Source of the DNA: a virus
Strand: one strand, 5' to 3'
Virus record (IMG/VR): IMGVR_UViG_3300034283_003118
Coordinates: 1-58,919 of that record
DNA length: 58,919 nucleotides
Part shown: piece after piece, positions 1 through 58,919 of the stretch
How positions within the stretch are numbered: the first letter of the stretch is position 1
Layout of the letters: every line of letters starts with the position of its first letter
The notes under the pieces: generated by a model
Told to the model about the DNA's origin: nothing
Seen by the model: the letters and a program-made list of their open reading frames with translations, nothing else
Databases searched by the model: none
Program-made: the position numbers and the translations under genes

Positions 1-33
1 GTGTAAGTTCAGTTGGGCCTTTCATGGAGTTTT

Positions 34-270
34 TCATTTCCATCTCAATCGGCAAAACACAGCGTCTGCTTCGGATCGAAACAGAAAATAGCACTTTCGA
101 TGCAGATCCCAGTCACTGGTCCCTGCAATAACTGACTGCCAACGCTTGCGTTTGACGCCAAATGTTTGGTAGCACCAAGTATCAACCTCGTATCTCTGCC
201 TTAATTCCACTTGAACGTGGTGACAGTAGATTTCTCGCTGATGACGATTTAGATATTTGAGATAAGACAT
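34..270 (-). CDS. small hypothetical phage protein
   Basis: About 78 residues if translation starts at the ATG at 270, which has a GGAA-type ribosome site directly upstream; an upstream in-frame start at 312 would overlap the primase remnant and is less likely. The C-terminus has the pattern F-R-S-E-A-D-A-V-F-C-R-L-R-W, the same F..E.DA...+L+ ending seen in the small protein at 2272-2493. Such W-rich small proteins are common and uncharacterised in T4-like marine phages. No function can be assigned. It is the last complete minus-strand gene of the primase transcript. Confidence 0.6.
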   Translation of the reverse strand: MSYLKYLNRHQREIYCHHVQVELRQRYEVDTWCYQTFGVKRKRWQSVIAGTSDWDLHRKCYFLFRSEADAVFCRLRWK

Positions 271-271
271 G

Positions 272-570
272 TTATTTCCAATCAGAAAAGAATTTATGAA
301 AATCAGCTTCACTGACGCTATTCACGTCTTCGCCCGCTGGCATCTGCAAACTTTCATGCCCATACTTGGCCAGCTTGCGACCAGCAGCATCACCGTCCAT
401 CACTGCCACTCGATGATGGGGCAAGGTGTTTAACCAACTGCGAAGGTGTTTGGGGTCATTGGCAACCACTTTATTTAATTTTAGCATATTCATGTTTCTT
501 TCACAAGATGCATAAATAAAAATGTGGTTCGCGGTGCAGCAAACACCCAACCACTCTACCGGCACAGGAG
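272..570 (-). pseudogene. displaced 3' end of an older DNA primase gene
   Basis: The last 60 or so residues (NDPKHLRSW, then AVMDGDAAG and KLAKYG) align with the C-terminus of the intact primase at 1315-1827 (NDPKHLRNW, AVCDGDSAG, KLAKYG), clearly homologous but diverged. The part beyond about 490 no longer matches in frame, although weak nucleotide similarity to the intact gene (GTAGAG...TTTG.T.CTTGC-like) remains near 540-570. The fragment lacks the N-terminal half and a credible start. I infer that it is the original 3' end of the primase gene, cut off when an HNH endonuclease cassette carrying a replacement 3' end arrived. It still ends in a clean TAA just before the next gene. Confidence 0.75.
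511..518 (+). promoter_or_regulatory. late promoter (CATAAATA) for the HNH endonuclease
   Basis: CATAAATA matches the T4-type late element used elsewhere in this window. It lies 63 nt upstream of the ATG at 582, which has a strong CAGGAGG ribosome site. The leader holds a GTGGTT/AACCAC inverted repeat (about 524-554). Late expression of a homing endonuclease fits T4 practice. Confidence 0.5.
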
Positions 571-581
571 GCCCAGCAGCA

Positions 582-1341
582 ATGATATTTATTGATAACA
601 AGTATACCCGTTGGTATTATGCAATTGTGGAACGAGCTCAAAAAAGAGCATCAACCAGAAAACAAGCCAAAGAGTTATTAGAGTATATCGAACAGCATCA
701 CGTTATACCAAAATCGTTTTATTTAGGTAATAAACATAGTACACAAGGATGGTTAGACGGCGATCCGAATTCTTCTTCTAACTTAGTGTATTTGACTGCT
801 AAAGAACATTTTATTTGTCATTTATTATTAATTAGGATGACGAATGGAAAAGCAAAAATGATGATGAGTTTTGCTTTGCGGGCAATGCGTTCTTGGAGAA
901 ATAAAAATCATAAACGATATAAAATATCGTCCATATGGTACGAATTAAGCAAAGTTACTAAGATTTCTCATTCTGAAGAATCTCGAAAGAAGATTAGCGA
1001 GTCTGGATTAGGCAGAGTTCCGTGGAACAAAGGATCAAAAGGAAACATTCCCTGGAACAAAGGAAAAGTTGGTGTTTCAGAAGAGACTCGAGAAAAAAAT
1101 GAGTAAAGCAGCGTCGAGCCGAAAGCAATCTCAAGAAACTATCCAAAAACGAAGTAATGCTGTTCGAGCCAAAAAATTAGATCCTAGTTATCAGAGACCA
1201 AAAATTTCACAGGAACTAAGAGATCAAATTTCTGCTAAATTAAAAGGAAGAAAGTTATCTCCTGAAACATTAGCGAAGCGAAAGTCAACAGTTGAAAAGA
1301 AAAAATTAGAAAAATTATCTCAAAAATTTTCCGAAGATTAA
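582..1341 (+). pseudogene. HNH homing endonuclease with NUMOD3-type DNA-binding repeats, frameshifted
   Basis: Opposite in strand to its surroundings and AT-richer. The start at 582 is chosen for CAGGAGG 10 nt upstream. The N-terminal HNH core shows E-Q-H-H-V-I-P-K-S and then L-V-Y-L-T-A-K-E-H-F-I-C-H, the usual shape of group I/free-standing phage HNH nucleases. Downstream are W-N-K-G-S/K-G elements followed by S-x-E-T-x-x-K repeats typical of NUMOD3. The reading frame breaks at a run of seven A (1093-1099): the first frame stops at 1106 and the NUMOD3 repeats continue in the +1 frame to 1341. One A less would restore a single protein of about 250 residues. Its 3' end overlaps the convergent primase 3' end by 27 nt. 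The break is either real decay or a homopolymer sequencing error. Confidence 0.8.
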
Positions 1342-1827
1342 GTTAAACTGCTCATCAGACAATGAACCAACATCTTCTTTTTCTGGAAGATATATTACTT
1401 CGTTACCGTATTTGGCTAATTTTTTACCAGCAGAATCTCCATCGCAAACTGCAATTAATTTGTGTGGTAACACACTAATCCAATTACGCAAATGTTTTGG
1501 GTCATTTGAAATGACTGCTATAGACTGCAAGCCGTGCCACGATAATCGGCAAGAATCAAATACGCCCTCTACTAGGAACAGATCACCGCCCCGCCAATCC
1601 ACACTCTCCAAACCCCACACACCCACCTTGTTCTCGCCAAACCAAGTGTGATAGCGGGTATGCTCGCCATTGTTGTGCAAACGTGGTGCACCGGGCTCGT
1701 ACTTTTGGTAGCCCACCATTTGCCCACTGAAATTCCACATGGCAAAGGTTGCGCTCACACCTTCCTCAATCCATACTCCGCTGTATCGATCAGGATCAAA
1801 CCAGCGGCTCAGTAGATGTTCGCGCAT
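1315..1827 (-). CDS. Toprim-type DNA primase (short phage form)
   Basis: 170 residues. A Toprim fold is supported by the acidic motif F-L-V-E-G-V-F-D (about residue 85) and the D-x-D motif A-V-C-D-G-D-S-A-G (about residue 130). Expected role: synthesis of RNA primers at the phage fork with a helicase encoded elsewhere. The last 60 residues lie in AT-rich DNA and are duplicated in diverged form at 272-490, while the first 110 residues have the base composition of the surrounding genome; this suggests a hybrid gene with a foreign 3' end. The -10 of a strong sigma70 promoter ends six bases before the ATG, so the message is probably leaderless. Confidence 0.75.
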   Translation of the reverse strand: MREHLLSRWFDPDRYSGVWIEEGVSATFAMWNFSGQMVGYQKYEPGAPRLHNNGEHTRYHTWFGENKVGVWGLESVDWRGGDLFLVEGVFDSCRLSWHGLQSIAVISNDPKHLRNWISVLPHKLIAVCDGDSAGKKLAKYGNEVIYLPEKEDVGSLSDEQFNLIFGKFLR

Positions 1828-1833
1828 AATCTT

Positions 1834-1862
1834 ATATTAGCACATTAGGAATCAGATGTCAA
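1834..1862 (-). promoter_or_regulatory. sigma70-type early promoter for primase
   Basis: TTGACA (1862-1857), 17-nt spacer, TAATAT (1839-1834), with the GC pair just before the -10 shared by other early promoters here. Transcription should start at or within a base or two of the primase ATG at 1827. Confidence 0.65.
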
Positions 1863-2072
1863 TCAGATTAAAAATTTCATCAAAAACAGCAGATGCTTCT
1901 GATCGTCCACAATTTCATATGATTCATATGTTGGTTCGAGTAGTCTCACACCAAATTTATCTTCCAACCATTCATCAAAATGTTTTGTATTCTGAATGTA
2001 TTTTACATTGGAGTCCTTGTACATGTCATAAAAATATTCAGATGCTCTCACAATGCGACAAAATTGTGTCAT
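1863..2072 (-). CDS. small hypothetical protein
   Basis: 69 residues, start ATG at 2072 shortly after the preceding gene's stop (2079). W-E/F-rich with F-D-E-W-L-E-D-K-F-G, resembling the family of small W...FG proteins seen in this phage group. No known function. Confidence 0.6.
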   Translation of the reverse strand: MTQFCRIVRASEYFYDMYKDSNVKYIQNTKHFDEWLEDKFGVRLLEPTYESYEIVDDQKHLLFLMKFLI

Positions 2073-2078
2073 ATTTTG

Positions 2079-2249
2079 TTACACTTTATAATCTACAATT
2101 TCAATTTCAAACTCACCGGTCTGTTTATGGGAAGATTCCAGCTGTCGTGATCGTCTGTATTCTACTGCTTGATCATAGTCTGCAAAGGCTTGCTCAATTA
2201 CCTGAATCTGATTGGCTTGAGTGAAAACAACTAGATAGATTTTATTCAT
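2079..2249 (-). CDS. small hypothetical protein
   Basis: 56 residues beginning M-N-K-I-Y-L-V-V-F-T. The second of two in-frame ATGs (2249, not 2255) is chosen because GAGAGG lies 9 nt upstream of it. The central region A-F-A-D-Y-D-Q-A-V-E-Y resembles an amphipathic helix of the kind seen in small phage proteins that count codons Q-A-V-E. Function unknown; same transcript as its neighbours. Confidence 0.6.
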   Translation of the reverse strand: MNKIYLVVFTQANQIQVIEQAFADYDQAVEYRRSRQLESSHKQTGEFEIEIVDYKV

Positions 2250-2271
2250 AAACATTTCCTCTCCAAATTTA

Positions 2272-2493
2272 TTAGATCATCAATTTCATCCAAGCAGCGT
2301 CTGATTCTCTTTCAAAGAGCACAGTGATGAACTTGCTGTGAGCTTGGTATCTGTAAGGACCAAAATTTTGCTTGGCAAATTCTTCAAATGCAGCTGACAA
2401 ATATGCTCGTCCAGCATAAACAACAAAATTACCAGACCGAGTAGTTACCCATTTAGAATCAATTGGGAGTCGAACTTTGTGTAGTCTGTGCAT
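2272..2493 (-). CDS. small hypothetical protein
   Basis: 73 residues. Pattern W-V-T-T-R-S-G..., Y-R-Y, then F-E-R-E-S-D-A-A-W-M-K-L at the C-terminus, matching the ending of the small protein at 34-270. Abuts the next gene upstream (2495). Function unknown. Confidence 0.65.
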   Translation of the reverse strand: MHRLHKVRLPIDSKWVTTRSGNFVVYAGRAYLSAAFEEFAKQNFGPYRYQAHSKFITVLFERESDAAWMKLMI

Positions 2494-2494
2494 G

Positions 2495-2761
2495 TTAGTT
2501 AGATAAAATCTTCCACATTAATTCGGCGTCAGTCATCATGTTTTTCCTGCGATTCTTTGCCCACTCTGTTTCAACACCAGCCAACCGTTCCAGCTGCATG
2601 CGAGATCCACTGAGTGAACTGTAGCATTTATGGTACAATTTGCCTTTGAACACAATGCGTGGACTGTAATCGTCTGCTATGTAGCCCACTCGATCGCCGT
2701 TCACGTAGAGGGTCCAATAACTTCTGCCGCCTCTTTTAGTCCTCTTCCAAGTTGCGTTCAT
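2495..2761 (-). CDS. small hypothetical protein
   Basis: 88 residues starting M-N-A-T-W-K-R-T-K-R-G-G; the ATG at 2761 is preferred over a GTG at 2779 that would fall at the transcription start. The N-terminal half (S-Y-W-T-L-Y-V-N-G-D-R-V-G-Y-I) looks like a beta-hairpin unit also present in the protein at 3706-4188 (W-I-V-Q-H-N-G-R-K-V-G-N-I). Function unknown; first gene behind an early promoter. Confidence 0.6.
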   Translation of the reverse strand: MNATWKRTKRGGRSYWTLYVNGDRVGYIADDYSPRIVFKGKLYHKCYSSLSGSRMQLERLAGVETEWAKNRRKNMMTDAELMWKILSN

Positions 2762-2787
2762 ATTTTTAAATTGGACCACTCAATTTA

Positions 2788-2816
2788 AGTATAATATTAT
2801 CAGTAGTCAGTGTCAA
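2788..2816 (-). promoter_or_regulatory. sigma70-type early promoter
   Basis: TTGACA (2816-2811), exactly 17 nt, TATACT (2793-2788). Near-consensus; reads into the small genes at 2495 and below. It begins right after the stop of the gene at 2817-3215. Confidence 0.75.
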
Positions 2817-3215
2817 TCACACACCAGCCAAAAATTGGGTCAGATTGTTGCCACACAGAGTTAACCAGAAACTGGCTTTTGAATCAAATATCCAGATACT
2901 TTGTAATGTCTGTTGTTTGAGACCGTTAGAGCTAGTGATTATAAACCAGGGAAAATTCATGCGATACAGGGACTGTGTTAGTTTGGGGGTCATTATGAGA
3001 TTTTGATCTGTCAGCGTACATTTGAATGATGGAATAAATTCTGGTTTACAAAGCATCTGCCTCAATCCTGGCATACTAAGTCTCCATTTGTGACTGTCAA
3101 TGGAGTTGTGCCACCATATTTGTTTGTATGACTTCAGTGTGGTGTTATCAGGCATCAGGCGATTTTTTTCCTGATAATGCTGATACATCTGCTCACTGAA
3201 TTCATCTCTGGTCAT
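2817..3215 (-). CDS. hypothetical protein
   Basis: 132 residues, M-T-R-D-E-F-S-E-Q-M-Y start overlapping the previous stop by 4 nt (ATGA), which implies coupled translation. No recognised domain; aromatic-rich C-terminal half. Function unknown. Confidence 0.6.
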   Translation of the reverse strand: MTRDEFSEQMYQHYQEKNRLMPDNTTLKSYKQIWWHNSIDSHKWRLSMPGLRQMLCKPEFIPSFKCTLTDQNLIMTPKLTQSLYRMNFPWFIITSSNGLKQQTLQSIWIFDSKASFWLTLCGNNLTQFLAGV

Positions 3216-3496
3216 GGGAAAATCTGTTGTCCTTGGTTCAGCAATACCACAGTAAAATCCTGACTGTCAAATAGTGTATTCAATTTTCGAGCCAGGTTCA
3301 CGGCATGACCAGGATTAGCAAAACTGGTTTTTCGATACTTCGGTCCTGGATAGCTGATCAATGTATTCACTGTTTTGAGGTTTATGGGCTGGCCCTGGTA
3401 GAACACCGCCCAGATCCCCTGACTTGCTAAAATCTGTTCACTACGATAAAGTCCCTGTGATTTTTCTATAAGAATTTGAGGTTTAGGTCGGCTCAT
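3212..3496 (-). CDS. hypothetical protein
   Basis: 94 residues. Contains Y-P-G-P-K-Y-R-K-T-S-F-A-N-P-G-H-A-V-N-L-A-R-K-L-N, a pattern of a short alpha/beta protein seen across marine T4-like phages without known role. A TATAAATA element lies 20 nt upstream of the ATG, so it is probably the first gene of a late transcript. Ends in ATGA overlap with the next gene. Confidence 0.65.
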   Translation of the reverse strand: MSRPKPQILIEKSQGLYRSEQILASQGIWAVFYQGQPINLKTVNTLISYPGPKYRKTSFANPGHAVNLARKLNTLFDSQDFTVVLLNQGQQIFP

Positions 3497-3516
3497 TGAT
3501 AAAAATCTCTCTGAGG

Positions 3517-3524
3517 TATTTATA
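3517..3524 (-). promoter_or_regulatory. T4-type late promoter TATAAATA
   Basis: Exact TATAAATA on the minus strand, followed by a GAGAGA ribosome site and the ATG at 3496. This is the consensus recognised by gp55-type late sigma factors in T4. Confidence 0.65.
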
Positions 3525-3530
3525 GAAAAA

Positions 3531-3734
3531 TTACCAAGTTCCGCCGTTTAAACCTCCAGAAGAATCAGGCTTTTGAGCCAGGAGTTGATTTTGCAGTGCA
3601 GATATTTTATCCAGCAATGCAAATACTTCATTATGCAGCAAACGAGCTTCAGTAGCAGTCAGAGTAATATTACTGGTTCGGTTTAGGTTCAGTAACTTTA
3701 CTCGATCATTGAGCAGTTTGATATAAGGGGTCAT
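3531..3734 (-). CDS. small helical hypothetical protein
   Basis: 67 residues, mostly helical, with L-L-H-N-E-V-F-A-L-L-D-K-I-S-A-L-Q-N-Q-L-L reading as a coiled coil. Overlaps the 3' end of the upstream gene by 29 nt. Function unknown. Confidence 0.6.
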   Translation of the reverse strand: MTPYIKLLNDRVKLLNLNRTSNITLTATEARLLHNEVFALLDKISALQNQLLAQKPDSSGGLNGGTW

Positions 3735-4188
3735 TTTGGATAATTTGATGGCGTGCTAACAGATCCTGTTTGTTCATGTAGGGGCCGTAATAGCTGTACC
3801 GATCCAGCGTGATTAGTTTGGGGCAGAACATTCTTTTCCAACCCTGTTTGTTTACCAAATAATATCCGGCACACAATTTACTCTTGCTATCTGCGTCAGA
3901 TGTAAACAGCGGCAGACGACGATGAACATCGAATTCAGGATTGTGTGCTGGGTTGCGAGTTGGATAACCAAAAACATCACAGGATTTTTCTGGTTTGGTT
4001 ACTGTGATTTCCTGCCATTCGATGTCAAAATCATGCTCAATGTCTTTGAGTTTCTGAAACTGTTTGGTACCATTGGGAGTTTGTAGAACTACGCCTTGTG
4101 CATTGACGGTGATGTTACCTACCTTGCGGCCATTGTGTTGTACAATCCAGAATGTGTCGGAAACATTTTTGGCTGTTAGCTTAGACAT
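3706..4188 (-). CDS. conserved phage hypothetical protein
   Basis: 160 residues. N-terminal beta unit (F-W-I-V-Q-H-N-G-R-K-V-G-N-I) and a C-terminal segment C-A-G-Y-Y-L-V-N...C-P-K-L-I-T-L-D-R-Y-S-Y-Y-G-P that I recognise as conserved in marine T4-like phages but without a known role. The D-x-E-W and Y-Y-G-P motifs do not identify an enzyme. Overlaps its neighbours on both sides, so it is translationally coupled. Confidence 0.65.
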   Translation of the reverse strand: MSKLTAKNVSDTFWIVQHNGRKVGNITVNAQGVVLQTPNGTKQFQKLKDIEHDFDIEWQEITVTKPEKSCDVFGYPTRNPAHNPEFDVHRRLPLFTSDADSKSKLCAGYYLVNKQGWKRMFCPKLITLDRYSYYGPYMNKQDLLARHQIIQNDPLYQTAQ

Positions 4189-4372
4189 CTGAGTTTTCCT
4201 CCTTGTTGGATGAATTGTTTTCTATTAGGTTTGTGGCTCTGATAAATCCCTGATTCCAGCCACGCAAATACCCAGCATAACTGGAACAAAAAGCCAATGT
4301 GAGTAATGGTGCTAACTCTCTTAGCAATTGAGATGTTTGAAAATTGCCAGTGAACAAATCTTGTAAGGTCAT
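4181..4372 (-). CDS. small possible membrane-associated protein
   Basis: 63 residues with one hydrophobic stretch L-L-R-E-L-A-P-L-L-T-L-A-F and a charged tail (N-K-E-E-N-S-D). Position between two conserved genes suggests a real gene. Function unknown. Confidence 0.5.
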   Translation of the reverse strand: MTLQDLFTGNFQTSQLLRELAPLLTLAFCSSYAGYLRGWNQGFIRATNLIENNSSNKEENSDV

Positions 4373-4373
4373 A

Positions 4374-4751
4374 TTATTTTTCTGGTATTCCTGCGGACAA
4401 ACTGGCGATGACCACCAGTTGCTCTAGTGAGTCTGTAAATGTTTTGAGTGCGTCAGCAACTGCGGGCGAATCTTGTGCTTGTTGACGCCAGATATCCTGT
4501 TGTTTTCTTTGTTTGTGAATCCATTCCACGATTTCTCTTCCACGAATATTCCATGAAATACTATAGTGAGTATTGGGTATTTGATGCCACAGCCCGTTGG
4601 ACACGAATCCCAGTCCATACCCTTCTCTCCAGCGTACCTCTCTGAGAGAGTCTGAAATATAATCAGTACAGATACTACTAATGGTAGTATCTGTACTGGT
4701 TACTTCGATAAGACCAGTGTTATCCTGGATATAAATTGATCTAGTGCTCAT
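4374..4751 (-). CDS. hypothetical protein
   Basis: 125 residues from ATG 4751, which overlaps the exonuclease stop as ATGA. Middle part R-W-R-E-G-Y-G-L-G-F and a helical C-terminus rich in Q and A. An unusual perfect 15-bp inverted repeat lies in its coding sequence (separate entry). Function unknown. Confidence 0.6.
   Translation of the reverse strand: MSTRSIYIQDNTGLIEVTSTDTTISSICTDYISDSLREVRWREGYGLGFVSNGLWHQIPNTHYSISWNIRGREIVEWIHKQRKQQDIWRQQAQDSPAVADALKTFTDSLEQLVVIASLSAGIPEK
4664..4698. repeat. perfect 15-bp inverted repeat inside a coding region
   Basis: Arms CAGTACAGATACTAC (4664-4678) and GTAGTATCTGTACTG (4684-4698) with a 5-nt loop. It sits about 55-90 nt into the gene that starts at 4751. 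A second small palindrome CTCTCTGAGAGAG lies beside it (4638-4650). Could be a processing hairpin, attenuator or operator. Confidence 0.7.
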
Positions 4752-5734
4752 TCTGGTAATGCTGCTCCCAGTATTTGGCCCCAAGTGGAGGCCTGTTCGC
4801 TCAATCGGTTGAGATCAAAACGACCACAAAACTTCAAAAACTGAGCTCCCACCATGGGGCGGTTCAGCGATTGAACTGAGTTGATTGTTTGTTGTATTTT
4901 TTCACGAATATGATCAGGTTGAGCACTGAGATCCACCAGAACTCGGTTGCGATGATAATCATCCAGTACACGATGCTCGTTGCCCTCGTGATCCACCCAA
5001 CGCTGAAGCATCAGGTTGTTCCAGGCCCAGCCCTGAATTTTACGGTCAGCAAATGCTTCAGTCAGACCCACTTTGTTTTTTGAACCCTTGGTTCGCACGC
5101 CCGGATAGGCGCTGAACACGTTGTCAGTGGTGTCGCCGCGTATACACTTTTCAAACAGCAACCATTCAGGATCAGGTGTAGTTTTGGGCAAGCCAGTCTT
5201 GCGATCTTTCACTGGCTTGCCCAGACGATCAAAGATGCCTTCCAGAGTAATTAACTCTTCAGAAACACCATTGTACTGGCGAACATTGGGAGCCAACAGT
5301 TGAACATAATCGCTGTCACTGCTCACAATCACATGCTGATCATTGGGTCGGGATTGAATCCATCCAGCAATGAGATCATCAGCTTCCAATGCAGAGTTTT
5401 GTAGCACAGTGACATTGGTGCGATCTCGCAGGAATGCAGCCAATGAATCGTTTGCATCCCAGAACATCTGATCTTCAGCCTGCTGGGCAGGAGTGGCTGC
5501 GTTGCGAGCATCAACACGGTTGCGTTTGTAGGGTTGATAAAAATCTTTGCGCCAGGAGCGACCCTCTAGTGCAATTACCACATGATTGGCCCGATGTTGC
5601 CGCCAACAACTGGCAATGCTGCTCAGTGTTACGTGGATAGCCAATCCCACTTTTTCTTCTGGGGATTGAGCCTTGTGTGCTGAATGCCGAGCACGGTAGA
5701 ACGTATTTGCCAAATCTACAATCAGAAATGTCAT
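4748..5734 (-). CDS. 5'-3' exonuclease / RNase H (FEN family)
   Basis: 328 residues. N-terminal F-L-I-V-D-L-A-N-T-F-Y-R-A-R, then L-E-A-D-D-L-I-A-G-W and V-S-S-D-S-D-Y-V-Q-L-L carry the acidic metal ligands of the PIN/FEN fold; C-I-R-G-D-T-T-D-N-V-F-S and G-V-R-T-K-G-S-K-N-K form the helix-hairpin-helix DNA-binding part. Length is close to T4 RNase H (305). Expected role: removal of RNA primers and flaps at the replication fork. A near-perfect sigma70 promoter ends six bases before the ATG, implying a leaderless early message. Confidence 0.85.
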   Translation of the reverse strand: MTFLIVDLANTFYRARHSAHKAQSPEEKVGLAIHVTLSSIASCWRQHRANHVVIALEGRSWRKDFYQPYKRNRVDARNAATPAQQAEDQMFWDANDSLAAFLRDRTNVTVLQNSALEADDLIAGWIQSRPNDQHVIVSSDSDYVQLLAPNVRQYNGVSEELITLEGIFDRLGKPVKDRKTGLPKTTPDPEWLLFEKCIRGDTTDNVFSAYPGVRTKGSKNKVGLTEAFADRKIQGWAWNNLMLQRWVDHEGNEHRVLDDYHRNRVLVDLSAQPDHIREKIQQTINSVQSLNRPMVGAQFLKFCGRFDLNRLSEQASTWGQILGAALPE

Positions 5735-5740
5735 AAAAGT

Positions 5741-5769
5741 ATTATAGCAATTATTGATATCAATGTCAA
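5741..5769 (-). promoter_or_regulatory. consensus sigma70 promoter for the exonuclease
   Basis: TTGACA (5769-5764), 17-nt spacer, TATAAT (5746-5741): both hexamers match the consensus exactly. The ATG at 5734 is only six bases downstream of the -10. The -35 overlaps the stop of the upstream gene. Confidence 0.8.
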
Positions 5770-6206
5770 CCGATTTCGGTTCGGCCGTTACCTAAATCTC
5801 TACGAGTCACTCGGTTGGTGGGATCGGCTTGATCCTGCTCCCAGGTTTCATCTACAACATGCCGGCAGATACCTCTGAACCATTGATCCACTAATTGTTC
5901 TTCAGTTTCCCCCTGATAACCACTTACCAACAGTTGTTTGATAAAGTATTCATTCCAGTCCAATTCAAAACTCCCCAGTGTGGGATTTTTGGGATCAAAG
6001 TCCAGACCCAACACATTCACATAAGGACGTTTTTCAGCAGTGGCTTGTTCTTTGGCACTCAACACCGCAGGTTCAGGTTTGGGCTTGGGAATTCGCTTGG
6101 CCCTGGGTTTGGCTGGTTTCGGTGTTTCAGCTGGAGGTCCAGGCTCAGGCAATGGCTCAGAGTTCCAGGGCCAACGTATCTGTGCAAATTTACTGAGAAT
6201 GGGCAT
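5766..6206 (-). CDS. conserved hypothetical protein with Pro-rich N-terminus
   Basis: About 146 residues from ATG 6206, preceded by GGAG at a good distance; a start at 6251 is also open. N-terminal 60 residues are P/K/A-rich (P-K-P-A-K-P-R-A-K-R), then a conserved-looking part L-G-L-D-F-D-P-K-N-P...G-S-F-E-L-D-W-N-E-Y-F and W-F-R-G-I-C-R-H-V. The latter resembles a conserved cyanophage/T4-like protein of unknown role. Confidence 0.6.
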   Translation of the reverse strand: MPILSKFAQIRWPWNSEPLPEPGPPAETPKPAKPRAKRIPKPKPEPAVLSAKEQATAEKRPYVNVLGLDFDPKNPTLGSFELDWNEYFIKQLLVSGYQGETEEQLVDQWFRGICRHVVDETWEQDQADPTNRVTRRDLGNGRTEIG

Positions 6207-6238
6207 TACCGACTCCATTTCATTATTTTTAGCATATT

Positions 6239-6996
6239 TTATAGCCCCCACTTTGTTACTAAATTGTAACCTGCTTTTTTAATTTGATTTTCTATCAACA
6301 TAGTTTTTTCGTACAAATCTTTCATTTTAACTTTAAGAATAGGGTGAATTAGTTCTGGATCAAAAGTGTAAATGCATCCATGCCAAAATTTTCCATGATA
6401 TAAAAATACTGTATTTGTTTCAGGATCAAAACCATCAACGCTATACTTTATATCTTCTAACCATTTTTGCCTAACTGGTACCTCCAATGAGTCTAACCAT
6501 TTTGTTTCATTTTTTGAAACGAATCTTGCTCTTCCTGCATCAAATTGCTTTTTTCTTGCAATTTTTATCATCTTTAGTCCTGCATTACGTTTGTTTTCTT
6601 TACCACAATGAGGACATCCAACTCCGACATTTAACGAACTCATCCATTGACTAAAATATAAATTATGCTTCTTACAGAATATATTGTGTAGTTTTCTATC
6701 ATCTAATAAAAAAGAATCTTTAAAACACAATTCCTTTAAGATAGATTTATATTTTTGTTTTCTATCGTCAAGAGTAACTTTGACTTTTCCCTTTTTTTCT
6801 TCGTGATATCCTTTTTTACAACAATGTCTATTTGGTTTAAGTAAACGATATGCGTAAATCTCATTTGTTCCATGATGTTGACATTCAACAGTAACTTTAT
6901 TCTCCACTCCTTTGTACTCGGACAAAATTTTTATCTTAGGGTTAACTTCAGCAACTTTTTTATGAACTCGTCATGAGTATAAGAACCTTTTTTCAT
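6239..6996 (-). pseudogene. free-standing homing-type endonuclease (DUF723-like plus Vsr/PD-(D/E)XK), frameshifted
   Basis: The true start is M-K-K-G-S-Y-T-H-D-E-F-I-K-K at 6996; the frame then breaks at a six-base T run (6956-6961), and the rest V-A-E-V-N-P-K-I-K-I-L-S-E-Y-K-G continues in another frame to 6239. One extra base restores about 252 residues. The N-terminal part (T-H-D-E-F, I-L-S-E-Y-K-G, C-x-x-H) matches the DUF723 DNA-binding repeat found beside phage endonucleases, and the C-terminus (N-T-V-F-L-Y-H-G-K-F-W-H-G-C) resembles Vsr-like nuclease cores. C-P-H-C is a zinc knuckle. Sits between queE and a conserved gene and overlaps neither stop nor promoter of queE. Expression seems controlled by the hairpin at 6995-7038. 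Confidence 0.75.
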
Positions 6997-7038
6997 ATCC
7001 CCATCCTTTCACAAATATTTAGTAAAGGATGGGGATAT
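6995..7038 (-). promoter_or_regulatory. hairpin hiding ribosome site and start codon, with late promoter in its loop
   Basis: Minus-strand RNA: 15-bp perfect stem, arms ATATCCCCATCCTTT (7038-7024) and AAAGGATGGGGATAT (7009-6995), loop of 14 nt holding CTAAATA (7022-7016). The 3' arm contains the AAAGGA ribosome site and the first two bases of the ATG at 6996. A read-through transcript would fold and block translation, whereas RNA started from the loop promoter lacks the 5' arm. On the plus strand the same hairpin is followed by TTTTT and could terminate. This is the arrangement known for T4 I-TevI. Confidence 0.7.
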
Positions 7039-7040
7039 TT

Positions 7041-7921
7041 TTACTTAGACCAACTATTTCCCCACAGATCCACATGCAGTCGAGGACTGTAGTAGTAACC
7101 ACGACGCATGGCTTCTTCAGCAATATTGAACTTGTTTCCGTTGTAGATAACATCCACACCACCCACTGGCATCACATAAACAGGTCCCACGAAACCAGCA
7201 GCACGATATTCTGCCACTGCTTGATCAGCTTCAGCAAAATGTTCAGGAGAATCCACTACGAACTTCAGATAAGCAAATCCGTAATTTTCATAGGAAGCCA
7301 CAACGTCAGGTTTGATAGCATCACTCCAACTCTCACCACTTGCGCTGAGTTTGGGACTTACGCTAAACGTGAAACACGAGTCGCCTTCAAACTGACCAGT
7401 GATAAACCTGCCCAAGTCCTGATGAATTTTTTGTGTACCGTTGGTTTCAAAAGTCACATTGCGTAATCCATGCGTGTTTTCATTGTCCAAAATCGCAGGG
7501 TACATACTCTGCCAGCCCAGCAAAGGTTCACCGCCTGTGATCACCAAATGTACATCGTTGCCATTGGGTTGAATCCATGTGTTATTGGGTAACAGTTCGT
7601 TGAACCGCTCTCGCAATTGTTCTATTGAGTAATCTGGGCTGAGGTGGCGGAATTCTGGGTAGATACTGGCATAAGTATCACAACCAGTACTAACCAGTGG
7701 CAAGTCATCAAACACTTTAAACTGATCAATATTTTTGATAACATCGGCTACTTCGGGATTATACTTGTCAGTTACTGGAGTACTGCACCCAAATGACTTG
7801 CAACGAAAATTGCATCCAAAAGTTCGCATGAAGATGCTGGGCACTCCAACGTATCGGCCTTCACCTTGTAGACTAAAAAAAAAAAAATTTCCGAGACCTT
7901 AATAGTTCGGTTATTACGCAT
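7041..7921 (-). pseudogene. queE: 7-carboxy-7-deazaguanine synthase QueE, out of frame at a poly-T tract
   Basis: Radical SAM enzyme converting 6-carboxytetrahydropterin to 7-carboxy-7-deazaguanine. The start M-R-N-N-R-T-I-K-V-S-E-I-F at 7921 has an AAAGGA site. The family motif S-L-Q-G-E-G-R-Y-V-G-V-P-S follows, then the cluster-binding R-T-F-G-C-N-F-R-C-K-S-F-G-C and V-I-T-G-G-E-P-L-L-G. Between E-I and S-L-Q-G-E-G lies a run of 13 T (7887-7875 on the minus strand), giving a frame offset; 11 or 14 T would give one protein of about 292 residues, and 8 T would give the expected spacing. As written only an N-terminally shortened product from 7844 is open and it would lack the Q-G-E-G motif. 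The change could be phase variation, transcriptional slippage or sequencing error. Confidence 0.85.
7875..7887. repeat. 13-base homopolymer in queE
   Basis: Thirteen A on the plus strand (T in the gene sense), the longest mononucleotide run in the window. It falls inside the queE reading frame. Confidence 0.9.
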
Positions 7922-7964
7922 ATTAAATTTTTTCCTTTAGTTATGTTTCTGCTTACTATAATAA

Positions 7965-8309
7965 TTATAGCAAATTTTTAAGTTCTAAAAATTTTTTTTC
8001 ATCCAAAATTACATACAAATCTTGGACCAAATGCCATTCGTATATATTGATGTTTTTGATTTTACCAGTCTTAACATGTTGACATTTGAACAGATATTTT
8101 TTGTTACCTAGCGACAAATGCACATTTTTGTCAAACTGATCTTGTGGGACCTGTGATCGAATCCCTGTTTGTTTATTGATTATATTGATCTTACCAGCAC
8201 AAGGTCCAGCGTAACGTTCTTTGTTGTTTAGAACTTGATCTCTTGAAATTTGTACATATTGACCGGTTGACTTATCTAAAACTGTAGTGAGATTTTTAGT
8301 AACTCCCAC
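7965..8309 (-). CDS. fragment with homing-endonuclease-associated repeats
   Basis: 114 residues from a GTG at 8309; the frame is open upstream to about 8361 but has no ATG or TTG. Three repeats of the type (V/I)-x-D/N-K-x-T-G-x-x-x-x-(I/V) followed by about ten residues and N-N/N-x-x-x-Y/H can be seen (for example D-K-S-T-G-Q-Y-V-Q-I and N-K-Q-T-G-I-R-S-Q-V). Such repeats accompany GIY-YIG/HNH nucleases in phages. No nuclease core is present, so this is probably a remnant. Function unlikely. Confidence 0.5.
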   Translation of the reverse strand: MGVTKNLTTVLDKSTGQYVQISRDQVLNNKERYAGPCAGKINIINKQTGIRSQVPQDQFDKNVHLSLGNKKYLFKCQHVKTGKIKNINIYEWHLVQDLYVILDEKKFLELKNLL

Positions 8310-8355
8310 ATATCTTACCCCATCAAAAGGTGAAGGAGAATTTTTAATAAGAACG

Positions 8356-8592
8356 TCAAAAATGTTTAGTTGTTAACAAAAGGCCTAGCAATAGTAGCAC
8401 AATGAAGAAAGCGTTTAGAAGATAAAGGCTGGGCTCGCGCATGCGCCACCCAGCCCAAATCCATCCTATACTACCCAGTATGCCCACTAGTTTGTTTAAC
8501 GGAGTAACATCAAACGCAGTAAGTGTGACACCCACCGCAGTGAGAATAGTACCTAACCATTTAACATAGTTGTCTAGTTGGCTTTGTTTCAT
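8356..8592 (-). CDS. small membrane protein
   Basis: 78 residues with three hydrophobic segments: about residues 13-27, 35-50 and 56-73, and a K-H-F tail. The start ATG at 8592 adjoins the queD stop (8594). No family recognised; could be an inner-membrane accessory protein. Confidence 0.6.
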   Translation of the reverse strand: MKQSQLDNYVKWLGTILTAVGVTLTAFDVTPLNKLVGILGSIGWIWAGWRMREPSLYLLNAFFIVLLLLGLLLTTKHF

Positions 8593-8593
8593 A

Positions 8594-9019
8594 TCACACC
8601 GTTACAGTGGCTTTGCACTTGCGTGTTTCTTCAATGTCCACAGCAATCAATCTCACACCAGTGTCCTTCAGTTGTTCCGGGCCCACTGTTTCAATCAGAT
8701 ACTGTCCCATGTTTTCAGCTGTAGGATTAAACGGCACAATCACGGTGCCCTGAGGGTCCAGTTTCTTGAGTTCCAGACTCCAGGGATCCTGTTGCCACAC
8801 AAGGAACTTGTGATCCCACTGTAGTTCTAGCCATTCACACAGATAATTTTTGATTGCAGAGAAATCCATTACCCGGCCCACTGTGTCCAATTTATCAGCT
8901 TCCACTGTGAAGTGGATACGATAGTTGTGGCCATGTAAGTGGGCGCATTTGGATTCATGGCCATATACTCGATGGCCGGTGGAAAAGTCGTGATAACGAC
9001 TTGCAGTAATTTTAGGCAT
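8594..9019 (-). CDS. queD: 6-carboxytetrahydropterin synthase QueD
   Basis: 141 residues, T-fold enzyme that turns dihydroneopterin triphosphate into 6-carboxytetrahydropterin. Diagnostic: S-K-C-A-H-L-H-G-H-N-Y with the catalytic Cys and the zinc histidines, W-D-H-K-F-L-V, P-T-A-E-N-M-G and a C-terminal D-I-E-E-T. Acts between FolE (14.6 kb) and QueE (7.0 kb). RBS AGGAG precedes the ATG. Confidence 0.9.
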   Translation of the reverse strand: MPKITASRYHDFSTGHRVYGHESKCAHLHGHNYRIHFTVEADKLDTVGRVMDFSAIKNYLCEWLELQWDHKFLVWQQDPWSLELKKLDPQGTVIVPFNPTAENMGQYLIETVGPEQLKDTGVRLIAVDIEETRKCKATVTV

Positions 9020-9068
9020 TAGTTGAATGTCTCCTATGTTAATTGTAACACGAGCAGCGGAATTTTTT

Positions 9069-9095
9069 AAGAGGGACGATGCCCAAAGTCCTCTT
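9069..9095. terminator. weak hairpin between nadE and queD
   Basis: AAGAGGGAC (9069-9077) pairs with GTCCTCTT (9088-9095) apart from one bulged G. The plus-strand side is followed by GTCTTTT; the minus-strand side by no T run. May be a leftover terminator or a processing site in the queD leader. Confidence 0.3.
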
Positions 9096-9100
9096 GTCTT

Positions 9101-9868
9101 TTACTTATCTTTTTCAATAATACACACAGGAATTGGTTGCATCTTGTGCTGATTCGCAGTGTGAAAGCGATTGTAAATAGTTAGCACTTCCTGTTGCCGA
9201 GGCGTGGGATTCTGAGGATTGGGATTTTCCATGGCCCACTCCAGTTCATCATAACTGGCGCAAAGTTGATCGCCGTCAGTGCGGCCATCATCCCACAACC
9301 CATCGGTGGGAGCGGCATCAATGATTCCCTGGTTCAATCCCAGCTCACGTGCTAGGGCATATACTTCACTCTTGTAGAGATCTCCAATGGGGCTGATATC
9401 CACGCCACCGTCACCCCACTTGGTGTAGAACCCCACACCAAAGTCTTCTACTCGATTACCCGTGCCCACCACAATACCTTGTTTGCTCTGAGCAATCTGA
9501 TATAGAGTGATCATCCTGAAGCGGCTACGACTGTTGGCAAAGGCCAGATTGCTGGTAAATTCTGACCCCAAAGATTGCTCAACTTCTTTAGAAAAAGAAT
9601 CAAAGGCGTCAGTGAGGTTGATGTATAACCCAGTAACATTGGGATATCTGTCAGTTAACCAACTGATATGAGCTTGGGCTCTGAGATTTTCCACGACGTT
9701 TTGACGAATGGGCATACTCACGGCATAGACGGGCACTCCGGTCTGTGCGCACAAGGCGCTGACCACTGCACTGTCGATGCCTCCACTAACTCCCACGACC
9801 AGACTTTTTAGTTGATGTTTGTTGAGGTAGTCCTGAATCCAGGTCACAATCTGTGTTTGAATATTCAT
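9101..9868 (-). CDS. nadE: NAD synthetase NadE (ammonia-dependent type)
   Basis: 255 residues, amide ligation of nicotinate adenine dinucleotide to NAD. PP-loop V-G-V-S-G-G-I-D-S-A (about residues 25-34), G-T-G-N-R-V-E-D, Y-T-K-W-G-D-G-G-V-D-I-S-P-I and L-Y-K-S-E-V are the family signatures. No glutaminase domain. This is not QueC, which lacks these motifs. Lies in the base-modification region; might serve NAD supply during infection. Confidence 0.9.
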   Translation of the reverse strand: MNIQTQIVTWIQDYLNKHQLKSLVVGVSGGIDSAVVSALCAQTGVPVYAVSMPIRQNVVENLRAQAHISWLTDRYPNVTGLYINLTDAFDSFSKEVEQSLGSEFTSNLAFANSRSRFRMITLYQIAQSKQGIVVGTGNRVEDFGVGFYTKWGDGGVDISPIGDLYKSEVYALARELGLNQGIIDAAPTDGLWDDGRTDGDQLCASYDELEWAMENPNPQNPTPRQQEVLTIYNRFHTANQHKMQPIPVCIIEKDK

Positions 9869-9869
9869 G

Positions 9870-10238
9870 TTATTGTCCTTTTCTATAGGGTCTTATCAAT
9901 GATACTACGTTACAACCGTAATGATGGGCTAGAATTTCTGCCATGCGTCTGGCGCCCACTGGGTTAAGACTATGTACTGTGGGAGGATTCACCGGCCAGC
10001 AATCGTTGGCCTCCATCCAGCGCACCACATCTAATCCAGTTTTTTCTGTATACTGTCTGGGGTTTACGTTAGAATCGTAATGTTCCCATGCGAGGTCGTG
10101 ATCAAGGCTACAATTGACCACGGTATAGTTTTCTAAAATTTCAATGGCTTCGCTGTAGTCTAGTGCCACACGCCATCCTCCCACAAACGGGCAAGGTCTT
10201 ACGTCATCTAACCACAGGTTAGTTTTTGGTTTGTTCAT
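9870..10238 (-). CDS. cyclic-phosphate processing receiver-like domain protein
   Basis: 122 residues. L-W-L-D-D-V-R-P near the N-terminus and C-S-L-D-H-D-L-A-W in the middle match the receiver-related domain that Aravind and co-workers linked to RNA with 2',3'-cyclic phosphate ends. V-H-S-L-N-P-V-G-A-R-R-M adds the expected histidine/arginine. Overlaps the gene upstream by four bases and lies directly before nadE, so coexpressed. Confidence 0.7.
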   Translation of the reverse strand: MNKPKTNLWLDDVRPCPFVGGWRVALDYSEAIEILENYTVVNCSLDHDLAWEHYDSNVNPRQYTEKTGLDVVRWMEANDCWPVNPPTVHSLNPVGARRMAEILAHHYGCNVVSLIRPYRKGQ

Positions 10239-10621
10239 ACTTTATATCCGTTCTTTTCCACCCATGCTAGCAGTTCTTTGAAGTCAACAGACAAACAATT
10301 GCTCAGAGGACTTTCCTTGTAGCGTGATTGTTTACCGTAAGGGAATCCCAACTCCAATCGTTTAAAAGGGTTTAGCAAAGTTTTAAACTGATTACGTTCG
10401 GCAGACTCCATTGCACCACAAATCAAACACTGGCGATATTCGTCGTGCCCATCGTCATAATCCCAACTATAGCTGCCCTTGTACTCACTACAAATCACAA
10501 CCACTTGTTTGTGTTTGCACTGAATCATTTGCACTGCTAGTGCAGCTGATGCTTGCTGTTTGATTTCGTCAGTTTGTTTTTTCTGTTGCCTAATGGCTTT
10601 GGCTAATTGTCTATCTGTCAT
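10235..10621 (-). CDS. putative zinc-binding hypothetical protein
   Basis: 128 residues. Helical, K/Q-rich N-terminus (about residues 1-35), then C-K-H-K ... C-S-E-Y ... C-L-I-C-G-A that could bind a zinc ion. First gene of the nadE transcript, divergent from the plus-strand gene at 10683. Function unknown. Confidence 0.6.
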   Translation of the reverse strand: MTDRQLAKAIRQQKKQTDEIKQQASAALAVQMIQCKHKQVVVICSEYKGSYSWDYDDGHDEYRQCLICGAMESAERNQFKTLLNPFKRLELGFPYGKQSRYKESPLSNCLSVDFKELLAWVEKNGYKV

Positions 10622-10669
10622 TTATTACTATAAGTTTAACAGTAACTCAGTATAAAGTAAAGTAATTTG

Positions 10670-10677
10670 AATAAATA
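10670..10677 (+). promoter_or_regulatory. late-type element (AATAAATA) 5 nt before ATG
   Basis: AATAAATA followed by exactly five bases and the ATG at 10683; no Shine-Dalgarno is present. Same geometry as at four other genes in this window, so the message is probably leaderless. Confidence 0.5.
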
Positions 10678-10682
10678 AACAT

Positions 10683-11864
10683 ATGCGATTCACGGAATTT
10701 TTAGCTGAACTCAGACGAAAAGAAAAACAAAAGTCACCTGAGCCCAAATATCAGGAACTGGGTCACCCTGCTGCTATTGAATATCTCAAAGGCCGTGACC
10801 TCAGCAAATACGTGATAACTATGACTGATTTGCCCAAAGTGGGTGTTAACCCCGGATCCACATATAACACTCCCCTGGGCATCTATTTCTATCCAGCCGA
10901 TTATTATGTGGTCGTGCGAGGCAGAGTGCCTTTTCAAGCTGATGCCAACTACATCAATATTCTGCAATTGACAACCAATAAAATCTTATATCTGAATCAA
11001 ATGGATACAACCTCAATGACTGCTGCGCTCGATAAACTCAAACAGTTGCCCGCAGTTAAAAACCTTTCAGCTGATCAAAATATTGATCGGCTGATCAAAG
11101 ATGCAGATCATAAGGCCAGAAAAAAATCAGAGCCAGGAAAATTTTGGTATGTGTTGTGGAAACTGAGTAACCTGCTAGCTGCACACAACTACAAATATGC
11201 TGATGAACAAGCTCATAGTGTGTGGAATTCCTTGTTCAGGCAACTGGGGTACGACGTAGTCATTGATCAGGGCGAAAGCATCATTCACGAAAATGAACCC
11301 AATCAGGGTTTTATAGTCAATCCACGCGGCACATATCGTTTGGAAAAAACCATCAACAATGTTGGCAGACACACATTGACTAAGAAAAAACTAGGATACG
11401 AAGAAAATTCATTAATTAAATCAGCATACAACAATAGTCAGAGAGAAGAGGCCCATCTAAAACTGGTGAACCAAGATCCATATTTGATTAGCAAAATGAA
11501 AAACCCCAGCGAGCAAGTGCAAATTATGGCAGTATCCAAAGTTGGTGCATTGCTGAGAGATTTACTGCGAAAGAAAAAAATTGTTGTAAGTGAAAAAGTT
11601 GTACTGGCTGCATTGAACAATGATCCAGAAGCGATTCGATTTTTTTATGATCCGAAAATTAACGTACACAAAATTGTACCTACTAGAGAAATGATCCTGC
11701 GTTCTGTGAACGAAGCCGGCTATCTGATTAGGTTTATTCCCAACCCCGATACAGAATTACAGATGGCTGCGGTTAAAAACGATTTCCATTCCTACCTGTG
11801 GATCGAAGATCCTGACCCAGCAGTAACTGAACTGTATAACAAGCTGAAGTCTCAAAGCAAGTAA
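10683..11864 (+). CDS. putative packaged internal protein with NPSE repeat
   Basis: 393 residues. The N-terminus M-R-F-T-E-F-L-A-E-L matches the T4 capsid-targeting sequence pattern with a cleavage-like L-A-E. Middle region has E-S-I-I-H-E-N-E-P-N-Q, a motif I have seen in phage virion-associated proteins. C-terminal part carries K-N-P-S-E-Q-V-Q-I-M-A-V, the same unit repeated in the protein at 30536-32302, then degenerate copies. Lone plus-strand gene between two minus-strand operons. Enzymatic role unknown; ADP-ribosyltransferase-like activity is a guess only. Confidence 0.65.
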   Translation: MRFTEFLAELRRKEKQKSPEPKYQELGHPAAIEYLKGRDLSKYVITMTDLPKVGVNPGSTYNTPLGIYFYPADYYVVVRGRVPFQADANYINILQLTTNKILYLNQMDTTSMTAALDKLKQLPAVKNLSADQNIDRLIKDADHKARKKSEPGKFWYVLWKLSNLLAAHNYKYADEQAHSVWNSLFRQLGYDVVIDQGESIIHENEPNQGFIVNPRGTYRLEKTINNVGRHTLTKKKLGYEENSLIKSAYNNSQREEAHLKLVNQDPYLISKMKNPSEQVQIMAVSKVGALLRDLLRKKKIVVSEKVVLAALNNDPEAIRFFYDPKINVHKIVPTREMILRSVNEAGYLIRFIPNPDTELQMAAVKNDFHSYLWIEDPDPAVTELYNKLKSQSK

Positions 11865-11865
11865 T

Positions 11866-12270
11866 TTACTTTTCTGTGTCTTTTAGATAATTACCCAGCC
11901 CATTGGGTACACAGTGGCGCACACCGCCACGTGGATCTGCACAATCTCCTGTGCGACGGGGAATCAGATGCACATGTGGCCACATTACAGTTTGACCTGA
12001 TGCAGCGCCACAATTCAACCCAATGTTGAACCCATCACAATCACCACGTTCCATCATGGCTGAGCCATGATCATAAGCAGCGCCGAACAACATATTGATA
12101 AAGCTATAACTATTCCAGGTGGGAATAAACAATATGTGCCCAGTAGTTACTGGATAACGATCAGCCACGATGCAATACAAGTGACCAGCTTTAATCAAAC
12201 GTTCACGATCCCAGGGCACGATCCCTTGATCAATGGCATCCAGCAAACTGATTTTGCCACTGTTAGGCAT
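11866..12270 (-). CDS. HIT-family (histidine triad) nucleotide-binding protein
   Basis: 134 residues. V-T-T-G-H-I-L-F-I-P and W-P-H-V-H-L-I-P-R-R form the HIT signature (H-x-H followed by hydrophobic-I-P), with N-I-G-L-N-C-G-A-A-S-G-Q before it. HIT proteins hydrolyse AMP-linked dinucleotides or nucleoside phosphoramidates. Convergent with the plus-strand gene just before it; its stop is two bases from that gene's stop. Confidence 0.8.
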   Translation of the reverse strand: MPNSGKISLLDAIDQGIVPWDRERLIKAGHLYCIVADRYPVTTGHILFIPTWNSYSFINMLFGAAYDHGSAMMERGDCDGFNIGLNCGAASGQTVMWPHVHLIPRRTGDCADPRGGVRHCVPNGLGNYLKDTEK

Positions 12271-12580
12271 TAGGAACTACGCCTCGACTACGTTGTTCCA
12301 GTATCAGTGACAGCCGTTGACATTCTTCGGAATTTAGAATGATCTCTTCAAAAGCCCCAAATTGGCTGCGTTTGCCAAAAATATAAGCAATACCAATCTT
12401 GAGTCTTTTCCAAAAAGTATGTGGAGTTAGATGAACGTGTATGTAGGTGAATTCATCATCCAGGTCATCACCAAAGAAGTCATTGAAATAACTAATCACA
12501 AATTGATGAGTCAAATCTCCACAATCACATACAAACAGGTGATTGGGGTAATCATTAACGCCATTCTTCATTTTCATCAA
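12263..12580 (-). CDS. hypothetical protein
   Basis: 105 residues. L-F-V-C-D-C-G-D-L-T-H-Q-F near the N-terminus suggests a C-D-C zinc or beta-hairpin element, followed by H-V-H-L. This kind of D-C-x-C-x-x-x-x-H protein recurs in phages without a known role. Overlaps both neighbours. Confidence 0.6.
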   Translation of the reverse strand: MMKMKNGVNDYPNHLFVCDCGDLTHQFVISYFNDFFGDDLDDEFTYIHVHLTPHTFWKRLKIGIAYIFGKRSQFGAFEEIILNSEECQRLSLILEQRSRGVVPNA

Positions 12581-12977
12581 CGAGCCTCCATCCCAAATTC
12601 AAGAAATCTGCTAGAATTTCTTGAGTAACCGTGCCTTCCGGCACATGTTTACTTTTGTTAGTTGCATTGTCGTTCCACAATGCATCTTCAGTGGCAATAC
12701 CACTACAGTAAAAATTCATATAATCTTCATTTAGAGTTGGGTTTGTGGAATTTCTGATATCAGACACAATACGACCAGCAGATCTCCAACTACAATACCA
12801 GTGAGAATTTTTTAGAATTTCCCAAACTTCTATTGGTTGCCATGTTGTGTTACATAATGCTGCATAAAGATTTTGAGCATAGTCAAGTTCTAGGCATTTG
12901 TTTCGTATCAGATCACTGGACATTAGATCTATCTCTAGTGATCTAGTAGTGTTAAAGGGCATTTGTGTTTGCTCCAT
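12555..12977 (-). CDS. hypothetical protein
   Basis: 140 residues, with C-N-T-T-W-Q-P-I-E-V-W, W-Y-C-S-W-R-S-A-G-R-I-V and L-G-W-R-L-V-D-E-N-E near the end. The motif pattern (W-x-C-S-W-R-x-A-G) is conserved in phage proteins but unassigned. Overlaps the downstream gene by 26 nt. Confidence 0.6.
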   Translation of the reverse strand: MEQTQMPFNTTRSLEIDLMSSDLIRNKCLELDYAQNLYAALCNTTWQPIEVWEILKNSHWYCSWRSAGRIVSDIRNSTNPTLNEDYMNFYCSGIATEDALWNDNATNKSKHVPEGTVTQEILADFLNLGWRLVDENEEWR

Positions 12978-12980
12978 ATA

Positions 12981-13811
12981 TCAAGTCCACATGCTTTGGC
13001 GAACTTTGATCAGTCTGATCATCATGCCAGTGTCTTCTTGCTCGTATTGAGTTTCAATTTCAGTGGTGAGTTTCAGGGCGTGATCACTACGTTGTTTCAG
13101 TTCTGGATCAGTGATTTCTGCAAACAATTTTCCATATTTGTCCCGAATTTCATCACATACAGCAGACCAACCACTGGCATCATACGCATCAGGTCTTGCA
13201 GGTCTACGCACAGTCCACCATTCGTAGAGGTCCAAAATTTCTTTAGCAGCAATAGCTTGCGGAGTGGGTTTACCAATGTCGGGATGGTTGGGATCACTAA
13301 ACCATTCGCTGCCGTGCGTGAGGCTGATTTCCCACTTCAAATAATCAACACCAGCTTGAGGAGAACGCCATTCCTGCCAGCGAAACCAATATATCCTCTG
13401 CCACCAGGGCATCTGATAACGTGCAGCATCTTCCTTATCGCCCCAGATCACATGCAGGTGTGCTTTTTCAATTTCCACAAAGTCCACCAGTTCAGTGAAC
13501 ATGCCGTGCAGCAGACGTTCATCAAACTCATGCCACTGTCCAGGTTTCAAACCAGTTTTGAGGTAATGAGTTTTAGTGATAAAACGATTTCTCAGATAGT
13601 ATTTGAGATCACGTATGGGATCAATGGTCCACTCTGCAGGTTTTTCCAGCCAATCAGGCAGTATCTCCGTGATCCAATATGCTACAGGTTTTTCATTTTT
13701 AATTTTGATTTGCCATTCATCCCACTCGCCCATGGGGAGAGCATAGGGTTTTTGAACACCCAGATGTTTGCGCAGCCAATTAAAAAGAACAGAATCTGAA
13801 TAGTGTCTCAT
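12981..13811 (-). CDS. conserved hypothetical phage protein
   Basis: 276 residues, tryptophan-rich (W-D-E-W, W-W-Q-R-I-Y-W-F-R-W-Q-E-W). The central part L-Y-Y-L-R-N-R-F-I-T-K-T-H-Y-L-K-T-G-L-K-P-G-Q-W-H-E-F-D is a recognisable conserved phage sequence of unknown role. A weak TTGACT-N17-AATATA lies just upstream. Confidence 0.65.
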   Translation of the reverse strand: MRHYSDSVLFNWLRKHLGVQKPYALPMGEWDEWQIKIKNEKPVAYWITEILPDWLEKPAEWTIDPIRDLKYYLRNRFITKTHYLKTGLKPGQWHEFDERLLHGMFTELVDFVEIEKAHLHVIWGDKEDAARYQMPWWQRIYWFRWQEWRSPQAGVDYLKWEISLTHGSEWFSDPNHPDIGKPTPQAIAAKEILDLYEWWTVRRPARPDAYDASGWSAVCDEIRDKYGKLFAEITDPELKQRSDHALKLTTEIETQYEQEDTGMMIRLIKVRQSMWT

Positions 13812-13829
13812 ATATTAATAATACGTTCT

Positions 13830-13863
13830 AAAAAGTCAATTAGCAAATTTTTATTGACTTTTT
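13830..13863 (-). terminator. hairpin terminator after the small coiled-coil gene
   Basis: Stem AAAAAGTCAAT / ATTGACTTTTT (11 bp, 12-nt loop). It overlaps the last codons of the gene ending at 13851. Suitable as a terminator on either strand because the arms carry A and T tracts. Confidence 0.5.
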
Positions 13864-14111
13864 GGTGTTTTTTTCTCCAATTGGGCTATTCTCTGCTCCA
13901 GGTCTGCCAGGTGCTGATCGTGCTTTTGGATTTTAGCCATGACATTTTCAGCACGAGTGAAATCTTTGAGATGAAACCGTTGACTAGCCCAATTCATCGT
14001 GGAGTCGAGTTTTCTGTTGAACCAGCAGCCTATGCGAGTGGTTTCCCACCAGTTGTAGAAACTGCTGCCTATGACACTGCTTAAACAAGACATTATAAGA
14101 AAATACAGCAT
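13851..14111 (-). CDS. small membrane-anchored coiled-coil protein
   Basis: 86 residues from ATG 14111 or 80 from ATG 14093; the first lies inside a hairpin. N-terminal hydrophobic M-L-Y-F-L-I-M-S-C-L-S-S-V-I, a W-W segment, then a C-terminal coiled coil (H-L-A-D-L-E-Q-R-I-A-Q-L-E-K-K). Function unknown; could anchor to the membrane. Confidence 0.55.
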   Translation of the reverse strand: MLYFLIMSCLSSVIGSSFYNWWETTRIGCWFNRKLDSTMNWASQRFHLKDFTRAENVMAKIQKHDQHLADLEQRIAQLEKKTPKSQ

Positions 14112-14126
14112 AGTGCTGTATTTATG
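14101..14126 (-). promoter_or_regulatory. hairpin (10-bp perfect) overlapping a CATAAATA element
   Basis: Perfect palindrome AAATACAGCA / TGCTGTATTT (14101-14123) with a 3-nt loop. On the minus strand it follows the phosphoribosyltransferase stop and is trailed by TTTTCTT, so it can terminate that transcript. CATAAATA (14126-14119) overlaps its 5' arm and may start the next late transcript. Confidence 0.45.
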
Positions 14127-14128
14127 AG

Positions 14129-14635
14129 TTAATCACGTGAATTTTCCCAGGGAAATCTGACCCAGATATCCTGTTCCAGTTTGTTGATTTCACGAGCAGA
14201 AAAATCCACATCCGAAAAGTCACTGCTGGCATTATTGAACAGAGTCAAAAATTTCACATTCTGATGCCACACTGACTGCCAGCGTGGTTCTTCGGGCAAA
14301 CAGCTATCCGGCCAATCTTTCATGATCCACTGAAAGGTTGCGCCAGTATCGTTGATATCATCCACAATCAGAATGTTTTTGGCCCTTTCCTGACCATAAC
14401 CATACGCATCTTCAGCCATGCCACAATCAGTAACACAATTATCCAAGTCATCCAAACTCAATCGCAATGGAGCCATGGGAACTCCCAGGAGGTGACTCAA
14501 CATCACCGCGGGCACACAGCCGCCGCGACTGATACCCACGATGTAATCTGGCTTCCAACCACTTAGTGCCACTTTTAGAGCCAGGTAATTGATGTCTTTT
14601 TCCAGGTCGTTCCAATCATAGTGTATTTTGATCAT
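14129..14635 (-). CDS. phosphoribosyltransferase
   Basis: 168 residues of the type I PRTase fold. The PRPP loop is I-L-I-V-D-D-I-N-D-T-G-A-T-F (about residues 88-101), and V-G-I-S-R-G-G-C-V-P-A-V lies near residue 34. Closest in motif to hypoxanthine/xanthine PRTases. Substrate unknown; adjoining folE suggests purine salvage or base-modification supply. Two-base gap to folE. Confidence 0.8.
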   Translation of the reverse strand: MIKIHYDWNDLEKDINYLALKVALSGWKPDYIVGISRGGCVPAVMLSHLLGVPMAPLRLSLDDLDNCVTDCGMAEDAYGYGQERAKNILIVDDINDTGATFQWIMKDWPDSCLPEEPRWQSVWHQNVKFLTLFNNASSDFSDVDFSAREINKLEQDIWVRFPWENSRD

Positions 14636-14637
14636 GG

Positions 14638-15312
14638 TTAGTGTCCCTTCATGGTTTTAAAAATATCATAAAATTCCTGTTTCAGACTGGCATCAGTTTG
14701 AAACAATCCGGTCATTACCGCAGTGGTCATATCGCTCTCATGTTCCCGCACCCCACGCTGAGTCATGCAGTGATGATTGGCTTTCACAACCACAGCCACA
14801 TTGGGAGTTTTTGCAAAATTGCGCAGGGCATCGGCAATTTCAGTGGTCATTTCTTCCTGAATCTGAGGACGACTGGCGATCCAGTGTACCAGACGATTGA
14901 ACTTACTCAACCCAATCACTTCCTGTTCGGGGAAGATTCCCACCCAACAACTGCCCACGATGTTCTGGAAATGATGAGCGCAGGTGCTGCGGATGCTGAT
15001 AGGTCCAGTAGTATACAAGCTCTGATATCCCATGTTGGGAAAACTGGTGATACTGGGCGGTGGTTCAAAGCGGCCACTGAAGATTTCTCGCACCATCATC
15101 TTTGCCACACGTCGAGCCGTGTCACGGGTGTTGTGATCATTGGCAGTGTCAATCACCAAACTTTCCAACACACCCTGCATCTGGCCAGTGACCTCGTCCA
15201 CCAGCAGATCCTGTTCTCCGGCTTCGATGTATTTGTGAATGTTGTGATTGGCAAAAAAACTACCACCATCCTGCTGAATTCTGTTCTTGATCTGTTCGCT
15301 GATTTTTTTCAT
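14638..15312 (-). CDS. folE: GTP cyclohydrolase I FolE
   Basis: 224 residues. Converts GTP to dihydroneopterin triphosphate, first step to 7-deazaguanines and folate. Signatures: S-T-C-A-H-H-F (Zn ligands), V-I-G-L-S-K-F-N-R-L-V, S-R-P-Q-I-Q-E, A-N-H-H-C-M-T-Q-R-G. Length matches the bacterial enzyme. Promoter TTGACA-N17-TATACT ends 12 bases before the ATG. Confidence 0.95.
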   Translation of the reverse strand: MKKISEQIKNRIQQDGGSFFANHNIHKYIEAGEQDLLVDEVTGQMQGVLESLVIDTANDHNTRDTARRVAKMMVREIFSGRFEPPPSITSFPNMGYQSLYTTGPISIRSTCAHHFQNIVGSCWVGIFPEQEVIGLSKFNRLVHWIASRPQIQEEMTTEIADALRNFAKTPNVAVVVKANHHCMTQRGVREHESDMTTAVMTGLFQTDASLKQEFYDIFKTMKGH

Positions 15313-15324
15313 AGTTACTCTTTA

Positions 15325-15353
15325 AGTATAAGTTTATTTCCGTAATCTGTCAA
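15325..15353 (-). promoter_or_regulatory. sigma70-type promoter for folE
   Basis: TTGACA (15353-15348), 17 nt, TATACT (15330-15325), inside the 3' end of the membrane-protein gene. The leader would be only about six bases (GTAACT). Confidence 0.75.
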
Positions 15354-15549
15354 TTTTAATGTTATAGTTTCTGTGCAATAATACAACAAGTATAACCGAA
15401 GCTGACCAGGTTTGTAAGTTATAGGGTATCATCAACACAGGGAACAGAGTATTCAAACTCCACAAAACTAAAAATGGTACGATTGCGATTAAAAACATCA
15501 GCAATACAAAAAACAACAAAAACGAAGATAATTTCAGTAGTGTGTTCAT
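15334..15549 (-). CDS. small membrane protein
   Basis: 71 residues from ATG 15549, which overlaps the upstream stop as ATGA. Two hydrophobic helices: L-L-F-F-V-L-L-M-F-L-I-A-I-V-P-F-L-V-L-W and W-S-A-S-V-I-L-V-V-L-L. No family recognised. Confidence 0.55.
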   Translation of the reverse strand: MNTLLKLSSFLLFFVLLMFLIAIVPFLVLWSLNTLFPVLMIPYNLQTWSASVILVVLLHRNYNIKIDRLRK

Positions 15550-16601
15550 TGAGTTAATACCTTTAACATGATTTTGCAATTTAAAAAATGTGTTTTGAGT
15601 ATATCAATCTGTTGGTCCAGCAAACTCTGATATTGGTCATAATTGTCAGTGAGCTGATTGATAAACTCTGCTAATTGCCCACGATGTTTTAGATAGGATT
15701 GCCAATCCTGAGTCCATGCAGATGGGTAACGAAACTCTGGAAGGTACATTTCACTATAGCTGGCTCGATCTGGCACACAGGGTAAACTACCAGTTAGACA
15801 TCCTTCCATCTGACTGATGCCCAAATTTTCATGCAAGCTGCAACTAAAAGTCACTTTGGTTTCAGAAATTGTCTGATAATACTGTTGTTTATCCAACTTC
15901 TGATCCTGTGTGATTATGAGGTCAGCATTGATGTATCCGGCGAGATCTCGCACAATTTCGGGTTGTTTGTCAGCGTTTAACCGATGTGGCCAGATCACAG
16001 TGTTTTGTTTGGCGTTTTTGCGCAAGTTTTCCAAAGGAGCCACAATCAGTTCATGAGGCTGACCGCTGCGAACAGCTCGGCCCTGATCTGCTACTGGAAT
16101 ATCCAGATTTCGCAAGAACATCTGGCGATGAAACTCAGTGGCAAAATAGTTATAATCACTGGCATAAAACCAGCTGCGTTCCTGATGCCAGGGCCAGGGT
16201 TTTTGCATCTGCATGCCCAGGATGTCTGTGGGATCGTAAGCGCCAGCATGAACAATACTATGTAGTTCCCACTGTGTTTTTAACAAATCACGCATATATG
16301 CTATTTGTGTGATTGTAGGATTCCAAAAATCAGTGAACAAAAAACGGTCTTTGGATGTGATTTGACCTTGATTGTAAAGATCCAAAAAAGAACACATTTG
16401 TGAACTTTTCCAGTAATTGGTGTCACTGAAATTTAAAAAAGCTCCCGGAGTTAAAGTTGTATCTTTTTGAACTCCAGAAATTTGAATCACGTTCCATTGA
16501 CCTTGAGCGTTTGCGTCTATCAATTTGGGAATATTTTCAAACCATTGTTTAGAATAACGACCATCATGTGGTTCTAAAGCAAAAATAATAATATTGGGCA
16601 T
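15546..16601 (-). CDS. GT-B type glycosyltransferase
   Basis: 351 residues. C-terminal half shows the nucleotide-sugar-binding Rossmann unit V-I-W-P-H-R-L-N-A-D-K-Q-P-E and S-L-H-E-N-L-G-I-S-Q-M-E-G, the E-x7-E element of GT4-like enzymes. Placed directly downstream of the DpdA-like gene and upstream of folE, so it might glycosylate the modified base or, more conventionally, a surface glycan. The acceptor cannot be told from sequence. Confidence 0.65.
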   Translation of the reverse strand: MPNIIIFALEPHDGRYSKQWFENIPKLIDANAQGQWNVIQISGVQKDTTLTPGAFLNFSDTNYWKSSQMCSFLDLYNQGQITSKDRFLFTDFWNPTITQIAYMRDLLKTQWELHSIVHAGAYDPTDILGMQMQKPWPWHQERSWFYASDYNYFATEFHRQMFLRNLDIPVADQGRAVRSGQPHELIVAPLENLRKNAKQNTVIWPHRLNADKQPEIVRDLAGYINADLIITQDQKLDKQQYYQTISETKVTFSCSLHENLGISQMEGCLTGSLPCVPDRASYSEMYLPEFRYPSAWTQDWQSYLKHRGQLAEFINQLTDNYDQYQSLLDQQIDILKTHFLNCKIMLKVLTQ

Positions 16602-16645
16602 TGGGTGCCTCCTTCCAGCATACTAGATGTCATAAATGTTCATTG

Positions 16646-18280
16646 TTATTCCTGTTGACTTTCGGTTTCCAAACGATCCAGTGATTGTTCTGACAAACCA
16701 CTATCATCGCGAGTGATTTCCAATTGTTTGATCTGATCACCAAACGTCTTGGTAAATGCAGTACTGCTGTTGACTGCTTTGGGTCCCAGTAGTCCGTTGG
16801 CACTGCTTCCATACACTCGAGTAAACCAATTGTCGTATTCTACAAGTATTTTATTGGCTTGATCCCGAGTTTTCGCTGAGAACAAGCTGTCAACCAGATT
16901 CTCAAAATAACGATCATGATACGGAGTTTGAGTAAGTGAAATCAAACTACTAAACTGTTCAGGTTCTTTAACTTTGACTCTGTGTTTACCTGGATGATTT
17001 TTCTCTCGCAACATGTGTGGTATAATGCCCTGATCAAACAGGCGATTTCCTTCCTGAACTGCTTCTATGTGACAGTAAATGTTATGTGCCATTAGTATAG
17101 CATAACTGAAGCTATCCCAGCTGGTTTTTCCTTCTTTTCCGATCTTATTGAGGTCACCAGGAGCATAGTGACATACATCCTGAATCAGTGTTCTCTGCAT
17201 AATGGGACTGTCCATGAAGCTGGGCCACTGATCAGCTAGGTCCTGCAGAATGGCATCGCGGAACAAACGAGTATCACGAGCATACTTTTTATCATCCACA
17301 CATTTGGCCATTTTGTAGCTCCACTTGCCATCATCTATCATGCGATTTTCGTAATAGACTTGACCATTTGCAGTGGCCAAAAACGGACTGGCACAGTCAT
17401 AACTGATGGTAAAATTGGGATTGTGATAGCGGCGTATGGCTCGCTGAATCTGAGTAAAAGCCATGGCCCATTCCAGTTTGCTGGTGCCCAGATAATGTAC
17501 CCAATCCTGTTTTCCAGTTTCCAATAACCCATCATGTATCAGTGCCACCAGTCGGTGCAAAACCAGATGCATATCGCATTTGTTTTGTGATCCCATGGCC
17601 CAACCATTAAAGTGACGATCAGGATACTTTTGTGGATCACAAAATTCCTTCATGGTTTCGTACCATTCGTCAGCCTGAGTGTGGTTGTCCCCCTGTAACA
17701 CAGTGAGAAATTTGCAGTTGCCGTTGCGATTGTTCATCCAGTACTCATAATTGTAACGAGTGGCAGCCACAGCGCCTTCGTAACTAGAGATTCTGGTGGC
17801 TTCGCGACCACGTGGAGTACGGCTCACCCAGCCGGGAATATCCAGAGTCATTCCGTAATCCATGTAAGCGTCCATCCAGCGCAACACTTTCTCACGTTTT
17901 TCTTGTGCTTTGGCACATCCACTGCCGGGATTCCAGTCACCCTCCCAGACACCCTTGCCGATCTGAAAGCCACCGCTGTCTCCCAGCAGCCAGCTGGATT
18001 CGTCACGGTTGCGAATCATGTCTTCTTTGGGATCTGATCCCAGATCCAGATTGGCGTGCCCTGCTGAGTACAAACTCCAACGATACTGGAAATAACCAGC
18101 TTGTGGATTCAAATAGTTTAATCCTTCAATACCGTCTTCAAATCCTGCAGGAATGCGAGCAGTTTCCACATACTCGCCATGACGTTGTCTGCCAATGTAA
18201 TTGGAATAAAATGTGCTCAGTGCTGGAAGAAATATCGAATAGTCCTGCTGAGCTGCGGTCAAGTTGATTTTATCAGGCAT
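16646..18280 (-). CDS. dpdA: DpdA-like tRNA-guanine transglycosylase homologue (DNA 7-deazaguanine insertion)
   Basis: 544 residues. The TGT-type active-site motif L-L-G-D-S-G-G-F-Q-I-G (aspartate nucleophile region) is near residue 97, followed by M-T-L-D-I-P-G-W, a F-L-T-V-L-Q-G-D segment (about 195), G-W-A-M-G-S-Q-N and Y-D-C-A-S-P-F. DpdA enzymes exchange guanine in DNA for preQ0-type bases and are longer than tRNA TGTs. With FolE, QueD and QueE in the same region, the role is likely base modification that protects phage DNA from restriction. It overlaps the T-fold gene by eight bases. Confidence 0.8.
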   Translation of the reverse strand: MPDKINLTAAQQDYSIFLPALSTFYSNYIGRQRHGEYVETARIPAGFEDGIEGLNYLNPQAGYFQYRWSLYSAGHANLDLGSDPKEDMIRNRDESSWLLGDSGGFQIGKGVWEGDWNPGSGCAKAQEKREKVLRWMDAYMDYGMTLDIPGWVSRTPRGREATRISSYEGAVAATRYNYEYWMNNRNGNCKFLTVLQGDNHTQADEWYETMKEFCDPQKYPDRHFNGWAMGSQNKCDMHLVLHRLVALIHDGLLETGKQDWVHYLGTSKLEWAMAFTQIQRAIRRYHNPNFTISYDCASPFLATANGQVYYENRMIDDGKWSYKMAKCVDDKKYARDTRLFRDAILQDLADQWPSFMDSPIMQRTLIQDVCHYAPGDLNKIGKEGKTSWDSFSYAILMAHNIYCHIEAVQEGNRLFDQGIIPHMLREKNHPGKHRVKVKEPEQFSSLISLTQTPYHDRYFENLVDSLFSAKTRDQANKILVEYDNWFTRVYGSSANGLLGPKAVNSSTAFTKTFGDQIKQLEITRDDSGLSEQSLDRLETESQQE

Positions 18281-18692
18281 GTTCTTTTATAGCTGGATAT
18301 CTAACAAGACATCCACATTCGCCATCCTCACTTACTTCAATTTCCATGTTGCGATTGGTGCCATAACGTTCAGTCAGTTTCAGGTAGAGATCATCAGCCA
18401 GCATCTCCACGCTTTTAAAATCAATGTCGATAGTTCTGGAATCAAACAGACTTTCACAGTGATTTAGCACCTGATGAAATTCCAGTTCACGATCAGTGTG
18501 CCATACCTGAATACTCACTCGAAACTTAAACAGATGACGATGACGGTGGGCCAGATAGCTCACGTCATCCAGCCGGGGATCAACTCCAGCAGCAGGGTAT
18601 CTGTGATACCCTGCTTTCTGAAATGTAACCCAGATCTGTCTGTTTGCACCGATTAGGTTTTGTTCAACAGCTTCTCTCTGATGTTGTGTCAT
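18273..18692 (-). CDS. T-fold protein related to QueD
   Basis: 139 residues. S-Y-L-A-H-R-H-R-H-L-F-K-F gives a zinc-binding H-x-H cluster, and M-E-I-E-V-S-E-D-G-E resembles the C-terminal catalytic Glu region of the 6-pyruvoyl/carboxy-tetrahydropterin synthase fold. It lacks the Cys before the histidines that QueD at 8594 has. Overlaps dpdA, so it probably acts with it. Could be a diverged QueD or a reductase-like T-fold enzyme making a further base derivative. Confidence 0.65.
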   Translation of the reverse strand: MTQHQREAVEQNLIGANRQIWVTFQKAGYHRYPAAGVDPRLDDVSYLAHRHRHLFKFRVSIQVWHTDRELEFHQVLNHCESLFDSRTIDIDFKSVEMLADDLYLKLTERYGTNRNMEIEVSEDGECGCLVRYPAIKEHA

Positions 18693-18696
18693 GATG

Positions 18697-19419
18697 TTAT
18701 TTAGATTGTGCCATCAGGATGTAGGTATAAACCGCCTGACCGCTGTCAATACTAACCTGCATGGCTGCGGTATTATCGTCAATGCTGACGGTCTTATCAC
18801 CAACCTGATTCAGAACACTGATCAGAGGTTTTACAGCCCAGGTTTGTCTTTTGAGCTGAACCTGAACACCCGGATGAAACACAAAAGATCCGTGAATGCT
18901 AGAAACGTCGCCCATTTCGATCATTAGGTTGTTTCCGTCAGTATAAGTGACGCAGTTCACAACATCACTCATGGCCTGAGTTTGGTAATTGAACTTCTGA
19001 ATACTCAGTGCGTTGGGTGAAAATTCCAGCTTCCATTTGGGAGCATGAAAATTCAGACTTGCGATCTTGGAGTTGATTAATTCAGGACTCATCAACCGAT
19101 AAGTGTTCTTGAAGTCACCACTGGCATTGGCAAATCGAATAGTGTCCAGAATGTTTTTCTGATCCCTACCAGTGACGATCTGAGCGTCTTGCTGATATTC
19201 CTGGATGTTCAGGATCACATTCAAACGACCCAGGTTGGGTAATCCTGCCACTGCATCAACAAATTCTGATACTGGATTATGCAGCTTGGCTTGAAATACC
19301 ACAGTTTTGTCTGCGGAAACACCGTCTAGGCAGGTTTCTTTGTCTGTGCCTGAAACTTTGACTTCCTCCAGGTTAACTGCTTTGGTGTAGTTTACGATTT
19401 CTTTGAGTATATTATACAT
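18697..19419 (-). CDS. sliding clamp (T4 gp45-like)
   Basis: 240 residues, close to gp45 (228). Recognised from overall similarity to marine T4-like clamps (L-N-F-H-A-P-K-W-K-L-E-F, F-H-P-G-V-Q-V-Q-L-K-R-Q) and from its place beside DNA polymerase, as in T4. Tethers the polymerase to DNA and, in T4, activates late transcription. A CTAAATA element and an AAAGGA site precede the start. Confidence 0.8.
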   Translation of the reverse strand: MYNILKEIVNYTKAVNLEEVKVSGTDKETCLDGVSADKTVVFQAKLHNPVSEFVDAVAGLPNLGRLNVILNIQEYQQDAQIVTGRDQKNILDTIRFANASGDFKNTYRLMSPELINSKIASLNFHAPKWKLEFSPNALSIQKFNYQTQAMSDVVNCVTYTDGNNLMIEMGDVSSIHGSFVFHPGVQVQLKRQTWAVKPLISVLNQVGDKTVSIDDNTAAMQVSIDSGQAVYTYILMAQSK

Positions 19420-19447
19420 AGTATTCCTTTAATAGTAACATTGTTTG

Positions 19448-19454
19448 TATTTAG
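19448..19454 (-). promoter_or_regulatory. late-type element CTAAATA upstream of the clamp
   Basis: CTAAATA, 28 nt before the clamp ATG. Between them a nine-codon open frame (ATG TTA CTA ...) ends in a TAA that overlaps the clamp start, so a leader peptide is possible but unsupported. Confidence 0.35.
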
Positions 19455-19476
19455 ATCGCAACAGTAATTGGCTCAA

Positions 19477-20466
19477 TTATCTGGCACTGAACAGTGAGCT
19501 AAATGCGTTGATCTGTGGGTTGGTCGCTGTTTGTAAGTCCCAGTCCAGAACACCCAATAGGTTATCTATCTTGGTGTCCACGATGGTTTCTTCCATGAGA
19601 CCCTGGTCAAACGGTAGCTCTTTGAACCACTCGGGTAATCTGAGTTCGTCAATGGGATACGCCACACTGGTATAGTTCATGGGGTTACTGCGCAGCTTAC
19701 ACACGACCACTTTCATGCCGTCCACAATGCCCATGCTGTAACGATCATTGTGGATCTGCTTGAGGGTGTTCCAGTTTAGAGCAGCTCTGACGTGTCCAGG
19801 CACTGTGACTTTGCCTTTCTTACTGATAAGATCTCGATAATGAGTGAGATTGTTTACTCGCTTGGGTGTGCCTTTTTCCCAAGCAGGTCTTGATTGAAAA
19901 TCAGTTTTAAATCTGCGTATGTCATCGATGATTTCTGCACGTTCTAATCCTTTGAGAACTTTCAGCAAAATGTCACTTAGAAACTGTTGCACGACTTTGG
20001 GAGTATCGGCTCGTTTGAGATCCAAGCCCATGGCCTTGAGTTTGCCATCACTTCCGTCAGTATCCAGCCTCTTGCCTTCTAGATCATAGATCAACACAGC
20101 GTAACGCTTCTTGGTGATATATAAACCCTTGCTAGCCACCAGTTCGCGACCACAACGAATAAGATCACCATTGGCACTGGGTGTGTGAAATGCACCTGCA
20201 CAAAAACCAGAGAAACTGTCGTTTACTTGATCTGCGATTGCGTCATACAGACCCACACAGATGTTTTTATCCCATTCCATGGAGCCAGCAGTCACCTCCT
20301 TTTTCACAACGGGCCAAGCACTGAAATAGCAACTGTTGTGCACCAAAATGTTATTGGCAAAAAAATAAGGATTTTCGTTTGAAACACCAATATCATAAAC
20401 ATATTCGTCGTCATACGGCTCAAGTTCTTCTATTGATTCAATCTCTGCTAATTGGTATTCCACCAT
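19477..20466 (-). CDS. DNA polymerase C-terminal half with split-intein C fragment
   Basis: 329 residues. The ATG at 20466 is chosen for AGGAG eight bases upstream. Residues 1-44 are an intein C fragment: Y-V-Y-D-I-G-V-S-N-E-N-P-Y-F-F-A is block F, N-N-I-L-V-H-N block G, followed by the +1 Ser. The extein then runs S-C-Y-F-S-A-W to the C-terminus (about 285 residues, 19477-20334), completing motif C as Y-A-D-T-D-S-C-Y-F after trans-splicing. The remainder is the thumb of a family B polymerase. Total spliced extein is about 894 residues, as in T4 gp43 (898). Confidence 0.9.
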   Translation of the reverse strand: MVEYQLAEIESIEELEPYDDEYVYDIGVSNENPYFFANNILVHNSCYFSAWPVVKKEVTAGSMEWDKNICVGLYDAIADQVNDSFSGFCAGAFHTPSANGDLIRCGRELVASKGLYITKKRYAVLIYDLEGKRLDTDGSDGKLKAMGLDLKRADTPKVVQQFLSDILLKVLKGLERAEIIDDIRRFKTDFQSRPAWEKGTPKRVNNLTHYRDLISKKGKVTVPGHVRAALNWNTLKQIHNDRYSMGIVDGMKVVVCKLRSNPMNYTSVAYPIDELRLPEWFKELPFDQGLMEETIVDTKIDNLLGVLDWDLQTATNPQINAFSSLFSAR

Positions 20467-21404
20467 TGCACACACTCCTGTATAATTCCATCTGGTTTGT
20501 TTATGTAATCACTTTCCCATACTATTTTAACACTAAAGTCTCTGTTTAATGCAGTTTTTATTTTTTCAAAATCATAACTCCAAATTTCTTTAGCTGTTAA
20601 ATTTGAATGCTTGTGAATAAAATCGCCCGAATACATCAATGGATTACAATGCCAATAATCTCCGTTAAACTCAATGATTTTCTTTTTTGATGAACAAGTA
20701 ATATCGTAAAAATAGATTCTATGATTTGCTTTATCCCAAATTGAAAATTGTTTAGTAAATGAAGTATATTTTATCTCAGATCCTAACGCAGTTTGAAACG
20801 CATTAACAAAATGTTTCTCTGATTTACTACAAATTGATGGTGTTCTTCTTTGAGACAATATTTCAATAGCCGCATCATCATCAACTGAAAACTTCTCTTT
20901 AATCCAATCAACATTTGATGACTTTGATTTTTCTTCGTTGTAATTGAGCCATTTTTCTTTTCCTTCGGATCCATACTTTTCAATGAAATATTCTAAAGTA
21001 TTAGTATACCGTTGCTGCTCAACATACGAGTTCCAAATCTCTACCCCTTGTACGCCATGTCGTTTTACGCAGTTTTCCAACGTAACTGACCGACTTTTGT
21101 TATAATCGTCAAACTGTTCTTTACTCCATCCATATTTTTTATTTTTGTATTCAAAACTATTGGTTTCAGCTTGCTTGCTTCTGTAATGTTCCCATTTTTG
21201 AGTACCTAACTCTTGTCCGTACTTTTGGATCATTGTTTGTTTGGTTATTTTACATTTAGCAGCTAACTCTTCGTCAATTAAGATTGAATTGGGGTATTTG
21301 TTTTTGTATTCATCTATGCTTGAAATACCCCCAGTGCATTTGTATTTGAAGTGGGTCCATTGTAGCCTGGGCATAATGCACCCACATTCTAAGCATTTTG
21401 GCAT
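20448..21404 (-). CDS. Vsr-like (PD-(D/E)XK) homing endonuclease between the intein halves
   Basis: 318 residues. The N-terminal L-E-C-G-C-I-M-P-R-L-Q-W-T-H-F-K-Y-K-C zinc element and repeats of Y-G-x-E-x-G-x-x-K-W are followed by a nuclease core with I-Y-F-Y-D-I-T-C and I-I-E-F-N-G-D-Y-W-H-C-N-P-L. The same kind of nuclease lies between the halves of metagenomic fractured genes with split inteins. It overlaps the next gene by 19 nt and is preceded by a hairpin containing CATAAATA. Intact frame; stop is TAG. Confidence 0.85.
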   Translation of the reverse strand: MPKCLECGCIMPRLQWTHFKYKCTGGISSIDEYKNKYPNSILIDEELAAKCKITKQTMIQKYGQELGTQKWEHYRSKQAETNSFEYKNKKYGWSKEQFDDYNKSRSVTLENCVKRHGVQGVEIWNSYVEQQRYTNTLEYFIEKYGSEGKEKWLNYNEEKSKSSNVDWIKEKFSVDDDAAIEILSQRRTPSICSKSEKHFVNAFQTALGSEIKYTSFTKQFSIWDKANHRIYFYDITCSSKKKIIEFNGDYWHCNPLMYSGDFIHKHSNLTAKEIWSYDFEKIKTALNRDFSVKIVWESDYINKPDGIIQECVQWWNTN

Positions 21405-21416
21405 ATTGCGATACTC

Positions 21417-21446
21417 CTATCCGCATAAGTTATTTATGCTTGATAG
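21417..21446 (-). promoter_or_regulatory. hairpin with embedded CATAAATA before the endonuclease
   Basis: Minus-strand CTATC-aa-GCATAA-ataac-TTATGC-g-GATAG: 11 paired bases. CATAAATA (21438-21431) lies in the 5' arm and loop, and the 3' arm GATAG overlaps the AGGAG ribosome site of the endonuclease (ATG 21404). A transcript starting at the late element would lack most of the 5' arm. Resembles the control of the endonuclease at 6.2-7.0 kb, but with a weaker stem. Confidence 0.5.
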
Positions 21447-23613
21447 TGAGAATCTTTTCGCCTTTTTTAAGTTCCATAGGACTTTTTTCAACTAATTTAC
21501 CGTCTTCCAAAACAATCATTGCATGATCTTCAGTTACAATGAGTTCGTTACCCAGAGAATCGATCACTTTAAATCGACGCTTTTTTGTTTTGTGACGATA
21601 AACATAGTTATAATTTCCCATCTTAGCTGGGCCAGAAACTTTATTATCGTAAACCACGACTTGAATATCAGGATTTACGGAATACTCTTTATCTCCATCT
21701 TTCCAAAATGTCGTACCATTATGGAAAAGTTCTTCAATGGTTTTGTTACCTACTGAAGTGTTAATACAGCTACTCCCATCAACCGAGTCAGTATCGGCGT
21801 AAATGATAGCTTCACCTGTGTGATCGTAGTCACCAGTAACACACTGATTCACATAAGCATTCATGTGTCGTGCAATTACTCTGCCACTCAGTGTGGTACT
21901 TTGACCTATGCGTTTGTCATTGAATCGACAATAGGGATTCAAAATAGCACCGTATAAGCTGTTGAGGTTAATCTTCTTAACCAGTTGGCGTTTGTCCCAA
22001 AACGCCTGATCTTCTTTGTCTGTGGCTTCTTTCTTTTTCTTTTGCAGTTCTTTACGTTCAGTATACCAACGTCTCAGCAGTCCCGGAACAATACCCTCTC
22101 TTTCAGCAGTGAGAATAGTGCCATTGGCAGTGAGAATCCAGGGGCGATTTTCTGCCCAGATCAGATGATGCAACTGTGCAGCACTCATCTCAGTACTGGT
22201 GCCATTTTCCCATTCCACAGTGATTGTGTAAGCAGGATCCTTATTGATTACTGCCGTGTATTCCAGAGTACCAAACAGGCCTTCCCAGGCTGCTGCGAAA
22301 CTCAAATCTTCTGCACGTTTTTTCGCAATGTAGTTGTCGGTACCAGTCAAACGTATCTGCCCCACGATGGTTTCTGGACCCATGTTTAGAGCGCGAATAG
22401 TATTGGGATACAGCGAGTTCAAGTCAATTGCACCAATATAATCATGCAGTCCTTTCTTGGGGTAGGCCACATAAGCACCAGCAGCACCCTCATCCTCATC
22501 TTCGCCGTCATCTTCTCGGTCACGAGGTTGCGCCTTGCGATCCGGAACAACTAACCCACGATCGTGACTTTCGTTGATAATGGCTTGTTCAGTAACAGCC
22601 ACAGCACCCATTGTGGTGGGAATCAACACTGTGTTATCATGTGCCAGTTCGTTAGCCAGATCGATAAAACGCAATTTCTGATCCAGACGAGCAATCAGCA
22701 TCACATCCTGGCGATTGTATTCGATAAACCGTTCAAAGTTCAGATTGTATAACTGATCCAGTGTGCCTTCATAGTGAGTTTTGTGTTCGCCCTGTTCATG
22801 TTCGCTGATGGCATCCAGGCTATAGCTGTGGCGTTCCTCATAAGTGTATTTGCGATACAACTGCATGTAATCCAGATGTAATCGTCCGATCAGATCATAA
22901 GTGGATTGCTGAGCACCATACCGTTCAAACTTGCGCTGCTTGGGATGCTGATCCCACAAACACAGGCGGCGTGTGTCATCTTTGCTCATTATAGTGATGA
23001 TGCGATTCACAGTGTAGGGAATATCATACCCTTCGCTGTTCCAGCCACTGAGCACATCTGCATCCTGGATAATATCCAGGAACGTACTCAGCATCTCTGT
23101 TTCGTCATTGAACAAAAACGTATTGTCGAAATTCTTCACCAGAGCCTGCGCCTGATCCATAGTGAGTGTGGACGGAGGCATAGCCAGTGTGATCAGCTGA
23201 TCACACCAATCCAGGTACACAGTGATTGCTGTGATTGCTGAGAACGGATCTTCAGGACTACTAAATCCGCGTTCAGCGTCAAATGCAGTCTCGATATCGA
23301 AAAAGGCCGTGTGTAACTTGGGAGCCAATTTGTGTCGATAGTGTTCTTCCAGACAGCGAAACACTGGGTTAATATCACTTTCCCAGGTTCTGAGATGACT
23401 ATGAGCTCTGAGTTCACGATTGAACTCCTTGTACTGTCTGGTTACAAATCTACTCACTGGTGTTTCATAAATTGTGCGATGTTTTCCTTTGCTGTCGTCA
23501 TAATAAAACACATACTTGGCAGGCCAATCAGTAAAAATTCGCTTGCCGTCGATGCGTTCTACTACATGAATTGTGTCAGAATTTTTATTCCAGATTGCGT
23601 CAACGTAACTCAT
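21430..23613 (-). CDS. family B DNA polymerase N-terminal part fused to split-intein N fragment
   Basis: 727 residues. Exonuclease motifs A-F-F-D-I-E-T-A-F-D (Exo I), G-W-N-S-E-G-Y-D-I-P-Y (Exo II), Y-N-R-Q-D-V-M-L-I (Exo III); polymerase motif A D-L-N-S-L-Y-P-N-T-I-R and motif B K-K-I-N-L-N-S-L-Y-G. Motif C is interrupted after Y-A-D-T-D: the next 118 residues (21433-21786) are an intein N fragment starting with Ser (S-V-D-G-S-S-C-I-N) with the block B histidine in V-T-E-D-H-A-M-I-V-L. The gene ends there (K-H-K stop). T4 gp43-type replicative polymerase. Confidence 0.92.
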   Translation of the reverse strand: MSYVDAIWNKNSDTIHVVERIDGKRIFTDWPAKYVFYYDDSKGKHRTIYETPVSRFVTRQYKEFNRELRAHSHLRTWESDINPVFRCLEEHYRHKLAPKLHTAFFDIETAFDAERGFSSPEDPFSAITAITVYLDWCDQLITLAMPPSTLTMDQAQALVKNFDNTFLFNDETEMLSTFLDIIQDADVLSGWNSEGYDIPYTVNRIITIMSKDDTRRLCLWDQHPKQRKFERYGAQQSTYDLIGRLHLDYMQLYRKYTYEERHSYSLDAISEHEQGEHKTHYEGTLDQLYNLNFERFIEYNRQDVMLIARLDQKLRFIDLANELAHDNTVLIPTTMGAVAVTEQAIINESHDRGLVVPDRKAQPRDREDDGEDEDEGAAGAYVAYPKKGLHDYIGAIDLNSLYPNTIRALNMGPETIVGQIRLTGTDNYIAKKRAEDLSFAAAWEGLFGTLEYTAVINKDPAYTITVEWENGTSTEMSAAQLHHLIWAENRPWILTANGTILTAEREGIVPGLLRRWYTERKELQKKKKEATDKEDQAFWDKRQLVKKINLNSLYGAILNPYCRFNDKRIGQSTTLSGRVIARHMNAYVNQCVTGDYDHTGEAIIYADTDSVDGSSCINTSVGNKTIEELFHNGTTFWKDGDKEYSVNPDIQVVVYDNKVSGPAKMGNYNYVYRHKTKKRRFKVIDSLGNELIVTEDHAMIVLEDGKLVEKSPMELKKGEKILTIKHK

Positions 23614-23628
23614 AATTGATAATAAGAT

Positions 23629-23649
23629 GGGGACGGGTGAACCGTCCCC
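23629..23649 (-). terminator. strong hairpin after the dsbA-like gene
   Basis: GGGGACGG / CCGTCCCC, 8-bp perfect GC-rich stem with a 5-nt loop, between the dsbA-like stop and the polymerase start. On the minus strand it is followed by ATCTTATT. Confidence 0.6.
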
Positions 23650-23657
23650 AGTGTTAT

Positions 23658-23936
23658 TTACTTTCCGCCCACTGCGTCCAAAATATGTTCCATCTGCAAA
23701 TAATCTGCTTCGGTTTTATCCCAATCAGCCTTGTAGGCGGTCTTAATACACTTGCGAAGTACCCCCGGCTTGACTTCAAATTCCTTAGCCAGGTTTTTCA
23801 CAGTGTCGCTAAGACCTTCTTTGAGGGATTCCATCTCTCTCAGCACCTGGATACCTTCTCGTATCAGTTGCTTGAGCTTTTCTTTTTCATCACCGTTAAA
23901 CAGCTTGGTGTGATTGGTGTTAGTGGATTCAGTCAT
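23658..23936 (-). CDS. DsbA-like dsDNA-binding protein
   Basis: 92 residues. Helical, charged, with K-L-F-N-G-D-E-K-E-K-L-K-Q-L and C-I-K-T-A-Y-K-A-D-W-D-K-T-E-A-D at the C-terminus, the pattern of the T4 DsbA family (T4: 89 residues). In T4, DsbA binds late promoters and stimulates late transcription. Own promoter and GAGGAGG ribosome site upstream, terminator downstream: a single-gene unit. Confidence 0.7.
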   Translation of the reverse strand: MTESTNTNHTKLFNGDEKEKLKQLIREGIQVLREMESLKEGLSDTVKNLAKEFEVKPGVLRKCIKTAYKADWDKTEADYLQMEHILDAVGGK

Positions 23937-23968
23937 ATTGTAAGTTCACCTCCTCAGGTATATTAATT

Positions 23969-23997
23969 ATAATAACAGAGCCGAACCCACTATGCAA
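23969..23997 (-). promoter_or_regulatory. sigma70-type promoter of the dsbA-like gene
   Basis: TTGCAT (23997-23992), 17 nt, TATTAT (23974-23969), followed by TGAGGAGGTGA and the ATG at 23936. Confidence 0.55.
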
Positions 23998-24023
23998 GTA
24001 GTTATGTTACCATTCTGATCAAG

Positions 24024-25448
24024 TTACTTTTTTGTGTTGTGAGACTGAATCATGTTACGAGCCACCTGAACAGCTTCAGCACGAGTAAATGCAGGATTTT
24101 CCAGAACCTTGGTTAGGATCCTGTCCTTGATCTGGGCAATCAAGGGGCCTTTTGCTCCCAGTTCCATGATCTCGGTTCCATTCAGTATGCTCTGAGTTTT
24201 CAGAATATCGTTAACATCCATCTGCTGAATCTTCTCTCTGATGCGAGCAATTTGATCGGGCATGCTGGCTGCTTCTGAATGCGAAACATTGTCGGCATGC
24301 ATCACGTCCAGGAGATCTTCCAGGTTATGACCCACACGGAAAATAAACTTTCTCAGTGTGCTGTCTTTGAGCTGACTAGCATCTGCCCCTGCACTCTTGA
24401 GATCCATGTGATACTTAACAATGTCACTTACTTTGTTAATTAGATCATTGGGATACTTCAATCTGCGCATCACAGTTTTGGCAATTTCAGAACCCACCTG
24501 AGCATGTCCAATAAATTGGATCTTGCCATTCTTTTCTGTGCGAGTAGCAGCCTTGCCGATGTCGTGAAACAGTGCGCCCAATCGCTTGATCAAATCAGGA
24601 CTGCTGGCATCCAGCACATCCAGTGTGTGTCCCCAGGCGTCTTTAGAATGATAGGCGTTTTGCTTGAGCCGAACCAGCTGGCTGAGTTCGGGCATGACTA
24701 CATCCAATATACCAGTAATCTTAAACAGTTTGAAAGCTCTGCTGGGACGGTTTAACAACAAGATTTTGCTGAGCTCATCGTTGATGCGTTCATTACTGAT
24801 GTTCTTTAGATCACCAGCAAACTTTTTGATGTTTCGGATCATGTGCATGGGCAGCTTGAAGTTGTACTTGATTGCAAAACGCACAGCCCTCAAGATGCGC
24901 AGCGGATCTTCACCAAATATCACAGCAGGATCACCAGTTGTATCTAGCATCTTTTGCTCTAAGTCTTTGCGACCTCTGCCGCTCATGTCCAGTATTTCGC
25001 CAGTGTGCAGATTTTGCAGCAGACTGTTCACAGTGAAATCACGCCGCATCACATCATCTTTAAGTTCACCTGCGGCAACTTCAGGCTTGCGACTGCCTGG
25101 TGTGTATTTTTCTTTGCGCGGTGCCACAAACTCTACGTCAATTTTTCCGCTGGGAGTGGGCACAGTGAGTTTGGCAGTGAAGTAAGTGGGAAAGATCACT
25201 GGATTGCTGTCTGGTTTGTAAACACCCAGCTTTTTGGCGATGAACTCAGCAGCAGCCAATCCGCTGCGGGCATCGCCATCGACGACGAAGTCAACATCTT
25301 TAGAATCACGTCCCAGCAGGGTGTCTCGCACATAACCACCGGCCATGTACAGCTTGCCTTCGTAAGGTGATCCAGTGGTGGCATTGCGGATGATGTCTAG
25401 CACTTCTTCAGCTTGTTTGCTTTCTGTGATCAGTTGTTTTATTGTCAT
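24024..25448 (-). CDS. cca: CCA-adding tRNA nucleotidyltransferase with HD domain and capsid-targeting-like leader
   Basis: 474 residues. Class II NTase head: M-A-G-G-Y-V-R-D-T-L-L-G with K-D-V-D-F-V-V (metal D-x-D), R-R-D-F-T-V-N-S-L and D-P-L-R-I-L-R-A-V-R-F (neck). HD domain L-F-H-D-I-G-K-A near residue 290. This is the bacterial enzyme type that completes tRNA 3' ends. N-terminus M-T-I-K-E-L-I-T-E-S-K is an extra leader matching the head-targeting pattern of the following genes, with I-T-E a plausible prohead-protease site. Role after injection might be repair of host or phage tRNAs cleaved by defences; that is inference. Confidence 0.85.
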   Translation of the reverse strand: MTIKQLITESKQAEEVLDIIRNATTGSPYEGKLYMAGGYVRDTLLGRDSKDVDFVVDGDARSGLAAAEFIAKKLGVYKPDSNPVIFPTYFTAKLTVPTPSGKIDVEFVAPRKEKYTPGSRKPEVAAGELKDDVMRRDFTVNSLLQNLHTGEILDMSGRGRKDLEQKMLDTTGDPAVIFGEDPLRILRAVRFAIKYNFKLPMHMIRNIKKFAGDLKNISNERINDELSKILLLNRPSRAFKLFKITGILDVVMPELSQLVRLKQNAYHSKDAWGHTLDVLDASSPDLIKRLGALFHDIGKAATRTEKNGKIQFIGHAQVGSEIAKTVMRRLKYPNDLINKVSDIVKYHMDLKSAGADASQLKDSTLRKFIFRVGHNLEDLLDVMHADNVSHSEAASMPDQIARIREKIQQMDVNDILKTQSILNGTEIMELGAKGPLIAQIKDRILTKVLENPAFTRAEAVQVARNMIQSHNTKK

Positions 25449-25457
25449 TTCGTAATA

Positions 25458-26360
25458 TTACCTTTTTGTCAGTTTCCAAATTGTTCCAACACCACTTAAA
25501 TCTACTTCATCAAATTGAAAACCCAGATGCTTAACTGCTAATAGAGCCAGTCTTCTATATAATAGCACACGACCCCTGCTTTGATTAAATGCAACAAACG
25601 TAATACTGTCTGGTTTTTTAGTTGCAACAAATTCCCTAAAGAGTTCAATAACAGTTCCGATAACTTGGTTTTGGTGACCTGTGCCAGTTATTTTAGTTTT
25701 AGAACGGTACATTTTGTTGTAGATTTCGCTCCAAGCAGCAGGACCGTAGGGATCAGTTTGCATGATCTTTTCGTCTGGTTGACTGTCTATCATCTTAAAG
25801 TTGACGATATAATTATTACCATAATCACGCTGCGCCACAAACACATACGTCATATCATCCACGTAAAACCAGGAAACTTCGTTGTCATCCCATTGTATAA
25901 ACGGTGCGTGTTTAAGTGGTCTTTCAAATAGTTCTGTTAACTGCACATGTTCATTTGCAACTTTTTTAGCAAACGGTGGAGCTTGTGCTGTTGATTTAGG
26001 TACAGATTGTGTACTAACCACTTGAATATTTTCTGCAGGCACAGGTTCGTATCCTATCCAAGCATTGTAAATATCCATTTCAGGATGAGTATCTGGTGTA
26101 ACTGCGTAATCGCTAGGTAACTGAATCTTCCAAATATCCATTGCGGCTGCACTATCAAACGCACTCCAAAACGCCCAATCCTTTGCTTGATCCAGCGTTT
26201 GCATAAAATACACACCAGGTTTTCTTTTGATATTCTCAAACTCTTGCACACGCGGTAACAAGCCCTGTTGCTGAATACTTTTGCGATTGGCCTTGCGGCT
26301 CACATGATATAATACTTGTGGCTGTTTTTGTAAAGGTTGCGAAAACTCTGTTAGTCTCAT
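25458..26360 (-). CDS. ADP-ribosyltransferase-like protein with two internal-protein leaders
   Basis: 300 residues from ATG 26360 (M-R-L-T-E-F-S-Q-P-L). Residues about 15-120 have L-Y-H-V-S-R-K-A-N-R-K-S-I-Q-Q-Q-G-L-L-P-R and K-P-G-V-Y-F-M, the H-x-S...I...G-L-x-P and V-Y-F pattern of RNA 2'-phosphotransferase/ADP-ribosyltransferase-like folds. A second leader-like segment Q-L-T-E-L-F-E-R-P begins near residue 155, followed by a domain shared with the genes at 26982 and 29963 (V-I-E-L-F-R-E-F-V...L-L-Y-R-R-L-A). T4 Alt is an injected ADP-ribosyltransferase, so a similar role is possible. Confidence 0.6.
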   Translation of the reverse strand: MRLTEFSQPLQKQPQVLYHVSRKANRKSIQQQGLLPRVQEFENIKRKPGVYFMQTLDQAKDWAFWSAFDSAAAMDIWKIQLPSDYAVTPDTHPEMDIYNAWIGYEPVPAENIQVVSTQSVPKSTAQAPPFAKKVANEHVQLTELFERPLKHAPFIQWDDNEVSWFYVDDMTYVFVAQRDYGNNYIVNFKMIDSQPDEKIMQTDPYGPAAWSEIYNKMYRSKTKITGTGHQNQVIGTVIELFREFVATKKPDSITFVAFNQSRGRVLLYRRLALLAVKHLGFQFDEVDLSGVGTIWKLTKR

Positions 26361-26361
26361 G

Positions 26362-26985
26362 TTAGTATACCAAACGATCAATTCTTTTGTAACCAATATT
26401 AAATGCGTTCATCAGCAGTTCCACTTCGCGTAGACATTCATTTCGTCCACCGCCCATTATGTAAGCACCCTGAAAACGTTTTAATTGCGCGACACTGGTC
26501 CACTCCACAATAATGGGATCATCAGCCATCCAGTCCTCCCATTCTGCACCCACTAACTGTTTCAACTGCTCTAACTCTAATTCTCTGCTGTCATTGACTT
26601 TAGCTTGGTACAAGGCACGGATCACTTTGATTATGATAGATTCACTAACACCCTGATCCATCCAAGCTCTGAAATATCCGTATCCCTTATCAACAATCGT
26701 TACTCGATTCCAGTTGTCAGAATCAAACCCGTTGTCTTCCCAAAAATCAATCACTCTTGCTTTGGTATCGTTTGATACACCAGTTTCCTCAGCATTGATA
26801 AACATCAGTACAGGTCCTGTTTGGTTGTTAACAAAATTGATAACTTTCTGACTGATTTTATATGCTTTTGGCATTGAACCCTCAGGTTCACCTCTCTGCT
26901 GGTAATATGCATAAGCCGGTTGCACATCCACCACAATACAAGGTCTGCTCTTTGTTTCAGTCAGTGTGAATTCAGTTAATCTCAT
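26362..26985 (-). CDS. putative packaged isochorismatase-like protein
   Basis: 207 residues. Leader M-R-L-T-E-F-T-L-T-E-T. Then C-I-V-V-D-V-Q-P-A-Y (catalytic-type Asp) and near the C-terminus A-Y-I-M-G-G-G-R-N-E-C-L-R-E-V-E-L-L-M-N-A with a Cys where isochorismatase-fold hydrolases have theirs. The fold assignment is tentative and the substrate unknown. Starts inside the end of the preceding gene (ATGAGACTAA overlap). Confidence 0.5.
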   Translation of the reverse strand: MRLTEFTLTETKSRPCIVVDVQPAYAYYQQRGEPEGSMPKAYKISQKVINFVNNQTGPVLMFINAEETGVSNDTKARVIDFWEDNGFDSDNWNRVTIVDKGYGYFRAWMDQGVSESIIIKVIRALYQAKVNDSRELELEQLKQLVGAEWEDWMADDPIIVEWTSVAQLKRFQGAYIMGGGRNECLREVELLMNAFNIGYKRIDRLVY

Positions 26986-27542
26986 ACGCCCTCTGGTTCC
27001 TTTATCATGTCTTTTTCGTCTTTAAATTCGTTATAAAAATCAATACACTGTTTGAGTTTTGCTTTGCCTTGAGGAGTATTTTGATACACTAAGAAAATTG
27101 TTTGTCCCCAATCTGCAATTTTGAAAACTTTAGAGTTAGTCTGGCCAGCAATGCCATGCGCCAATCTTTCATACATTCGTGTCCTGCTAGCACCAGTGGA
27201 ACTAAAAAACCAAACAGGAACCCCCCAGTCTTGCGCTTGATCATACGCAAGAGTGGCTTTGATCACAGTGTTGAAAATTTTCACAACCTCTTGTGGACCT
27301 GATGTATATGCTTTCCCAAAATTTATTGTGCCGCCCATTTCAACAACACCAAACATTACTTCAGTAGCAGGCGGTTGAGTCATGGGGTTAAAAAATATTT
27401 CGTATTTTGTGCCACGTTCAGTTTCAAAATATTGTGTATTTGCTGCAGGATCTTCTTTTCCTTGTGGTGTGAGTAATGTGTAGGCGTTACTCTCGTCGGG
27501 ATTAGATAATTTGTCAAGCTCAAATAATTCCATTAGTCGCAT
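26982..27542 (-). CDS. putative packaged protein, internal-protein family domain
   Basis: 186 residues. Leader M-R-L-M-E-L-F-E-L-D-K. Main domain: F-G-V-V-E-M-G-G-T-I-N, V-V-K-I-F-N-T-V-I-K-A-T, R-T-R-M-Y-E-R-L-A, matching the C-terminal domain of the 25458 protein and the 29963 protein in order and spacing. GNAT-like beta-alpha topology is possible. Function unknown. Confidence 0.6.
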   Translation of the reverse strand: MRLMELFELDKLSNPDESNAYTLLTPQGKEDPAANTQYFETERGTKYEIFFNPMTQPPATEVMFGVVEMGGTINFGKAYTSGPQEVVKIFNTVIKATLAYDQAQDWGVPVWFFSSTGASRTRMYERLAHGIAGQTNSKVFKIADWGQTIFLVYQNTPQGKAKLKQCIDFYNEFKDEKDMIKEPEGV

Positions 27543-27543
27543 G

Positions 27544-27930
27544 TTAGCTTCTCTTCTTCACCGCAGGTTGTGGTTTTATTGGGCTTACGCGATTGACACT
27601 GGGGTTTTCTTCACTTTTGGCGGTGCTGATTCTGCGTTTGGCATTATGATGACCCATGAGTTTCAGAGCCGACTTCAGTGTCTGTTCTTCTTCCGGAGTG
27701 GGTGTACTAACCAGCATGTTTTCACCAAACGCACTGGGATCAACGTTGCCGTCAATCAATCCCTGGTCCACAGCACGAGCCTTGGCCAGAGCCAAACCCA
27801 TGCGGTATTGTAGGTATGGGTCCTGATTGGTGAGACCAGGTAATGCCCACATGCCTGGCAGTGCATGTGATACACCAATCTGTAAACTGCCTTCACCAAC
27901 ACCTTCGGAAAGTAATTCTTTTATCAGCAT
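27544..27930 (-). CDS. putative packaged internal protein
   Basis: 128 residues from ATG 27930 (M-L-I-K-E-L-L-S-E-G). After the leader: S-H-A-L-P-G-M-W-A-L-P-G-L, a helical part and a basic tail (K-P-Q-P-A-V-K-K-R-S). Basic and without a recognised fold, like T4 internal proteins. No Shine-Dalgarno; CTAAATA lies exactly five bases before ATG. Confidence 0.55.
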   Translation of the reverse strand: MLIKELLSEGVGEGSLQIGVSHALPGMWALPGLTNQDPYLQYRMGLALAKARAVDQGLIDGNVDPSAFGENMLVSTPTPEEEQTLKSALKLMGHHNAKRRISTAKSEENPSVNRVSPIKPQPAVKKRS

Positions 27931-27935
27931 ATGAT

Positions 27936-27942
27936 TATTTAG
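27936..27942 (-). promoter_or_regulatory. late element CTAAATA 5 nt before ATG
   Basis: CTAAATA then ATCAT then ATG (27930). Divergent from a CTAAATA on the plus strand (27970-27976) that serves the glycosyltransferase, so the interval is a divergent late promoter region. Confidence 0.55.
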
Positions 27943-27989
27943 TAAATTTTTCAGTATCTGCTGCACTAACTAAATATGCGTAGTTAATT

Positions 27990-28781
27990 ATGAGAGTTAG
28001 CGTACTTTTACCCACACGTGGCAGAACACATACTCTATTGAGCAGTGTTCAGAATCTTTTAAGCAAGGCCAGTGAACCAGAATTAGTAGAAATTTTGCTG
28101 GCCATGGATAACGACGACATCCAAAGTGTAGCCTTTGCTCGCGACGAAATCCAAGCTCTTTATCCAGATAACATTCACATCTATCAGATGCAACCTCTGG
28201 GTTATCAAAAACTCAATGTCTATTACAACACATTGGCTGGTTTGGCCTGGGGTCAGTGGCTCATGGTGTGGAACGATGATGCTTTGATAGACACAGCGGG
28301 TTGGGATTTGGTCTTGGACCGCTATCTGGATCATCCCATGCCCTTGCTCAGAATGCCCTGTAGTAACTTTGAACACCCTTTTGCTCTGTTTCCCATCATA
28401 CGCAAAGAGTGGTTCAATGTTTGCGGATTTTTCAGCTATTACACTCACATAGATCGTTTTCTATACAATGTTGCTCAAAATATTGCAGGAAACATCATAG
28501 TGGATATTCCAGTCACAGTTACTCATGATCGTGCAGATCTAACTGGCAATAACCGAGATCAGACTTTTGAAAACAGTTATAAAAGTCACGATCATGGAAA
28601 TCCGCAAGATCCCAACAGTGACGAATATGTAGTTGCATTGCAGGTGGTAATGCATATGGTAAATCGGTTAAGCGTGCATATTAATACAAAATATGGTTAT
28701 CAGATCCCCTTGATTGATCAGACCAAGCCCATGGAGATTCGCAAAACCATGGCAAACAGTCACAACCACAAAAACATCTAG
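27990..28781 (+). CDS. family 2 type glycosyltransferase
   Basis: 263 residues, GT-A fold: V-S-V-L-L-P-T-R-G-R start and W-L-M-V-W-N-D-D-A-L-I-D as the acidic metal/nucleotide-sugar motif. Probably modifies a surface glycan or phage component together with the epimerase that follows. Stop is UAG; the next gene begins 27 nt later in the same frame with no other stop between (see findings). Confidence 0.8.
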   Translation: MRVSVLLPTRGRTHTLLSSVQNLLSKASEPELVEILLAMDNDDIQSVAFARDEIQALYPDNIHIYQMQPLGYQKLNVYYNTLAGLAWGQWLMVWNDDALIDTAGWDLVLDRYLDHPMPLLRMPCSNFEHPFALFPIIRKEWFNVCGFFSYYTHIDRFLYNVAQNIAGNIIVDIPVTVTHDRADLTGNNRDQTFENSYKSHDHGNPQDPNSDEYVVALQVVMHMVNRLSVHINTKYGYQIPLIDQTKPMEIRKTMANSHNHKNI

Positions 28782-28808
28782 TTTCAATTTTTACTCAAAG
28801 GATATATT

Positions 28809-29759
28809 ATGAAAATTTTTATCACAGGACACGACGGTTTTATTGGGCAACATCTGGTGGCGAGGCTGCAAGACAAACATGAATTGTGTTTTTTAGAACA
28901 TGATCTCAGAGATCACGCAAGCACCAGTGCGCAGATTCGTCAGTTTAATCCAGAAGTTATTGTTCACCTGGCTGCTCGAACTGAAGTTGAAAAAAGCTTC
29001 TATGAACAAATTGCATTCAGTGAGATCAATTATGTAGGCACAGTAAACCTGATTGAAACAGCCAGAGACCTGCCCAATTTCAAGAACTTTGTTTTTGCCA
29101 GCACCATGGAAGTATATGGGTGGCAACCCATTAGTGATTTGATTGAGCATGGCCAGGAAGAAGGCATCATTGCTTTTGATGAAACCACTCCGCCCAATCC
29201 CAATGCACCATATGCTGTGGCCAAGTATGCTTGTGAAAAATATCTGGAATATGCTCATCGCAGTTATCAGTTACCATTTACTGCTATTCGTCAGACCAAT
29301 GCATATGGCAGAAAAGACAACAATTTCTTTGTTACCGAACAAATCATTTACCAAATGCTAACCAATGATAAAGAAATCAATTTGGGTTATGGTGAACCCT
29401 ATCGTAACTTTATCTATATTGATGATTTGTTGGATGCTTGGGAATCAGTGATTGAAAATCCAGAAAAATGTGCTGGTGAGATTTTTTGTATTGGCCCAAA
29501 TAATGCTATCAAAATTAAAGACTATGTGCAGATGATCGCTGACAAACTTGGCTGGAATGGCGCAGTAAACTGGAACACCAAGCCCAAGCGTGCTGGTGAA
29601 ATTTATCTACTCAACAGCGTCAATGACAAAATCACCGCCAAATTGGGTTGGTATCCCAAAGTGGATTTGAATGAAGGACTGGACCGAACCATTGGCTTTT
29701 GGAAAGCTATTGTTCACAACAATACAGAATTCAACAAGAGAAAAAAGTTTACACTATAA
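28809..29759 (+). CDS. NAD-dependent nucleotide-sugar epimerase/dehydratase
   Basis: 316 residues of the extended SDR family. I-T-G-H-D-G-F-I-G-Q-H (G-x-x-G-x-x-G), A-S-T-M-E-V-Y-G, and catalytic Y-A-V-A-K (Y-x-x-x-K). Interconverts or dehydrates an NDP-sugar. Preceded by AAAGGA and in one transcript with the glycosyltransferase. A perfect palindromic terminator follows. Confidence 0.85.
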   Translation: MKIFITGHDGFIGQHLVARLQDKHELCFLEHDLRDHASTSAQIRQFNPEVIVHLAARTEVEKSFYEQIAFSEINYVGTVNLIETARDLPNFKNFVFASTMEVYGWQPISDLIEHGQEEGIIAFDETTPPNPNAPYAVAKYACEKYLEYAHRSYQLPFTAIRQTNAYGRKDNNFFVTEQIIYQMLTNDKEINLGYGEPYRNFIYIDDLLDAWESVIENPEKCAGEIFCIGPNNAIKIKDYVQMIADKLGWNGAVNWNTKPKRAGEIYLLNSVNDKITAKLGWYPKVDLNEGLDRTIGFWKAIVHNNTEFNKRKKFTL

Positions 29760-29761
29760 AC

Positions 29762-29793
29762 AAATTTGGCCCAGCAATTGCTGGGCCAAATTT
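29762..29793. terminator. perfect palindromic terminator
   Basis: AAATTTGGCCCAGCAA and its exact complement back to back, followed by TTTTAT on the plus strand and AAATTTG on the minus. Ends the epimerase transcript and the convergent small-protein gene. Confidence 0.8.
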
Positions 29794-29951
29794 TATATCT
29801 TGCCTTGACCGCGATACTTTTTGTAACAGCGTCGCTTGTGCTTGTTCATTTTAGCAGTAGCCATCTTACCGCCACCGATTGTTGTTCTCTTTTTACCCAA
29901 TCTCTTAAAGATTGTCTTTAATGGTTTTTCACCTGCTTTAGCTTTGGCCAT
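29793..29951 (-). CDS. small very basic protein
   Basis: 52 residues, 20 of them Lys/Arg (K-R-L-G-K-K-R-T-T-I-G-G-G-K, K-H-K-R-R-C-Y-K-K). Start ATG 29951 with GGAGAT site upstream. Size and charge suggest nucleic-acid binding, possibly a DNA-packaging or ribosome-associated peptide. It sits at the downstream end of the internal-protein operon. Confidence 0.65.
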   Translation of the reverse strand: MAKAKAGEKPLKTIFKRLGKKRTTIGGGKMATAKMNKHKRRCYKKYRGQGKI

Positions 29952-29962
29952 AGTTGATCTCC

Positions 29963-30527
29963 TTAGTCAATTTGTCCTAAATCTCTAAAGTTATTCATTA
30001 ACATGGATAACATTTCTTTGTCTTTGGCAAAAAAATAAAATATCTGTGGCATCACGAACGACCCTGATGCTGATGCATACTCCCAGCCAGTTTGTCTTTT
30101 GATTACCGCAGCAAAGGTTGAGTAAAGTTTTTCTCTACCTGGCACTGAATTGAATACCACACCCTTTGCTTGTGTTTGCTTGATAAAATCATTAAGCAGA
30201 CTACCCACAGTGCTAAACACAGTGACGCTTTCTCTGCCCATGTTACCTACATCACTCATTTTACTCAAAGTTTCGTTGTCTATTTTCAGTGGTGTACTGC
30301 ATTTAGCCTGGATCATGTTTATGAACCAGAAATTTTTGAATTCATCCGACATGTAATAAGCCTGTCTCAGATCACCAGCTCTCAAGCAAAATGGCGTAGG
30401 TTCTCCCTGGGCATTGGGGAACTTCAAATTGCCAAGCCCATGAGCTTCCTTTGCTTATTACTTCAACATTTAGATTAGGATCCAAGTCGCTTAGAGATTT
30501 TGGTTCAAAAAGTTCTGTAATTAACAT
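29963..30527 (-). pseudogene. putative packaged internal protein, frame interrupted
   Basis: The N-terminus M-L-I-T-E-L-F-E-P-K-S-L at 30527 is one frame; the body (G-L-G-N-L-K-F-P-N-A-Q onward) is in another, with the switch near 30447-30453 (AAAGGAAGC), where one G less would join them into about 187 residues. The body has S-V-T-V-F-S-T-V-G-S-L-L-N-D-F-I and K-L-Y-S-T-F-A-A-V, the domain shared with the proteins at 25458 and 26982. A restart at M-K-F-P (30427) would lose the leader. Either decay or sequencing error. Confidence 0.6.
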
Positions 30528-30532
30528 ACAAG

Positions 30533-30539
30533 TATTTAG
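30533..30539 (-). promoter_or_regulatory. late element CTAAATA 5 nt before ATG
   Basis: CTAAATA, five bases, ATG at 30527. It overlaps the stop codon of the upstream repeat-protein gene. No ribosome site. Confidence 0.5.
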
Positions 30540-32302
30540 TTCCGCTGTGCTATTTGTCTGACTCGTGGTGTTGGATTTGCGATGTAGTTAATTAAATTCC
30601 TATCTTGTTTCACCGCAGCTAACTGTACTGCTTCGCTTGGCTTGTCAATGTATTGGATTGCGTATCCATTCTCTTGCACTGCATACATCTGAACCGGCTC
30701 GCTGGGATCTTCAATCATTTCAATTGCGTACCCATTTTTTTGAACCGCAACCAGCTGCGCTTGTTCGCTGGGTTTTTTGATGTATTGGATTGCTCTTGGA
30801 CTTTTCTGAACTGCGATCAGTTGTAATTGTTCGCTGGGATTTTTGAACCATTGTATTGCACGCGGTTGGTTTTGTACTGCAATCAGTTGTATTTGTTCGC
30901 TGGGGTTTTCAATGTACCGAATCATATCCCCATTTTCTTGAACCGCAATCAGCTGCGCTTGTTCGCTGGGTTTTTTGATCCATTGTATTGCACGCGGTTG
31001 GTTTTGTACTGCAATCAGTTGCATCTTTTCGCTTGGATTGTTTATGTGTGCAATTGATAGCCCATCTCTTTGTACCGCAGCCAGTTTTACTGCCTCGCTG
31101 GGATTTCTAATTTCTTGAAATGCGTAAATGTCTTGTCGCACAGCAGCCACTTGCACAGCTTCGCTGGGATTTTTGATATAACGAATCGCGAGCCCATACT
31201 TCTTTACAGCAAACAGTTGCATCTTTTCGCTTGGATTGTTTATGTGTGCAATTGATAGCCCATCTCTTTGTACCGCAGCCAGTTTTACTGCCTCGCTGGG
31301 ATTTTCGATGTACTGGATTGCATGCCCAGTTTCTTGAACCGCAGCCAGTTTTACTGCCTCGCTGGGATTTTCGATCGATTGAATCGCATACCCAGTGTGT
31401 TTCACTGCGATCAGCTGAACTTCTTCACTGGGATTTTTGATATACTTGAATGCATGGGGGGCGTTTTTTAATGCAGCTATCTGAATCTCTTCGCTGGGAT
31501 TTTTGATAAATTCAAGTAAGTCCCCATTTTGTTTCACTGCGGCCAGTTGATCCGATGGATCAGTGTTCCACATAATATGTGGACTTATTTTATGCATGAT
31601 TGGTTGCAGTTTGTCATAAAAAGGCAATGTTAATGGATCCACAGTGCCATCTTTCACATCCATAAACTGAAACAAATATGGATCAGATCGTCTAAACCAA
31701 TACTGATATTTAACTTGAGATTTGACTGACTCACCATCATCATTACGATAAGTAACAAACTGTGGAGGCAAAGGAATAATCACATACAAGGGCCCACTGC
31801 TAAAGTAATGCATGAACTGATTGTTTCTTTCAGATATCGTGCACCACCGAGTGCCCTGACCCCAGAATTTTGCTGCGGTCTCATCTAGTAATTCAATTAC
31901 TCTCAACTCAGCATCACGGTATATCTCTCGGTACTTGCCTCTGTCTTCTGATTCGTCATCCGTCAATTGATACTGGTCTACTGCTGACAAGAAGTCATCA
32001 GCTGTTTTGAACTTATTGATATCTGCGTGTTGGGACTTGATCTGCTTCTTGATTTTCAACTGATGATACTTGGCCAATGCATCAGCAGTGGTGCTGATCA
32101 GATCTTCAACAGGCTTGCCAGCCAGCCACCATTGCGCCAGACGAGGTACATAGCTCTTTTGTGGAGTAGGATCTGCAGATTCTAGCTGTTCAAGGCTGAA
32201 GTCAGGATCTTGTTTGATTCTCTGCTGATAAGTGGGCAGTGATTCAATTCGTTGTTTCTCTCTTTTTCTGTCGTATTCCAGTAAGATCTCATATGCTCGC
32301 AT
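30536..32302 (-). CDS. large repeat protein (14-15 copies of a 22-residue NPSE unit), putative head-packaged
   Basis: 588 residues. Leader M-R-A-Y-E-I-L-L-E-Y. Residues about 140-230 hold G-Q-G-T-R-W-C-T-I-S-E-R-N-N-Q-F and L-Y-V-I-I-P-L, a motif block known from several large phages but unassigned. From about residue 260 to the end run 22-residue repeats with consensus I-(K/E)-N-P-S-E-x-(V/A)-Q-L-x-A-V-Q-x-x-x-x-A-I-Q-(Y/W); 14 full copies and a last partial. Predicted helical-repeat solenoid. The 10683 protein has one or two copies. No Shine-Dalgarno; CATAAATA lies five bases before ATG. Confidence 0.75.
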   Translation of the reverse strand: MRAYEILLEYDRKREKQRIESLPTYQQRIKQDPDFSLEQLESADPTPQKSYVPRLAQWWLAGKPVEDLISTTADALAKYHQLKIKKQIKSQHADINKFKTADDFLSAVDQYQLTDDESEDRGKYREIYRDAELRVIELLDETAAKFWGQGTRWCTISERNNQFMHYFSSGPLYVIIPLPPQFVTYRNDDGESVKSQVKYQYWFRRSDPYLFQFMDVKDGTVDPLTLPFYDKLQPIMHKISPHIMWNTDPSDQLAAVKQNGDLLEFIKNPSEEIQIAALKNAPHAFKYIKNPSEEVQLIAVKHTGYAIQSIENPSEAVKLAAVQETGHAIQYIENPSEAVKLAAVQRDGLSIAHINNPSEKMQLFAVKKYGLAIRYIKNPSEAVQVAAVRQDIYAFQEIRNPSEAVKLAAVQRDGLSIAHINNPSEKMQLIAVQNQPRAIQWIKKPSEQAQLIAVQENGDMIRYIENPSEQIQLIAVQNQPRAIQWFKNPSEQLQLIAVQKSPRAIQYIKKPSEQAQLVAVQKNGYAIEMIEDPSEPVQMYAVQENGYAIQYIDKPSEAVQLAAVKQDRNLINYIANPTPRVRQIAQRN

Positions 32303-32307
32303 GTTTT

Positions 32308-32315
32308 TATTTATG
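32308..32315 (-). promoter_or_regulatory. late element CATAAATA 5 nt before ATG
   Basis: CATAAATA (32315-32308), AAAAC, ATG at 32302. Another CTAAATA lies 10 bases upstream at the end of the acetyltransferase gene. Confidence 0.55.
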
Positions 32316-32319
32316 CAAA

Positions 32320-32688
32320 TTATTTAGGATCGCGAATCATAAGCTGCCGAGTTGTAAAATCTTTGTGTCTACCCTGATTCAGTTTAAATCCAAACTGCTT
32401 GTAAAACTTAATCAATCTATCTCTACTAGTTGTACCAGTGCTAGTGTTGCGCTCGCTGGGAGTGAGTAATATCCTTTTGTGCCAGTGATCAGCGTAAGCA
32501 GTCAACCGGCGCATGGCCTCTGCACCACGCCCCTGTCCTTGGAATTGTTTAGCAACCTGTAGATATTCCAGTTCAATATCGCCATCAAAAGTCATCGCCA
32601 ATTCAAAACGAATCAGTCCCAATTCCTGAGCTTGTTTTGCTGCCCACTCTTTGACTGCTTTGTGATCAATAAAATCCAGTATTCTCAT
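32320..32688 (-). CDS. GNAT-family acetyltransferase
   Basis: 122 residues. Motif A of GNAT: Q-F-Q-G-Q-G-R-G-A-E-A-M (acetyl-CoA pyrophosphate loop) near residue 50; F-Y-K-Q-F-G-F-K at the C-terminus is the usual last strand. Begins M-R-I-L-D-F-I-D, a variant of the leader seen in neighbours. Overlaps the lysozyme-like gene by four bases (ATGA). Substrate unknown. Confidence 0.75.
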   Translation of the reverse strand: MRILDFIDHKAVKEWAAKQAQELGLIRFELAMTFDGDIELEYLQVAKQFQGQGRGAEAMRRLTAYADHWHKRILLTPSERNTSTGTTSRDRLIKFYKQFGFKLNQGRHKDFTTRQLMIRDPK

Positions 32689-33479
32689 TTGTGTTTTTGA
32701 CCCGTTTTTGGTTTCTCTCCACGAAATTTTTCTATACGACGTTTAAGATGTTTTTCTGCTGCTGATCCACTGACCTGACGAGTAACTTTGGTAACAGCTT
32801 GTGGTGATTTAAAATTTACCTTGGGAGCCACTCTCCATTTCCAATAAGCTATGGCGGTGGCGGCAGCTACTCCGGGATTACGAGAAACCAGATCAGGGTT
32901 GTTTACCAGATCCAGACCCAACATCTGACCAATACGATGGTAGTTGTATTTGCCAGTTAGATGCATAAATCCACGACCACGAAATCTCATGCCGTCACCG
33001 GGCCTGGTGTTACCCAAAATTGAACCTTTGCGTGAACGAACTCCGTATTTCCTCTCCATGCGATCAGCGTCGCCTATTTCTTCCAGCGCACGAAAGTCCA
33101 TGGTTTCGTGTGCAGACTGGCTTAAAAAGTGCTGTAGTTCCTCGCCTTTGATTCCAGCAGCCTGAGCCATCTTCTTCAACAGTGATTTACGCTCTTCTGG
33201 AGTTTCAGCTTGTATCTTCTTGAGTGTCTGAACTGGATCAGTCACTGTATCTGGTGTGGGTTTGGCAGTGGGCTTGGTCGTAACTGTTGACTGTTGACTC
33301 ATAGCACTGGGCTTATTGGTAGATAGTTCCGTAGATTGACTGGTATCAGTAACTTTGGAATCACGATCTAGTAAGTGACTGCCGCCAGCAGCTAATACAC
33401 CAGCCAGAGCGGCATTTCTAAGCCAGCTGAGTACACCTTCGTCCAGATACTGCGGGTCACTAACTTCTTCAAAACGCAT
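32685..33479 (-). CDS. GH19 (chitinase-like) lysozyme with N-terminal hydrophobic segment
   Basis: 264 residues. Catalytic-type Q-S-A-H-E-T-M-D-F, then F-R-G-R-G-F-M-H-L-T-G-K-Y-N-Y and the C-terminal A-A-T-A-I-A-Y-W-K-W, characteristic of GH19 phage endolysins. N-terminus M-R-F-E-E-V-S-D-P, then a hydrophobic stretch L-R-N-A-A-L-A-G-V-L-A-A-G-G, then a T/S/P-rich linker (residues about 45-85). The location in the internal-protein run suggests a virion-associated lysin; it may also be the lysis endolysin because none is next to the holin. Confidence 0.8.
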   Translation of the reverse strand: MRFEEVSDPQYLDEGVLSWLRNAALAGVLAAGGSHLLDRDSKVTDTSQSTELSTNKPSAMSQQSTVTTKPTAKPTPDTVTDPVQTLKKIQAETPEERKSLLKKMAQAAGIKGEELQHFLSQSAHETMDFRALEEIGDADRMERKYGVRSRKGSILGNTRPGDGMRFRGRGFMHLTGKYNYHRIGQMLGLDLVNNPDLVSRNPGVAAATAIAYWKWRVAPKVNFKSPQAVTKVTRQVSGSAAEKHLKRRIEKFRGEKPKTGQKHK

Positions 33480-33491
33480 GTGTTTGTCCTT

Positions 33492-33674
33492 TTAGTCAGC
33501 GTCTGCTTCACATTCACGACAACGGCCTTCGGTGCCACGCCCTGCGGTACTTAGGGGCTGTCCACAGTCTACACATCTGCCCTGTTTCTTTCTGAGTTCA
33601 GGGGTGTCTGCTTCGGGCTTTTTGTTTTTTGCTTCCAATATGTCGATATAACGACGGAAAAATCTGGGGTCCAT
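33492..33674 (-). CDS. small zinc-ribbon protein
   Basis: 60 residues. C-V-D-C-G ... C-R-E-C-E is a four-cysteine zinc ribbon; the N-terminus is basic (D-P-R-F-F-R-R-Y-I-D-I-L-E-A). Just downstream of the 33678 gene in the same operon. Possibly DNA- or protein-binding. Confidence 0.6.
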   Translation of the reverse strand: MDPRFFRRYIDILEAKNKKPEADTPELRKKQGRCVDCGQPLSTAGRGTEGRCRECEADAD

Positions 33675-33677
33675 AAC

Positions 33678-34415
33678 TTACTCCTTGTCTGTCTTTACCC
33701 TAATAGGTTTCTTACCAGTTCCACCACTTGCACGTCCAGGTCTGTCTGCTGCTCGCTGTGCTGATCTCTTGCGATTTACTGCACTCTGCTTTTCTTTTTT
33801 GCTCATGCTGGCTGCTTTTTTAGCTGGTACACATTTGGCATAGCCGCGTGTTTCTCCGCTGGTGCCACAAGGCGGATGTTTGCCACCTTTTTTCTTAGCA
33901 ATATTGACCCACTTTTCCTTAAACCATTTGGTCAATCCTCCAGTGGGTTTGTCTTCGGTAATTTCCTGATTGTGATTTATTCCAAAGAAATTACTTAGTT
34001 CATCAATAAATTTCTGCTTTGTTAATGCCTGGATCCAATTGGATCCACCTTCATAAAGAAAATTATAAAATTTAGCATCAGCGTTATCATTGATAATTCT
34101 TAGGATGCTGTTGTATATTTTGGGAGTTTTTTTGAATTTGACTGTGTTAAAGAACAATACAAAGTTCTTTGTTTTGCTATCATACTCCACTAACCAACGA
34201 ATCCATCCATGTTTTGTTGCATGATACTCACTCGCATCCTCTGGTAGATTATATTGATCTGCTAGTCTTCGCAAAATACTGGTATGTGTTTTATCCGACT
34301 CCGTTGGACAAATTATTTCACCTGCAGGATCGATCCACCCCCAGCTAAAATACTGAGGGAACATGTGCGGTTGTTTTGCACAGATGCTTTCATTGACTAG
34401 TTCTTTAATGGTCAT
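33678..34415 (-). CDS. putative packaged protein with WGWI...GWIRW domain
   Basis: 245 residues. Leader M-T-I-K-E-L-V-N-E-S. Residues about 24-75 show W-G-W-I-D-P-A-G-E-I, then H-x-x-x..., G-W-I-R-W, shared with the proteins at 36799 and 37755. The C-terminal 75 residues contain P-P-C-G-T-S-G-E-T-R-G-Y-A-K-C-V-P and a very basic tail, another widespread phage motif. Function unknown. ATG overlaps the upstream small gene's stop. Confidence 0.65.
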   Translation of the reverse strand: MTIKELVNESICAKQPHMFPQYFSWGWIDPAGEIICPTESDKTHTSILRRLADQYNLPEDASEYHATKHGWIRWLVEYDSKTKNFVLFFNTVKFKKTPKIYNSILRIINDNADAKFYNFLYEGGSNWIQALTKQKFIDELSNFFGINHNQEITEDKPTGGLTKWFKEKWVNIAKKKGGKHPPCGTSGETRGYAKCVPAKKAASMSKKEKQSAVNRKRSAQRAADRPGRASGGTGKKPIRVKTDKE

Positions 34416-34579
34416 TTCTTTTTCTTCTTACCCTTACGCCCATAGTAGCATTGCACTACCTGCGCACTAGCATAGGCTGATGGCCACACGCTCACACGGT
34501 TTTTAACCCGTTGCTGACAGGCTTTGTGCTTGGCTTTGTTTTTGGGTTTCCAACCTTCTGTGAGTTCATTAATGGTCAT
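34412..34579 (-). CDS. small basic protein with internal-protein leader
   Basis: 55 residues: M-T-I-N-E-L-T-E-G-W then a Lys/Arg-rich chain with S-V-W-P-S-A-Y-A-S-A-Q-V-V-Q-C, a motif repeated in many T4-like phage proteins, and a K-rich tail. Too short for most gene callers. Stop and next ATG overlap (ATGA). Confidence 0.65.
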   Translation of the reverse strand: MTINELTEGWKPKNKAKHKACQQRVKNRVSVWPSAYASAQVVQCYYGRKGKKKKK

Positions 34580-34626
34580 TTTGTATTACCTCAAGCTCAT
34601 CCAGAGAAACCATTAGTTCCTCACCA

Positions 34627-35589
34627 TCAAAATCTACCCAAGCGAAATGATTCTGCTGTGGGCTGTGTCTGTTTGTTTTTTGCGGTTGCTCTGCGGGTAC
34701 GTGATCTTACTGCTTCGGGATTTTGACTGTACACTCTTCCTGACGCCGTTGGTGCTGGCGTTGGTGCTGGCGTTGGTGCTGGCGTTGGTGCTGGCGTTGG
34801 TGCTGCTGAAATTTTCTTAAGTTGGGCAGCAACTTTTCCAGTAACCGCGGGGTTAGCATTGGCTAAACTTCTGAATGCATCAGCTAATATTTTATTACCC
34901 TGAGCTGAAGGTTTATTGAATGCGGTGACAAGTGCTCCTGGTTTAATTGGTAATCCCAGAGTCTTTACAATGTTAGCAGCAACCACAGAAATATCTGCTT
35001 GTTCTGCTGGAGCCGGTGCTGCTTGTTGTGTGCGTGGCTGTGCTGATGTTTGTGCAGTTTGTGCTTGGGGTTGACCAGTTACCGTACTGGCGCTAGCAGC
35101 TTTACCCTGCTGGTATGCTTGTCTGACATCCGATACTGCACCAGTACCCGCGGCGGTACCAGCGGCTTTGCCTTGCTGATATGCTTGTTTGACTCCTGAT
35201 ACTGCGCCCGCAACTGCACCAATGCCTTTTGCTACTTTGCCAGCACCTTGTGCAATTTTAGATCCCAAATCAGCAAGTCCAGCTTCTTCCACAGGCTCTT
35301 GATGTAAAAATTCAGCAAACTCCCTGGCCAGCTGAGTTACATAGTCTTCATCAATGGCAGTCTTATTATTTTCCAAGTCTTCACCACACCCACCAACCAA
35401 CTTTCCCTTAAATGGATGTTCGGTATCGGTGCTGGATGCTAGCACAGAGATTGAGCGAGCCTTTTCATCACCACTGACTTGATCAGGAAATCTAAAAGAA
35501 GAATAGGGCTTATTTAATACTGCACCATCTTCATCTATTGAACTGTTTTCCAGTTCATCCAATTTAGCTTTCAAGCGTTCAAAATCCAT
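34627..35589 (-). CDS. hypothetical protein with Ala/Pro-rich linkers
   Basis: 320 residues. N-terminal charged segment (L-K-A-K-L-D-E-L-E-N), middle helix-forming A/G-rich repeats (G-V-K-Q-A-Y-Q-Q-G-K-A-A-G twice, V-R-Q-A-Y-Q-Q-G-K-A), then an A-P-T-P tandem repeat encoded by a 12-bp DNA repeat, and a basic C-terminus. No catalytic motif seen. A TATAAATA and AGGAGA site are upstream. Probably a structural or head-associated protein; that is inference. Confidence 0.6.
   Translation of the reverse strand: MDFERLKAKLDELENSSIDEDGAVLNKPYSSFRFPDQVSGDEKARSISVLASSTDTEHPFKGKLVGGCGEDLENNKTAIDEDYVTQLAREFAEFLHQEPVEEAGLADLGSKIAQGAGKVAKGIGAVAGAVSGVKQAYQQGKAAGTAAGTGAVSDVRQAYQQGKAASASTVTGQPQAQTAQTSAQPRTQQAAPAPAEQADISVVAANIVKTLGLPIKPGALVTAFNKPSAQGNKILADAFRSLANANPAVTGKVAAQLKKISAAPTPAPTPAPTPAPTPAPTASGRVYSQNPEAVRSRTRRATAKNKQTQPTAESFRLGRF
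34748..34807. repeat. 12-bp tandem repeat, 4 full copies plus a partial
   Basis: Unit GTTGGTGCTGGC on the plus strand, coding A-P-T-P on the minus strand. In-frame, so copy number changes only alter linker length. Confidence 0.85.
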
Positions 35590-35607
35590 AACAGTCTCCT
35601 ATTCAAT

Positions 35608-35615
35608 TATTTATA
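35608..35615 (-). promoter_or_regulatory. T4-type late promoter TATAAATA
   Basis: Exact match; AGGAGA and ATG (35589) follow 18 bases later. Confidence 0.65.
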
Positions 35616-35620
35616 CACAG

Positions 35621-36784
35621 TTACGAGATCTTGTAACGAGAGGCATATTGTTTTTGTAATTGGTTGATATTGGTGTTGCGACGCATGCCCCAGGTCTTCA
35701 ACAACAAGTCAATGGCAGCGTTTTTCTCAGACATGTCTCTCTGATAATCATTGCGATATAGACCGTGCGCACGTTCTGACAGAGTTTTTTCCAGGAATTT
35801 ATTCAGTACTCTCTGTTTCTCTTCGGGTGTTAGACTGGAACTCAAAAGTTTTAATAAGCCAATATATGACCAAAAATATTGATGTGCTTTGTCAGGATTT
35901 TCCAAACGCTGCCCTAGCATGTTCTGGAAAATTTTGTTGATGTTTTTTTCATAACCAGTTGCTGCACGTTCACGCATCACCATTAACCCGTCTTTTGTTA
36001 GAGGCTTGCCATTTTGATCCAGCACGGGCTCGTATTTGGCTCTCAAACCGCCGCCTTCTTTACTGGTGATGGAGAAGGTATACAGTTTGTCTTCGGTGGG
36101 GACGTCTTGCTCAGCACGAGCTTTACCACGTCCACGCATTTTTCTCAACAGAAATTTAGTCTGAGTCAGCATGGTTAACGATTGAATCAGAAATTTATGA
36201 AACACACCCTTGATACCCAATTGTATGTCATCCCAACTGCTGCTGTGACTGAATTGACTCCAGGGCGTGGGTTTGTCCTGATAGTAATCAGTCATCTCGA
36301 TATCTATTTGTATGTTGATCTTGGGATCGCCGAAACTCCACAAACTACAAACCTGAGAACTTCCAGGTTTGTAACCAATTAGAGTAGCGTTACCCAAAGT
36401 TTTGCCTGTTATCTGATCCAGCAGTCTCTTGATATTTTGTTCTTTGGTTTTGTCAATCATGAGATCAATATCACCCAGGCTCTTTTTCTTCTGAGCAAAC
36501 TCCTGATCAGGTATGCCCTCCAGATTAAAAAAGTGTTTGCTACTGCCACTGACAAACCCACGCTCCTGTAATAACTGGTCACTCCACAAGGGTTCTTTGT
36601 ACATTTTCTGATATGCTGCGTTCAGTGTTCCCAGTAGGCTCATTAACATTTTCACCACAGTTTTGCGAAATTCTGGATTATTTTCCAGATTTATTCGTTG
36701 AGCTGCTACCCCATTTAGTTGAAGATTTCCGCCTTCGACTAATAGAGTTTTGTTAACGGGTTGAGTAAATTCACAAAGTCTCAT
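35621..36784 (-). CDS. putative packaged nucleotidyltransferase-fold protein
   Basis: 387 residues. Leader M-R-L-C-E-F-T-Q-P-V-N-K-T-L-L-V-E-G. F-V-S-G-S-S-K-H-F and S-L-G-D-I-D-L-M-I-D (G-S then G-D-x-D) are the metal-binding pattern of polymerase-beta-like nucleotidyltransferases. The rest is helical. Substrate unknown. Confidence 0.65.
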   Translation of the reverse strand: MRLCEFTQPVNKTLLVEGGNLQLNGVAAQRINLENNPEFRKTVVKMLMSLLGTLNAAYQKMYKEPLWSDQLLQERGFVSGSSKHFFNLEGIPDQEFAQKKKSLGDIDLMIDKTKEQNIKRLLDQITGKTLGNATLIGYKPGSSQVCSLWSFGDPKINIQIDIEMTDYYQDKPTPWSQFSHSSSWDDIQLGIKGVFHKFLIQSLTMLTQTKFLLRKMRGRGKARAEQDVPTEDKLYTFSITSKEGGGLRAKYEPVLDQNGKPLTKDGLMVMRERAATGYEKNINKIFQNMLGQRLENPDKAHQYFWSYIGLLKLLSSSLTPEEKQRVLNKFLEKTLSERAHGLYRNDYQRDMSEKNAAIDLLLKTWGMRRNTNINQLQKQYASRYKIS

Positions 36785-36798
36785 TGTGTGGTTCCGGA

Positions 36799-37686
36799 TT
36801 AAAATTTATGATCAGTATCGGTGTACTTTTCCACTTGTTCTTCACGCATGTACTGAATCACACTCTCCACATAGTCATTGGCCAGTGTAATATAAGAACT
36901 AATCCAACCAGGCAACCCTTCGCGTTCTCCCACATTTCTCAGCATATCATATAATTCTGCAGAATTTTGTGCTAGGTTCAACAGTTCACCGTGAGCCATG
37001 CGAACTTCGTGATCTAGATGTCCGGGTATGTGAGTTTCACCCACCCGTTTGCGTTTTTGATTGACCCCAGTAACTGAGACTCCCTTGCCTCTTCTGAGAG
37101 GTTTGTCACCAATTCCACCACTTGCAAATCCAGTTCCTATAACCGCAACACTGCCGCTAGTGGTTTCTTTAAGATTCTGCTCAATGCCCTGCTGATCCAT
37201 ATATTGTTTTAATTCATTGATTGCTTTGGAAAAACTGGCCCCTCTAATATATGTGTATCCGGGTCTATCTATTTGTATATTATATTCATCAATCAATAGC
37301 ATTCCGCCAGGATCTGTTGCAGCACGTCTGGCATCTTTTCCGTTAAAATAACCGAACTTTTTGGGATTTTTTGCCAGAGCTTCAATCTGCCTCACTGCTT
37401 TTGTAAGAGCAACTACAGTGTTGGGCATTGCATTACAATTGAAAACCAATGATCCGCTAGAAAGATACCATCGAATCCAACCTTTTGAAAATGCATCATA
37501 GTAACCAGACTCAAACCCCCATCGTGTTATCATGACGCTGTGATGTACATCCGTTTTTGATTCGGCATCCTTTTTGGTGGGCAAGTGTACTTTTCCTTTG
37601 GGCTCAATCCAGCCCCACATGTCGTACCCCAAATCCAAAAATTCTTCGTCTAACTGATTTTCTTCTATAAATTCAGTAAGTTTCAT
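36799..37686 (-). CDS. putative packaged protein with WGWI...GWIRW domain
   Basis: 295 residues. Leader M-K-L-T-E-F-I-E-E-N. Domain M-W-G-W-I-E-P-K-G-K-V-H ... H-H-S-V ... G-W-I-R-W-Y shared with proteins at 33678 and 37755. C-terminus contains A-S-G-G-I-G-D-K-P-L-R-R-G-K-G and a helical segment R-M-A-H-G-E-L-L-N-L-A. TATAAATA plus AGAGAG site upstream. Confidence 0.65.
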   Translation of the reverse strand: MKLTEFIEENQLDEEFLDLGYDMWGWIEPKGKVHLPTKKDAESKTDVHHSVMITRWGFESGYYDAFSKGWIRWYLSSGSLVFNCNAMPNTVVALTKAVRQIEALAKNPKKFGYFNGKDARRAATDPGGMLLIDEYNIQIDRPGYTYIRGASFSKAINELKQYMDQQGIEQNLKETTSGSVAVIGTGFASGGIGDKPLRRGKGVSVTGVNQKRKRVGETHIPGHLDHEVRMAHGELLNLAQNSAELYDMLRNVGEREGLPGWISSYITLANDYVESVIQYMREEQVEKYTDTDHKF

Positions 37687-37704
37687 ATGATTTCTCTCTA
37701 ACTA

Positions 37705-37712
37705 TATTTATA
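37705..37712 (-). promoter_or_regulatory. T4-type late promoter TATAAATA
   Basis: Exact match 18 bases upstream of the ATG at 37686, with AGAGAGA between. Confidence 0.65.
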
Positions 37713-37754
37713 TTTTTCTCCAAAACATCTCAGTGTAACTCTTATCTAATTGTT

Positions 37755-38240
37755 TCACGGTTGCATAGCTGTCTTGGACATTAATTCTCTCTGCATGAGA
37801 TTGATCAGTGTCTGTGGGGATTCTATTCCTTCTTTGTAGAAAGTACCACCAGCGTCCAGAGTGTATGTCCAGATATACACAGGCAGAGTATCTTCGTCAT
37901 CATCAAAAAAATGACGAATTTTATTAGGGTCGCTTGCTAATTTAGTGATATTTTTAATTCCCTGTGTCACTGTGGTTATGAGTTCTGGAGAAATTTTTTC
38001 ACTGGTTTCCATTTTTAGTTCACCGTACAGCACAAACCAACGTACCCATCCAGCTTGCCATGCTTTCACATAACCTGGAAACCCTAATTTTTTTATCATG
38101 TCGCTGTGAATATAAGATTTCTGACTTCTTGCCATGTCAGCGGTGGCCAGGTGAACTTTACCACCAGGTGCTATCCAACCCCACATCTCATAGGGCATCG
38201 AGAAGTATTCATTTAGATTGAATATTTCTGTTATTCTCAT
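37755..38240 (-). CDS. putative packaged protein with WGWI...GWVRW domain
   Basis: 161 residues from ATG 38240 with AAAGGAT site. Leader M-R-I-T-E-I-F-N-L-N-E. M-W-G-W-I-A-P-G-G-K-V-H-L-A-T, H-S-D-M, G-W-V-R-W. Close relative of the 36799 N-terminal domain, suggesting tandem duplication. Unknown function. Confidence 0.65.
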   Translation of the reverse strand: MRITEIFNLNEYFSMPYEMWGWIAPGGKVHLATADMARSQKSYIHSDMIKKLGFPGYVKAWQAGWVRWFVLYGELKMETSEKISPELITTVTQGIKNITKLASDPNKIRHFFDDDEDTLPVYIWTYTLDAGGTFYKEGIESPQTLINLMQRELMSKTAMQP

Positions 38241-38251
38241 CAGAATATCCT

Positions 38252-38689
38252 TTATGCTCTGCCGGTTTTGCCAATTGCACGCAACATCCATCCATGCTTT
38301 TCATGAATATCAATGCGATCCTGTAAGAAATTCTGCAAACCCAAATGATCACCGGCCAAGTTATATGCTGCTTCCAGGCTGTCAATTACTCGTTGGTTAT
38401 CAGATAACAGCTCGTCAAACATCAGTTCAGCACGTGGTACCATCAGCTGATCATTAATGGTGGTCAATTCACTGAATCTCTGTAAACTGCCAGGTGCATA
38501 CATGTCCAGTGTGCGAATATGTTCAGCAATAGCATCCACTGCGGCCCAAACTTCAGCATATAGGTTGCCCAAAAAATCATGATACTGAACAAAACTGGGA
38601 CCTTCTACATTCCAGTGAAAATTTAACGCCTTTAGTGTAAAAGCAAAGCTGTTGGCCAATGCTACTTTAAGTGCTTGTTCTAAATTCAT
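38252..38689 (-). CDS. Dps/ferritin-like DNA-protection protein
   Basis: 145 residues. Four-helix bundle with L-N-F-H-W-N-V-E-G-P-S-F near residue 22, D-A-I-A-E-H-I-R near 55 and H-E-K-H-G-W-M-L near the C-terminus, which are the ferroxidase histidine and acidic positions of Dps. Binds iron and DNA to limit oxidative damage. Placed between internal-protein genes. Confidence 0.8.
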   Translation of the reverse strand: MNLEQALKVALANSFAFTLKALNFHWNVEGPSFVQYHDFLGNLYAEVWAAVDAIAEHIRTLDMYAPGSLQRFSELTTINDQLMVPRAELMFDELLSDNQRVIDSLEAAYNLAGDHLGLQNFLQDRIDIHEKHGWMLRAIGKTGRA

Positions 38690-38690
38690 C

Positions 38691-39395
38691 TTATTCCTCT
38701 TTCAAACTCAATTCTTTATCCAGTTGGGTTATTTTGAAATCGCTGAGCTTATCCAGATAACCATGATTTCTGAGTATTTTGAACACCAGATTTGCAGTAC
38801 CAAATTCTCCAGTGCTACTCAGGCCTTCTTTGCGGTATTTGCGTAACTTACTCATCAACTGATTGGCTGACTCTAGATCTTGGTTCTGAACAGACCGATT
38901 TATGGCTCTGATATATTCACGCAATTTACTTTTTACATCCAGATGATTGATGCTGGCTTTGATTCTCTTGGGTTCTTCAACCCACTCATCACGCTGGATG
39001 CTATAAACTCCTGCACTGGTGTGTGGATCATCAACGAACTGAACATAAAGTTCCACAGGCTGACCTTTCACTGTAATGTTATGCTGTTCATTGAACAGAT
39101 TTTTCTTGGCATCTACATACTTTCTTAATATAACTTTTTCTTTTTCAGACGCATTGACTATGATGTGCAAATCCAAATCACTATATTTGGTGTAAGTGTA
39201 TGCAGCATTACTTCCGCTCAATGTGATATCTTCAATATTGAGATCTGGTAGATCCAGGTATTCCACAAATGCTTCTGCAATATTGGATAGTGCAGACAAC
39301 ACTTCTTTTTTCAGTGTTTTATCTGATTCCCACAAATTGGGATTTAACTGATTGTGAAATTGTATGTCTTTGCTAAAGCTCACAGGGTCATTCAT
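38691..39395 (-). CDS. nucleotidyltransferase-fold protein
   Basis: 234 residues. L-S-G-S-N-A-A-Y-T-Y-T-K-Y-S-D-L-D-L-H (G-S...D-x-D) is the nucleotidyltransferase active site; the motif is frequent in large phages. Helical C-terminal half. No Shine-Dalgarno; CATAAATA lies exactly five bases before ATG. Confidence 0.7.
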   Translation of the reverse strand: MNDPVSFSKDIQFHNQLNPNLWESDKTLKKEVLSALSNIAEAFVEYLDLPDLNIEDITLSGSNAAYTYTKYSDLDLHIIVNASEKEKVILRKYVDAKKNLFNEQHNITVKGQPVELYVQFVDDPHTSAGVYSIQRDEWVEEPKRIKASINHLDVKSKLREYIRAINRSVQNQDLESANQLMSKLRKYRKEGLSSTGEFGTANLVFKILRNHGYLDKLSDFKITQLDKELSLKEE

Positions 39396-39400
39396 AATGA

Positions 39401-39408
39401 TATTTATG
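39401..39408 (-). promoter_or_regulatory. late element CATAAATA 5 nt before ATG
   Basis: CATAAATA (39408-39401), TCATT, ATG at 39395. Divergent from the secreted nuclease gene on the plus strand. Confidence 0.55.
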
Positions 39409-39439
39409 CATTTTTAAATAAATACTTGAGGAGTTTGTT

Positions 39440-40252
39440 ATGACCAGAATATGGATTTTTTATCTTTTATCAGTTGCTTCAATCTGGGGCCAATCCAGAA
39501 ATCAAGCGCCACCATTGCCACCAGATGCATGCGTAAATCAAGCACCCTGGGGCATACCCAATTCCAAATCAGCAGTGCAAGTAATTTGTCGCAAGGGATA
39601 TATAACAGCTAATGACCTTAACGCACGTCTACCCAAATGGGTTAGTTACACACTTACCCCTCCCAACGCCCTAGGGTGTATTCCAAGGACCAATGCGTTT
39701 GCTGTGGATCAGAGCCTACCCCCGTATCAGAGAGCAACTCCTCAGGACTACGCTGGAACTGGTTATGACATGGGTCATAATGCGCCTGATGGGGACATGA
39801 GTTGGGATATGCAAGTGGAACTGGAAAGTTTCCTGATGAGCAACATGATGCCACAGTTGCCTGGATTGAATCGTGGTATCTGGAAATTACTGGAAACCGC
39901 AACTCGAGGGTGGGCCGTACAAAGAAATCACACAATACAAGTAGTAAGTGGTCCGGTATATTTCTACACCAATCCCACTATTGGCGCCAATCGAGTAATA
40001 GTGCCTCATGCGTTCTACAAAGTGATACTGGATACTCAAACCAGAGAAGCCATGGGCTTTATGTTTATGCACCAGGGCGGTCAGGGCAATGATTTGGTCA
40101 AAGTCAGAAAAAGTATTCTGGAGATACAACTGGCCACTGGATTGGAATTTAAGTTTCCTCCCAACAGTGTTGAAGTTCCTCTGAATCAGATTTGGCCCGT
40201 GGACTATGGTGCTTTAACTAATTCCAAAAGAGCTGTTTGTAGAACCAATTGA
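39440..40252 (+). CDS. secreted DNA/RNA non-specific endonuclease
   Basis: 270 residues. N-terminal signal peptide of about 18 residues (I-W-I-F-Y-L-L-S-V-A-S-I-W-G-Q). Nuclease core: T-G-Y-D-M-G-H-N-A-P-D-G-D-M-S-W (D-x-G-H-type His-Me finger), then N-M-M-P-Q with the metal-binding Asn region, and R-V-I-V-P-H-A-F-Y-K-V. Relative of Serratia nuclease. Probably acts in the periplasm or medium to degrade nucleic acid. GAGGAG site upstream, terminator downstream: a single-gene plus-strand unit. Confidence 0.85.
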   Translation: MTRIWIFYLLSVASIWGQSRNQAPPLPPDACVNQAPWGIPNSKSAVQVICRKGYITANDLNARLPKWVSYTLTPPNALGCIPRTNAFAVDQSLPPYQRATPQDYAGTGYDMGHNAPDGDMSWDMQVELESFLMSNMMPQLPGLNRGIWKLLETATRGWAVQRNHTIQVVSGPVYFYTNPTIGANRVIVPHAFYKVILDTQTREAMGFMFMHQGGQGNDLVKVRKSILEIQLATGLEFKFPPNSVEVPLNQIWPVDYGALTNSKRAVCRTN

Positions 40253-40259
40253 TTTCAGA

Positions 40260-40294
40260 AAAATGCCCAAGGTTTTTGAATCCTTGGGCATTTT
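40260..40294. terminator. bidirectional hairpin terminator
   Basis: AAAATGCCCAAGG / CCTTGGGCATTTT, 13-bp perfect stem with 9-nt loop, between convergent genes. T tracts on both strands. Confidence 0.8.
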
Positions 40295-40296
40295 CT

Positions 40297-41133
40297 TTAC
40301 TTGATTTCCAGTACGTCAGTGGGCTTCTTATAAGCCGATAGGTCTGGTTTGCGGAAACTTTCGGTATCTCCGCGGCTCTGACTAATGCCCGCCTGCTGTG
40401 GAGTACCCAACATAGCGCCCAAACGATCCGGGTCGCCCGGATAACGGAAGTGACCAGTGTGGTCCAGCTTGATACTGATGTCGCCCCAAATTTCGCCACC
40501 AATTGCACGCCAACGATCGCAGAATGTCCAGTCTTCACTGTTGTATTCCAGATCCTTGGTGATCATGGTGTCGAATAGTGCGTACATGAATGGATCGTAC
40601 TTCTTGTCCAGACCAATGTTGCCAATGTACTTGGTCTCAGGATAGGCTGTGAACATCTTCTGCAAAACATCACGCTTGACCATCATAAATCCAGTGCCCA
40701 AACGAGTAAGTGGAATCAGATTATCAACTACCTTGATCTCACCATTTTCTCCCACATGGCTGGGATCAATGTTAACCACATAGTCAATGGGCAAGCTCTT
40801 CTTGGGATACAATCCACCCACGACGTCGCGATTGTGTAGTAGCAGCTGAAAAATATGTTCAGGCTGGAATCCAATGTCTGAATCAATAAACATCAGATGA
40901 GTGGCTTCTTTGTTTTCCATCATCTTGGCCACCAGGTTGTTACGACCTCGAGTAATCAGTGATTCGTTCACCATGGTGTCGATGCTGAAATTCATGCCAA
41001 TTTTATTGGCATAGATCACAAACTTCAACATACTAACAAAAACGCTCTCAAAGAGCTGCCCTCCGTAGCAGGGGATACAAATTTGTGGATGGCATTTGCG
41101 CAAAAAATCCACTTGTTCAACTGTGATATTCAT
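40297..41133 (-). CDS. GT-A glycosyltransferase-like protein
   Basis: 278 residues. L-M-F-I-D-S-D-I-G-F is the D-x-D motif of GT-A enzymes; G-R-N-N-L-V-A and C-D-R-W-R are further conserved positions. This type occurs in many T4-like phages and is annotated as glycosyltransferase, but the acceptor is unknown. Sits downstream of the 41142 gene, whose stop is UAG. Confidence 0.7.
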   Translation of the reverse strand: MNITVEQVDFLRKCHPQICIPCYGGQLFESVFVSMLKFVIYANKIGMNFSIDTMVNESLITRGRNNLVAKMMENKEATHLMFIDSDIGFQPEHIFQLLLHNRDVVGGLYPKKSLPIDYVVNIDPSHVGENGEIKVVDNLIPLTRLGTGFMMVKRDVLQKMFTAYPETKYIGNIGLDKKYDPFMYALFDTMITKDLEYNSEDWTFCDRWRAIGGEIWGDISIKLDHTGHFRYPGDPDRLGAMLGTPQQAGISQSRGDTESFRKPDLSAYKKPTDVLEIK

Positions 41134-41141
41134 TTTTTCCT

Positions 41142-41306
41142 CTAGTTTCGAATAGTTTCAACCATAACAGTATTGCCTAACATCTCCTGTGCTACTGCTT
41201 CCAGGGTGGTTAGGAACTCGTTCGTAGCCAACTCAGGATCTTCTGAATTTTCTTTAACCAGTTTGCTGATTTTCAGCACAACACTTTCTTCATAAACTCG
41301 TGCCAT
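41142..41306 (-). CDS. small hypothetical protein
   Basis: 54 residues from ATG 41306 (M-A-R-V-Y-E-E-S-V-V-L-K-I-S-K-L-V). Helical; D-P-E-L-A-T-N-E-F-L-T-T-L-E-A-V-A-Q-E looks like a conserved small T4-like protein. Stop is UAG. Function unknown. Confidence 0.55.
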   Translation of the reverse strand: MARVYEESVVLKISKLVKENSEDPELATNEFLTTLEAVAQEMLGNTVMVETIRN

Positions 41307-41313
41307 AGTGCTA

Positions 41314-42012
41314 TTATTTAACGGTGTCAGTGACACGGTAGATTTTTTTAATCAGGCCTGATGAAGACAAACTCAAAAAGGTAATCAGTTCTTCGTTGTT
41401 GGAGTAGAGATAATTGTTGAAAATATAATTAGTACCCCAATTCAAATCCTGATCTTTTTTGTTGATTACATTGGCCAAGCGGCCAGTCAGTTTGAGATGA
41501 TGCTTGTTGGTTTCCAACATCTGCAGAAAAGGCTGATGATTTCTGGCTTCAAAATCCTTTAACAGTACTTTGAATTTATATGCACTAAGATTGGTGCCCA
41601 CCGCAACTTCGCCAATATTCAGATGATCAGGCACTGCTGAGATTTTTTCAATTAGATCTGGCATGACTGACTCAAAGCTCAAAATCATATCAATCATCTC
41701 ACTGGCGGCGTCCAGATCATCAAAATACATTATTATCGTCTGATGTTCATGTCGAAACGCAATCTTATTATTAAGTATCTTGCGTCCCAACATCAGCATC
41801 CAGGATGTTGATGGTTGCCAGTTTGCCTGATCTGTTGATGTTGAACTGTAGAACCACAGACTGTCTAGATCGTCGGGACGCCTCAGCGCAGAAACCAGCC
41901 TGGGGGCAAAACTAAATTTTATCTTTATTGATATGGAATATCTTTCGTGAACATGTTTTTTCTGAATTGAGATTTTGAGATCAGGGAATCTGTTCTTGAG
42001 TTTTGAAATCAT
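41314..42012 (-). CDS. hypothetical protein, tandem paralogue B
   Basis: 232 residues. Shares with the upstream neighbour (41981-42715) the start (F-P-x-x-x-I-S-(I/V)-x-x-K-H), a middle part ending in F-E-x-(R/Q), and a C-terminus L-I/L-T-F-L/I-x-L-x-x-x-G...K-(I/L)-Y/F-(R/K)-V. Low identity but same order, so an old tandem duplication. No enzyme motif. Confidence 0.6.
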   Translation of the reverse strand: MISKLKNRFPDLKISIQKKHVHERYSISIKIKFSFAPRLVSALRRPDDLDSLWFYSSTSTDQANWQPSTSWMLMLGRKILNNKIAFRHEHQTIIMYFDDLDAASEMIDMILSFESVMPDLIEKISAVPDHLNIGEVAVGTNLSAYKFKVLLKDFEARNHQPFLQMLETNKHHLKLTGRLANVINKKDQDLNWGTNYIFNNYLYSNNEELITFLSLSSSGLIKKIYRVTDTVK

Positions 42013-42715
42013 TTTTGGATACTACCTTGAAGAGTTTATGAAAATATCCAGGCCATTTTAGATGTATAAAGGTTAGAGTTTGTTCGTCTCGAACCAAAAC
42101 ATGGTTACTGGAGCTTACTGAAATGTGAGTATTTGCGAGATGGGGGTCGCTTTTTGCATAATTGATTTGTTGTTTTAGCGTTCTGCACAATTTTGTTGAA
42201 TCTTTCATTTGATTTTCAAAATCCATCAGATCGCCAAGACGGATCATTGTGCTTTTAAAATACAGCTGATGCTGATATTCTGTATTTTTTGTAAGCATTT
42301 TTTCGCCAACCTGTAAACTATCATCCACTGCTCGGACTTTTACGTCCATCAAAGTCATGATCTTCTTCAGTTCGTCCAACATGGTTAAACATCCCACGGC
42401 CTGGTCTGGGGTCAAAAACAAAGTCAGCTCGTCTATTTGTTTGATCCGGCAGATTGCTTTGTTTTCTTTAATCCAGTGGAAAAGTTGCCTAAGCACCTCG
42501 GCATTGACCATTTGGCCACGATATTTCATCACAGCATCAACTGGATGCTGTGATGAAACCCACTTCGAAGATCTATAGTTATATTTTAACGTATTATACA
42601 GAATAATAATACAAGGAGTTTTGATATCAATGGCCACTGGCAAATTGTTATAAAAATGCTTATTGGTCACTGATATCTGAAAGTTAGGAAACTGCTTGGT
42701 CAGTGTGGACCACAT
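41981..42715 (-). CDS. hypothetical protein, tandem paralogue A
   Basis: 244 residues. See paralogue B. It overlaps the ClpA-like gene's 3' end by 32 nt, so it is translated with it; an accessory or adaptor role for the unfoldase is conceivable but not shown. Confidence 0.6.
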   Translation of the reverse strand: MWSTLTKQFPNFQISVTNKHFYNNLPVAIDIKTPCIIILYNTLKYNYRSSKWVSSQHPVDAVMKYRGQMVNAEVLRQLFHWIKENKAICRIKQIDELTLFLTPDQAVGCLTMLDELKKIMTLMDVKVRAVDDSLQVGEKMLTKNTEYQHQLYFKSTMIRLGDLMDFENQMKDSTKLCRTLKQQINYAKSDPHLANTHISVSSSNHVLVRDEQTLTFIHLKWPGYFHKLFKVVSKNDFKTQEQIP

Positions 42716-44951
42716 TGGGGTTATTCTCCAGTATCAGAAGCTGATTGTTTTGCCAATCCAACCAAAGTTTAGTACCAGTTGGGATTTCATCAAACAACAG
42801 CTTCTTGCTGAGTGGCAGCTTGATCAAATCATTGATCTTGCGGTATAGTGGACGGGCACCCATCTTGGGATCAACACCAACTTGGATAATGTGATCAATC
42901 AATGATTCTGTGGGCACAACTTCAACTCCGCGATCACTGAGTAACTCATTGATTTCCTTAACGAACTTGATCACAATCTTGCGGTAGCTCATTGAGTCCA
43001 AACTGTTGAACTTGCAGATTCCGTCCAGTCTGTTGCGGAACTCGGGCTTGAAGAAGTCCTTGATTGCAGCGCCGTCATCCTGTTTGGCCAAGTCCTGCCC
43101 AAACCCAATGTTGTTGCGTTCCATGTCAGCAGCACCCAAGTTGCTGGTCATCAGAATCAAACAGTTACGACAATCAGCCTTCTTGCCATTGCTGCCACTC
43201 ACAAGACCATCGTCCATCATCTGTAACAGAACCTGCAACACGTCAGGGTGGGCTTTTTCAACTTCGTCAAACAGCAAAATACTATTGGGTTCTTTTTCAA
43301 TATCACCCACCAGCAAGCCACCGCCCATCTTGCCGTCATCGTGCCCAACATATCCAGGAGGTGCACCAATCAGCTTGCTGATGCTGTGCTTTTCCTGATA
43401 CTCGGTCATGTCGTAACGGTGAAGCTTCATCTGCAAGTTTTCTGCTAGCAGCTTGGCCAACTCAGTCTTGCCCACACCAGTGGGACCCACAAACAGGAAG
43501 CTGCCAATGGGCTTGGTGGGACTTTTGAGGCCTGCGCGGCTGATCAGAATCTTTTCAGTAACCGTGTCCACAGCACTGTCCTGACCATACAGTTTCTGCT
43601 TGATATCAACATCCATGTCACGCAACTGAGTACGCTTGGTCTGCGTCAGCTGGTCCATCGGAATACGAGTGGCGCGGCTGATTTCCTGCATGATTTCTGT
43701 ACGGTTCACACACCAGCCACCAGCATCCTGCACCTTCTGTTTGGCACAGGCTGTATCAATCATGTCAATGGCCTTATCTGGCAGCTTCTTGTCAGTCTGA
43801 TACCGTACGGTCAAATCCACAGCAGCGTCAATCGCCTCATCTGTAATTTTGCCGCCGTGGAAGTCTTCAAACTTGCTCTTGATCCCTCGCAGAATCAGCT
43901 TGGCTTCAGCTGGCGTGGGTTCATCCACTCCCAGTCGATAGAACCGACGCATCAAAGCACGATCCTTTTCAAAGCTCTGGCTGAATTCCTCCCAGGTGGT
44001 GCTGGCGATCACTTTGATTTTGCCTTTGCTAATGGCCGGCTTGATCATGTTAGCAAAGTCCGGGCCGCGATCAGCACCACCGCCTGCACCTCTCATCTGA
44101 TGCGCTTCATCCACAAACAGAATGCACTTGCCCAGTGAGCTCAGACTATCTATTACTTCCACCAGTTTTTCTTCAAACTCGCCGCGATATTTGCTGCCTG
44201 CCACCAGAGTGCCGATATCCAGATTCCACACGGTCCAATCTCGGAGGTAGTTGGGAACTTCTCCATTCACAATGTTCAGTGCCAGACCTTCAGCCAATGC
44301 AGTTTTACCCACACCCGGATCGCCCACCAACAGCACATTGCTCTTGTTGCGTTTTGCTAGTACCTGGGTGATTTCAGAAATTTCAGTTTCTCGCCCAATC
44401 ACTGGGTCAATACGCCCGTCCCGAGCTTGGTCGTTGAGATTTACACAGTATTTTTCCAGACATTCCAGTGCTTGTTTCTGATCAATTTCTCCGTGACCAC
44501 TTTTATTTTGTTTGTGTTGCTGATATCTCTCAGCACAGAAGGGTTCAAATTTTTCTCGTTCTACGCCATACTTGAGTAGAATATAAGAGGAAAAACTGCT
44601 GGTTTCGTGCATAATGGCTGTGTATAGATTCAGCAACTGTAGCTGATCCTGGTTCTGAAACATAGCCTGACTAGCAGCCCGATTAAAAATTCGCTCCAAA
44701 GACGCAGTGCGAGTAGGAGTAGTATCAGGCGTTTTGGATTTTAGAGTACGATGATTCTCCAAATAAGTCTTGAGCTCTGACCCCAGGTCATCAACATCGA
44801 CACCAAAATCTTTTAGTACCGTTTTGAAATTTCGGTAACAGATCATGCTATAAAGCAAATGTTCTGTAGTCACATATTGATGGTTCAGAGCGTTAGCATA
44901 TTCCACGGCTTTACTGAGTACAAGTGTAATTTCTGGATTATCTTTTAGCAA
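42684..44951 (-). CDS. ClpA-type AAA+ unfoldase
   Basis: 755 residues from TTG 44951, preceded by AAAGGA; an earlier open start at 44981 lies inside the promoter. N-terminal Clp repeat domain (V-T-T-E-H-L-L), AAA1 Walker A G-D-P-G-V-G-K-T-A-L (about 225), AAA2 Walker A G-P-T-G-V-G-K-T-E-L (about 485). No ClpB middle coiled coil. A loop I-G-F-G-Q before the F-F-K-P-E-F-R-N-R-L segment corresponds to the ClpP-binding IGL/IGF loop, suggesting that it docks on host ClpP. In T4-like genomes this is rarely seen outside large phages. Confidence 0.85.
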   Translation of the reverse strand: MLKDNPEITLVLSKAVEYANALNHQYVTTEHLLYSMICYRNFKTVLKDFGVDVDDLGSELKTYLENHRTLKSKTPDTTPTRTASLERIFNRAASQAMFQNQDQLQLLNLYTAIMHETSSFSSYILLKYGVEREKFEPFCAERYQQHKQNKSGHGEIDQKQALECLEKYCVNLNDQARDGRIDPVIGRETEISEITQVLAKRNKSNVLLVGDPGVGKTALAEGLALNIVNGEVPNYLRDWTVWNLDIGTLVAGSKYRGEFEEKLVEVIDSLSSLGKCILFVDEAHQMRGAGGGADRGPDFANMIKPAISKGKIKVIASTTWEEFSQSFEKDRALMRRFYRLGVDEPTPAEAKLILRGIKSKFEDFHGGKITDEAIDAAVDLTVRYQTDKKLPDKAIDMIDTACAKQKVQDAGGWCVNRTEIMQEISRATRIPMDQLTQTKRTQLRDMDVDIKQKLYGQDSAVDTVTEKILISRAGLKSPTKPIGSFLFVGPTGVGKTELAKLLAENLQMKLHRYDMTEYQEKHSISKLIGAPPGYVGHDDGKMGGGLLVGDIEKEPNSILLFDEVEKAHPDVLQVLLQMMDDGLVSGSNGKKADCRNCLILMTSNLGAADMERNNIGFGQDLAKQDDGAAIKDFFKPEFRNRLDGICKFNSLDSMSYRKIVIKFVKEINELLSDRGVEVVPTESLIDHIIQVGVDPKMGARPLYRKINDLIKLPLSKKLLFDEIPTGTKLWLDWQNNQLLILENNPNVVHTDQAVS

Positions 44952-44971
44952 AGTATTTTCCTTTAGTATTA

Positions 44972-45001
44972 ATGATAGCAATTGTCGGTGCCATTAGTCA
45001 A
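44972..45001 (-). promoter_or_regulatory. sigma70-type promoter for clpA-like gene
   Basis: TTGACT (45001-44996), 18 nt, GC-TATCAT (44977-44972). Fits the early promoter family, one base longer in spacer. Confidence 0.5.
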
Positions 45002-45007
45002 AACAAA

Positions 45008-45793
45008 TTAGCTCAAAATACTCTTTAGTTGCTCTTTTTGGTCATCTGTCAGTTTAGGTAACTCAATGTGAATTTTTATCATCATGTCTCCTCGCTGTCG
45101 ACTAACACGAGTAAAACCACCCTGACCTTTGACTCTCAATATTGTGCCTGGTTGGCAAGCATCAGGTACACGGATTTCCAGATTTGATCCAAAAGGATCA
45201 CGCACTGCGACAGAACACCCGATCCAGGCATCAACCACAGACAGTGTTTTTTCTGCATAAAGATCCCCGTTACGAAGTTCAAAATTATCATAGGGCTGAA
45301 CACGGATTCGTACATAAAGATCGCCGGGTGGCAGTTTGGGGTTAATTGTACTACCCTGGCCACTGTATTTCACAGCATCTCCAGTTTGAGAACCAGGCGG
45401 AATAGTGATATTAACGGTGCGAGTTTTTCCGTTGTCATCGATCTCAATAGTTTTAGTGCATCCCTGAATATGCTCTGCAACTGTGATCATAATGGCGGCT
45501 TCAAAATTGGGATTCGCAGGTCTATACCCAAACCCCTGTGTGCTGAATTTTTCAAAGATTTCTTTAAAGAAATCTTGTTCATTGAAATTTGAGAAAGGAT
45601 GTGAGTTCTGACTATGTGTTTGATTTTTTTGGGGATTGGTCAGCTGCTGATAAGCGTTTTGTATTTCCATAAAACGATCAGGATCACCACCTTTGTCGGG
45701 ATGATGATCCTTTGCCAATCGTCTGTATGCCGCTTTGATTTCATCTGCTGAAGCAGTCTGGTCTATCCCCAGTACTGTCCATGGATTGGGCAT
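45008..45793 (-). CDS. DnaJ/CbpA-type co-chaperone
   Basis: 261 residues. J domain at residues 1-65 with H-H-P-D-K-G-G; G/F region; C-terminal substrate-binding domains (G-D-L-Y-V-R-I-R-V, G-T-I-L-R-V-K-G-Q-G). No CxxCxGxG zinc finger, so it is CbpA-like. Would recruit host DnaK, perhaps for virion protein folding. Upstream of clpA-like gene on the same strand. Confidence 0.9.
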   Translation of the reverse strand: MPNPWTVLGIDQTASADEIKAAYRRLAKDHHPDKGGDPDRFMEIQNAYQQLTNPQKNQTHSQNSHPFSNFNEQDFFKEIFEKFSTQGFGYRPANPNFEAAIMITVAEHIQGCTKTIEIDDNGKTRTVNITIPPGSQTGDAVKYSGQGSTINPKLPPGDLYVRIRVQPYDNFELRNGDLYAEKTLSVVDAWIGCSVAVRDPFGSNLEIRVPDACQPGTILRVKGQGGFTRVSRQRGDMMIKIHIELPKLTDDQKEQLKSILS

Positions 45794-45795
45794 GT

Positions 45796-45981
45796 TTACT
45801 TGTTGTCTGCTGCGTTCTTGGCTTCCTGAATTTCAGCTCTGCGAGCCTTGGCCAGTTTGCCCATGTCACCCAGTGCTTTGCGAGCACGAGCGGCAGCAGC
45901 CTTTACTCCCTTGCTTTCAAACTTCTCAGTTTCAGCAACATAAGTCTCATAAGCAGAAACAATTTGTTCATGTAGTGTCAT
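45796..45981 (-). CDS. small basic Ala/Lys-rich protein
   Basis: 61 residues, A-A-A-R-A-R-K-A-L-G-D-M-G-K-L-A-K-A-R-R, resembling short histone H1-like proteins found in marine phages. Possible DNA binder. ATG 45981 follows a TATAAACA sequence. Confidence 0.6.
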   Translation of the reverse strand: MTLHEQIVSAYETYVAETEKFESKGVKAAAARARKALGDMGKLAKARRAEIQEAKNAADNK

Positions 45982-46043
45982 TGATGTTTATACGCTCCTC
46001 TGAATAGTTATTTTGTTGAATACTCTGTGCTGAAAAATTCTCG

Positions 46044-46658
46044 CTAAAACCGTTTGGCTTTGGGAAATCCAGATTTGCTTTTTACTGGTGTGTCTGGAGT
46101 GGTATCCACACTGATGTTAATTTGTGGTTGTACATAGGGCTGCGGCGCTGGCTGTGCAACCGGTTGCGGCGTTGGTGTATATACTGGTTCACTGTAACCG
46201 GGATTTACGCCAGGGTTAGCAGGCATCTGGTTAAACTGTGGTGGTGTGTTTTGTATGGGCTGAGGGAACTGACCAGTGTTAAACTGATTGTTCTGCGGCG
46301 GCACATACTGTGGAATCAGTGGACCAGTTTTTGCGTTTGTATCCCAACTACCAGGCATTTCGGGCATTCCGCCAGTGTCGGTACCAGAAATTTTTTCCTG
46401 ACCTCGGCTCCAAGCACTAACACCAATCACAGCACCCATGGCAATATGAAACATGCCGCCACCCTGGATGGTTAGTGGTTGCCACTGTATGTAAGGTTGG
46501 TGAGTTGCTACACTATAGATTCCTAACAGAATAGGCCCTAGCATGAAATCAAATAGAACAATAATAGCATAGTTCCAGGCCATAAGTGGGCGCCAGAGTT
46601 CTTTAAGATAGCCGTCCACGCTCTTGTATTTTTCGGCTCGTCGAGCAATTAAACCCAT
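46044..46658 (-). CDS. putative holin with long Pro/Gln-rich tail
   Basis: 204 residues. Two membrane helices: I-I-V-L-F-D-F-M-L-G-P-I-L-L-G-I-Y (about 30-47) and a second around F-H-I-A-M-G-A-V-I-G-V (about 72-85), then about 110 residues rich in P, Q, N. The first half W-R-P-L-M-A-W-N resembles three-helix phage holins. Next to lipase and spanin genes, which supports a lysis role. Stop is UAG. Confidence 0.55.
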   Translation of the reverse strand: MGLIARRAEKYKSVDGYLKELWRPLMAWNYAIIVLFDFMLGPILLGIYSVATHQPYIQWQPLTIQGGGMFHIAMGAVIGVSAWSRGQEKISGTDTGGMPEMPGSWDTNAKTGPLIPQYVPPQNNQFNTGQFPQPIQNTPPQFNQMPANPGVNPGYSEPVYTPTPQPVAQPAPQPYVQPQINISVDTTPDTPVKSKSGFPKAKRF

Positions 46659-46680
46659 TGTAATTCTCCTTGTTTGAATT

Positions 46681-47469
46681 TTACCCTTGAGGCATTACTA
46701 TGCCATTCTTAAATCGTTCCAGTGCAGCCACATACTGTACCATACTGTGACTGTCCACATATCCCAGTGTATCGTCAGTGGCTGCTCTTTTCCAAGCAGT
46801 GAGACGATCCCATTCTCGGTTGAATACATTATGGTTAGGTACCACGTTACCCCAACTGTTGATGTAATGCATTTCACCAAAATGCCCGTATCCCATAAGC
46901 ACTCCAGGGCTACGAGGAACTATGTCCATATTATTGACCCAGCGATGATGTTCAATACCAGCACAAGTCAAACGACTGCCCAGCATACTAAATGCACGTG
47001 GCGCCCCATAGGTATAAAGTTTTTGTGGTTTAATCATTTCAGGATCGTGTAACATGCGCACAGCCATGATGCTGGCCATTGCTCCGCCCAGACTATGTCC
47101 AGCAAAAAACACAGGCTTATAACCATCTTCCAGGATGTGATGTTTTACTTCATCCCAAAGATTGTCCACGCTCTGGCGAAATCCTGCATGTACCATACCC
47201 AAACGAGGTTCTTTAGCGTACCAGACTTTGAGGTCAGCTATTGCATCACGTGGGTCAGATACTTCTGTTCCACGACATACCACAATGTTCTCGGTGCGAT
47301 TTTCCAAAATGTATCCCTGAGAACCATTACGATCCAGGAAAGTTACATTGGTGTACCCTAGTTTTTTAAATTGTGGACGAGCTTCTTTGGGGGCTTGATA
47401 ACACAGTCCACTTAACACTGCAAAAAACCAACTCTGTTCAGCAAAGGAAAGGTCTTTAACTCCAGGCAT
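46681..47469 (-). CDS. class 3 lipase-like alpha/beta hydrolase
   Basis: 262 residues. Nucleophile elbow F-F-A-G-H-S-L-G-G-A-M-A (G-x-S-x-G) near residue 125, and V-C-R-G-T-E-V-S-D oxyanion-type G-T motif. C-terminal His candidate in H-W-V-N or F-G-E-M-H. Fits lipase_3 phospholipases/acylglycerol lipases. Located between holin and spanins, so it may help to disrupt membranes at lysis. Confidence 0.75.
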   Translation of the reverse strand: MPGVKDLSFAEQSWFFAVLSGLCYQAPKEARPQFKKLGYTNVTFLDRNGSQGYILENRTENIVVCRGTEVSDPRDAIADLKVWYAKEPRLGMVHAGFRQSVDNLWDEVKHHILEDGYKPVFFAGHSLGGAMASIMAVRMLHDPEMIKPQKLYTYGAPRAFSMLGSRLTCAGIEHHRWVNNMDIVPRSPGVLMGYGHFGEMHYINSWGNVVPNHNVFNREWDRLTAWKRAATDDTLGYVDSHSMVQYVAALERFKNGIVMPQG

Positions 47470-47527
47470 TTTTGATCTCCTTTTGGTATATTATATTTAC
47501 ACCATTTGAGACCAAAATAGTATAGTG

Positions 47528-48118
47528 TTATTTCTTCACATACTGTGGTATCAGTTTAGCCAGCCGTTTTTTAGCACCAGCGGCTGGTTGAGTGTTATTG
47601 CTAATAGGATTGGCTGGTGGTGCAGCAGTGGGCGCGGATGCGGGTGTTTCGGCAGGTTTGGCCACAGGCGTTTCGGCAGGTTTTGTGACTGGTGTATTGG
47701 TTTGTGCAGCCTGCATCTGAGCTATTATACTGGCAGGAGGAGTTAGGCTTTCTGGATTATCCGGAACCCCATAGTAGCTCTTCAATGCGAAAATCACTGA
47801 TTTTTGTTGAGAAACATAACCGCGTATCTTGGTCATGTTAATGCTTAGAGCTTCGTAACCTTTTTCATCCAGTGCAAAAAATACTGGTTGTAATCCACTG
47901 TCTTTGATTTTTTTCATTTGTTCCTGAAAGTTGGATTCCGTAACGATTTGCCACCGCATACCGTCCAGTTGTAGTGGTGGGATAGCAGGCAGATCAATGG
48001 GTTTTCTGTCAACCGGAGCAACTTGAACTTGAACTTTGCGACTAAAACAACTACTTAGCAGCAACAGGTTTAGGCTGAGCAAGCAGGTCAGGACAAAGTG
48101 AATTGGTGATTTTGCCAT
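47528..48118 (-). CDS. outer-membrane spanin-like lipoprotein (Rz1-like)
   Basis: 196 residues. Signal with lipobox L-L-S-S-C (Cys 24). Long Pro/Ala-rich C-terminal region (A-E-T-P-V-A-K-P). The start lies inside the Rz-like gene by 68 nt, with GGAGAACGC before it, the nested arrangement typical of spanin pairs. It is longer than most Rz1 proteins, with an extra globular part (residues 50-115). Confidence 0.65.
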   Translation of the reverse strand: MAKSPIHFVLTCLLSLNLLLLSSCFSRKVQVQVAPVDRKPIDLPAIPPLQLDGMRWQIVTESNFQEQMKKIKDSGLQPVFFALDEKGYEALSINMTKIRGYVSQQKSVIFALKSYYGVPDNPESLTPPASIIAQMQAAQTNTPVTKPAETPVAKPAETPASAPTAAPPANPISNNTQPAAGAKKRLAKLIPQYVKK

Positions 48119-48545
48119 TGCGTTCTCCTTCGGATAGTGGACTGCCAGTTAATAGTTCAAAGCACCTCAATTGTTCCAACGTACCACGGTTTACTGCTCG
48201 TTCTATGGTGTCGGTTTTTTCTACCGCAGCTTTTCCTAATGTGGTTACTGCACCAGTGGCAGGGTCAGTTCTGGGTCCCAGTTTTGTTCTCATATCATCA
48301 ATACTCTGCTGGGTTCGTTGCATTGCACGATTTACTTCGCCTCTGAGCTCAGTGGCTTTTTTGATGTCTTTTTCTATCTGTTCACGTATGGCTTTTTGCT
48401 GCTCTACTTCTATTTCTTTACGAGCAATTTCAGCAGCCTGTTCTTGTAATTTTTTCTGACTGCTGCGATAATAAAGCCAAAATCCCAGCATCATGACTGC
48501 TAGTCCAACACCCACAATAGCCATTAATTTTGCTCGCATGAACAT
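48051..48545 (-). CDS. inner-membrane spanin-like protein (Rz-like)
   Basis: 164 residues. N-terminal membrane helix (L-M-A-I-V-G-V-G-L-A-V-M-M-L-G-F-W), then a charged coiled coil (residues 30-100) and the C-terminal C-F-E-L-L-T-G-S-P-L-S-E-G-E-R-N, a sequence frequent in i-spanins of marine phages. Overlaps the lipoprotein gene. Stop is UAG. Confidence 0.7.
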   Translation of the reverse strand: MFMRAKLMAIVGVGLAVMMLGFWLYYRSSQKKLQEQAAEIARKEIEVEQQKAIREQIEKDIKKATELRGEVNRAMQRTQQSIDDMRTKLGPRTDPATGAVTTLGKAAVEKTDTIERAVNRGTLEQLRCFELLTGSPLSEGERNGKITNSLCPDLLAQPKPVAAK

Positions 48546-48556
48546 AAGAGATCCTT

Positions 48557-49096
48557 TTAGATACCAGCTAGATTTTGTAATTGCTTGAGATCCTGGTCTT
48601 CCACAGGTGCAGTGGATACTGGTAACCCTGCTGCTGTTTTAAGATCATCAATGGGTTTTTGATAGCGTTTACGATATTCTTTAGGGCTCAGCGGGACAAT
48701 GTTATCAAAATTTTCTTTGGTGAAAGGCTGGTACTCTTTGTCTTTCATAAATTTGAATTTCCACTGGTTGGGATTAATACCACTGGCTGCTTTGAGATCG
48801 CTGAGTATCTTGTGTATTTTTTCATACATTGTGGTTCTTCTAGCCAGTTCCATAAACACCAGATAACGGTTGATACTGATCTCACTATTACTGATATCAG
48901 CATCCAGAACAAAATCATAACCACGTTCCAGAAAATCCACCAGGTCACTTGCAGCAACTTTGTCATCCACTGTGAAGCTGATTACACAATTTTTGTCATC
49001 ACGACTCATTTTGCTTTTGTATTCATCCACATGAATCCAATTTTGCAAAACATTTTCCAGATCGCCCACTTCAAAACTTTCAGTTAGATGTTTCAT
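48557..49096 (-). CDS. conserved hypothetical T4-like protein
   Basis: 179 residues. N-terminus M-K-H-L-T-E-S-F-E-V; D-F-V-L-D-A-D-I-S-N-S-E-I and K-F-K-F-M-K-D-K-E-Y-Q-P-F are recognisable conserved segments in T4-like phages, but no role is known to me. Overlaps the following gene (ATGA). Confidence 0.6.
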   Translation of the reverse strand: MKHLTESFEVGDLENVLQNWIHVDEYKSKMSRDDKNCVISFTVDDKVAASDLVDFLERGYDFVLDADISNSEISINRYLVFMELARRTTMYEKIHKILSDLKAASGINPNQWKFKFMKDKEYQPFTKENFDNIVPLSPKEYRKRYQKPIDDLKTAAGLPVSTAPVEDQDLKQLQNLAGI

Positions 49097-49668
49097 AATC
49101 CCAAACCTCCAGTTTGCTCTTCTCCAGCGGCTCCTTGCATTTCGTCTGATACCTGCTGATCCACTTGATCGCTGTTGACACCCTGTTTGTCCAGATCTTT
49201 CTCGTATGCAGCATCAATGTCATCCAGATCCACTGTGCTGTTTAGTACATCTGCCACACCGCGTTCAATGTCTTTGATCAAACTCTTGGGTAAATCAATG
49301 GTTACTAACCATATCTGCTTTTGTGCAATACGGGGTTTTTTAATACCAGGACGATAGTCATCAGCTGATTTAACCTCAATGGGGTACAATAACCAATCTT
49401 TGGACCACTGCACACGGGCTCCAAAGTTCAGTAATCGTTCAGCACCAGCTGGGTCTGGCATCATACCATAGGGCCACATAAACGTGCATTTTACACGATA
49501 CTTGCCAACTTCAGGCCCCTGAACCAGCTCACCAGTCTTCCAGTTCATAAAAGCATACAGATTCATTTCGTCCAGCACTCTTTCAAAATCCAATAGAGTA
49601 TTCAGAGAAGAGCTGGACATGCTCACTTGTTTTATGTTTTCAATAATTTCTTTCAGCTGAGTTGCCAT
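49093..49668 (-). CDS. conserved hypothetical T4-like protein
   Basis: 191 residues. W-P-Y-G-M-M-P-D-P-A-G-A-E-R-L and acidic C-terminal region. Late promoter TATAAATA and GGAAGG site upstream suggest a structural or assembly gene. Confidence 0.6.
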   Translation of the reverse strand: MATQLKEIIENIKQVSMSSSSLNTLLDFERVLDEMNLYAFMNWKTGELVQGPEVGKYRVKCTFMWPYGMMPDPAGAERLLNFGARVQWSKDWLLYPIEVKSADDYRPGIKKPRIAQKQIWLVTIDLPKSLIKDIERGVADVLNSTVDLDDIDAAYEKDLDKQGVNSDQVDQQVSDEMQGAAGEEQTGGLGL

Positions 49669-49686
49669 CTTTTATTGCCTTCCATT

Positions 49687-49694
49687 TATTTATA
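49687..49694 (-). promoter_or_regulatory. T4-type late promoter TATAAATA
   Basis: Exact match 18 bases before the ATG at 49668. The region 49695-49813 contains no gene; it holds the divergent start region for phoH (GGGAGG site before 49814). Confidence 0.65.
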
Positions 49695-49813
49695 CTATCT
49701 GAACGAAAAGGCATACTGTTTACTTAGTCAAAATTTTCAGCAAAAACACATTGTGGTGAATATTTTTTCATATCGCTTAAATATCATAGACATCCACTAA
49801 ATCCAGGGAGGAC

Positions 49814-50542
49814 TTGATGTCGAAGAAAAGACAGCAACAAAAAGCGGCAACTAATGCCAACAACACGATCCAATTTGATCGAGTACAGAAAAATTCCCTT
49901 AATATTGTACCTCGAAACACTGTCCAAGAGGAATATTTGGACTTGCTCATGGACCCCACTAAGTATATTGTTTTTGCAGTGGGTCCTGCAGGTACCGGCA
50001 AAACTCTCTTGGCCATGATGGCTGGCATACAAGCCTTGCGTGATGGCACAGTAAAACGATTGATATTAACCAGACCAGCCGTGGGAGTAGAGGGTGAAAG
50101 CCATGGTTATTTGCCTGGTGACCTCAATAGCAAAATGGCACCATGGACTCAACCACTGTTTGATATCATCAGAGAATGTTATGATATGAACCAAATTGAA
50201 CAAATGATCCAGAATCAAACCATTGAGCTAGCACCTCTGGCATACATGAGAGGTAGAACTTTCAAGAATGCTTGGGTAATAGCTGACGAGATGCAAAATG
50301 CCACACCTGCCCAAATGAAAATGTTGCTTACCCGCATTGGTGAAGGTAGCAAAATCATACTCACTGGTGATCTTGCACAAACTGATCGCAAAGCATCCCA
50401 AAACGGGTTGCTGGATTTTAAAACTCTAGTGTCTCAGATAGGAAAATGCCGCTTTGTGAGCGGAATTGAATTCAATTACAATCACATCGAGCGGCATCCT
50501 GCTGTTGCTGAAATTTTAAAAATTTACGGCGAAACTGTTTGA
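49814..50542 (+). CDS. phoH: PhoH-like ATPase
   Basis: 242 residues. Walker A G-P-A-G-T-G-K-T-L-L, Walker B region V-I-A-D-E-M-Q-N-A, then G-D-L-A-Q-T-D. PhoH family proteins are common in marine phages; role uncertain, RNA-associated ATPase suggested. N-terminal 20 residues are basic and Q-rich. Convergent overlap with the minus-strand gene at 50524. Confidence 0.9.
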   Translation: MMSKKRQQQKAATNANNTIQFDRVQKNSLNIVPRNTVQEEYLDLLMDPTKYIVFAVGPAGTGKTLLAMMAGIQALRDGTVKRLILTRPAVGVEGESHGYLPGDLNSKMAPWTQPLFDIIRECYDMNQIEQMIQNQTIELAPLAYMRGRTFKNAWVIADEMQNATPAQMKMLLTRIGEGSKIILTGDLAQTDRKASQNGLLDFKTLVSQIGKCRFVSGIEFNYNHIERHPAVAEILKIYGETV

Positions 50543-50943
50543 TCTGAAATAGTCTCGGTATTTGGTTCCGCTGCTGGTTGTTGTGGATGTTCAACTGGCA
50601 GCGGACCAGACGTTTCGGGTACAATTTCATTACCTTGTTCGTCAACGGCCTTGATGCCCACGGCTGCAAAGATACGATCAAAGTAAGTTTGATAGTTCTT
50701 ATAGAAATAGGCAAACACCATGTCAAAATCAGTGCCAATGCGATCAGCGACACTGCATTTCAGCATCTGCTGGCCAAAAATATCCAGCACCACGTTGTTT
50801 TCCCTGAGGTCTTTATCAGTGGGTTTGATCACGAAATTTACCGATTCGTCCCAGCGAAAATTTTCTTGGTCTAGAATATAGCCCTTTTCGCTGGTTCTTT
50901 TTGGGTCCCGAGGAACCTTGTAGTATTTTGCTAGTAGATACAT
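50524..50943 (-). CDS. hypothetical protein downstream of clamp loader
   Basis: 139 residues. V-N-F-V-I-K-P-T-D-K-D-L, F-D-M-V-F-A-Y-F-Y-K-N-Y; C-terminal acidic/Pro tail. It occupies the position of T4 gp62 (small clamp loader subunit), but no sequence likeness to gp62 can be seen. Function unknown. Confidence 0.55.
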   Translation of the reverse strand: MYLLAKYYKVPRDPKRTSEKGYILDQENFRWDESVNFVIKPTDKDLRENNVVLDIFGQQMLKCSVADRIGTDFDMVFAYFYKNYQTYFDRIFAAVGIKAVDEQGNEIVPETSGPLPVEHPQQPAAEPNTETISDQTVSP

Positions 50944-50951
50944 AGTCTTCC

Positions 50952-51881
50952 TTAATTGATTTGTCCTAATTCTGTGAACATGGCTGCTACGTTGATTTCG
51001 TGATCAGCAACCATGCTGGCGTTCACTGCTGCTTTGCGTATAATCAAAATAGCCTGATCCTGTCCCTCTGGTGTTTTGCTCCATAATTCCAGGTTCTGAT
51101 AAGCCCAGGTGATCAGTTCCTCAACATCATCTGCAGATATATTGTTGCATATCAGATTACGAGCTTCACGAATTTTACCACTCTTGAACAAGTCAGTAGC
51201 AGTGATACGATAATCCGCAGTGCCAGTATGAGCTTCTTTGCTCAACGTCAACTGGCCGTTTATGGTATTCATTTGACAAATGTTGATGCATTTTCTAAGA
51301 TCAGGAAACGTGGCTTTTACATAAGTGTCTAGAATATCTAAAGTTTGTTCAGTAAACTCCACGTTTTCATTGATAAGAATTTCTGCTATGCGTTGAGTGA
51401 ACCCAGTGATGTTGAGTTTTTCAATATGAAACCCCTGACACCGACTTTTGATAGCTGGCAAAATTTTGTGCGGAAGATTGCAGGTCAAAATAAATCTAGC
51501 CGTGTCAGCATGAGTTTCCATGATGTTTCTCAAGCCAGCCTGTGCTGGCTGACTCAAGTGATCGGCTTCTTCCAGCAAAACCACTTTGCTGGGACCAAAG
51601 GGCATAGTGCTCACGAAGTTCAAGATATTGGTTCTGATATTTTCAATACCAGTTATTGCACTGGCATTGATTTCCAACATATCATAGGGATGTATGTTTA
51701 TAGCACCAATCAATATTCTGGCCAGTGTGGTCTTGCCAGTACCTGGTCCTCCGCTAAACAACAAATGGGGGATCTGTTGATCCTGTATCCAATTTTCAAT
51801 CTGAAGTTTCTGCTGCTCACCAGCAAACACATACCCCTCAAGTGTCTTGGGGCGGTATTTTTCTACCCATAGATCTTTCAT
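50952..51881 (-). CDS. clamp loader large subunit (T4 gp44-like AAA+)
   Basis: 309 residues (T4: 319). Walker A G-G-P-G-T-G-K-T-T-L-A, Walker B V-L-L-E-E-A-D-H-L-S, sensor region R-F-I-L-T-C-N and I-K-S-R-C-Q (arginine finger SRC). Loads the gp45-type clamp. N-terminus W-V-E-K-Y-R-P-K matches RFC-box I. Confidence 0.9.
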   Translation of the reverse strand: MKDLWVEKYRPKTLEGYVFAGEQQKLQIENWIQDQQIPHLLFSGGPGTGKTTLARILIGAINIHPYDMLEINASAITGIENIRTNILNFVSTMPFGPSKVVLLEEADHLSQPAQAGLRNIMETHADTARFILTCNLPHKILPAIKSRCQGFHIEKLNITGFTQRIAEILINENVEFTEQTLDILDTYVKATFPDLRKCINICQMNTINGQLTLSKEAHTGTADYRITATDLFKSGKIREARNLICNNISADDVEELITWAYQNLELWSKTPEGQDQAILIIRKAAVNASMVADHEINVAAMFTELGQIN

Positions 51882-51907
51882 GTTCTTATTTTATATATTC
51901 CTTCTGA

Positions 51908-52135
51908 TTATCGATGTTTAAGAGTCCAGTACGCAACTGCTTGACTTATTATTTCTTTCAGTGAGGGATCTCGCTCACTATCCACCAACATATCCAACAA
52001 TTCTACCAATTGGAATTCTGTGTACTGGTTTTTATTCCAAAACGAAGAACGCCTTATTCTTATGGTTTTGCCACCATCGGGACTTTCGTATATAAGTTCT
52101 TTGAGGTGAGTGCTGCGATCGTGATGGCTATTCAT
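51908..52135 (-). CDS. small hypothetical protein
   Basis: 75 residues. I-Y-E-S-P-D-G-G-K-T-I-R-I-R-R is a recognisable segment of small phage proteins. Function unknown. Confidence 0.5.
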   Translation of the reverse strand: MNSHHDRSTHLKELIYESPDGGKTIRIRRSSFWNKNQYTEFQLVELLDMLVDSERDPSLKEIISQAVAYWTLKHR

Positions 52136-52190
52136 GTTCTATCTTATATATTATACAAGTGGCGTTGCTGAGATTTTTTGTATTAGATTT

Positions 52191-52367
52191 TCAACCCCAT
52201 CTCAATACAAACATAGTAGCATACCGCTCATTACTGGTTATCAGTGTTGGACAACCGTTTACAATATCAATTAGCCATTGTTCATGCTGATCAAAAGTTA
52301 ACACACACCAATCAACTATTTCGATTACTGAGTTGGATTTATTGGATGAGATTATATATTTTTGCAT
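52191..52367 (-). CDS. small protein, paralogue of the 52374 fragment
   Basis: 58 residues ending R-Y-A-T-M-F-V-L-R-W-G, matching Q-Y-A-T-M-F-A-L-R-W-S of the upstream fragment at protein and DNA level. Its ATG directly follows TAG CAG TAG, in frame with the upstream fragment. No ribosome site seen. Function unknown. Confidence 0.5.
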   Translation of the reverse strand: MQKYIISSNKSNSVIEIVDWCVLTFDQHEQWLIDIVNGCPTLITSNERYATMFVLRWG

Positions 52368-52373
52368 CTACTG

Positions 52374-52586
52374 CTAGCTCCATCTCAATGCAAACATGGT
52401 AGCGTATTGTTCATTATCAGTGCTTATGAACCATTCTTTGCGGCTACTTATTCCTTACCAGTCTATCCACCATGATTGTTTATCAGCAAAATTTTCACAA
52501 CACCATTCAGAAACTTCACCCAGCTTGCCTTCCCAACTGTATGCATCAAATTTTACAATTTGGTGTTTGTGCCTTATATTAGGCAC
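52374..52586 (-). pseudogene. small paralogous gene with in-frame TAA
   Basis: GTG start at 52586 overlapping the upstream stop; reads K-F-D-A-Y-S-W-E-G-K-L-G-E-V-S-E-W-C-C-E then TAA at 52455-52457, then continues in the same frame R-K-E-W-F-I-S-T-D-N-E-Q-Y-A-T-M-F-A-L-R-W-S to TAG (52374-52376). The second part matches the neighbour, so one nonsense change split it. Confidence 0.55.
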
Positions 52587-52587
52587 T

Positions 52588-53175
52588 TTACTCGGCATCG
52601 TCTGATTCATCGTCTTCGTACTCCTCAATCTCCCAAATCTCATCATCTTCGGTCTCATCATACAAACGATAGTATTGTTCGTAAGGGTTCAAAATTCGCA
52701 TGGCATAAGATGGTAAAGTTAGTGTCAGCAGCGTTATATCCGTATCCTTGTAGAATTCACTGATATAAAAGTTGTTGCCGCAAATGCCTTTAACCAGCAG
52801 GATCTTGCCCTGTTTGAGCTGATGATTTTCAACGGCTCGATTCACACTGTCTGCATACAAGGCGCCATACAAAACTCTGATGGGCGGTTTTTTATACTTG
52901 AGACGAGCAATGTCATTAGAGGTAGGTTTGGTAATTGTTGCACAATTATCTTGATCAATACGCAACACACATTTGCGAATTTTGATGCTGCCCTTGGTGT
53001 GATTGGAGTCAGGTGTTTCTTTTGTGCTCCAGGGCATTTCGCAAGAGACGTGGTTAACATAATAAGAACGCCCACGTGCCTTGATGGTCCACATTGGGAT
53101 AGTTGGGTCTTCTAAATGTTTCTTGTTGAAATGAAAAATCAGGTCATTTGCAAGTAGTTCGGTAATCTACGTCAT
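52588..53175 (-). CDS. conserved phage protein with UAG as third codon
   Basis: Reads M-T-UAG-I-T-E-L-L-A-N-D-L-I-F-H-F-N-K-K then W-T-I-K-A-R-G-R-S-Y-Y-V-N-H-V, P-W-S-T-K-E-T-P-D and an acidic tail. The ATG at 53175 has AGGAGA 6 bases upstream, and the UAG lies at 53169-53167. No ATG, GTG or TTG occurs after the UAG until M-W-T-I at 53094, which has no ribosome site and would cut 24 conserved-looking residues. Homologues I recall begin before the W-T-I-K block. A probable amber-suppressor tRNA is 200 bp upstream. Role of the family unknown. Confidence 0.7.
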
Positions 53176-53176
53176 A

Positions 53177-53374
53177 TTATTCTCCTAGTATATCAAAAAT
53201 GTTAGCGTATTGATATTTATCAATTTTTAACCCTTCCCAAGACCATTCAAATACTGTTCGTTTATAACACCATTCTAACCACACACGCTTTTTAGAAATA
53301 GTAGTGACAGGGTACCATGCGAACCATTTATTCCATTCAGTTACACAGCCATGATAGCTTGATAAATCATACAT
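53177..53374 (-). CDS. small hypothetical W-rich protein
   Basis: 65 residues with W-N-K-W-F-A-W-Y-P and V-F-E-W-S-W-E-G. Same W-rich character as other small proteins here. Its end carries the AGGAGA site of the UAG-containing gene. Confidence 0.5.
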   Translation of the reverse strand: MYDLSSYHGCVTEWNKWFAWYPVTTISKKRVWLEWCYKRTVFEWSWEGLKIDKYQYANIFDILGE

Positions 53375-53383
53375 AAAAATAGT

Positions 53384-53457
53384 TGGTGCGCCCGGTGGGA
53401 CTCGAACCCACGTCCCGGGGTTTTAGAGGCCCTGCTACACCCTACAGCTTCGGGCGC
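53384..53457 (-). tRNA. tRNA, probable anticodon CUA (amber suppressor), CCA encoded
   Basis: 74 nt. Acceptor GCGCCCG/CGGGCGC 7 bp, discriminator A, encoded CCA; T arm GTGGG-TTCGAGT-CCCAC perfect; variable loop GGGAC. D stem GCTG/TAGC with a short loop TAGGGTG. Anticodon arm AGGGC-CTCTAAA-ACCCC: three G-C pairs flanked by A-C and C-A mismatches. With U33 in place, the anticodon is CUA, which reads UAG. The D arm lacks a base relative to canonical tRNA, so a degenerate tRNA cannot be excluded. Next gene upstream is the macro-like gene. Confidence 0.75.
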
Positions 53458-53467
53458 ACTTTAAATT

Positions 53468-53842
53468 TTATTGCCAATCCAGTGGCAAAATCAAGTTGGG
53501 AGGCGGAGCATGAAACAAAGCTCGGATATAAGCCTCAGGATAATCAGCTAGCCCGCAACCCACTTTGGTCAGCAAAAACGTCAATTGAGGATTTTGGTAA
53601 CAAAACTCGTACAGCTTGATTACGGATGCTGCAAGTTCCTCCCAAGTGAGTTGATCCAACCTTCCGTTAAGTGTGGGGAAAGCATAACACTGTCCGGTTA
53701 ACCCCTTGCCTACTCCCAACTCAGCACCCCATTGGCGATGTGCCTGCAGGGCGGCGCCTGCACCATGCCGCCCTGCCGTATTGGAACCGAACACAAAGAT
53801 TTCGTTCGGTTCCAGCTGAGTGATTACTTCAGCTTGAGGCAT
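53468..53842 (-). CDS. macro-domain-like protein (phage A1S_2505 type)
   Basis: 124 residues. I-F-V-F-G-S-N-T-A-G-R-H-G-A-G-A-A-L-Q-A and G-V-G-K-G-L-T-G-Q-C-Y-A-F-P, followed by K-V-G-C-G-L-A. These resemble the ADP-ribose-binding loops of macro domains. May bind or remove ADP-ribose. Two bases from rIIB-like gene. Confidence 0.75.
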   Translation of the reverse strand: MPQAEVITQLEPNEIFVFGSNTAGRHGAGAALQAHRQWGAELGVGKGLTGQCYAFPTLNGRLDQLTWEELAASVIKLYEFCYQNPQLTFLLTKVGCGLADYPEAYIRALFHAPPPNLILPLDWQ

Positions 53843-53844
53843 TG

Positions 53845-54606
53845 TTAGTTGCCCTGACCTTCCGCTTCGGTGTTGGCATTTTCCTGCACTGCCGCAGTGA
53901 ACGCTTCAGCCGGATCCACGCCCAGCTCGCCAATCACTTCGTACCGGCAGCAGCGGCCCTTGGTGTCGCCGTAGTCAGCGGGAATCGAAACCACATCGCG
54001 AGGATTGATCTTGAGGATCATCACCCGTTCGCCACTAAAGTGATTCAGATAATCCTGACTGCAGAAGTGCAAGCCAGTGCTGCAGGTGTGATCCTTGTCG
54101 TCATCCACCTGGTTGCGTTCCATCTCCACCGTCTTGCCCACGCTGTTGTCGAAAGTACCGCTGTACACATCCTTGTAGTCTTCGCGAACTTTCTTGTAAG
54201 CCAAGAAGTGTCCGTCGGAAGTAATAGGCAGCTGGCCCTTTTCCAGGAAACCGTACAGCTCAGTCACAGCTCGCTTGCTGGGGTTCTGCATAAGGTTCTC
54301 CATGAAGTTAATCATGGGCTCAATGGGGAAGCCTTCCTGGAACATCTTGATCAGGCGCAGAGCCAAAACATTGTGGAACTCCTGATCCTTCCAGAACATC
54401 TTGTCGCCCTGGATGCTGATATTGCCAGCACCGTAGTTGAGCACGATCTTCTTGGGTTCAACCAGGTCCTGAACCTGCTGCCAGTCGTTGGCCTTGATGG
54501 CCTCTACAATCTTATCGTAGGCAATATGCGCCCGATTGATCGTGTGTGAATTAGTCCCAATCACAATCACAATGTTGGAACCCTGAATCAAATATGGAAA
54601 AGACAT
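53845..54606 (-). CDS. rIIB-like protein
   Basis: 253 residues. Y-G-A-G-N-I-S-I-Q-G, F-L-A-Y-K-K-V-R-E-D-Y-K-D-V-Y-S-G and D-H-T-C-S-T-G-L-H-F-C-S are conserved in rIIB family members. N-terminal part resembles the small DNA-binding-like domain of rIIB. In T4, rIIAB controls lysis and exclusion by lambda Rex. Directly downstream of rIIA-like gene, as in T4. Confidence 0.75.
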   Translation of the reverse strand: MSFPYLIQGSNIVIVIGTNSHTINRAHIAYDKIVEAIKANDWQQVQDLVEPKKIVLNYGAGNISIQGDKMFWKDQEFHNVLALRLIKMFQEGFPIEPMINFMENLMQNPSKRAVTELYGFLEKGQLPITSDGHFLAYKKVREDYKDVYSGTFDNSVGKTVEMERNQVDDDKDHTCSTGLHFCSQDYLNHFSGERVMILKINPRDVVSIPADYGDTKGRCCRYEVIGELGVDPAEAFTAAVQENANTEAEGQGN

Positions 54607-54627
54607 AAAATCTCCTGTTGTGTGTAT

Positions 54628-56775
54628 TTACTTCTGGTCGATGAGGTTAATATATTCCACCACTGCTTCGAAGTCCATACGGAAATCGCAATGAACGTAA
54701 CGCAATAGAGGATAACGTTTGAGCACTTGTGCAGCTTCTTTCTTTATCAACTTTATCTGCTCTGTCACGGGCGACTTAATTCCAAAAATTTGGAACAAAT
54801 CGTTTAAGCTGTTGCCATCAACCACGCCTTGATCTTTAAAGTTCAGCTTCTCACTTAATTGACGATAAGCACTGTTGGGGCTCAACTGATCTGCTACACG
54901 TTTATTGTAGCAAAGTTTTTCGTAGCAGTCAATGGATTGTCTAAACAAATTCCCAACCTTCTTGGTGTCGAACGTTGTGAGAGACTCAACCATAAACTGT
55001 TCAAGATTGATCCAATTGGGCATAGCCTGAACCTTGCTGAGATCAGCCTTCCGAACACCGTAGATATTCAGTGTGTTAAACAACCCAGATTTCTGTATTT
55101 TGTCGTAGAGCATCTTGATGTCAGAGATTTTGAAATCGCTGATCACTTCATAGTTGCTCAAGGGCATATAATAAAACTTGGCGTCGGTGTCAAAACTTGC
55201 CAAGTCACTAGTTGCCTGCCAAACCAGTTCCCTTCGAGCAGAATAGCTGCCGTGGTTGCGTGGTTGCAGCATCAAAATAGTCACATTGGATGCTCTGGCT
55301 TTGCGCTCTTCTTGATCCAACGAACTGACTTTCTGGATCTGTTTGGCCTGTGGATTGTAGATTGCATCATAGAACGCTTGAACGTTCATGGGTTTCTTAC
55401 GATCCAACGGATCCAGGACGAAGAACGTATTGCGGATATTGTTTTTTCGAGCATGATACTGAGTGCGCTGTAAGGCTCCAACTTTGGTATCATTTTCCAC
55501 AAACATATGTCCAGGGTCGATCTCGATGTTCCAACGTTTTATGTTTTGATTTGTATTATAATCATACTCATTGCTGGCTTTCAGCCTGTTTAGAGTGCTA
55601 TAGTATCCAGCTGACCGAAACGACGACAAATTGATGTTCCATTCAACCAACTGGGTTTCACTGAGCTTTATGATCTTGGAAACGAGTCCACGTGTCCAAG
55701 AATAAGCAGGATGAGGATTTCTTGTCAGATATTCTACTATCACTGAACGCCATAGTTTGTGTCGACTCTTTTCCTGTAGTAGTTCGAATCGTTCCCAAAC
55801 ATTATCCACACACCCAACACTCTGAACCAGTCGATCAAACAGTGCTGAGTTTAGCTGTTCCAGTCGTTGGCGAATATTTTTGATAGTATTCGCGTCGTAA
55901 CTGAGGCCCTCACGGCTGGCTTGAAAATCCAGTTCCCCGATGTTAAATTCAAGTACCAGATTGCAGTTCAATAACTCGGACAGATGCTTCAAATTTTCTT
56001 GTGCATTGGGGATCTGAATCGGATAGGCAATGTTTCCCATGACCGCATAACAAGCGCCTTGACCGACGCCGTGATACACTGAAGCTTCAAAAAGGTGAAC
56101 ACCTGGAATCAAATTTTGTTCAACGTATTTTACTTTGTAATCCGTCACATACTGGGCAAAATGATCGTTGCCGTAAACCTTTGGTATCAGCTGAAACCAA
56201 CTGTATACATCTACTGCTTCGTCGCGGAACTTGGAAAAGTCTTGACCATTTACGCTGAACTTGATTTCCACGCCATTGGGTTCATCAGTCTGCATGCTGC
56301 TCATCAGCGCGATGCTGGGTACTCCCTGCTCGTTAATAAAAGCAGTGTATACACCACAAACACCATCCTTTACCGCAGTCACTGTGAAGTTGTCAGTGTA
56401 GCTAAACGGACTCTTGCTGCCCAACCCCAGTGCGCCGATAAATTCGTTGCTGGTGGTCTTGGTACTTTCGAAGTAGGTGGTGTAGATATTGGTCACTTGA
56501 TCGTGATTCAAACCCACGCCATAATCCCGGATACTAAACCAGGGCTCAAACCCGTTGGGCAGGTGAACATCAAAAGGAAGGTCGGGGCAACCAGCAGCCA
56601 CGTGACTGTCAACTGCATTGCAGCTGAGTTCGCGGATGATAGCTCGAATCTTGTTCGCATACAGGCCACTGCTTAAAATTTGGAAACTTTTTGCCGTCGC
56701 TTTGATAGCAAAATTGTTCACTTGAGCGACGTTGCTGAGTACTGCATTATTTTCAGGTGTGTTGTTGATAATCAT
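54628..56775 (-). CDS. rIIA-like protein (GHKL ATPase fold)
   Basis: 715 residues (T4 rIIA: 725). I-R-E-L-S-C-N-A-V-D-S-H (N box of GHKL), I-R-D-Y-G-V-G-L (D-x-G-x-G) and G-S-K-S-P-F-S-Y-T-D-N-F-T-V. Membrane-associated in T4. Operon with rIIB. Confidence 0.85.
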   Translation of the reverse strand: MIINNTPENNAVLSNVAQVNNFAIKATAKSFQILSSGLYANKIRAIIRELSCNAVDSHVAAGCPDLPFDVHLPNGFEPWFSIRDYGVGLNHDQVTNIYTTYFESTKTTSNEFIGALGLGSKSPFSYTDNFTVTAVKDGVCGVYTAFINEQGVPSIALMSSMQTDEPNGVEIKFSVNGQDFSKFRDEAVDVYSWFQLIPKVYGNDHFAQYVTDYKVKYVEQNLIPGVHLFEASVYHGVGQGACYAVMGNIAYPIQIPNAQENLKHLSELLNCNLVLEFNIGELDFQASREGLSYDANTIKNIRQRLEQLNSALFDRLVQSVGCVDNVWERFELLQEKSRHKLWRSVIVEYLTRNPHPAYSWTRGLVSKIIKLSETQLVEWNINLSSFRSAGYYSTLNRLKASNEYDYNTNQNIKRWNIEIDPGHMFVENDTKVGALQRTQYHARKNNIRNTFFVLDPLDRKKPMNVQAFYDAIYNPQAKQIQKVSSLDQEERKARASNVTILMLQPRNHGSYSARRELVWQATSDLASFDTDAKFYYMPLSNYEVISDFKISDIKMLYDKIQKSGLFNTLNIYGVRKADLSKVQAMPNWINLEQFMVESLTTFDTKKVGNLFRQSIDCYEKLCYNKRVADQLSPNSAYRQLSEKLNFKDQGVVDGNSLNDLFQIFGIKSPVTEQIKLIKKEAAQVLKRYPLLRYVHCDFRMDFEAVVEYINLIDQK

Positions 56776-56781
56776 GTGTTT

Positions 56782-57009
56782 TTAACCAACCAAGGACAAT
56801 TTCTTTTCAATCATCTTCTTTTCCAGTGCAGCAAAAATTGCTGGGAGAAACTTATCAGGAATTGAAATTCGATTACAAATTTTTCCATCGCTGTCGACGC
56901 AGCGAATATCTGTCATACCCAAAGCGTCTGCATCATCGCAAACTTCAAAACGGTCACCGGAATCGTCGTCCCAAATTTTATAACAAACTTCCGTCGTAAT
57001 TCGCGCCAT
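56782..57009 (-). CDS. small hypothetical early protein
   Basis: 75 residues. C-Y-K-I-W-D-D-D-S-G-D-R-F-E-V-C-D-D-A-D start; probably acts early. Strong promoter upstream and AAGGAAAA site. Confidence 0.6.
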   Translation of the reverse strand: MARITTEVCYKIWDDDSGDRFEVCDDADALGMTDIRCVDSDGKICNRISIPDKFLPAIFAALEKKMIEKKLSLVG

Positions 57010-57049
57010 TTGTTTTCCTTGTGTAGTGTGTGTTTTCTGCTACTCTTTT

Positions 57050-57078
57050 AGTATAGCAAATTGGGCAAGCAAATGCAA
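57050..57078 (-). promoter_or_regulatory. early promoter TTGCAT-N17-TATACT
   Basis: -35 at 57078-57073, -10 at 57055-57050, GC before the -10, AAAAGAGTAG after it. Drives the gene at 56782 and possibly rIIAB. Confidence 0.7.
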
Positions 57079-57090
57079 CCAAATTGTTTA

Positions 57091-57306
57091 CTATTTGGAG
57101 ATGACGTACCAGGTCAACTGTTCAGGCAGAATCTTCACCAGCTGAACAGGGTATTGCATTTTAGATCCAGGATAGCTGTTAATTTTAACTCGAATTTGCT
57201 TGGGAGTAAATTTTTCAATTACCCCAACATCGTACGAACGATATCCGTCCTGAATTAAGATAACATGATCGCCAATGGCCAGCTCTTGATTTAAGAAATC
57301 TTTCAT
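57091..57306 (-). CDS. small hypothetical early protein
   Basis: 71 residues with I-G-D-H-V-I-L-I-Q-D-G, V-G-V-I-E-K-F-T-P-K-Q-I-R-V-K: a KOW/SH3-like beta-barrel pattern. Stop UAG is directly followed by TAA. Function unknown. Confidence 0.6.
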   Translation of the reverse strand: MKDFLNQELAIGDHVILIQDGYRSYDVGVIEKFTPKQIRVKINSYPGSKMQYPVQLVKILPEQLTWYVISK

Positions 57307-57346
57307 CGAAACTGTCTCCTGTGTGCTGTGTTACTGCTACTCTTTT

Positions 57347-57375
57347 AGTATAACAGTTTGGGCAATCTGGGTCAA
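57347..57375 (-). promoter_or_regulatory. early promoter TTGACC-N17-TATACT
   Basis: -35 at 57375-57370, -10 at 57352-57347, AAAAGAGTAG after the -10, as in the 57050 promoter. Confidence 0.75.
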
Positions 57376-57412
57376 CCAAATGCAAATTTAATTGCCTTTG
57401 GTTTTCAACAGT

Positions 57413-57610
57413 TTATACAGAAACGTCGAATACAGTTTCTTGTATTTCGTAACTGTACCCATTGAGGCCGTCCAGTTTACGACGTTCCTGTTCGCACTGA
57501 ACGTAGAATTCAGCTTTTTCGCGATAAGCAAACACTTTGTCAAGGTTTTTGTACTCTTTATTTTCATAAAGAGGAGAGTAGATTTCAAATACAACCCAAA
57601 CTGGTGTCAT
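57413..57610 (-). CDS. small hypothetical early protein
   Basis: 65 residues. W-V-V-F-E-I-Y-S-P and V-F-A-Y-R-E-K-A-E-F-Y-V, the pattern of a short alpha/beta protein often found near rII in T4-like phages. Preceded by AAAGGATC. Function unknown. Confidence 0.55.
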   Translation of the reverse strand: MTPVWVVFEIYSPLYENKEYKNLDKVFAYREKAEFYVQCEQERRKLDGLNGYSYEIQETVFDVSV

Positions 57611-57633
57611 ATTGATCCTTTGTTTTCAACAAC

Positions 57634-58152
57634 TTACACAGGGCGGCTGATCTGGTCCAAAATGGCCCACAGATTGCCCAGTGCAGGGTACTGGTTGATA
57701 TGATTTGCGTTGTAAAGAGCATTTCGGAACTTGGGGTACTCAGCACAGTACTTAGAGTACATGCTGCTACCCTGTTTCTGGCTGTAGCGAGTGTTGGCAA
57801 TGCGGTCCGCAACCTTAACAATCACAGCCAACGGATTGGCTGCAATTTTGGGGTAGGTGCGTTCAGCACGTTCCCGGCGGTTCTTGCCCAGTTCGTTGGT
57901 AACGTCGTACACCACATCAGCTGTGGCTTCGCCCACTTGGTTCTTCAGGTCGTTGTAGGTGATAGAGGTGTCTTCCAGCAAATCGTGGCAAAGAGCAGCC
58001 TTCATAATCACGTCGTTGTCGCCAAACAGCGGCAGCAACACGTTGTACACATCCATCAAGTGTACTGAGTAGGGCTGGTTGTCGTAAAACAAATTGCGTT
58101 GAGCGTGCAAATTGCTGGCGTAGTCTGCGGTGTTTTGATGTTGTTGTTTCAT
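57634..58152 (-). CDS. SpoT/MESH1-like HD hydrolase (putative (p)ppGpp hydrolase)
   Basis: 172 residues. Y-S-V-H-L-M-D-V, A-L-C-H-D-L-L-E-D-T (HDxxED), V-V-Y-D-V-T-N-E-L-G and V-K-V-A-D-R-I-A-N-T-R match small alarmone hydrolases. Likely cleaves (p)ppGpp and could keep the host stringent response off. Promoter nine bases from ATG, so almost leaderless. Confidence 0.8.
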   Translation of the reverse strand: MKQQHQNTADYASNLHAQRNLFYDNQPYSVHLMDVYNVLLPLFGDNDVIMKAALCHDLLEDTSITYNDLKNQVGEATADVVYDVTNELGKNRRERAERTYPKIAANPLAVIVKVADRIANTRYSQKQGSSMYSKYCAEYPKFRNALYNANHINQYPALGNLWAILDQISRPV

Positions 58153-58161
58153 TGTTCTTTT

Positions 58162-58190
58162 AGTATAGCAAGTTGAGCGGGGTTAGTCAA
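58162..58190 (-). promoter_or_regulatory. early promoter TTGACT-N17-TATACT
   Basis: -35 at 58190-58185, -10 at 58167-58162, then AAAAGAACA and ATG (58152). Confidence 0.75.
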
Positions 58191-58205
58191 CCAAACTGCA
58201 AAGTT

Positions 58206-58430
58206 TTAGGGCAGATATTTTTTGAAGACCTTGTAAGCAAGTTCCTCTACACGATCACGACGCCGCCAGTAAGCAGTCACAAAATCAGGAGAAGGCACTG
58301 CACGAAGTCTACGTTTCCACATAGCAACACTATAACAGCTATATTGTTCGGCCGCTGCTTTGGCGGTATGGTACCACCGGCCATTGATCTTAACCGACGG
58401 GCGATTTTGAATGGTGATTTTGTTTTTCAT
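58206..58430 (-). CDS. small hypothetical protein
   Basis: 74 residues from ATG 58430. P-S-V-K-I-N-G-R-W-Y-H-T-A-K-A-A-A-E and M-W-K-R-R-L: a NUMOD1/HTH-like pattern similar to DNA-binding regions of phage endonucleases. Four-base gap to the next gene upstream. Confidence 0.55.
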   Translation of the reverse strand: MKNKITIQNRPSVKINGRWYHTAKAAAEQYSCYSVAMWKRRLRAVPSPDFVTAYWRRRDRVEELAYKVFKKYLP

Positions 58431-58434
58431 TTTC

Positions 58435-58647
58435 TTACCATTCTTTGCGATCAGTACACTCGGTGTAGCCAGCCATGTACTCAGCCACTCCTTCTGCCGA
58501 AGTGACCAGCACTTCTTCTCCGCAGTGGGTGCCCTCAGGCCACCAATGTGGTTTGGGTTCACGCCCATAGTAAGCGTCAGCGGCACCGCGGTCATAAAAG
58601 CCACCGTGCCTGTTACGGTCAAATTGAGGAAGCGTTGTGTTTTCCAT
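58435..58647 (-). CDS. small hypothetical early protein
   Basis: 70 residues. F-Y-D-R-G-A-A-D-A-Y-Y-G-R-E-P-K-P-H-W-W-P is a conserved small phage motif (RGxxDxYYxRxxxPHxxP) of unknown role. Promoter nine bases from the ATG. Confidence 0.65.
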   Translation of the reverse strand: MENTTLPQFDRNRHGGFYDRGAADAYYGREPKPHWWPEGTHCGEEVLVTSAEGVAEYMAGYTECTDRKEW

Positions 58648-58656
58648 TACTCTTTT

Positions 58657-58685
58657 ATGATAGCAAACAGGCTAAAAATTGTCAA
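58657..58685 (-). promoter_or_regulatory. early promoter TTGACA-N17-TATCAT
   Basis: -35 at 58685-58680, -10 at 58662-58657, AAAAGAGTA then ATG. Confidence 0.7.
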
Positions 58686-58702
58686 CCAAATTTAAAAATC
58701 AC

Positions 58703-58727
58703 AAAGGCCGACTTTTAGTCGGCCTTT
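58703..58727 (-). terminator. strong hairpin terminator
   Basis: AAAGGCCGAC / GTCGGCCTTT, 10-bp perfect stem with 5-nt loop, followed on the minus strand by TTTGTGATTTTT. Ends the transcript from the gene beyond 58813. Confidence 0.8.
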
Positions 58728-58752
58728 GGGTGGTTATTCAGTTGTATCCAGT

Positions 58753-58792
58753 ATGGTTTGGTTATAGGAAACCAGTCCGCAAACCAAACCAT
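58753..58792. repeat. 11-bp inverted repeat in a 3' UTR
   Basis: ATGGTTTGGTT (58753-58763) and AACCAAACCAT (58782-58792), 18-nt loop. Lies between the partial gene and the terminator; may stabilise the mRNA end. Confidence 0.6.
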
Positions 58793-58812
58793 CCTGGGGT
58801 TAAGGTTGGAGG

Positions 58813-58919
58813 TTAGCCCAGCTCGGCGCTGAGCACACGCTCCCAGCGAACGCTGCGCCATTCGGACTTCTGGGTGTCCCAAACAGCCTGCATCTGATCA
58901 TTGCTGCGAGCAGCCTTGG
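58813..58919 (-). CDS. C-terminal end of a truncated (window edge) gene
   Basis: 34 residues up to the edge: W-D-T-Q-K-S-E-W-R-S-V-R-W-E-R-V-L-S-A-E-L-G, stop TAA. GC-richer codons than neighbours, as in highly expressed phage genes. No assignment possible from this part. Confidence 0.5.
   Translation of the reverse strand, partial: KAARSNDQMQAVWDTQKSEWRSVRWERVLSAELG

Follow-up and report, generated by a model that had tools for sequence, protein, structure and literature searches.

Organisation of the gene block

The window, i.e. the whole 59-kb stretch of DNA that was analysed, is a fragment of a jumbo phage with PA5oct, Phosso, Atu_ph07 and SCTP-2 as its kin. Its region from 24.0 to 38.3 kb holds 16 genes on the minus strand, many of which open with a similar short peptide, here called the leader. 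The first-pass annotation had listed carriers of such a start; all listed block genes indeed lie on the minus strand, but the starts of 25458, 27544 and 37755 proved to be internal ATGs, the corrected starts being 26360, 27930 and 38240, respectively.

Gene 24024 (24024–25448) encodes a CCA-adding tRNA nucleotidyltransferase (Pfam, phrog_2244) with PolyA_pol head, RNA-binding and HD domains, all over cut-off (PF01743, 7e-22; PF12627, 3e-13; PF01966 (HD), 4e-9), confirming the earlier call of tRNA CCA addition. Its leader, MTIKQLITE followed by S, departs from the motif as originally claimed, since the start MTIKQL has Q at the position of E/D. A homologue in the 735-kb phage LR756501 is fused behind the leader-type start MITKFKLFE. 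The product of 25458 (25458–26360) carries the leader MRLTEF without a near L-x-E and consists of an unassigned N-terminal half and a C-terminal domain of phrog_6387. It had been described as ADP-ribosyl-like, which was not borne out: the Pfam search gave no match, to an ART domain or otherwise, and the C-terminal half weakly matches GNAT folds in a predicted structure that is usable for this domain only, the N-terminal half of the model being too poor. A tblastn search of 25458 against phages gave no match; a homologue of its C-terminal domain is PA5oct 242891 (MHLFELFDQIE), which is found in virions. The neighbouring gene 26362 (26362–26985; MRLTEFTLTE, then T) encodes a function-unassigned protein, with a predicted structure that is not interpretable (pLDDT 43) and a region 57% identical to the end of a leader protein in another contig (G010 19532, MKISQLL). 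It is followed by 26982 (26982–27542; MRLMELFE, then L), which by eye resembles the C-terminal domain of 25458, and by 27544 (27544–27930; MLIKELLSE, then G).

The open reading frame at 29963 (29963–30527) has no leader as called, but the N-terminus MLITELFEPKSLSDL (MLITELFEPK, at about 30527) sits in a different frame, and the gene is therefore taken to be frameshifted. An identical stretch of 230 bases from this region is present in two sibling contigs. Next to it, 30536 (30536–32302; MRAYEILLE, then Y) encodes a DUF4116-type repeat protein (Pfam), whose homologues are PA5oct 130473 (MKLFEVFTLYE), detected in virions, and a G010 protein starting with MKISELLFE. Outside the block, on the plus strand, 10683 (10683–11864) is a stand-alone gene that combines a leader (MRFTEFLAE, then L) with DUF4116-type repeats.

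Gene 32320 (32320–32688) encodes a GNAT acetyltransferase (Pfam) with the leader-type start MRILDF, and is 37% identical to Atu_ph07 gp063 (MRLFQLLE) in an alignment running from residue 1. It is adjoined by 32685 (32685–33479), a GH19 chitinase/lysozyme-type endolysin with the leader MRFEEVSDPQYLDE followed by G, whose homologue G003 2715 carries the long-type leader MLSFKEFEEE. Thus, the acetyltransferase and lysozyme calls both held, the latter as GH19-type. Weak leader look-alikes are seen in a 60-aa zinc-ribbon-like protein (33492–33674; MDPRFFRRYIDILEA, with an I-L-E site) and in an Ala/Pro-rich protein (34627–35589; MDFERLKAKLDELE) whose N-terminal region is common to G002 40263. Three genes encode WGWI-domain proteins: 33678 (33678–34415; MTIKELVNE, then S), a paralogue with a basic phrog_23735 tail, 36799 (36799–37686; MKLTEFIEE, then N) and 37755 (37755–38240; MRITEIFNLNE, then Y), the last with a homologue in G002 starting MRLFEIFDSYL. 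The WGWI family has no member in 12 large S77 contigs. Finally, 35621 (35621–36784) belongs to phrog_19290, has the leader MRLCEFTQPVNKTLLVE followed by G, and is homologous to a G002 protein of 1181 aa (E 5e-70), in which an internal Met opens the sequence MNLFELF. As to the proposed nucleotidyltransferases, Pfam supports only 38691, which is leaderless here, whereas 35621 is nucleotidyltransferase-like by sequence motif and homology.

Statistics of the leader

When defined as M-(R/K/T/L)-x-x-(E/D)-(F/L/I/V) at the gene start, the motif occurs in 14 of the 83 window genes and in 11 of the 16 block genes (Fisher 8e-8), which substantiates the shared start noted earlier. Shuffles of the whole set (20,000) gave a mean of 0.66 and a maximum of 6, and shuffles of the block alone a mean of 0.19 and a maximum of 3. 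The claim of a frequent (L/I)-x-E site holds in the main: at residues 8–18 it is found in 9 of 12 leaders compared to 2.7 expected, a count reached in 0 of 20,000 shuffles, while 25458 and 32320 are without it inside the first 18 residues and 33678 has V-N-E. In a control using internal methionines, the strict leader plus site was observed 8 times against 0.2 expected. Chance convergence of a short, degenerate motif on N-termini of biased composition can draw on the looseness of the motif, with the matches at 2817 and 4181 outside the block looking spurious, but these shuffles, the concentration in one block and the internal-methionine control refute it, and we consider it practically negligible.

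Beyond the strict motif, two further genes belong to the set, 24024 (MTIKQLITE) and 29963, the frameshifted one (MLITELF). Twelve unrelated families account for the tagged bodies (n = 15), and the leader codons differ synonymously between genes while the peptide is kept; what the genes have in common is therefore a peptide and not recently duplicated DNA. Sibling contigs and codon variation together rule out a sequencing artefact or recent duplication as the source of the leader.

Late-promoter-like elements

ATAAATA, which resembles the T4 late promoter, lies at most 45 nt upstream of a gene start in 11 of its 13 window copies. A minus-strand copy heads the block and precedes 38691 (39401–39408); others on this strand lie upstream of 36799 (TATAAATA, 37705–37712), of 34627 (TATAAATA, 35608–35615) and of 30536 (32308–32315), and a plus-strand copy upstream of 10683 (10670–10677). 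When PA5oct was tested for TATAAATA as a late promoter, the element was found before 2 genes only.

Prohead protease and leaders in related phages

The window contains no head genes, and a direct search for an S77 prohead protease found none, which is uninformative because the window is a fragment. In the complete relatives the gp21-type protease that the first-pass annotation had proposed to look for is present: S77 scores over cut-off in all five (Phosso, PA5oct, SCTP-2, Atu_ph07 and Munch), with T4 as positive control, and also in three contigs of the long-leader group (G004, G007 and G008). LR756501 yields two S77 matches, both below cut-off. Furthermore, a small core protein encoded in the portal/protease interval has a leader at its start in five of six relatives (PA5oct, Phosso, Atu_ph07, G019 and Munch), the SCTP-2 protein being without one, and the leader-bearing core protein of PA5oct is detected in virions. 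The capsid-protein propeptides of the relatives contain an L-x-E site.

Strict leaders number 21 in SCTP-2 (0.2 expected) and 24 in Atu_ph07 (1.0 expected), and LR756501 has 49 long-type starts (7.8 expected). Munch, a Rak2-type phage related to CBB, has few leaders. In PA5oct, 6 of 8 motif proteins are detected in virions compared to 93 of 263 proteins overall, a modest association (P = 0.025, about 0.02) drawn from a mass-spectrometry list that includes likely contaminants such as ribonucleotide reductase and that does not localise proteins, so that it speaks for presence in the virion and not for the head interior. The detected set includes the homologues of 30536 and 25458. When every PA5oct N-terminus is given a profile score, detected and undetected proteins are not separated (P = 0.75), and only the top matches are informative. 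In Atu_ph07, 29 virion proteins were found among CDS 31–76 (PMC6102473), and the tandem array gp053–gp063, with M(R/K)WxQLxE leaders, falls inside this cluster. A Pfam search of its 'YRG' proteins for ART gave no match.

Comparison with known delivery systems

The internal proteins and Alt of T4 start with an MKTYQEFIAE-type sequence that is cut by the prohead protease at (L/I)-x-E. For targeting, the first 10 residues are enough; processing takes place at positions 8 and 10, and a foreign protein joined to this stretch is packaged and delivered (PMC9026906). As in IPI, IPII, IPIII and Alt, which are cut by gp21 (S77), a short N-terminal tag with a hydrophobic/Glu pattern and an (L/I)-x-E site precedes unrelated proteins of variable cargo. 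The window leaders differ in being one residue shorter, of the type R/K-L/I/F-x-E-F, and the exact T4 form does not occur among them. The cargo is also larger, with about 13 genes grouped in a single island compared to a handful in T4, and includes a tRNA CCA enzyme, a GNAT protein and a GH19 lysozyme. As a positive control, a regular expression for the long leader recovers two MKTYQEFIAE proteins in T4, taken to be IPII and IPIII. Homologues of the window cargo have the long form in G003, G004, G008 and LR756501; GH19 and WGWI proteins, for example, start with the short leader in the window but with long T4-type leaders in the first three of these. The short form is therefore classed as a variant that works like a capsid-targeting sequence.

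Head-packaged defence proteins of the DarA type are delivered by phage P1. Head-packaged, delivered effectors are also known in MuF-fused or polyvalent form (PMC9503650), but both kinds depend on fusion to head proteins or on other signals instead of a short leader. In phiKZ and SPN3US, many proteins of the head, the ejection (inner-body) proteins, are likewise processed by an S77-type protease and leave together with the DNA, but their propeptides mostly exceed 100 residues and the phages belong to a separate lineage (PMC5694885). The Atu_ph07 cluster comes close in its tandem leader genes and in gp063, the GNAT homologue of 32320, although its cargo is mostly one paralogous YRG family; its authors reported virion detection in the cluster and no leader (PMC6102473).

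Interpretation and alternatives

Taken together, the leaders are best explained as a shortened, lineage-specific version of the T4-type capsid-targeting sequence, borne by the proteins of a variable cargo island (probability roughly 0.8). The T4-type reading, already advanced in the first-pass annotation, gains support from the relatives' protease, the leader on their core protein, virion detection in PA5oct, L-x-E in their capsid propeptides, and long leaders on the same cargo families. The block would be expressed late in infection, and each protein would be tethered to the prohead scaffold core through its leader, with a consensus of approximately M-(R/K)-hydrophobic-x-(E/D/Q)-(F/L/I)...(L/I)-x-E. 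The S77 protease would then cleave behind (L/I)-x-E, and the mature protein would remain alongside the DNA inside the head until it passes into the next host. For this phage, we infer packaging, cleavage, injection and function from these parallels.

That the leader directs proteins to the virion while nothing is injected, the products belonging to tail, baseplate or head core or being degraded core proteins, agrees with the tag on the core protein and with PA5oct data that carry no localisation. Several bodies, such as the tRNA nucleotidyltransferase and the GNAT protein, are soluble enzymes for which a structural use is not obvious, the site pattern fits gp21-type cleavage, and T4 proteins with comparable leaders are ejected (PMC9026906), which makes this explanation rather unlikely. 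Far less weight falls on a translational or regulatory signal at the RNA or DNA level, or a recent duplication of 5' ends, without targeting: the genes are neighbours in one direction and some have ATAAATA upstream, but the peptide persists despite synonymous codon differences and on different cargo in phages of other composition, and the downstream cleavage-type site is enriched as well. Protein sorting into a nucleus is known from other jumbo phages, and the leader might be a tag for a phage nucleus, a membrane or a partner enzyme complex. This is slightly less probable still, given that no nucleus genes were noticed, that the relatives have T4-type heads and the S77 protease, and that the gene in the portal/protease interval also carries the tag.

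Implications of capsid targeting

Under capsid targeting, the jumbo phage probably carries ready-made enzymes, including one for tRNA repair, into the infected bacterium. The island would supply the CCA-adding enzyme, GNAT protein, GH19-type lysozyme, nucleotidyltransferase-like protein, repeat proteins and others, which probably serve to repair tRNA, to modify the host and to counter its defences. Only a handful of proteins are injected by T4, and what other phages bring in has mostly been learned from individual virion proteomes. On a somewhat better than even estimate, large T4-headed phages share an expandable delivery code, in which a lineage-specific zip code of 9–17 residues fits the head core, cargo is swapped or gained, and each virion brings tens of injected enzymes, among them a preformed one for tRNA CCA repair that is active before any phage gene is. 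The number of such proteins would be about 13 for the 15-kb island, with 10683 in addition, roughly 20 for SCTP-2 and Atu_ph07, and over 40 for the 735-kb phage. Should the leader code hold, injected cargo would become readable from sequence across large T4-headed phages, dozens of uncharacterised proteins would be flagged as first-minute effectors, and new address tags would be at hand for loading proteins into phage heads; the question would also arise why tRNA CCA repair comes ready-made.

Leader peptides in a variable island

The window, a virus record of 58,919 bases, has backbone genes that match those of jumbo myoviruses. Its DNA polymerase shares 59% identity with that of G019, a 328-kb IMG/VR contig, ~50% with that of Sinorhizobium phage Phosso and 41–44% with those of PA5oct, Atu_ph07 and SCTP-2, and other samples hold near-identical sibling contigs. 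The N-terminal leader that the first-pass annotation recognized as T4-like, M-(R/K/T/L)-x-x-(E/D)-(F/L/I/V), is borne as written by 14 of 83 window genes; the 16 minus-strand genes at 24.0–38.3 kb supply 11 of these (Fisher 8e-8), whereas 20,000 rounds of permuting residues 2–30 of each protein gave a mean of 0.66 and a maximum of 6. The nearby (L/I)-x-E, also noted there, ends at residues 8–18 in nine of 12 motif proteins (2.7 expected), and leader plus site occurs eight times against 0.2 expected from internal methionines, the second control. Gene 24024 (MTIKQLITE) joins these 12 if the fifth residue may also be Q, and a further member of the leader set is the frameshifted 29963 gene, with MLITELF near 30527. 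The bodies behind the leaders form 12 unrelated families, and the same leader residues use differing codons (Leu CTA/TTA/CTT, Arg AGA/CGA/CGT, Thr ACA/ACT/ACG), so that it is the peptide that is conserved.

The interval between clpA and polB spans ~19 kb in the window compared to ~2 kb in G019, its closest long relative, and in a related fragment (L147) the genes for the CCA enzyme, one leader protein and polB have kept their order, so the block is a variable insertion. Elements of sequence ATAAATA, similar to the T4 late promoter, stand upstream of 38691, 36799, 34627, 30536 and 10683, a leader gene outside the block, and 11 of the 13 window copies lie ≤45 nt from a start codon; a similar motif precedes structural genes in phage CBB (PMC5259590). 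The island also holds a ferritin/Dps-like gene without a leader (38252–38689), strongly conserved in contig G002 (E 1e-71). In G002, a single 1181-aa polypeptide (33982–37527) joins homologues of 35621, which has a leader, and 38691, which has none; cargo genes thus split and fuse. Elsewhere in the window, intein-like sequences split the DNA polymerase (19477–23613), and the two halves flank an ORF that probably encodes an endonuclease. QueE-, QueD-, FolE- and DpdA-like genes (7041–7844, 8594–9019, 14638–15312 and 16646–18280), recognized by eye and homology only, suggest 7-deazaguanine DNA modification, and a predicted tRNA with a CUA anticodon (53384–53457), called tRNA-Pyl, is possibly an amber suppressor.

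Probable link to the head and prohead protease

T4 internal proteins are loaded via a 10-residue N-terminal capsid-targeting sequence, and gp21 cuts after a glutamate (PMC9026906). The proposed search for a gp21-like (S77) protease, with T4 recovered as positive control, yielded matches above the Pfam cut-off in five relatives with complete records; within the window, a fragment, neither S77 protease nor head-assembly genes were seen. The gene that lies between those for portal and protease, in the slot of T4 gp67/gp68, codes for a small protein that begins with the same leader in five of six relatives (MKINDIITE, MRYNEF, MKLTELFNPLTE, MRYRELIKEN and MLNELFE), the SCTP-2 protein being without it. 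The relatives' major capsid proteins retain an L-x-E where the propeptide region ends (LVE, LKE, LAE, LRE).

Two cargo families, GH19 lysozyme and WGWI-domain, have the short leader in the window (WGWI also in G002) and the long T4-type leader in contigs G003, G004 and G008 (MLSFKEFEEE, MKSFKTYITE, MISFKSFLTE); S77 proteases are encoded by G004, G007 and G008. In the 735-kb phage LR756501, homologues of the window CCA enzyme and nucleotidyltransferase begin MITKFKLFE and MLKYNSFIKE, and 49 proteins have long-type leaders versus 7.8 expected. Such a pairing of the same cargo with a short or a long leader is the pattern expected if the leader is an address tag and each lineage has its own core to read it.

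Long leaders of LR756501.1 (L072–L080, L101–L128) include MIKTFDEFINE and MKKFNSFINE, with a radical SAM protein and a nucleotidyltransferase among the bearers, possibly the largest head-cargo set seen. One gene of this phage (73913–76336) combines an S77-like prohead protease domain, which scores below cut-off (E 7.5e-6), with a long scaffold-like repeat in which (L/I)-x-E occurs 14 times, mostly as YIAE. Near 11.4 kb there is a second, diverged S77-like copy, in which Tyr replaces the GExDHP histidine of the others.

Virion evidence in relatives

The PA5oct record flags proteins detected by ESI-MS/MS. Six of eight motif proteins are flagged, compared to 93 of all 263 genes that were examined (P=0.025), as are five of six with motif and cleavage site (P=0.022), modest statistical support from a list that includes probable contaminants. 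Among those flagged, 130473 (MKLFEVFTLYE) and 242891 (MHLFELFDQIE) are homologues of window genes 30536 and 25458. A profile score across all PA5oct N-termini showed no general shift of detected versus undetected proteins. Atu_ph07 gp053–gp063 form a tandem array with M(R/K)WxQLxE leaders within CDS 31–76, where 29 virion proteins were found (PMC6102473), a count for the cluster as a whole. This array (L133, 15485–26593) comprises ~10 such proteins, most with a YRG(M/I) motif (phrog_11975/12810) and possibly ADP-ribosyltransferase-like; gp053 has a zeta-toxin-type kinase domain.

Cargo and proposed mechanism

The enzymatic cargo proposed earlier stands in part: the CCA-adding enzyme, a GNAT acetyltransferase (32320) and a GH19 lysozyme are firmly assigned, and 35621 appears nucleotidyltransferase-like by motif or homology, whereas ADP-ribosyltransferase activity of 25458 was not confirmed. 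The C-terminal end of 25458 weakly resembles a GNAT domain. The leaderless 38691 has a Pfam nucleotidyltransferase domain, and its LR756501 homologue has a leader. The median pI of leader proteins is 9.3, against 6.2 for the other proteins (P=0.045); this basic character is shared with T4 internal proteins.

The proposal that these proteins are head-packaged and injected is right in essence: packaging is argued from relatives, and cutting and delivery in the window phage are inferred. In the open literature searched, no account of arrays like these was found for related phages of the group, though one may exist elsewhere. Most likely, the leader would target proteins to the prohead core, an S77 protease would cut after (L/I)-x-E and the cut proteins would be delivered with the DNA. 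The array would then be of the same kind as the T4 internal-protein system, but with a shortened leader and a much larger enzymatic cargo.
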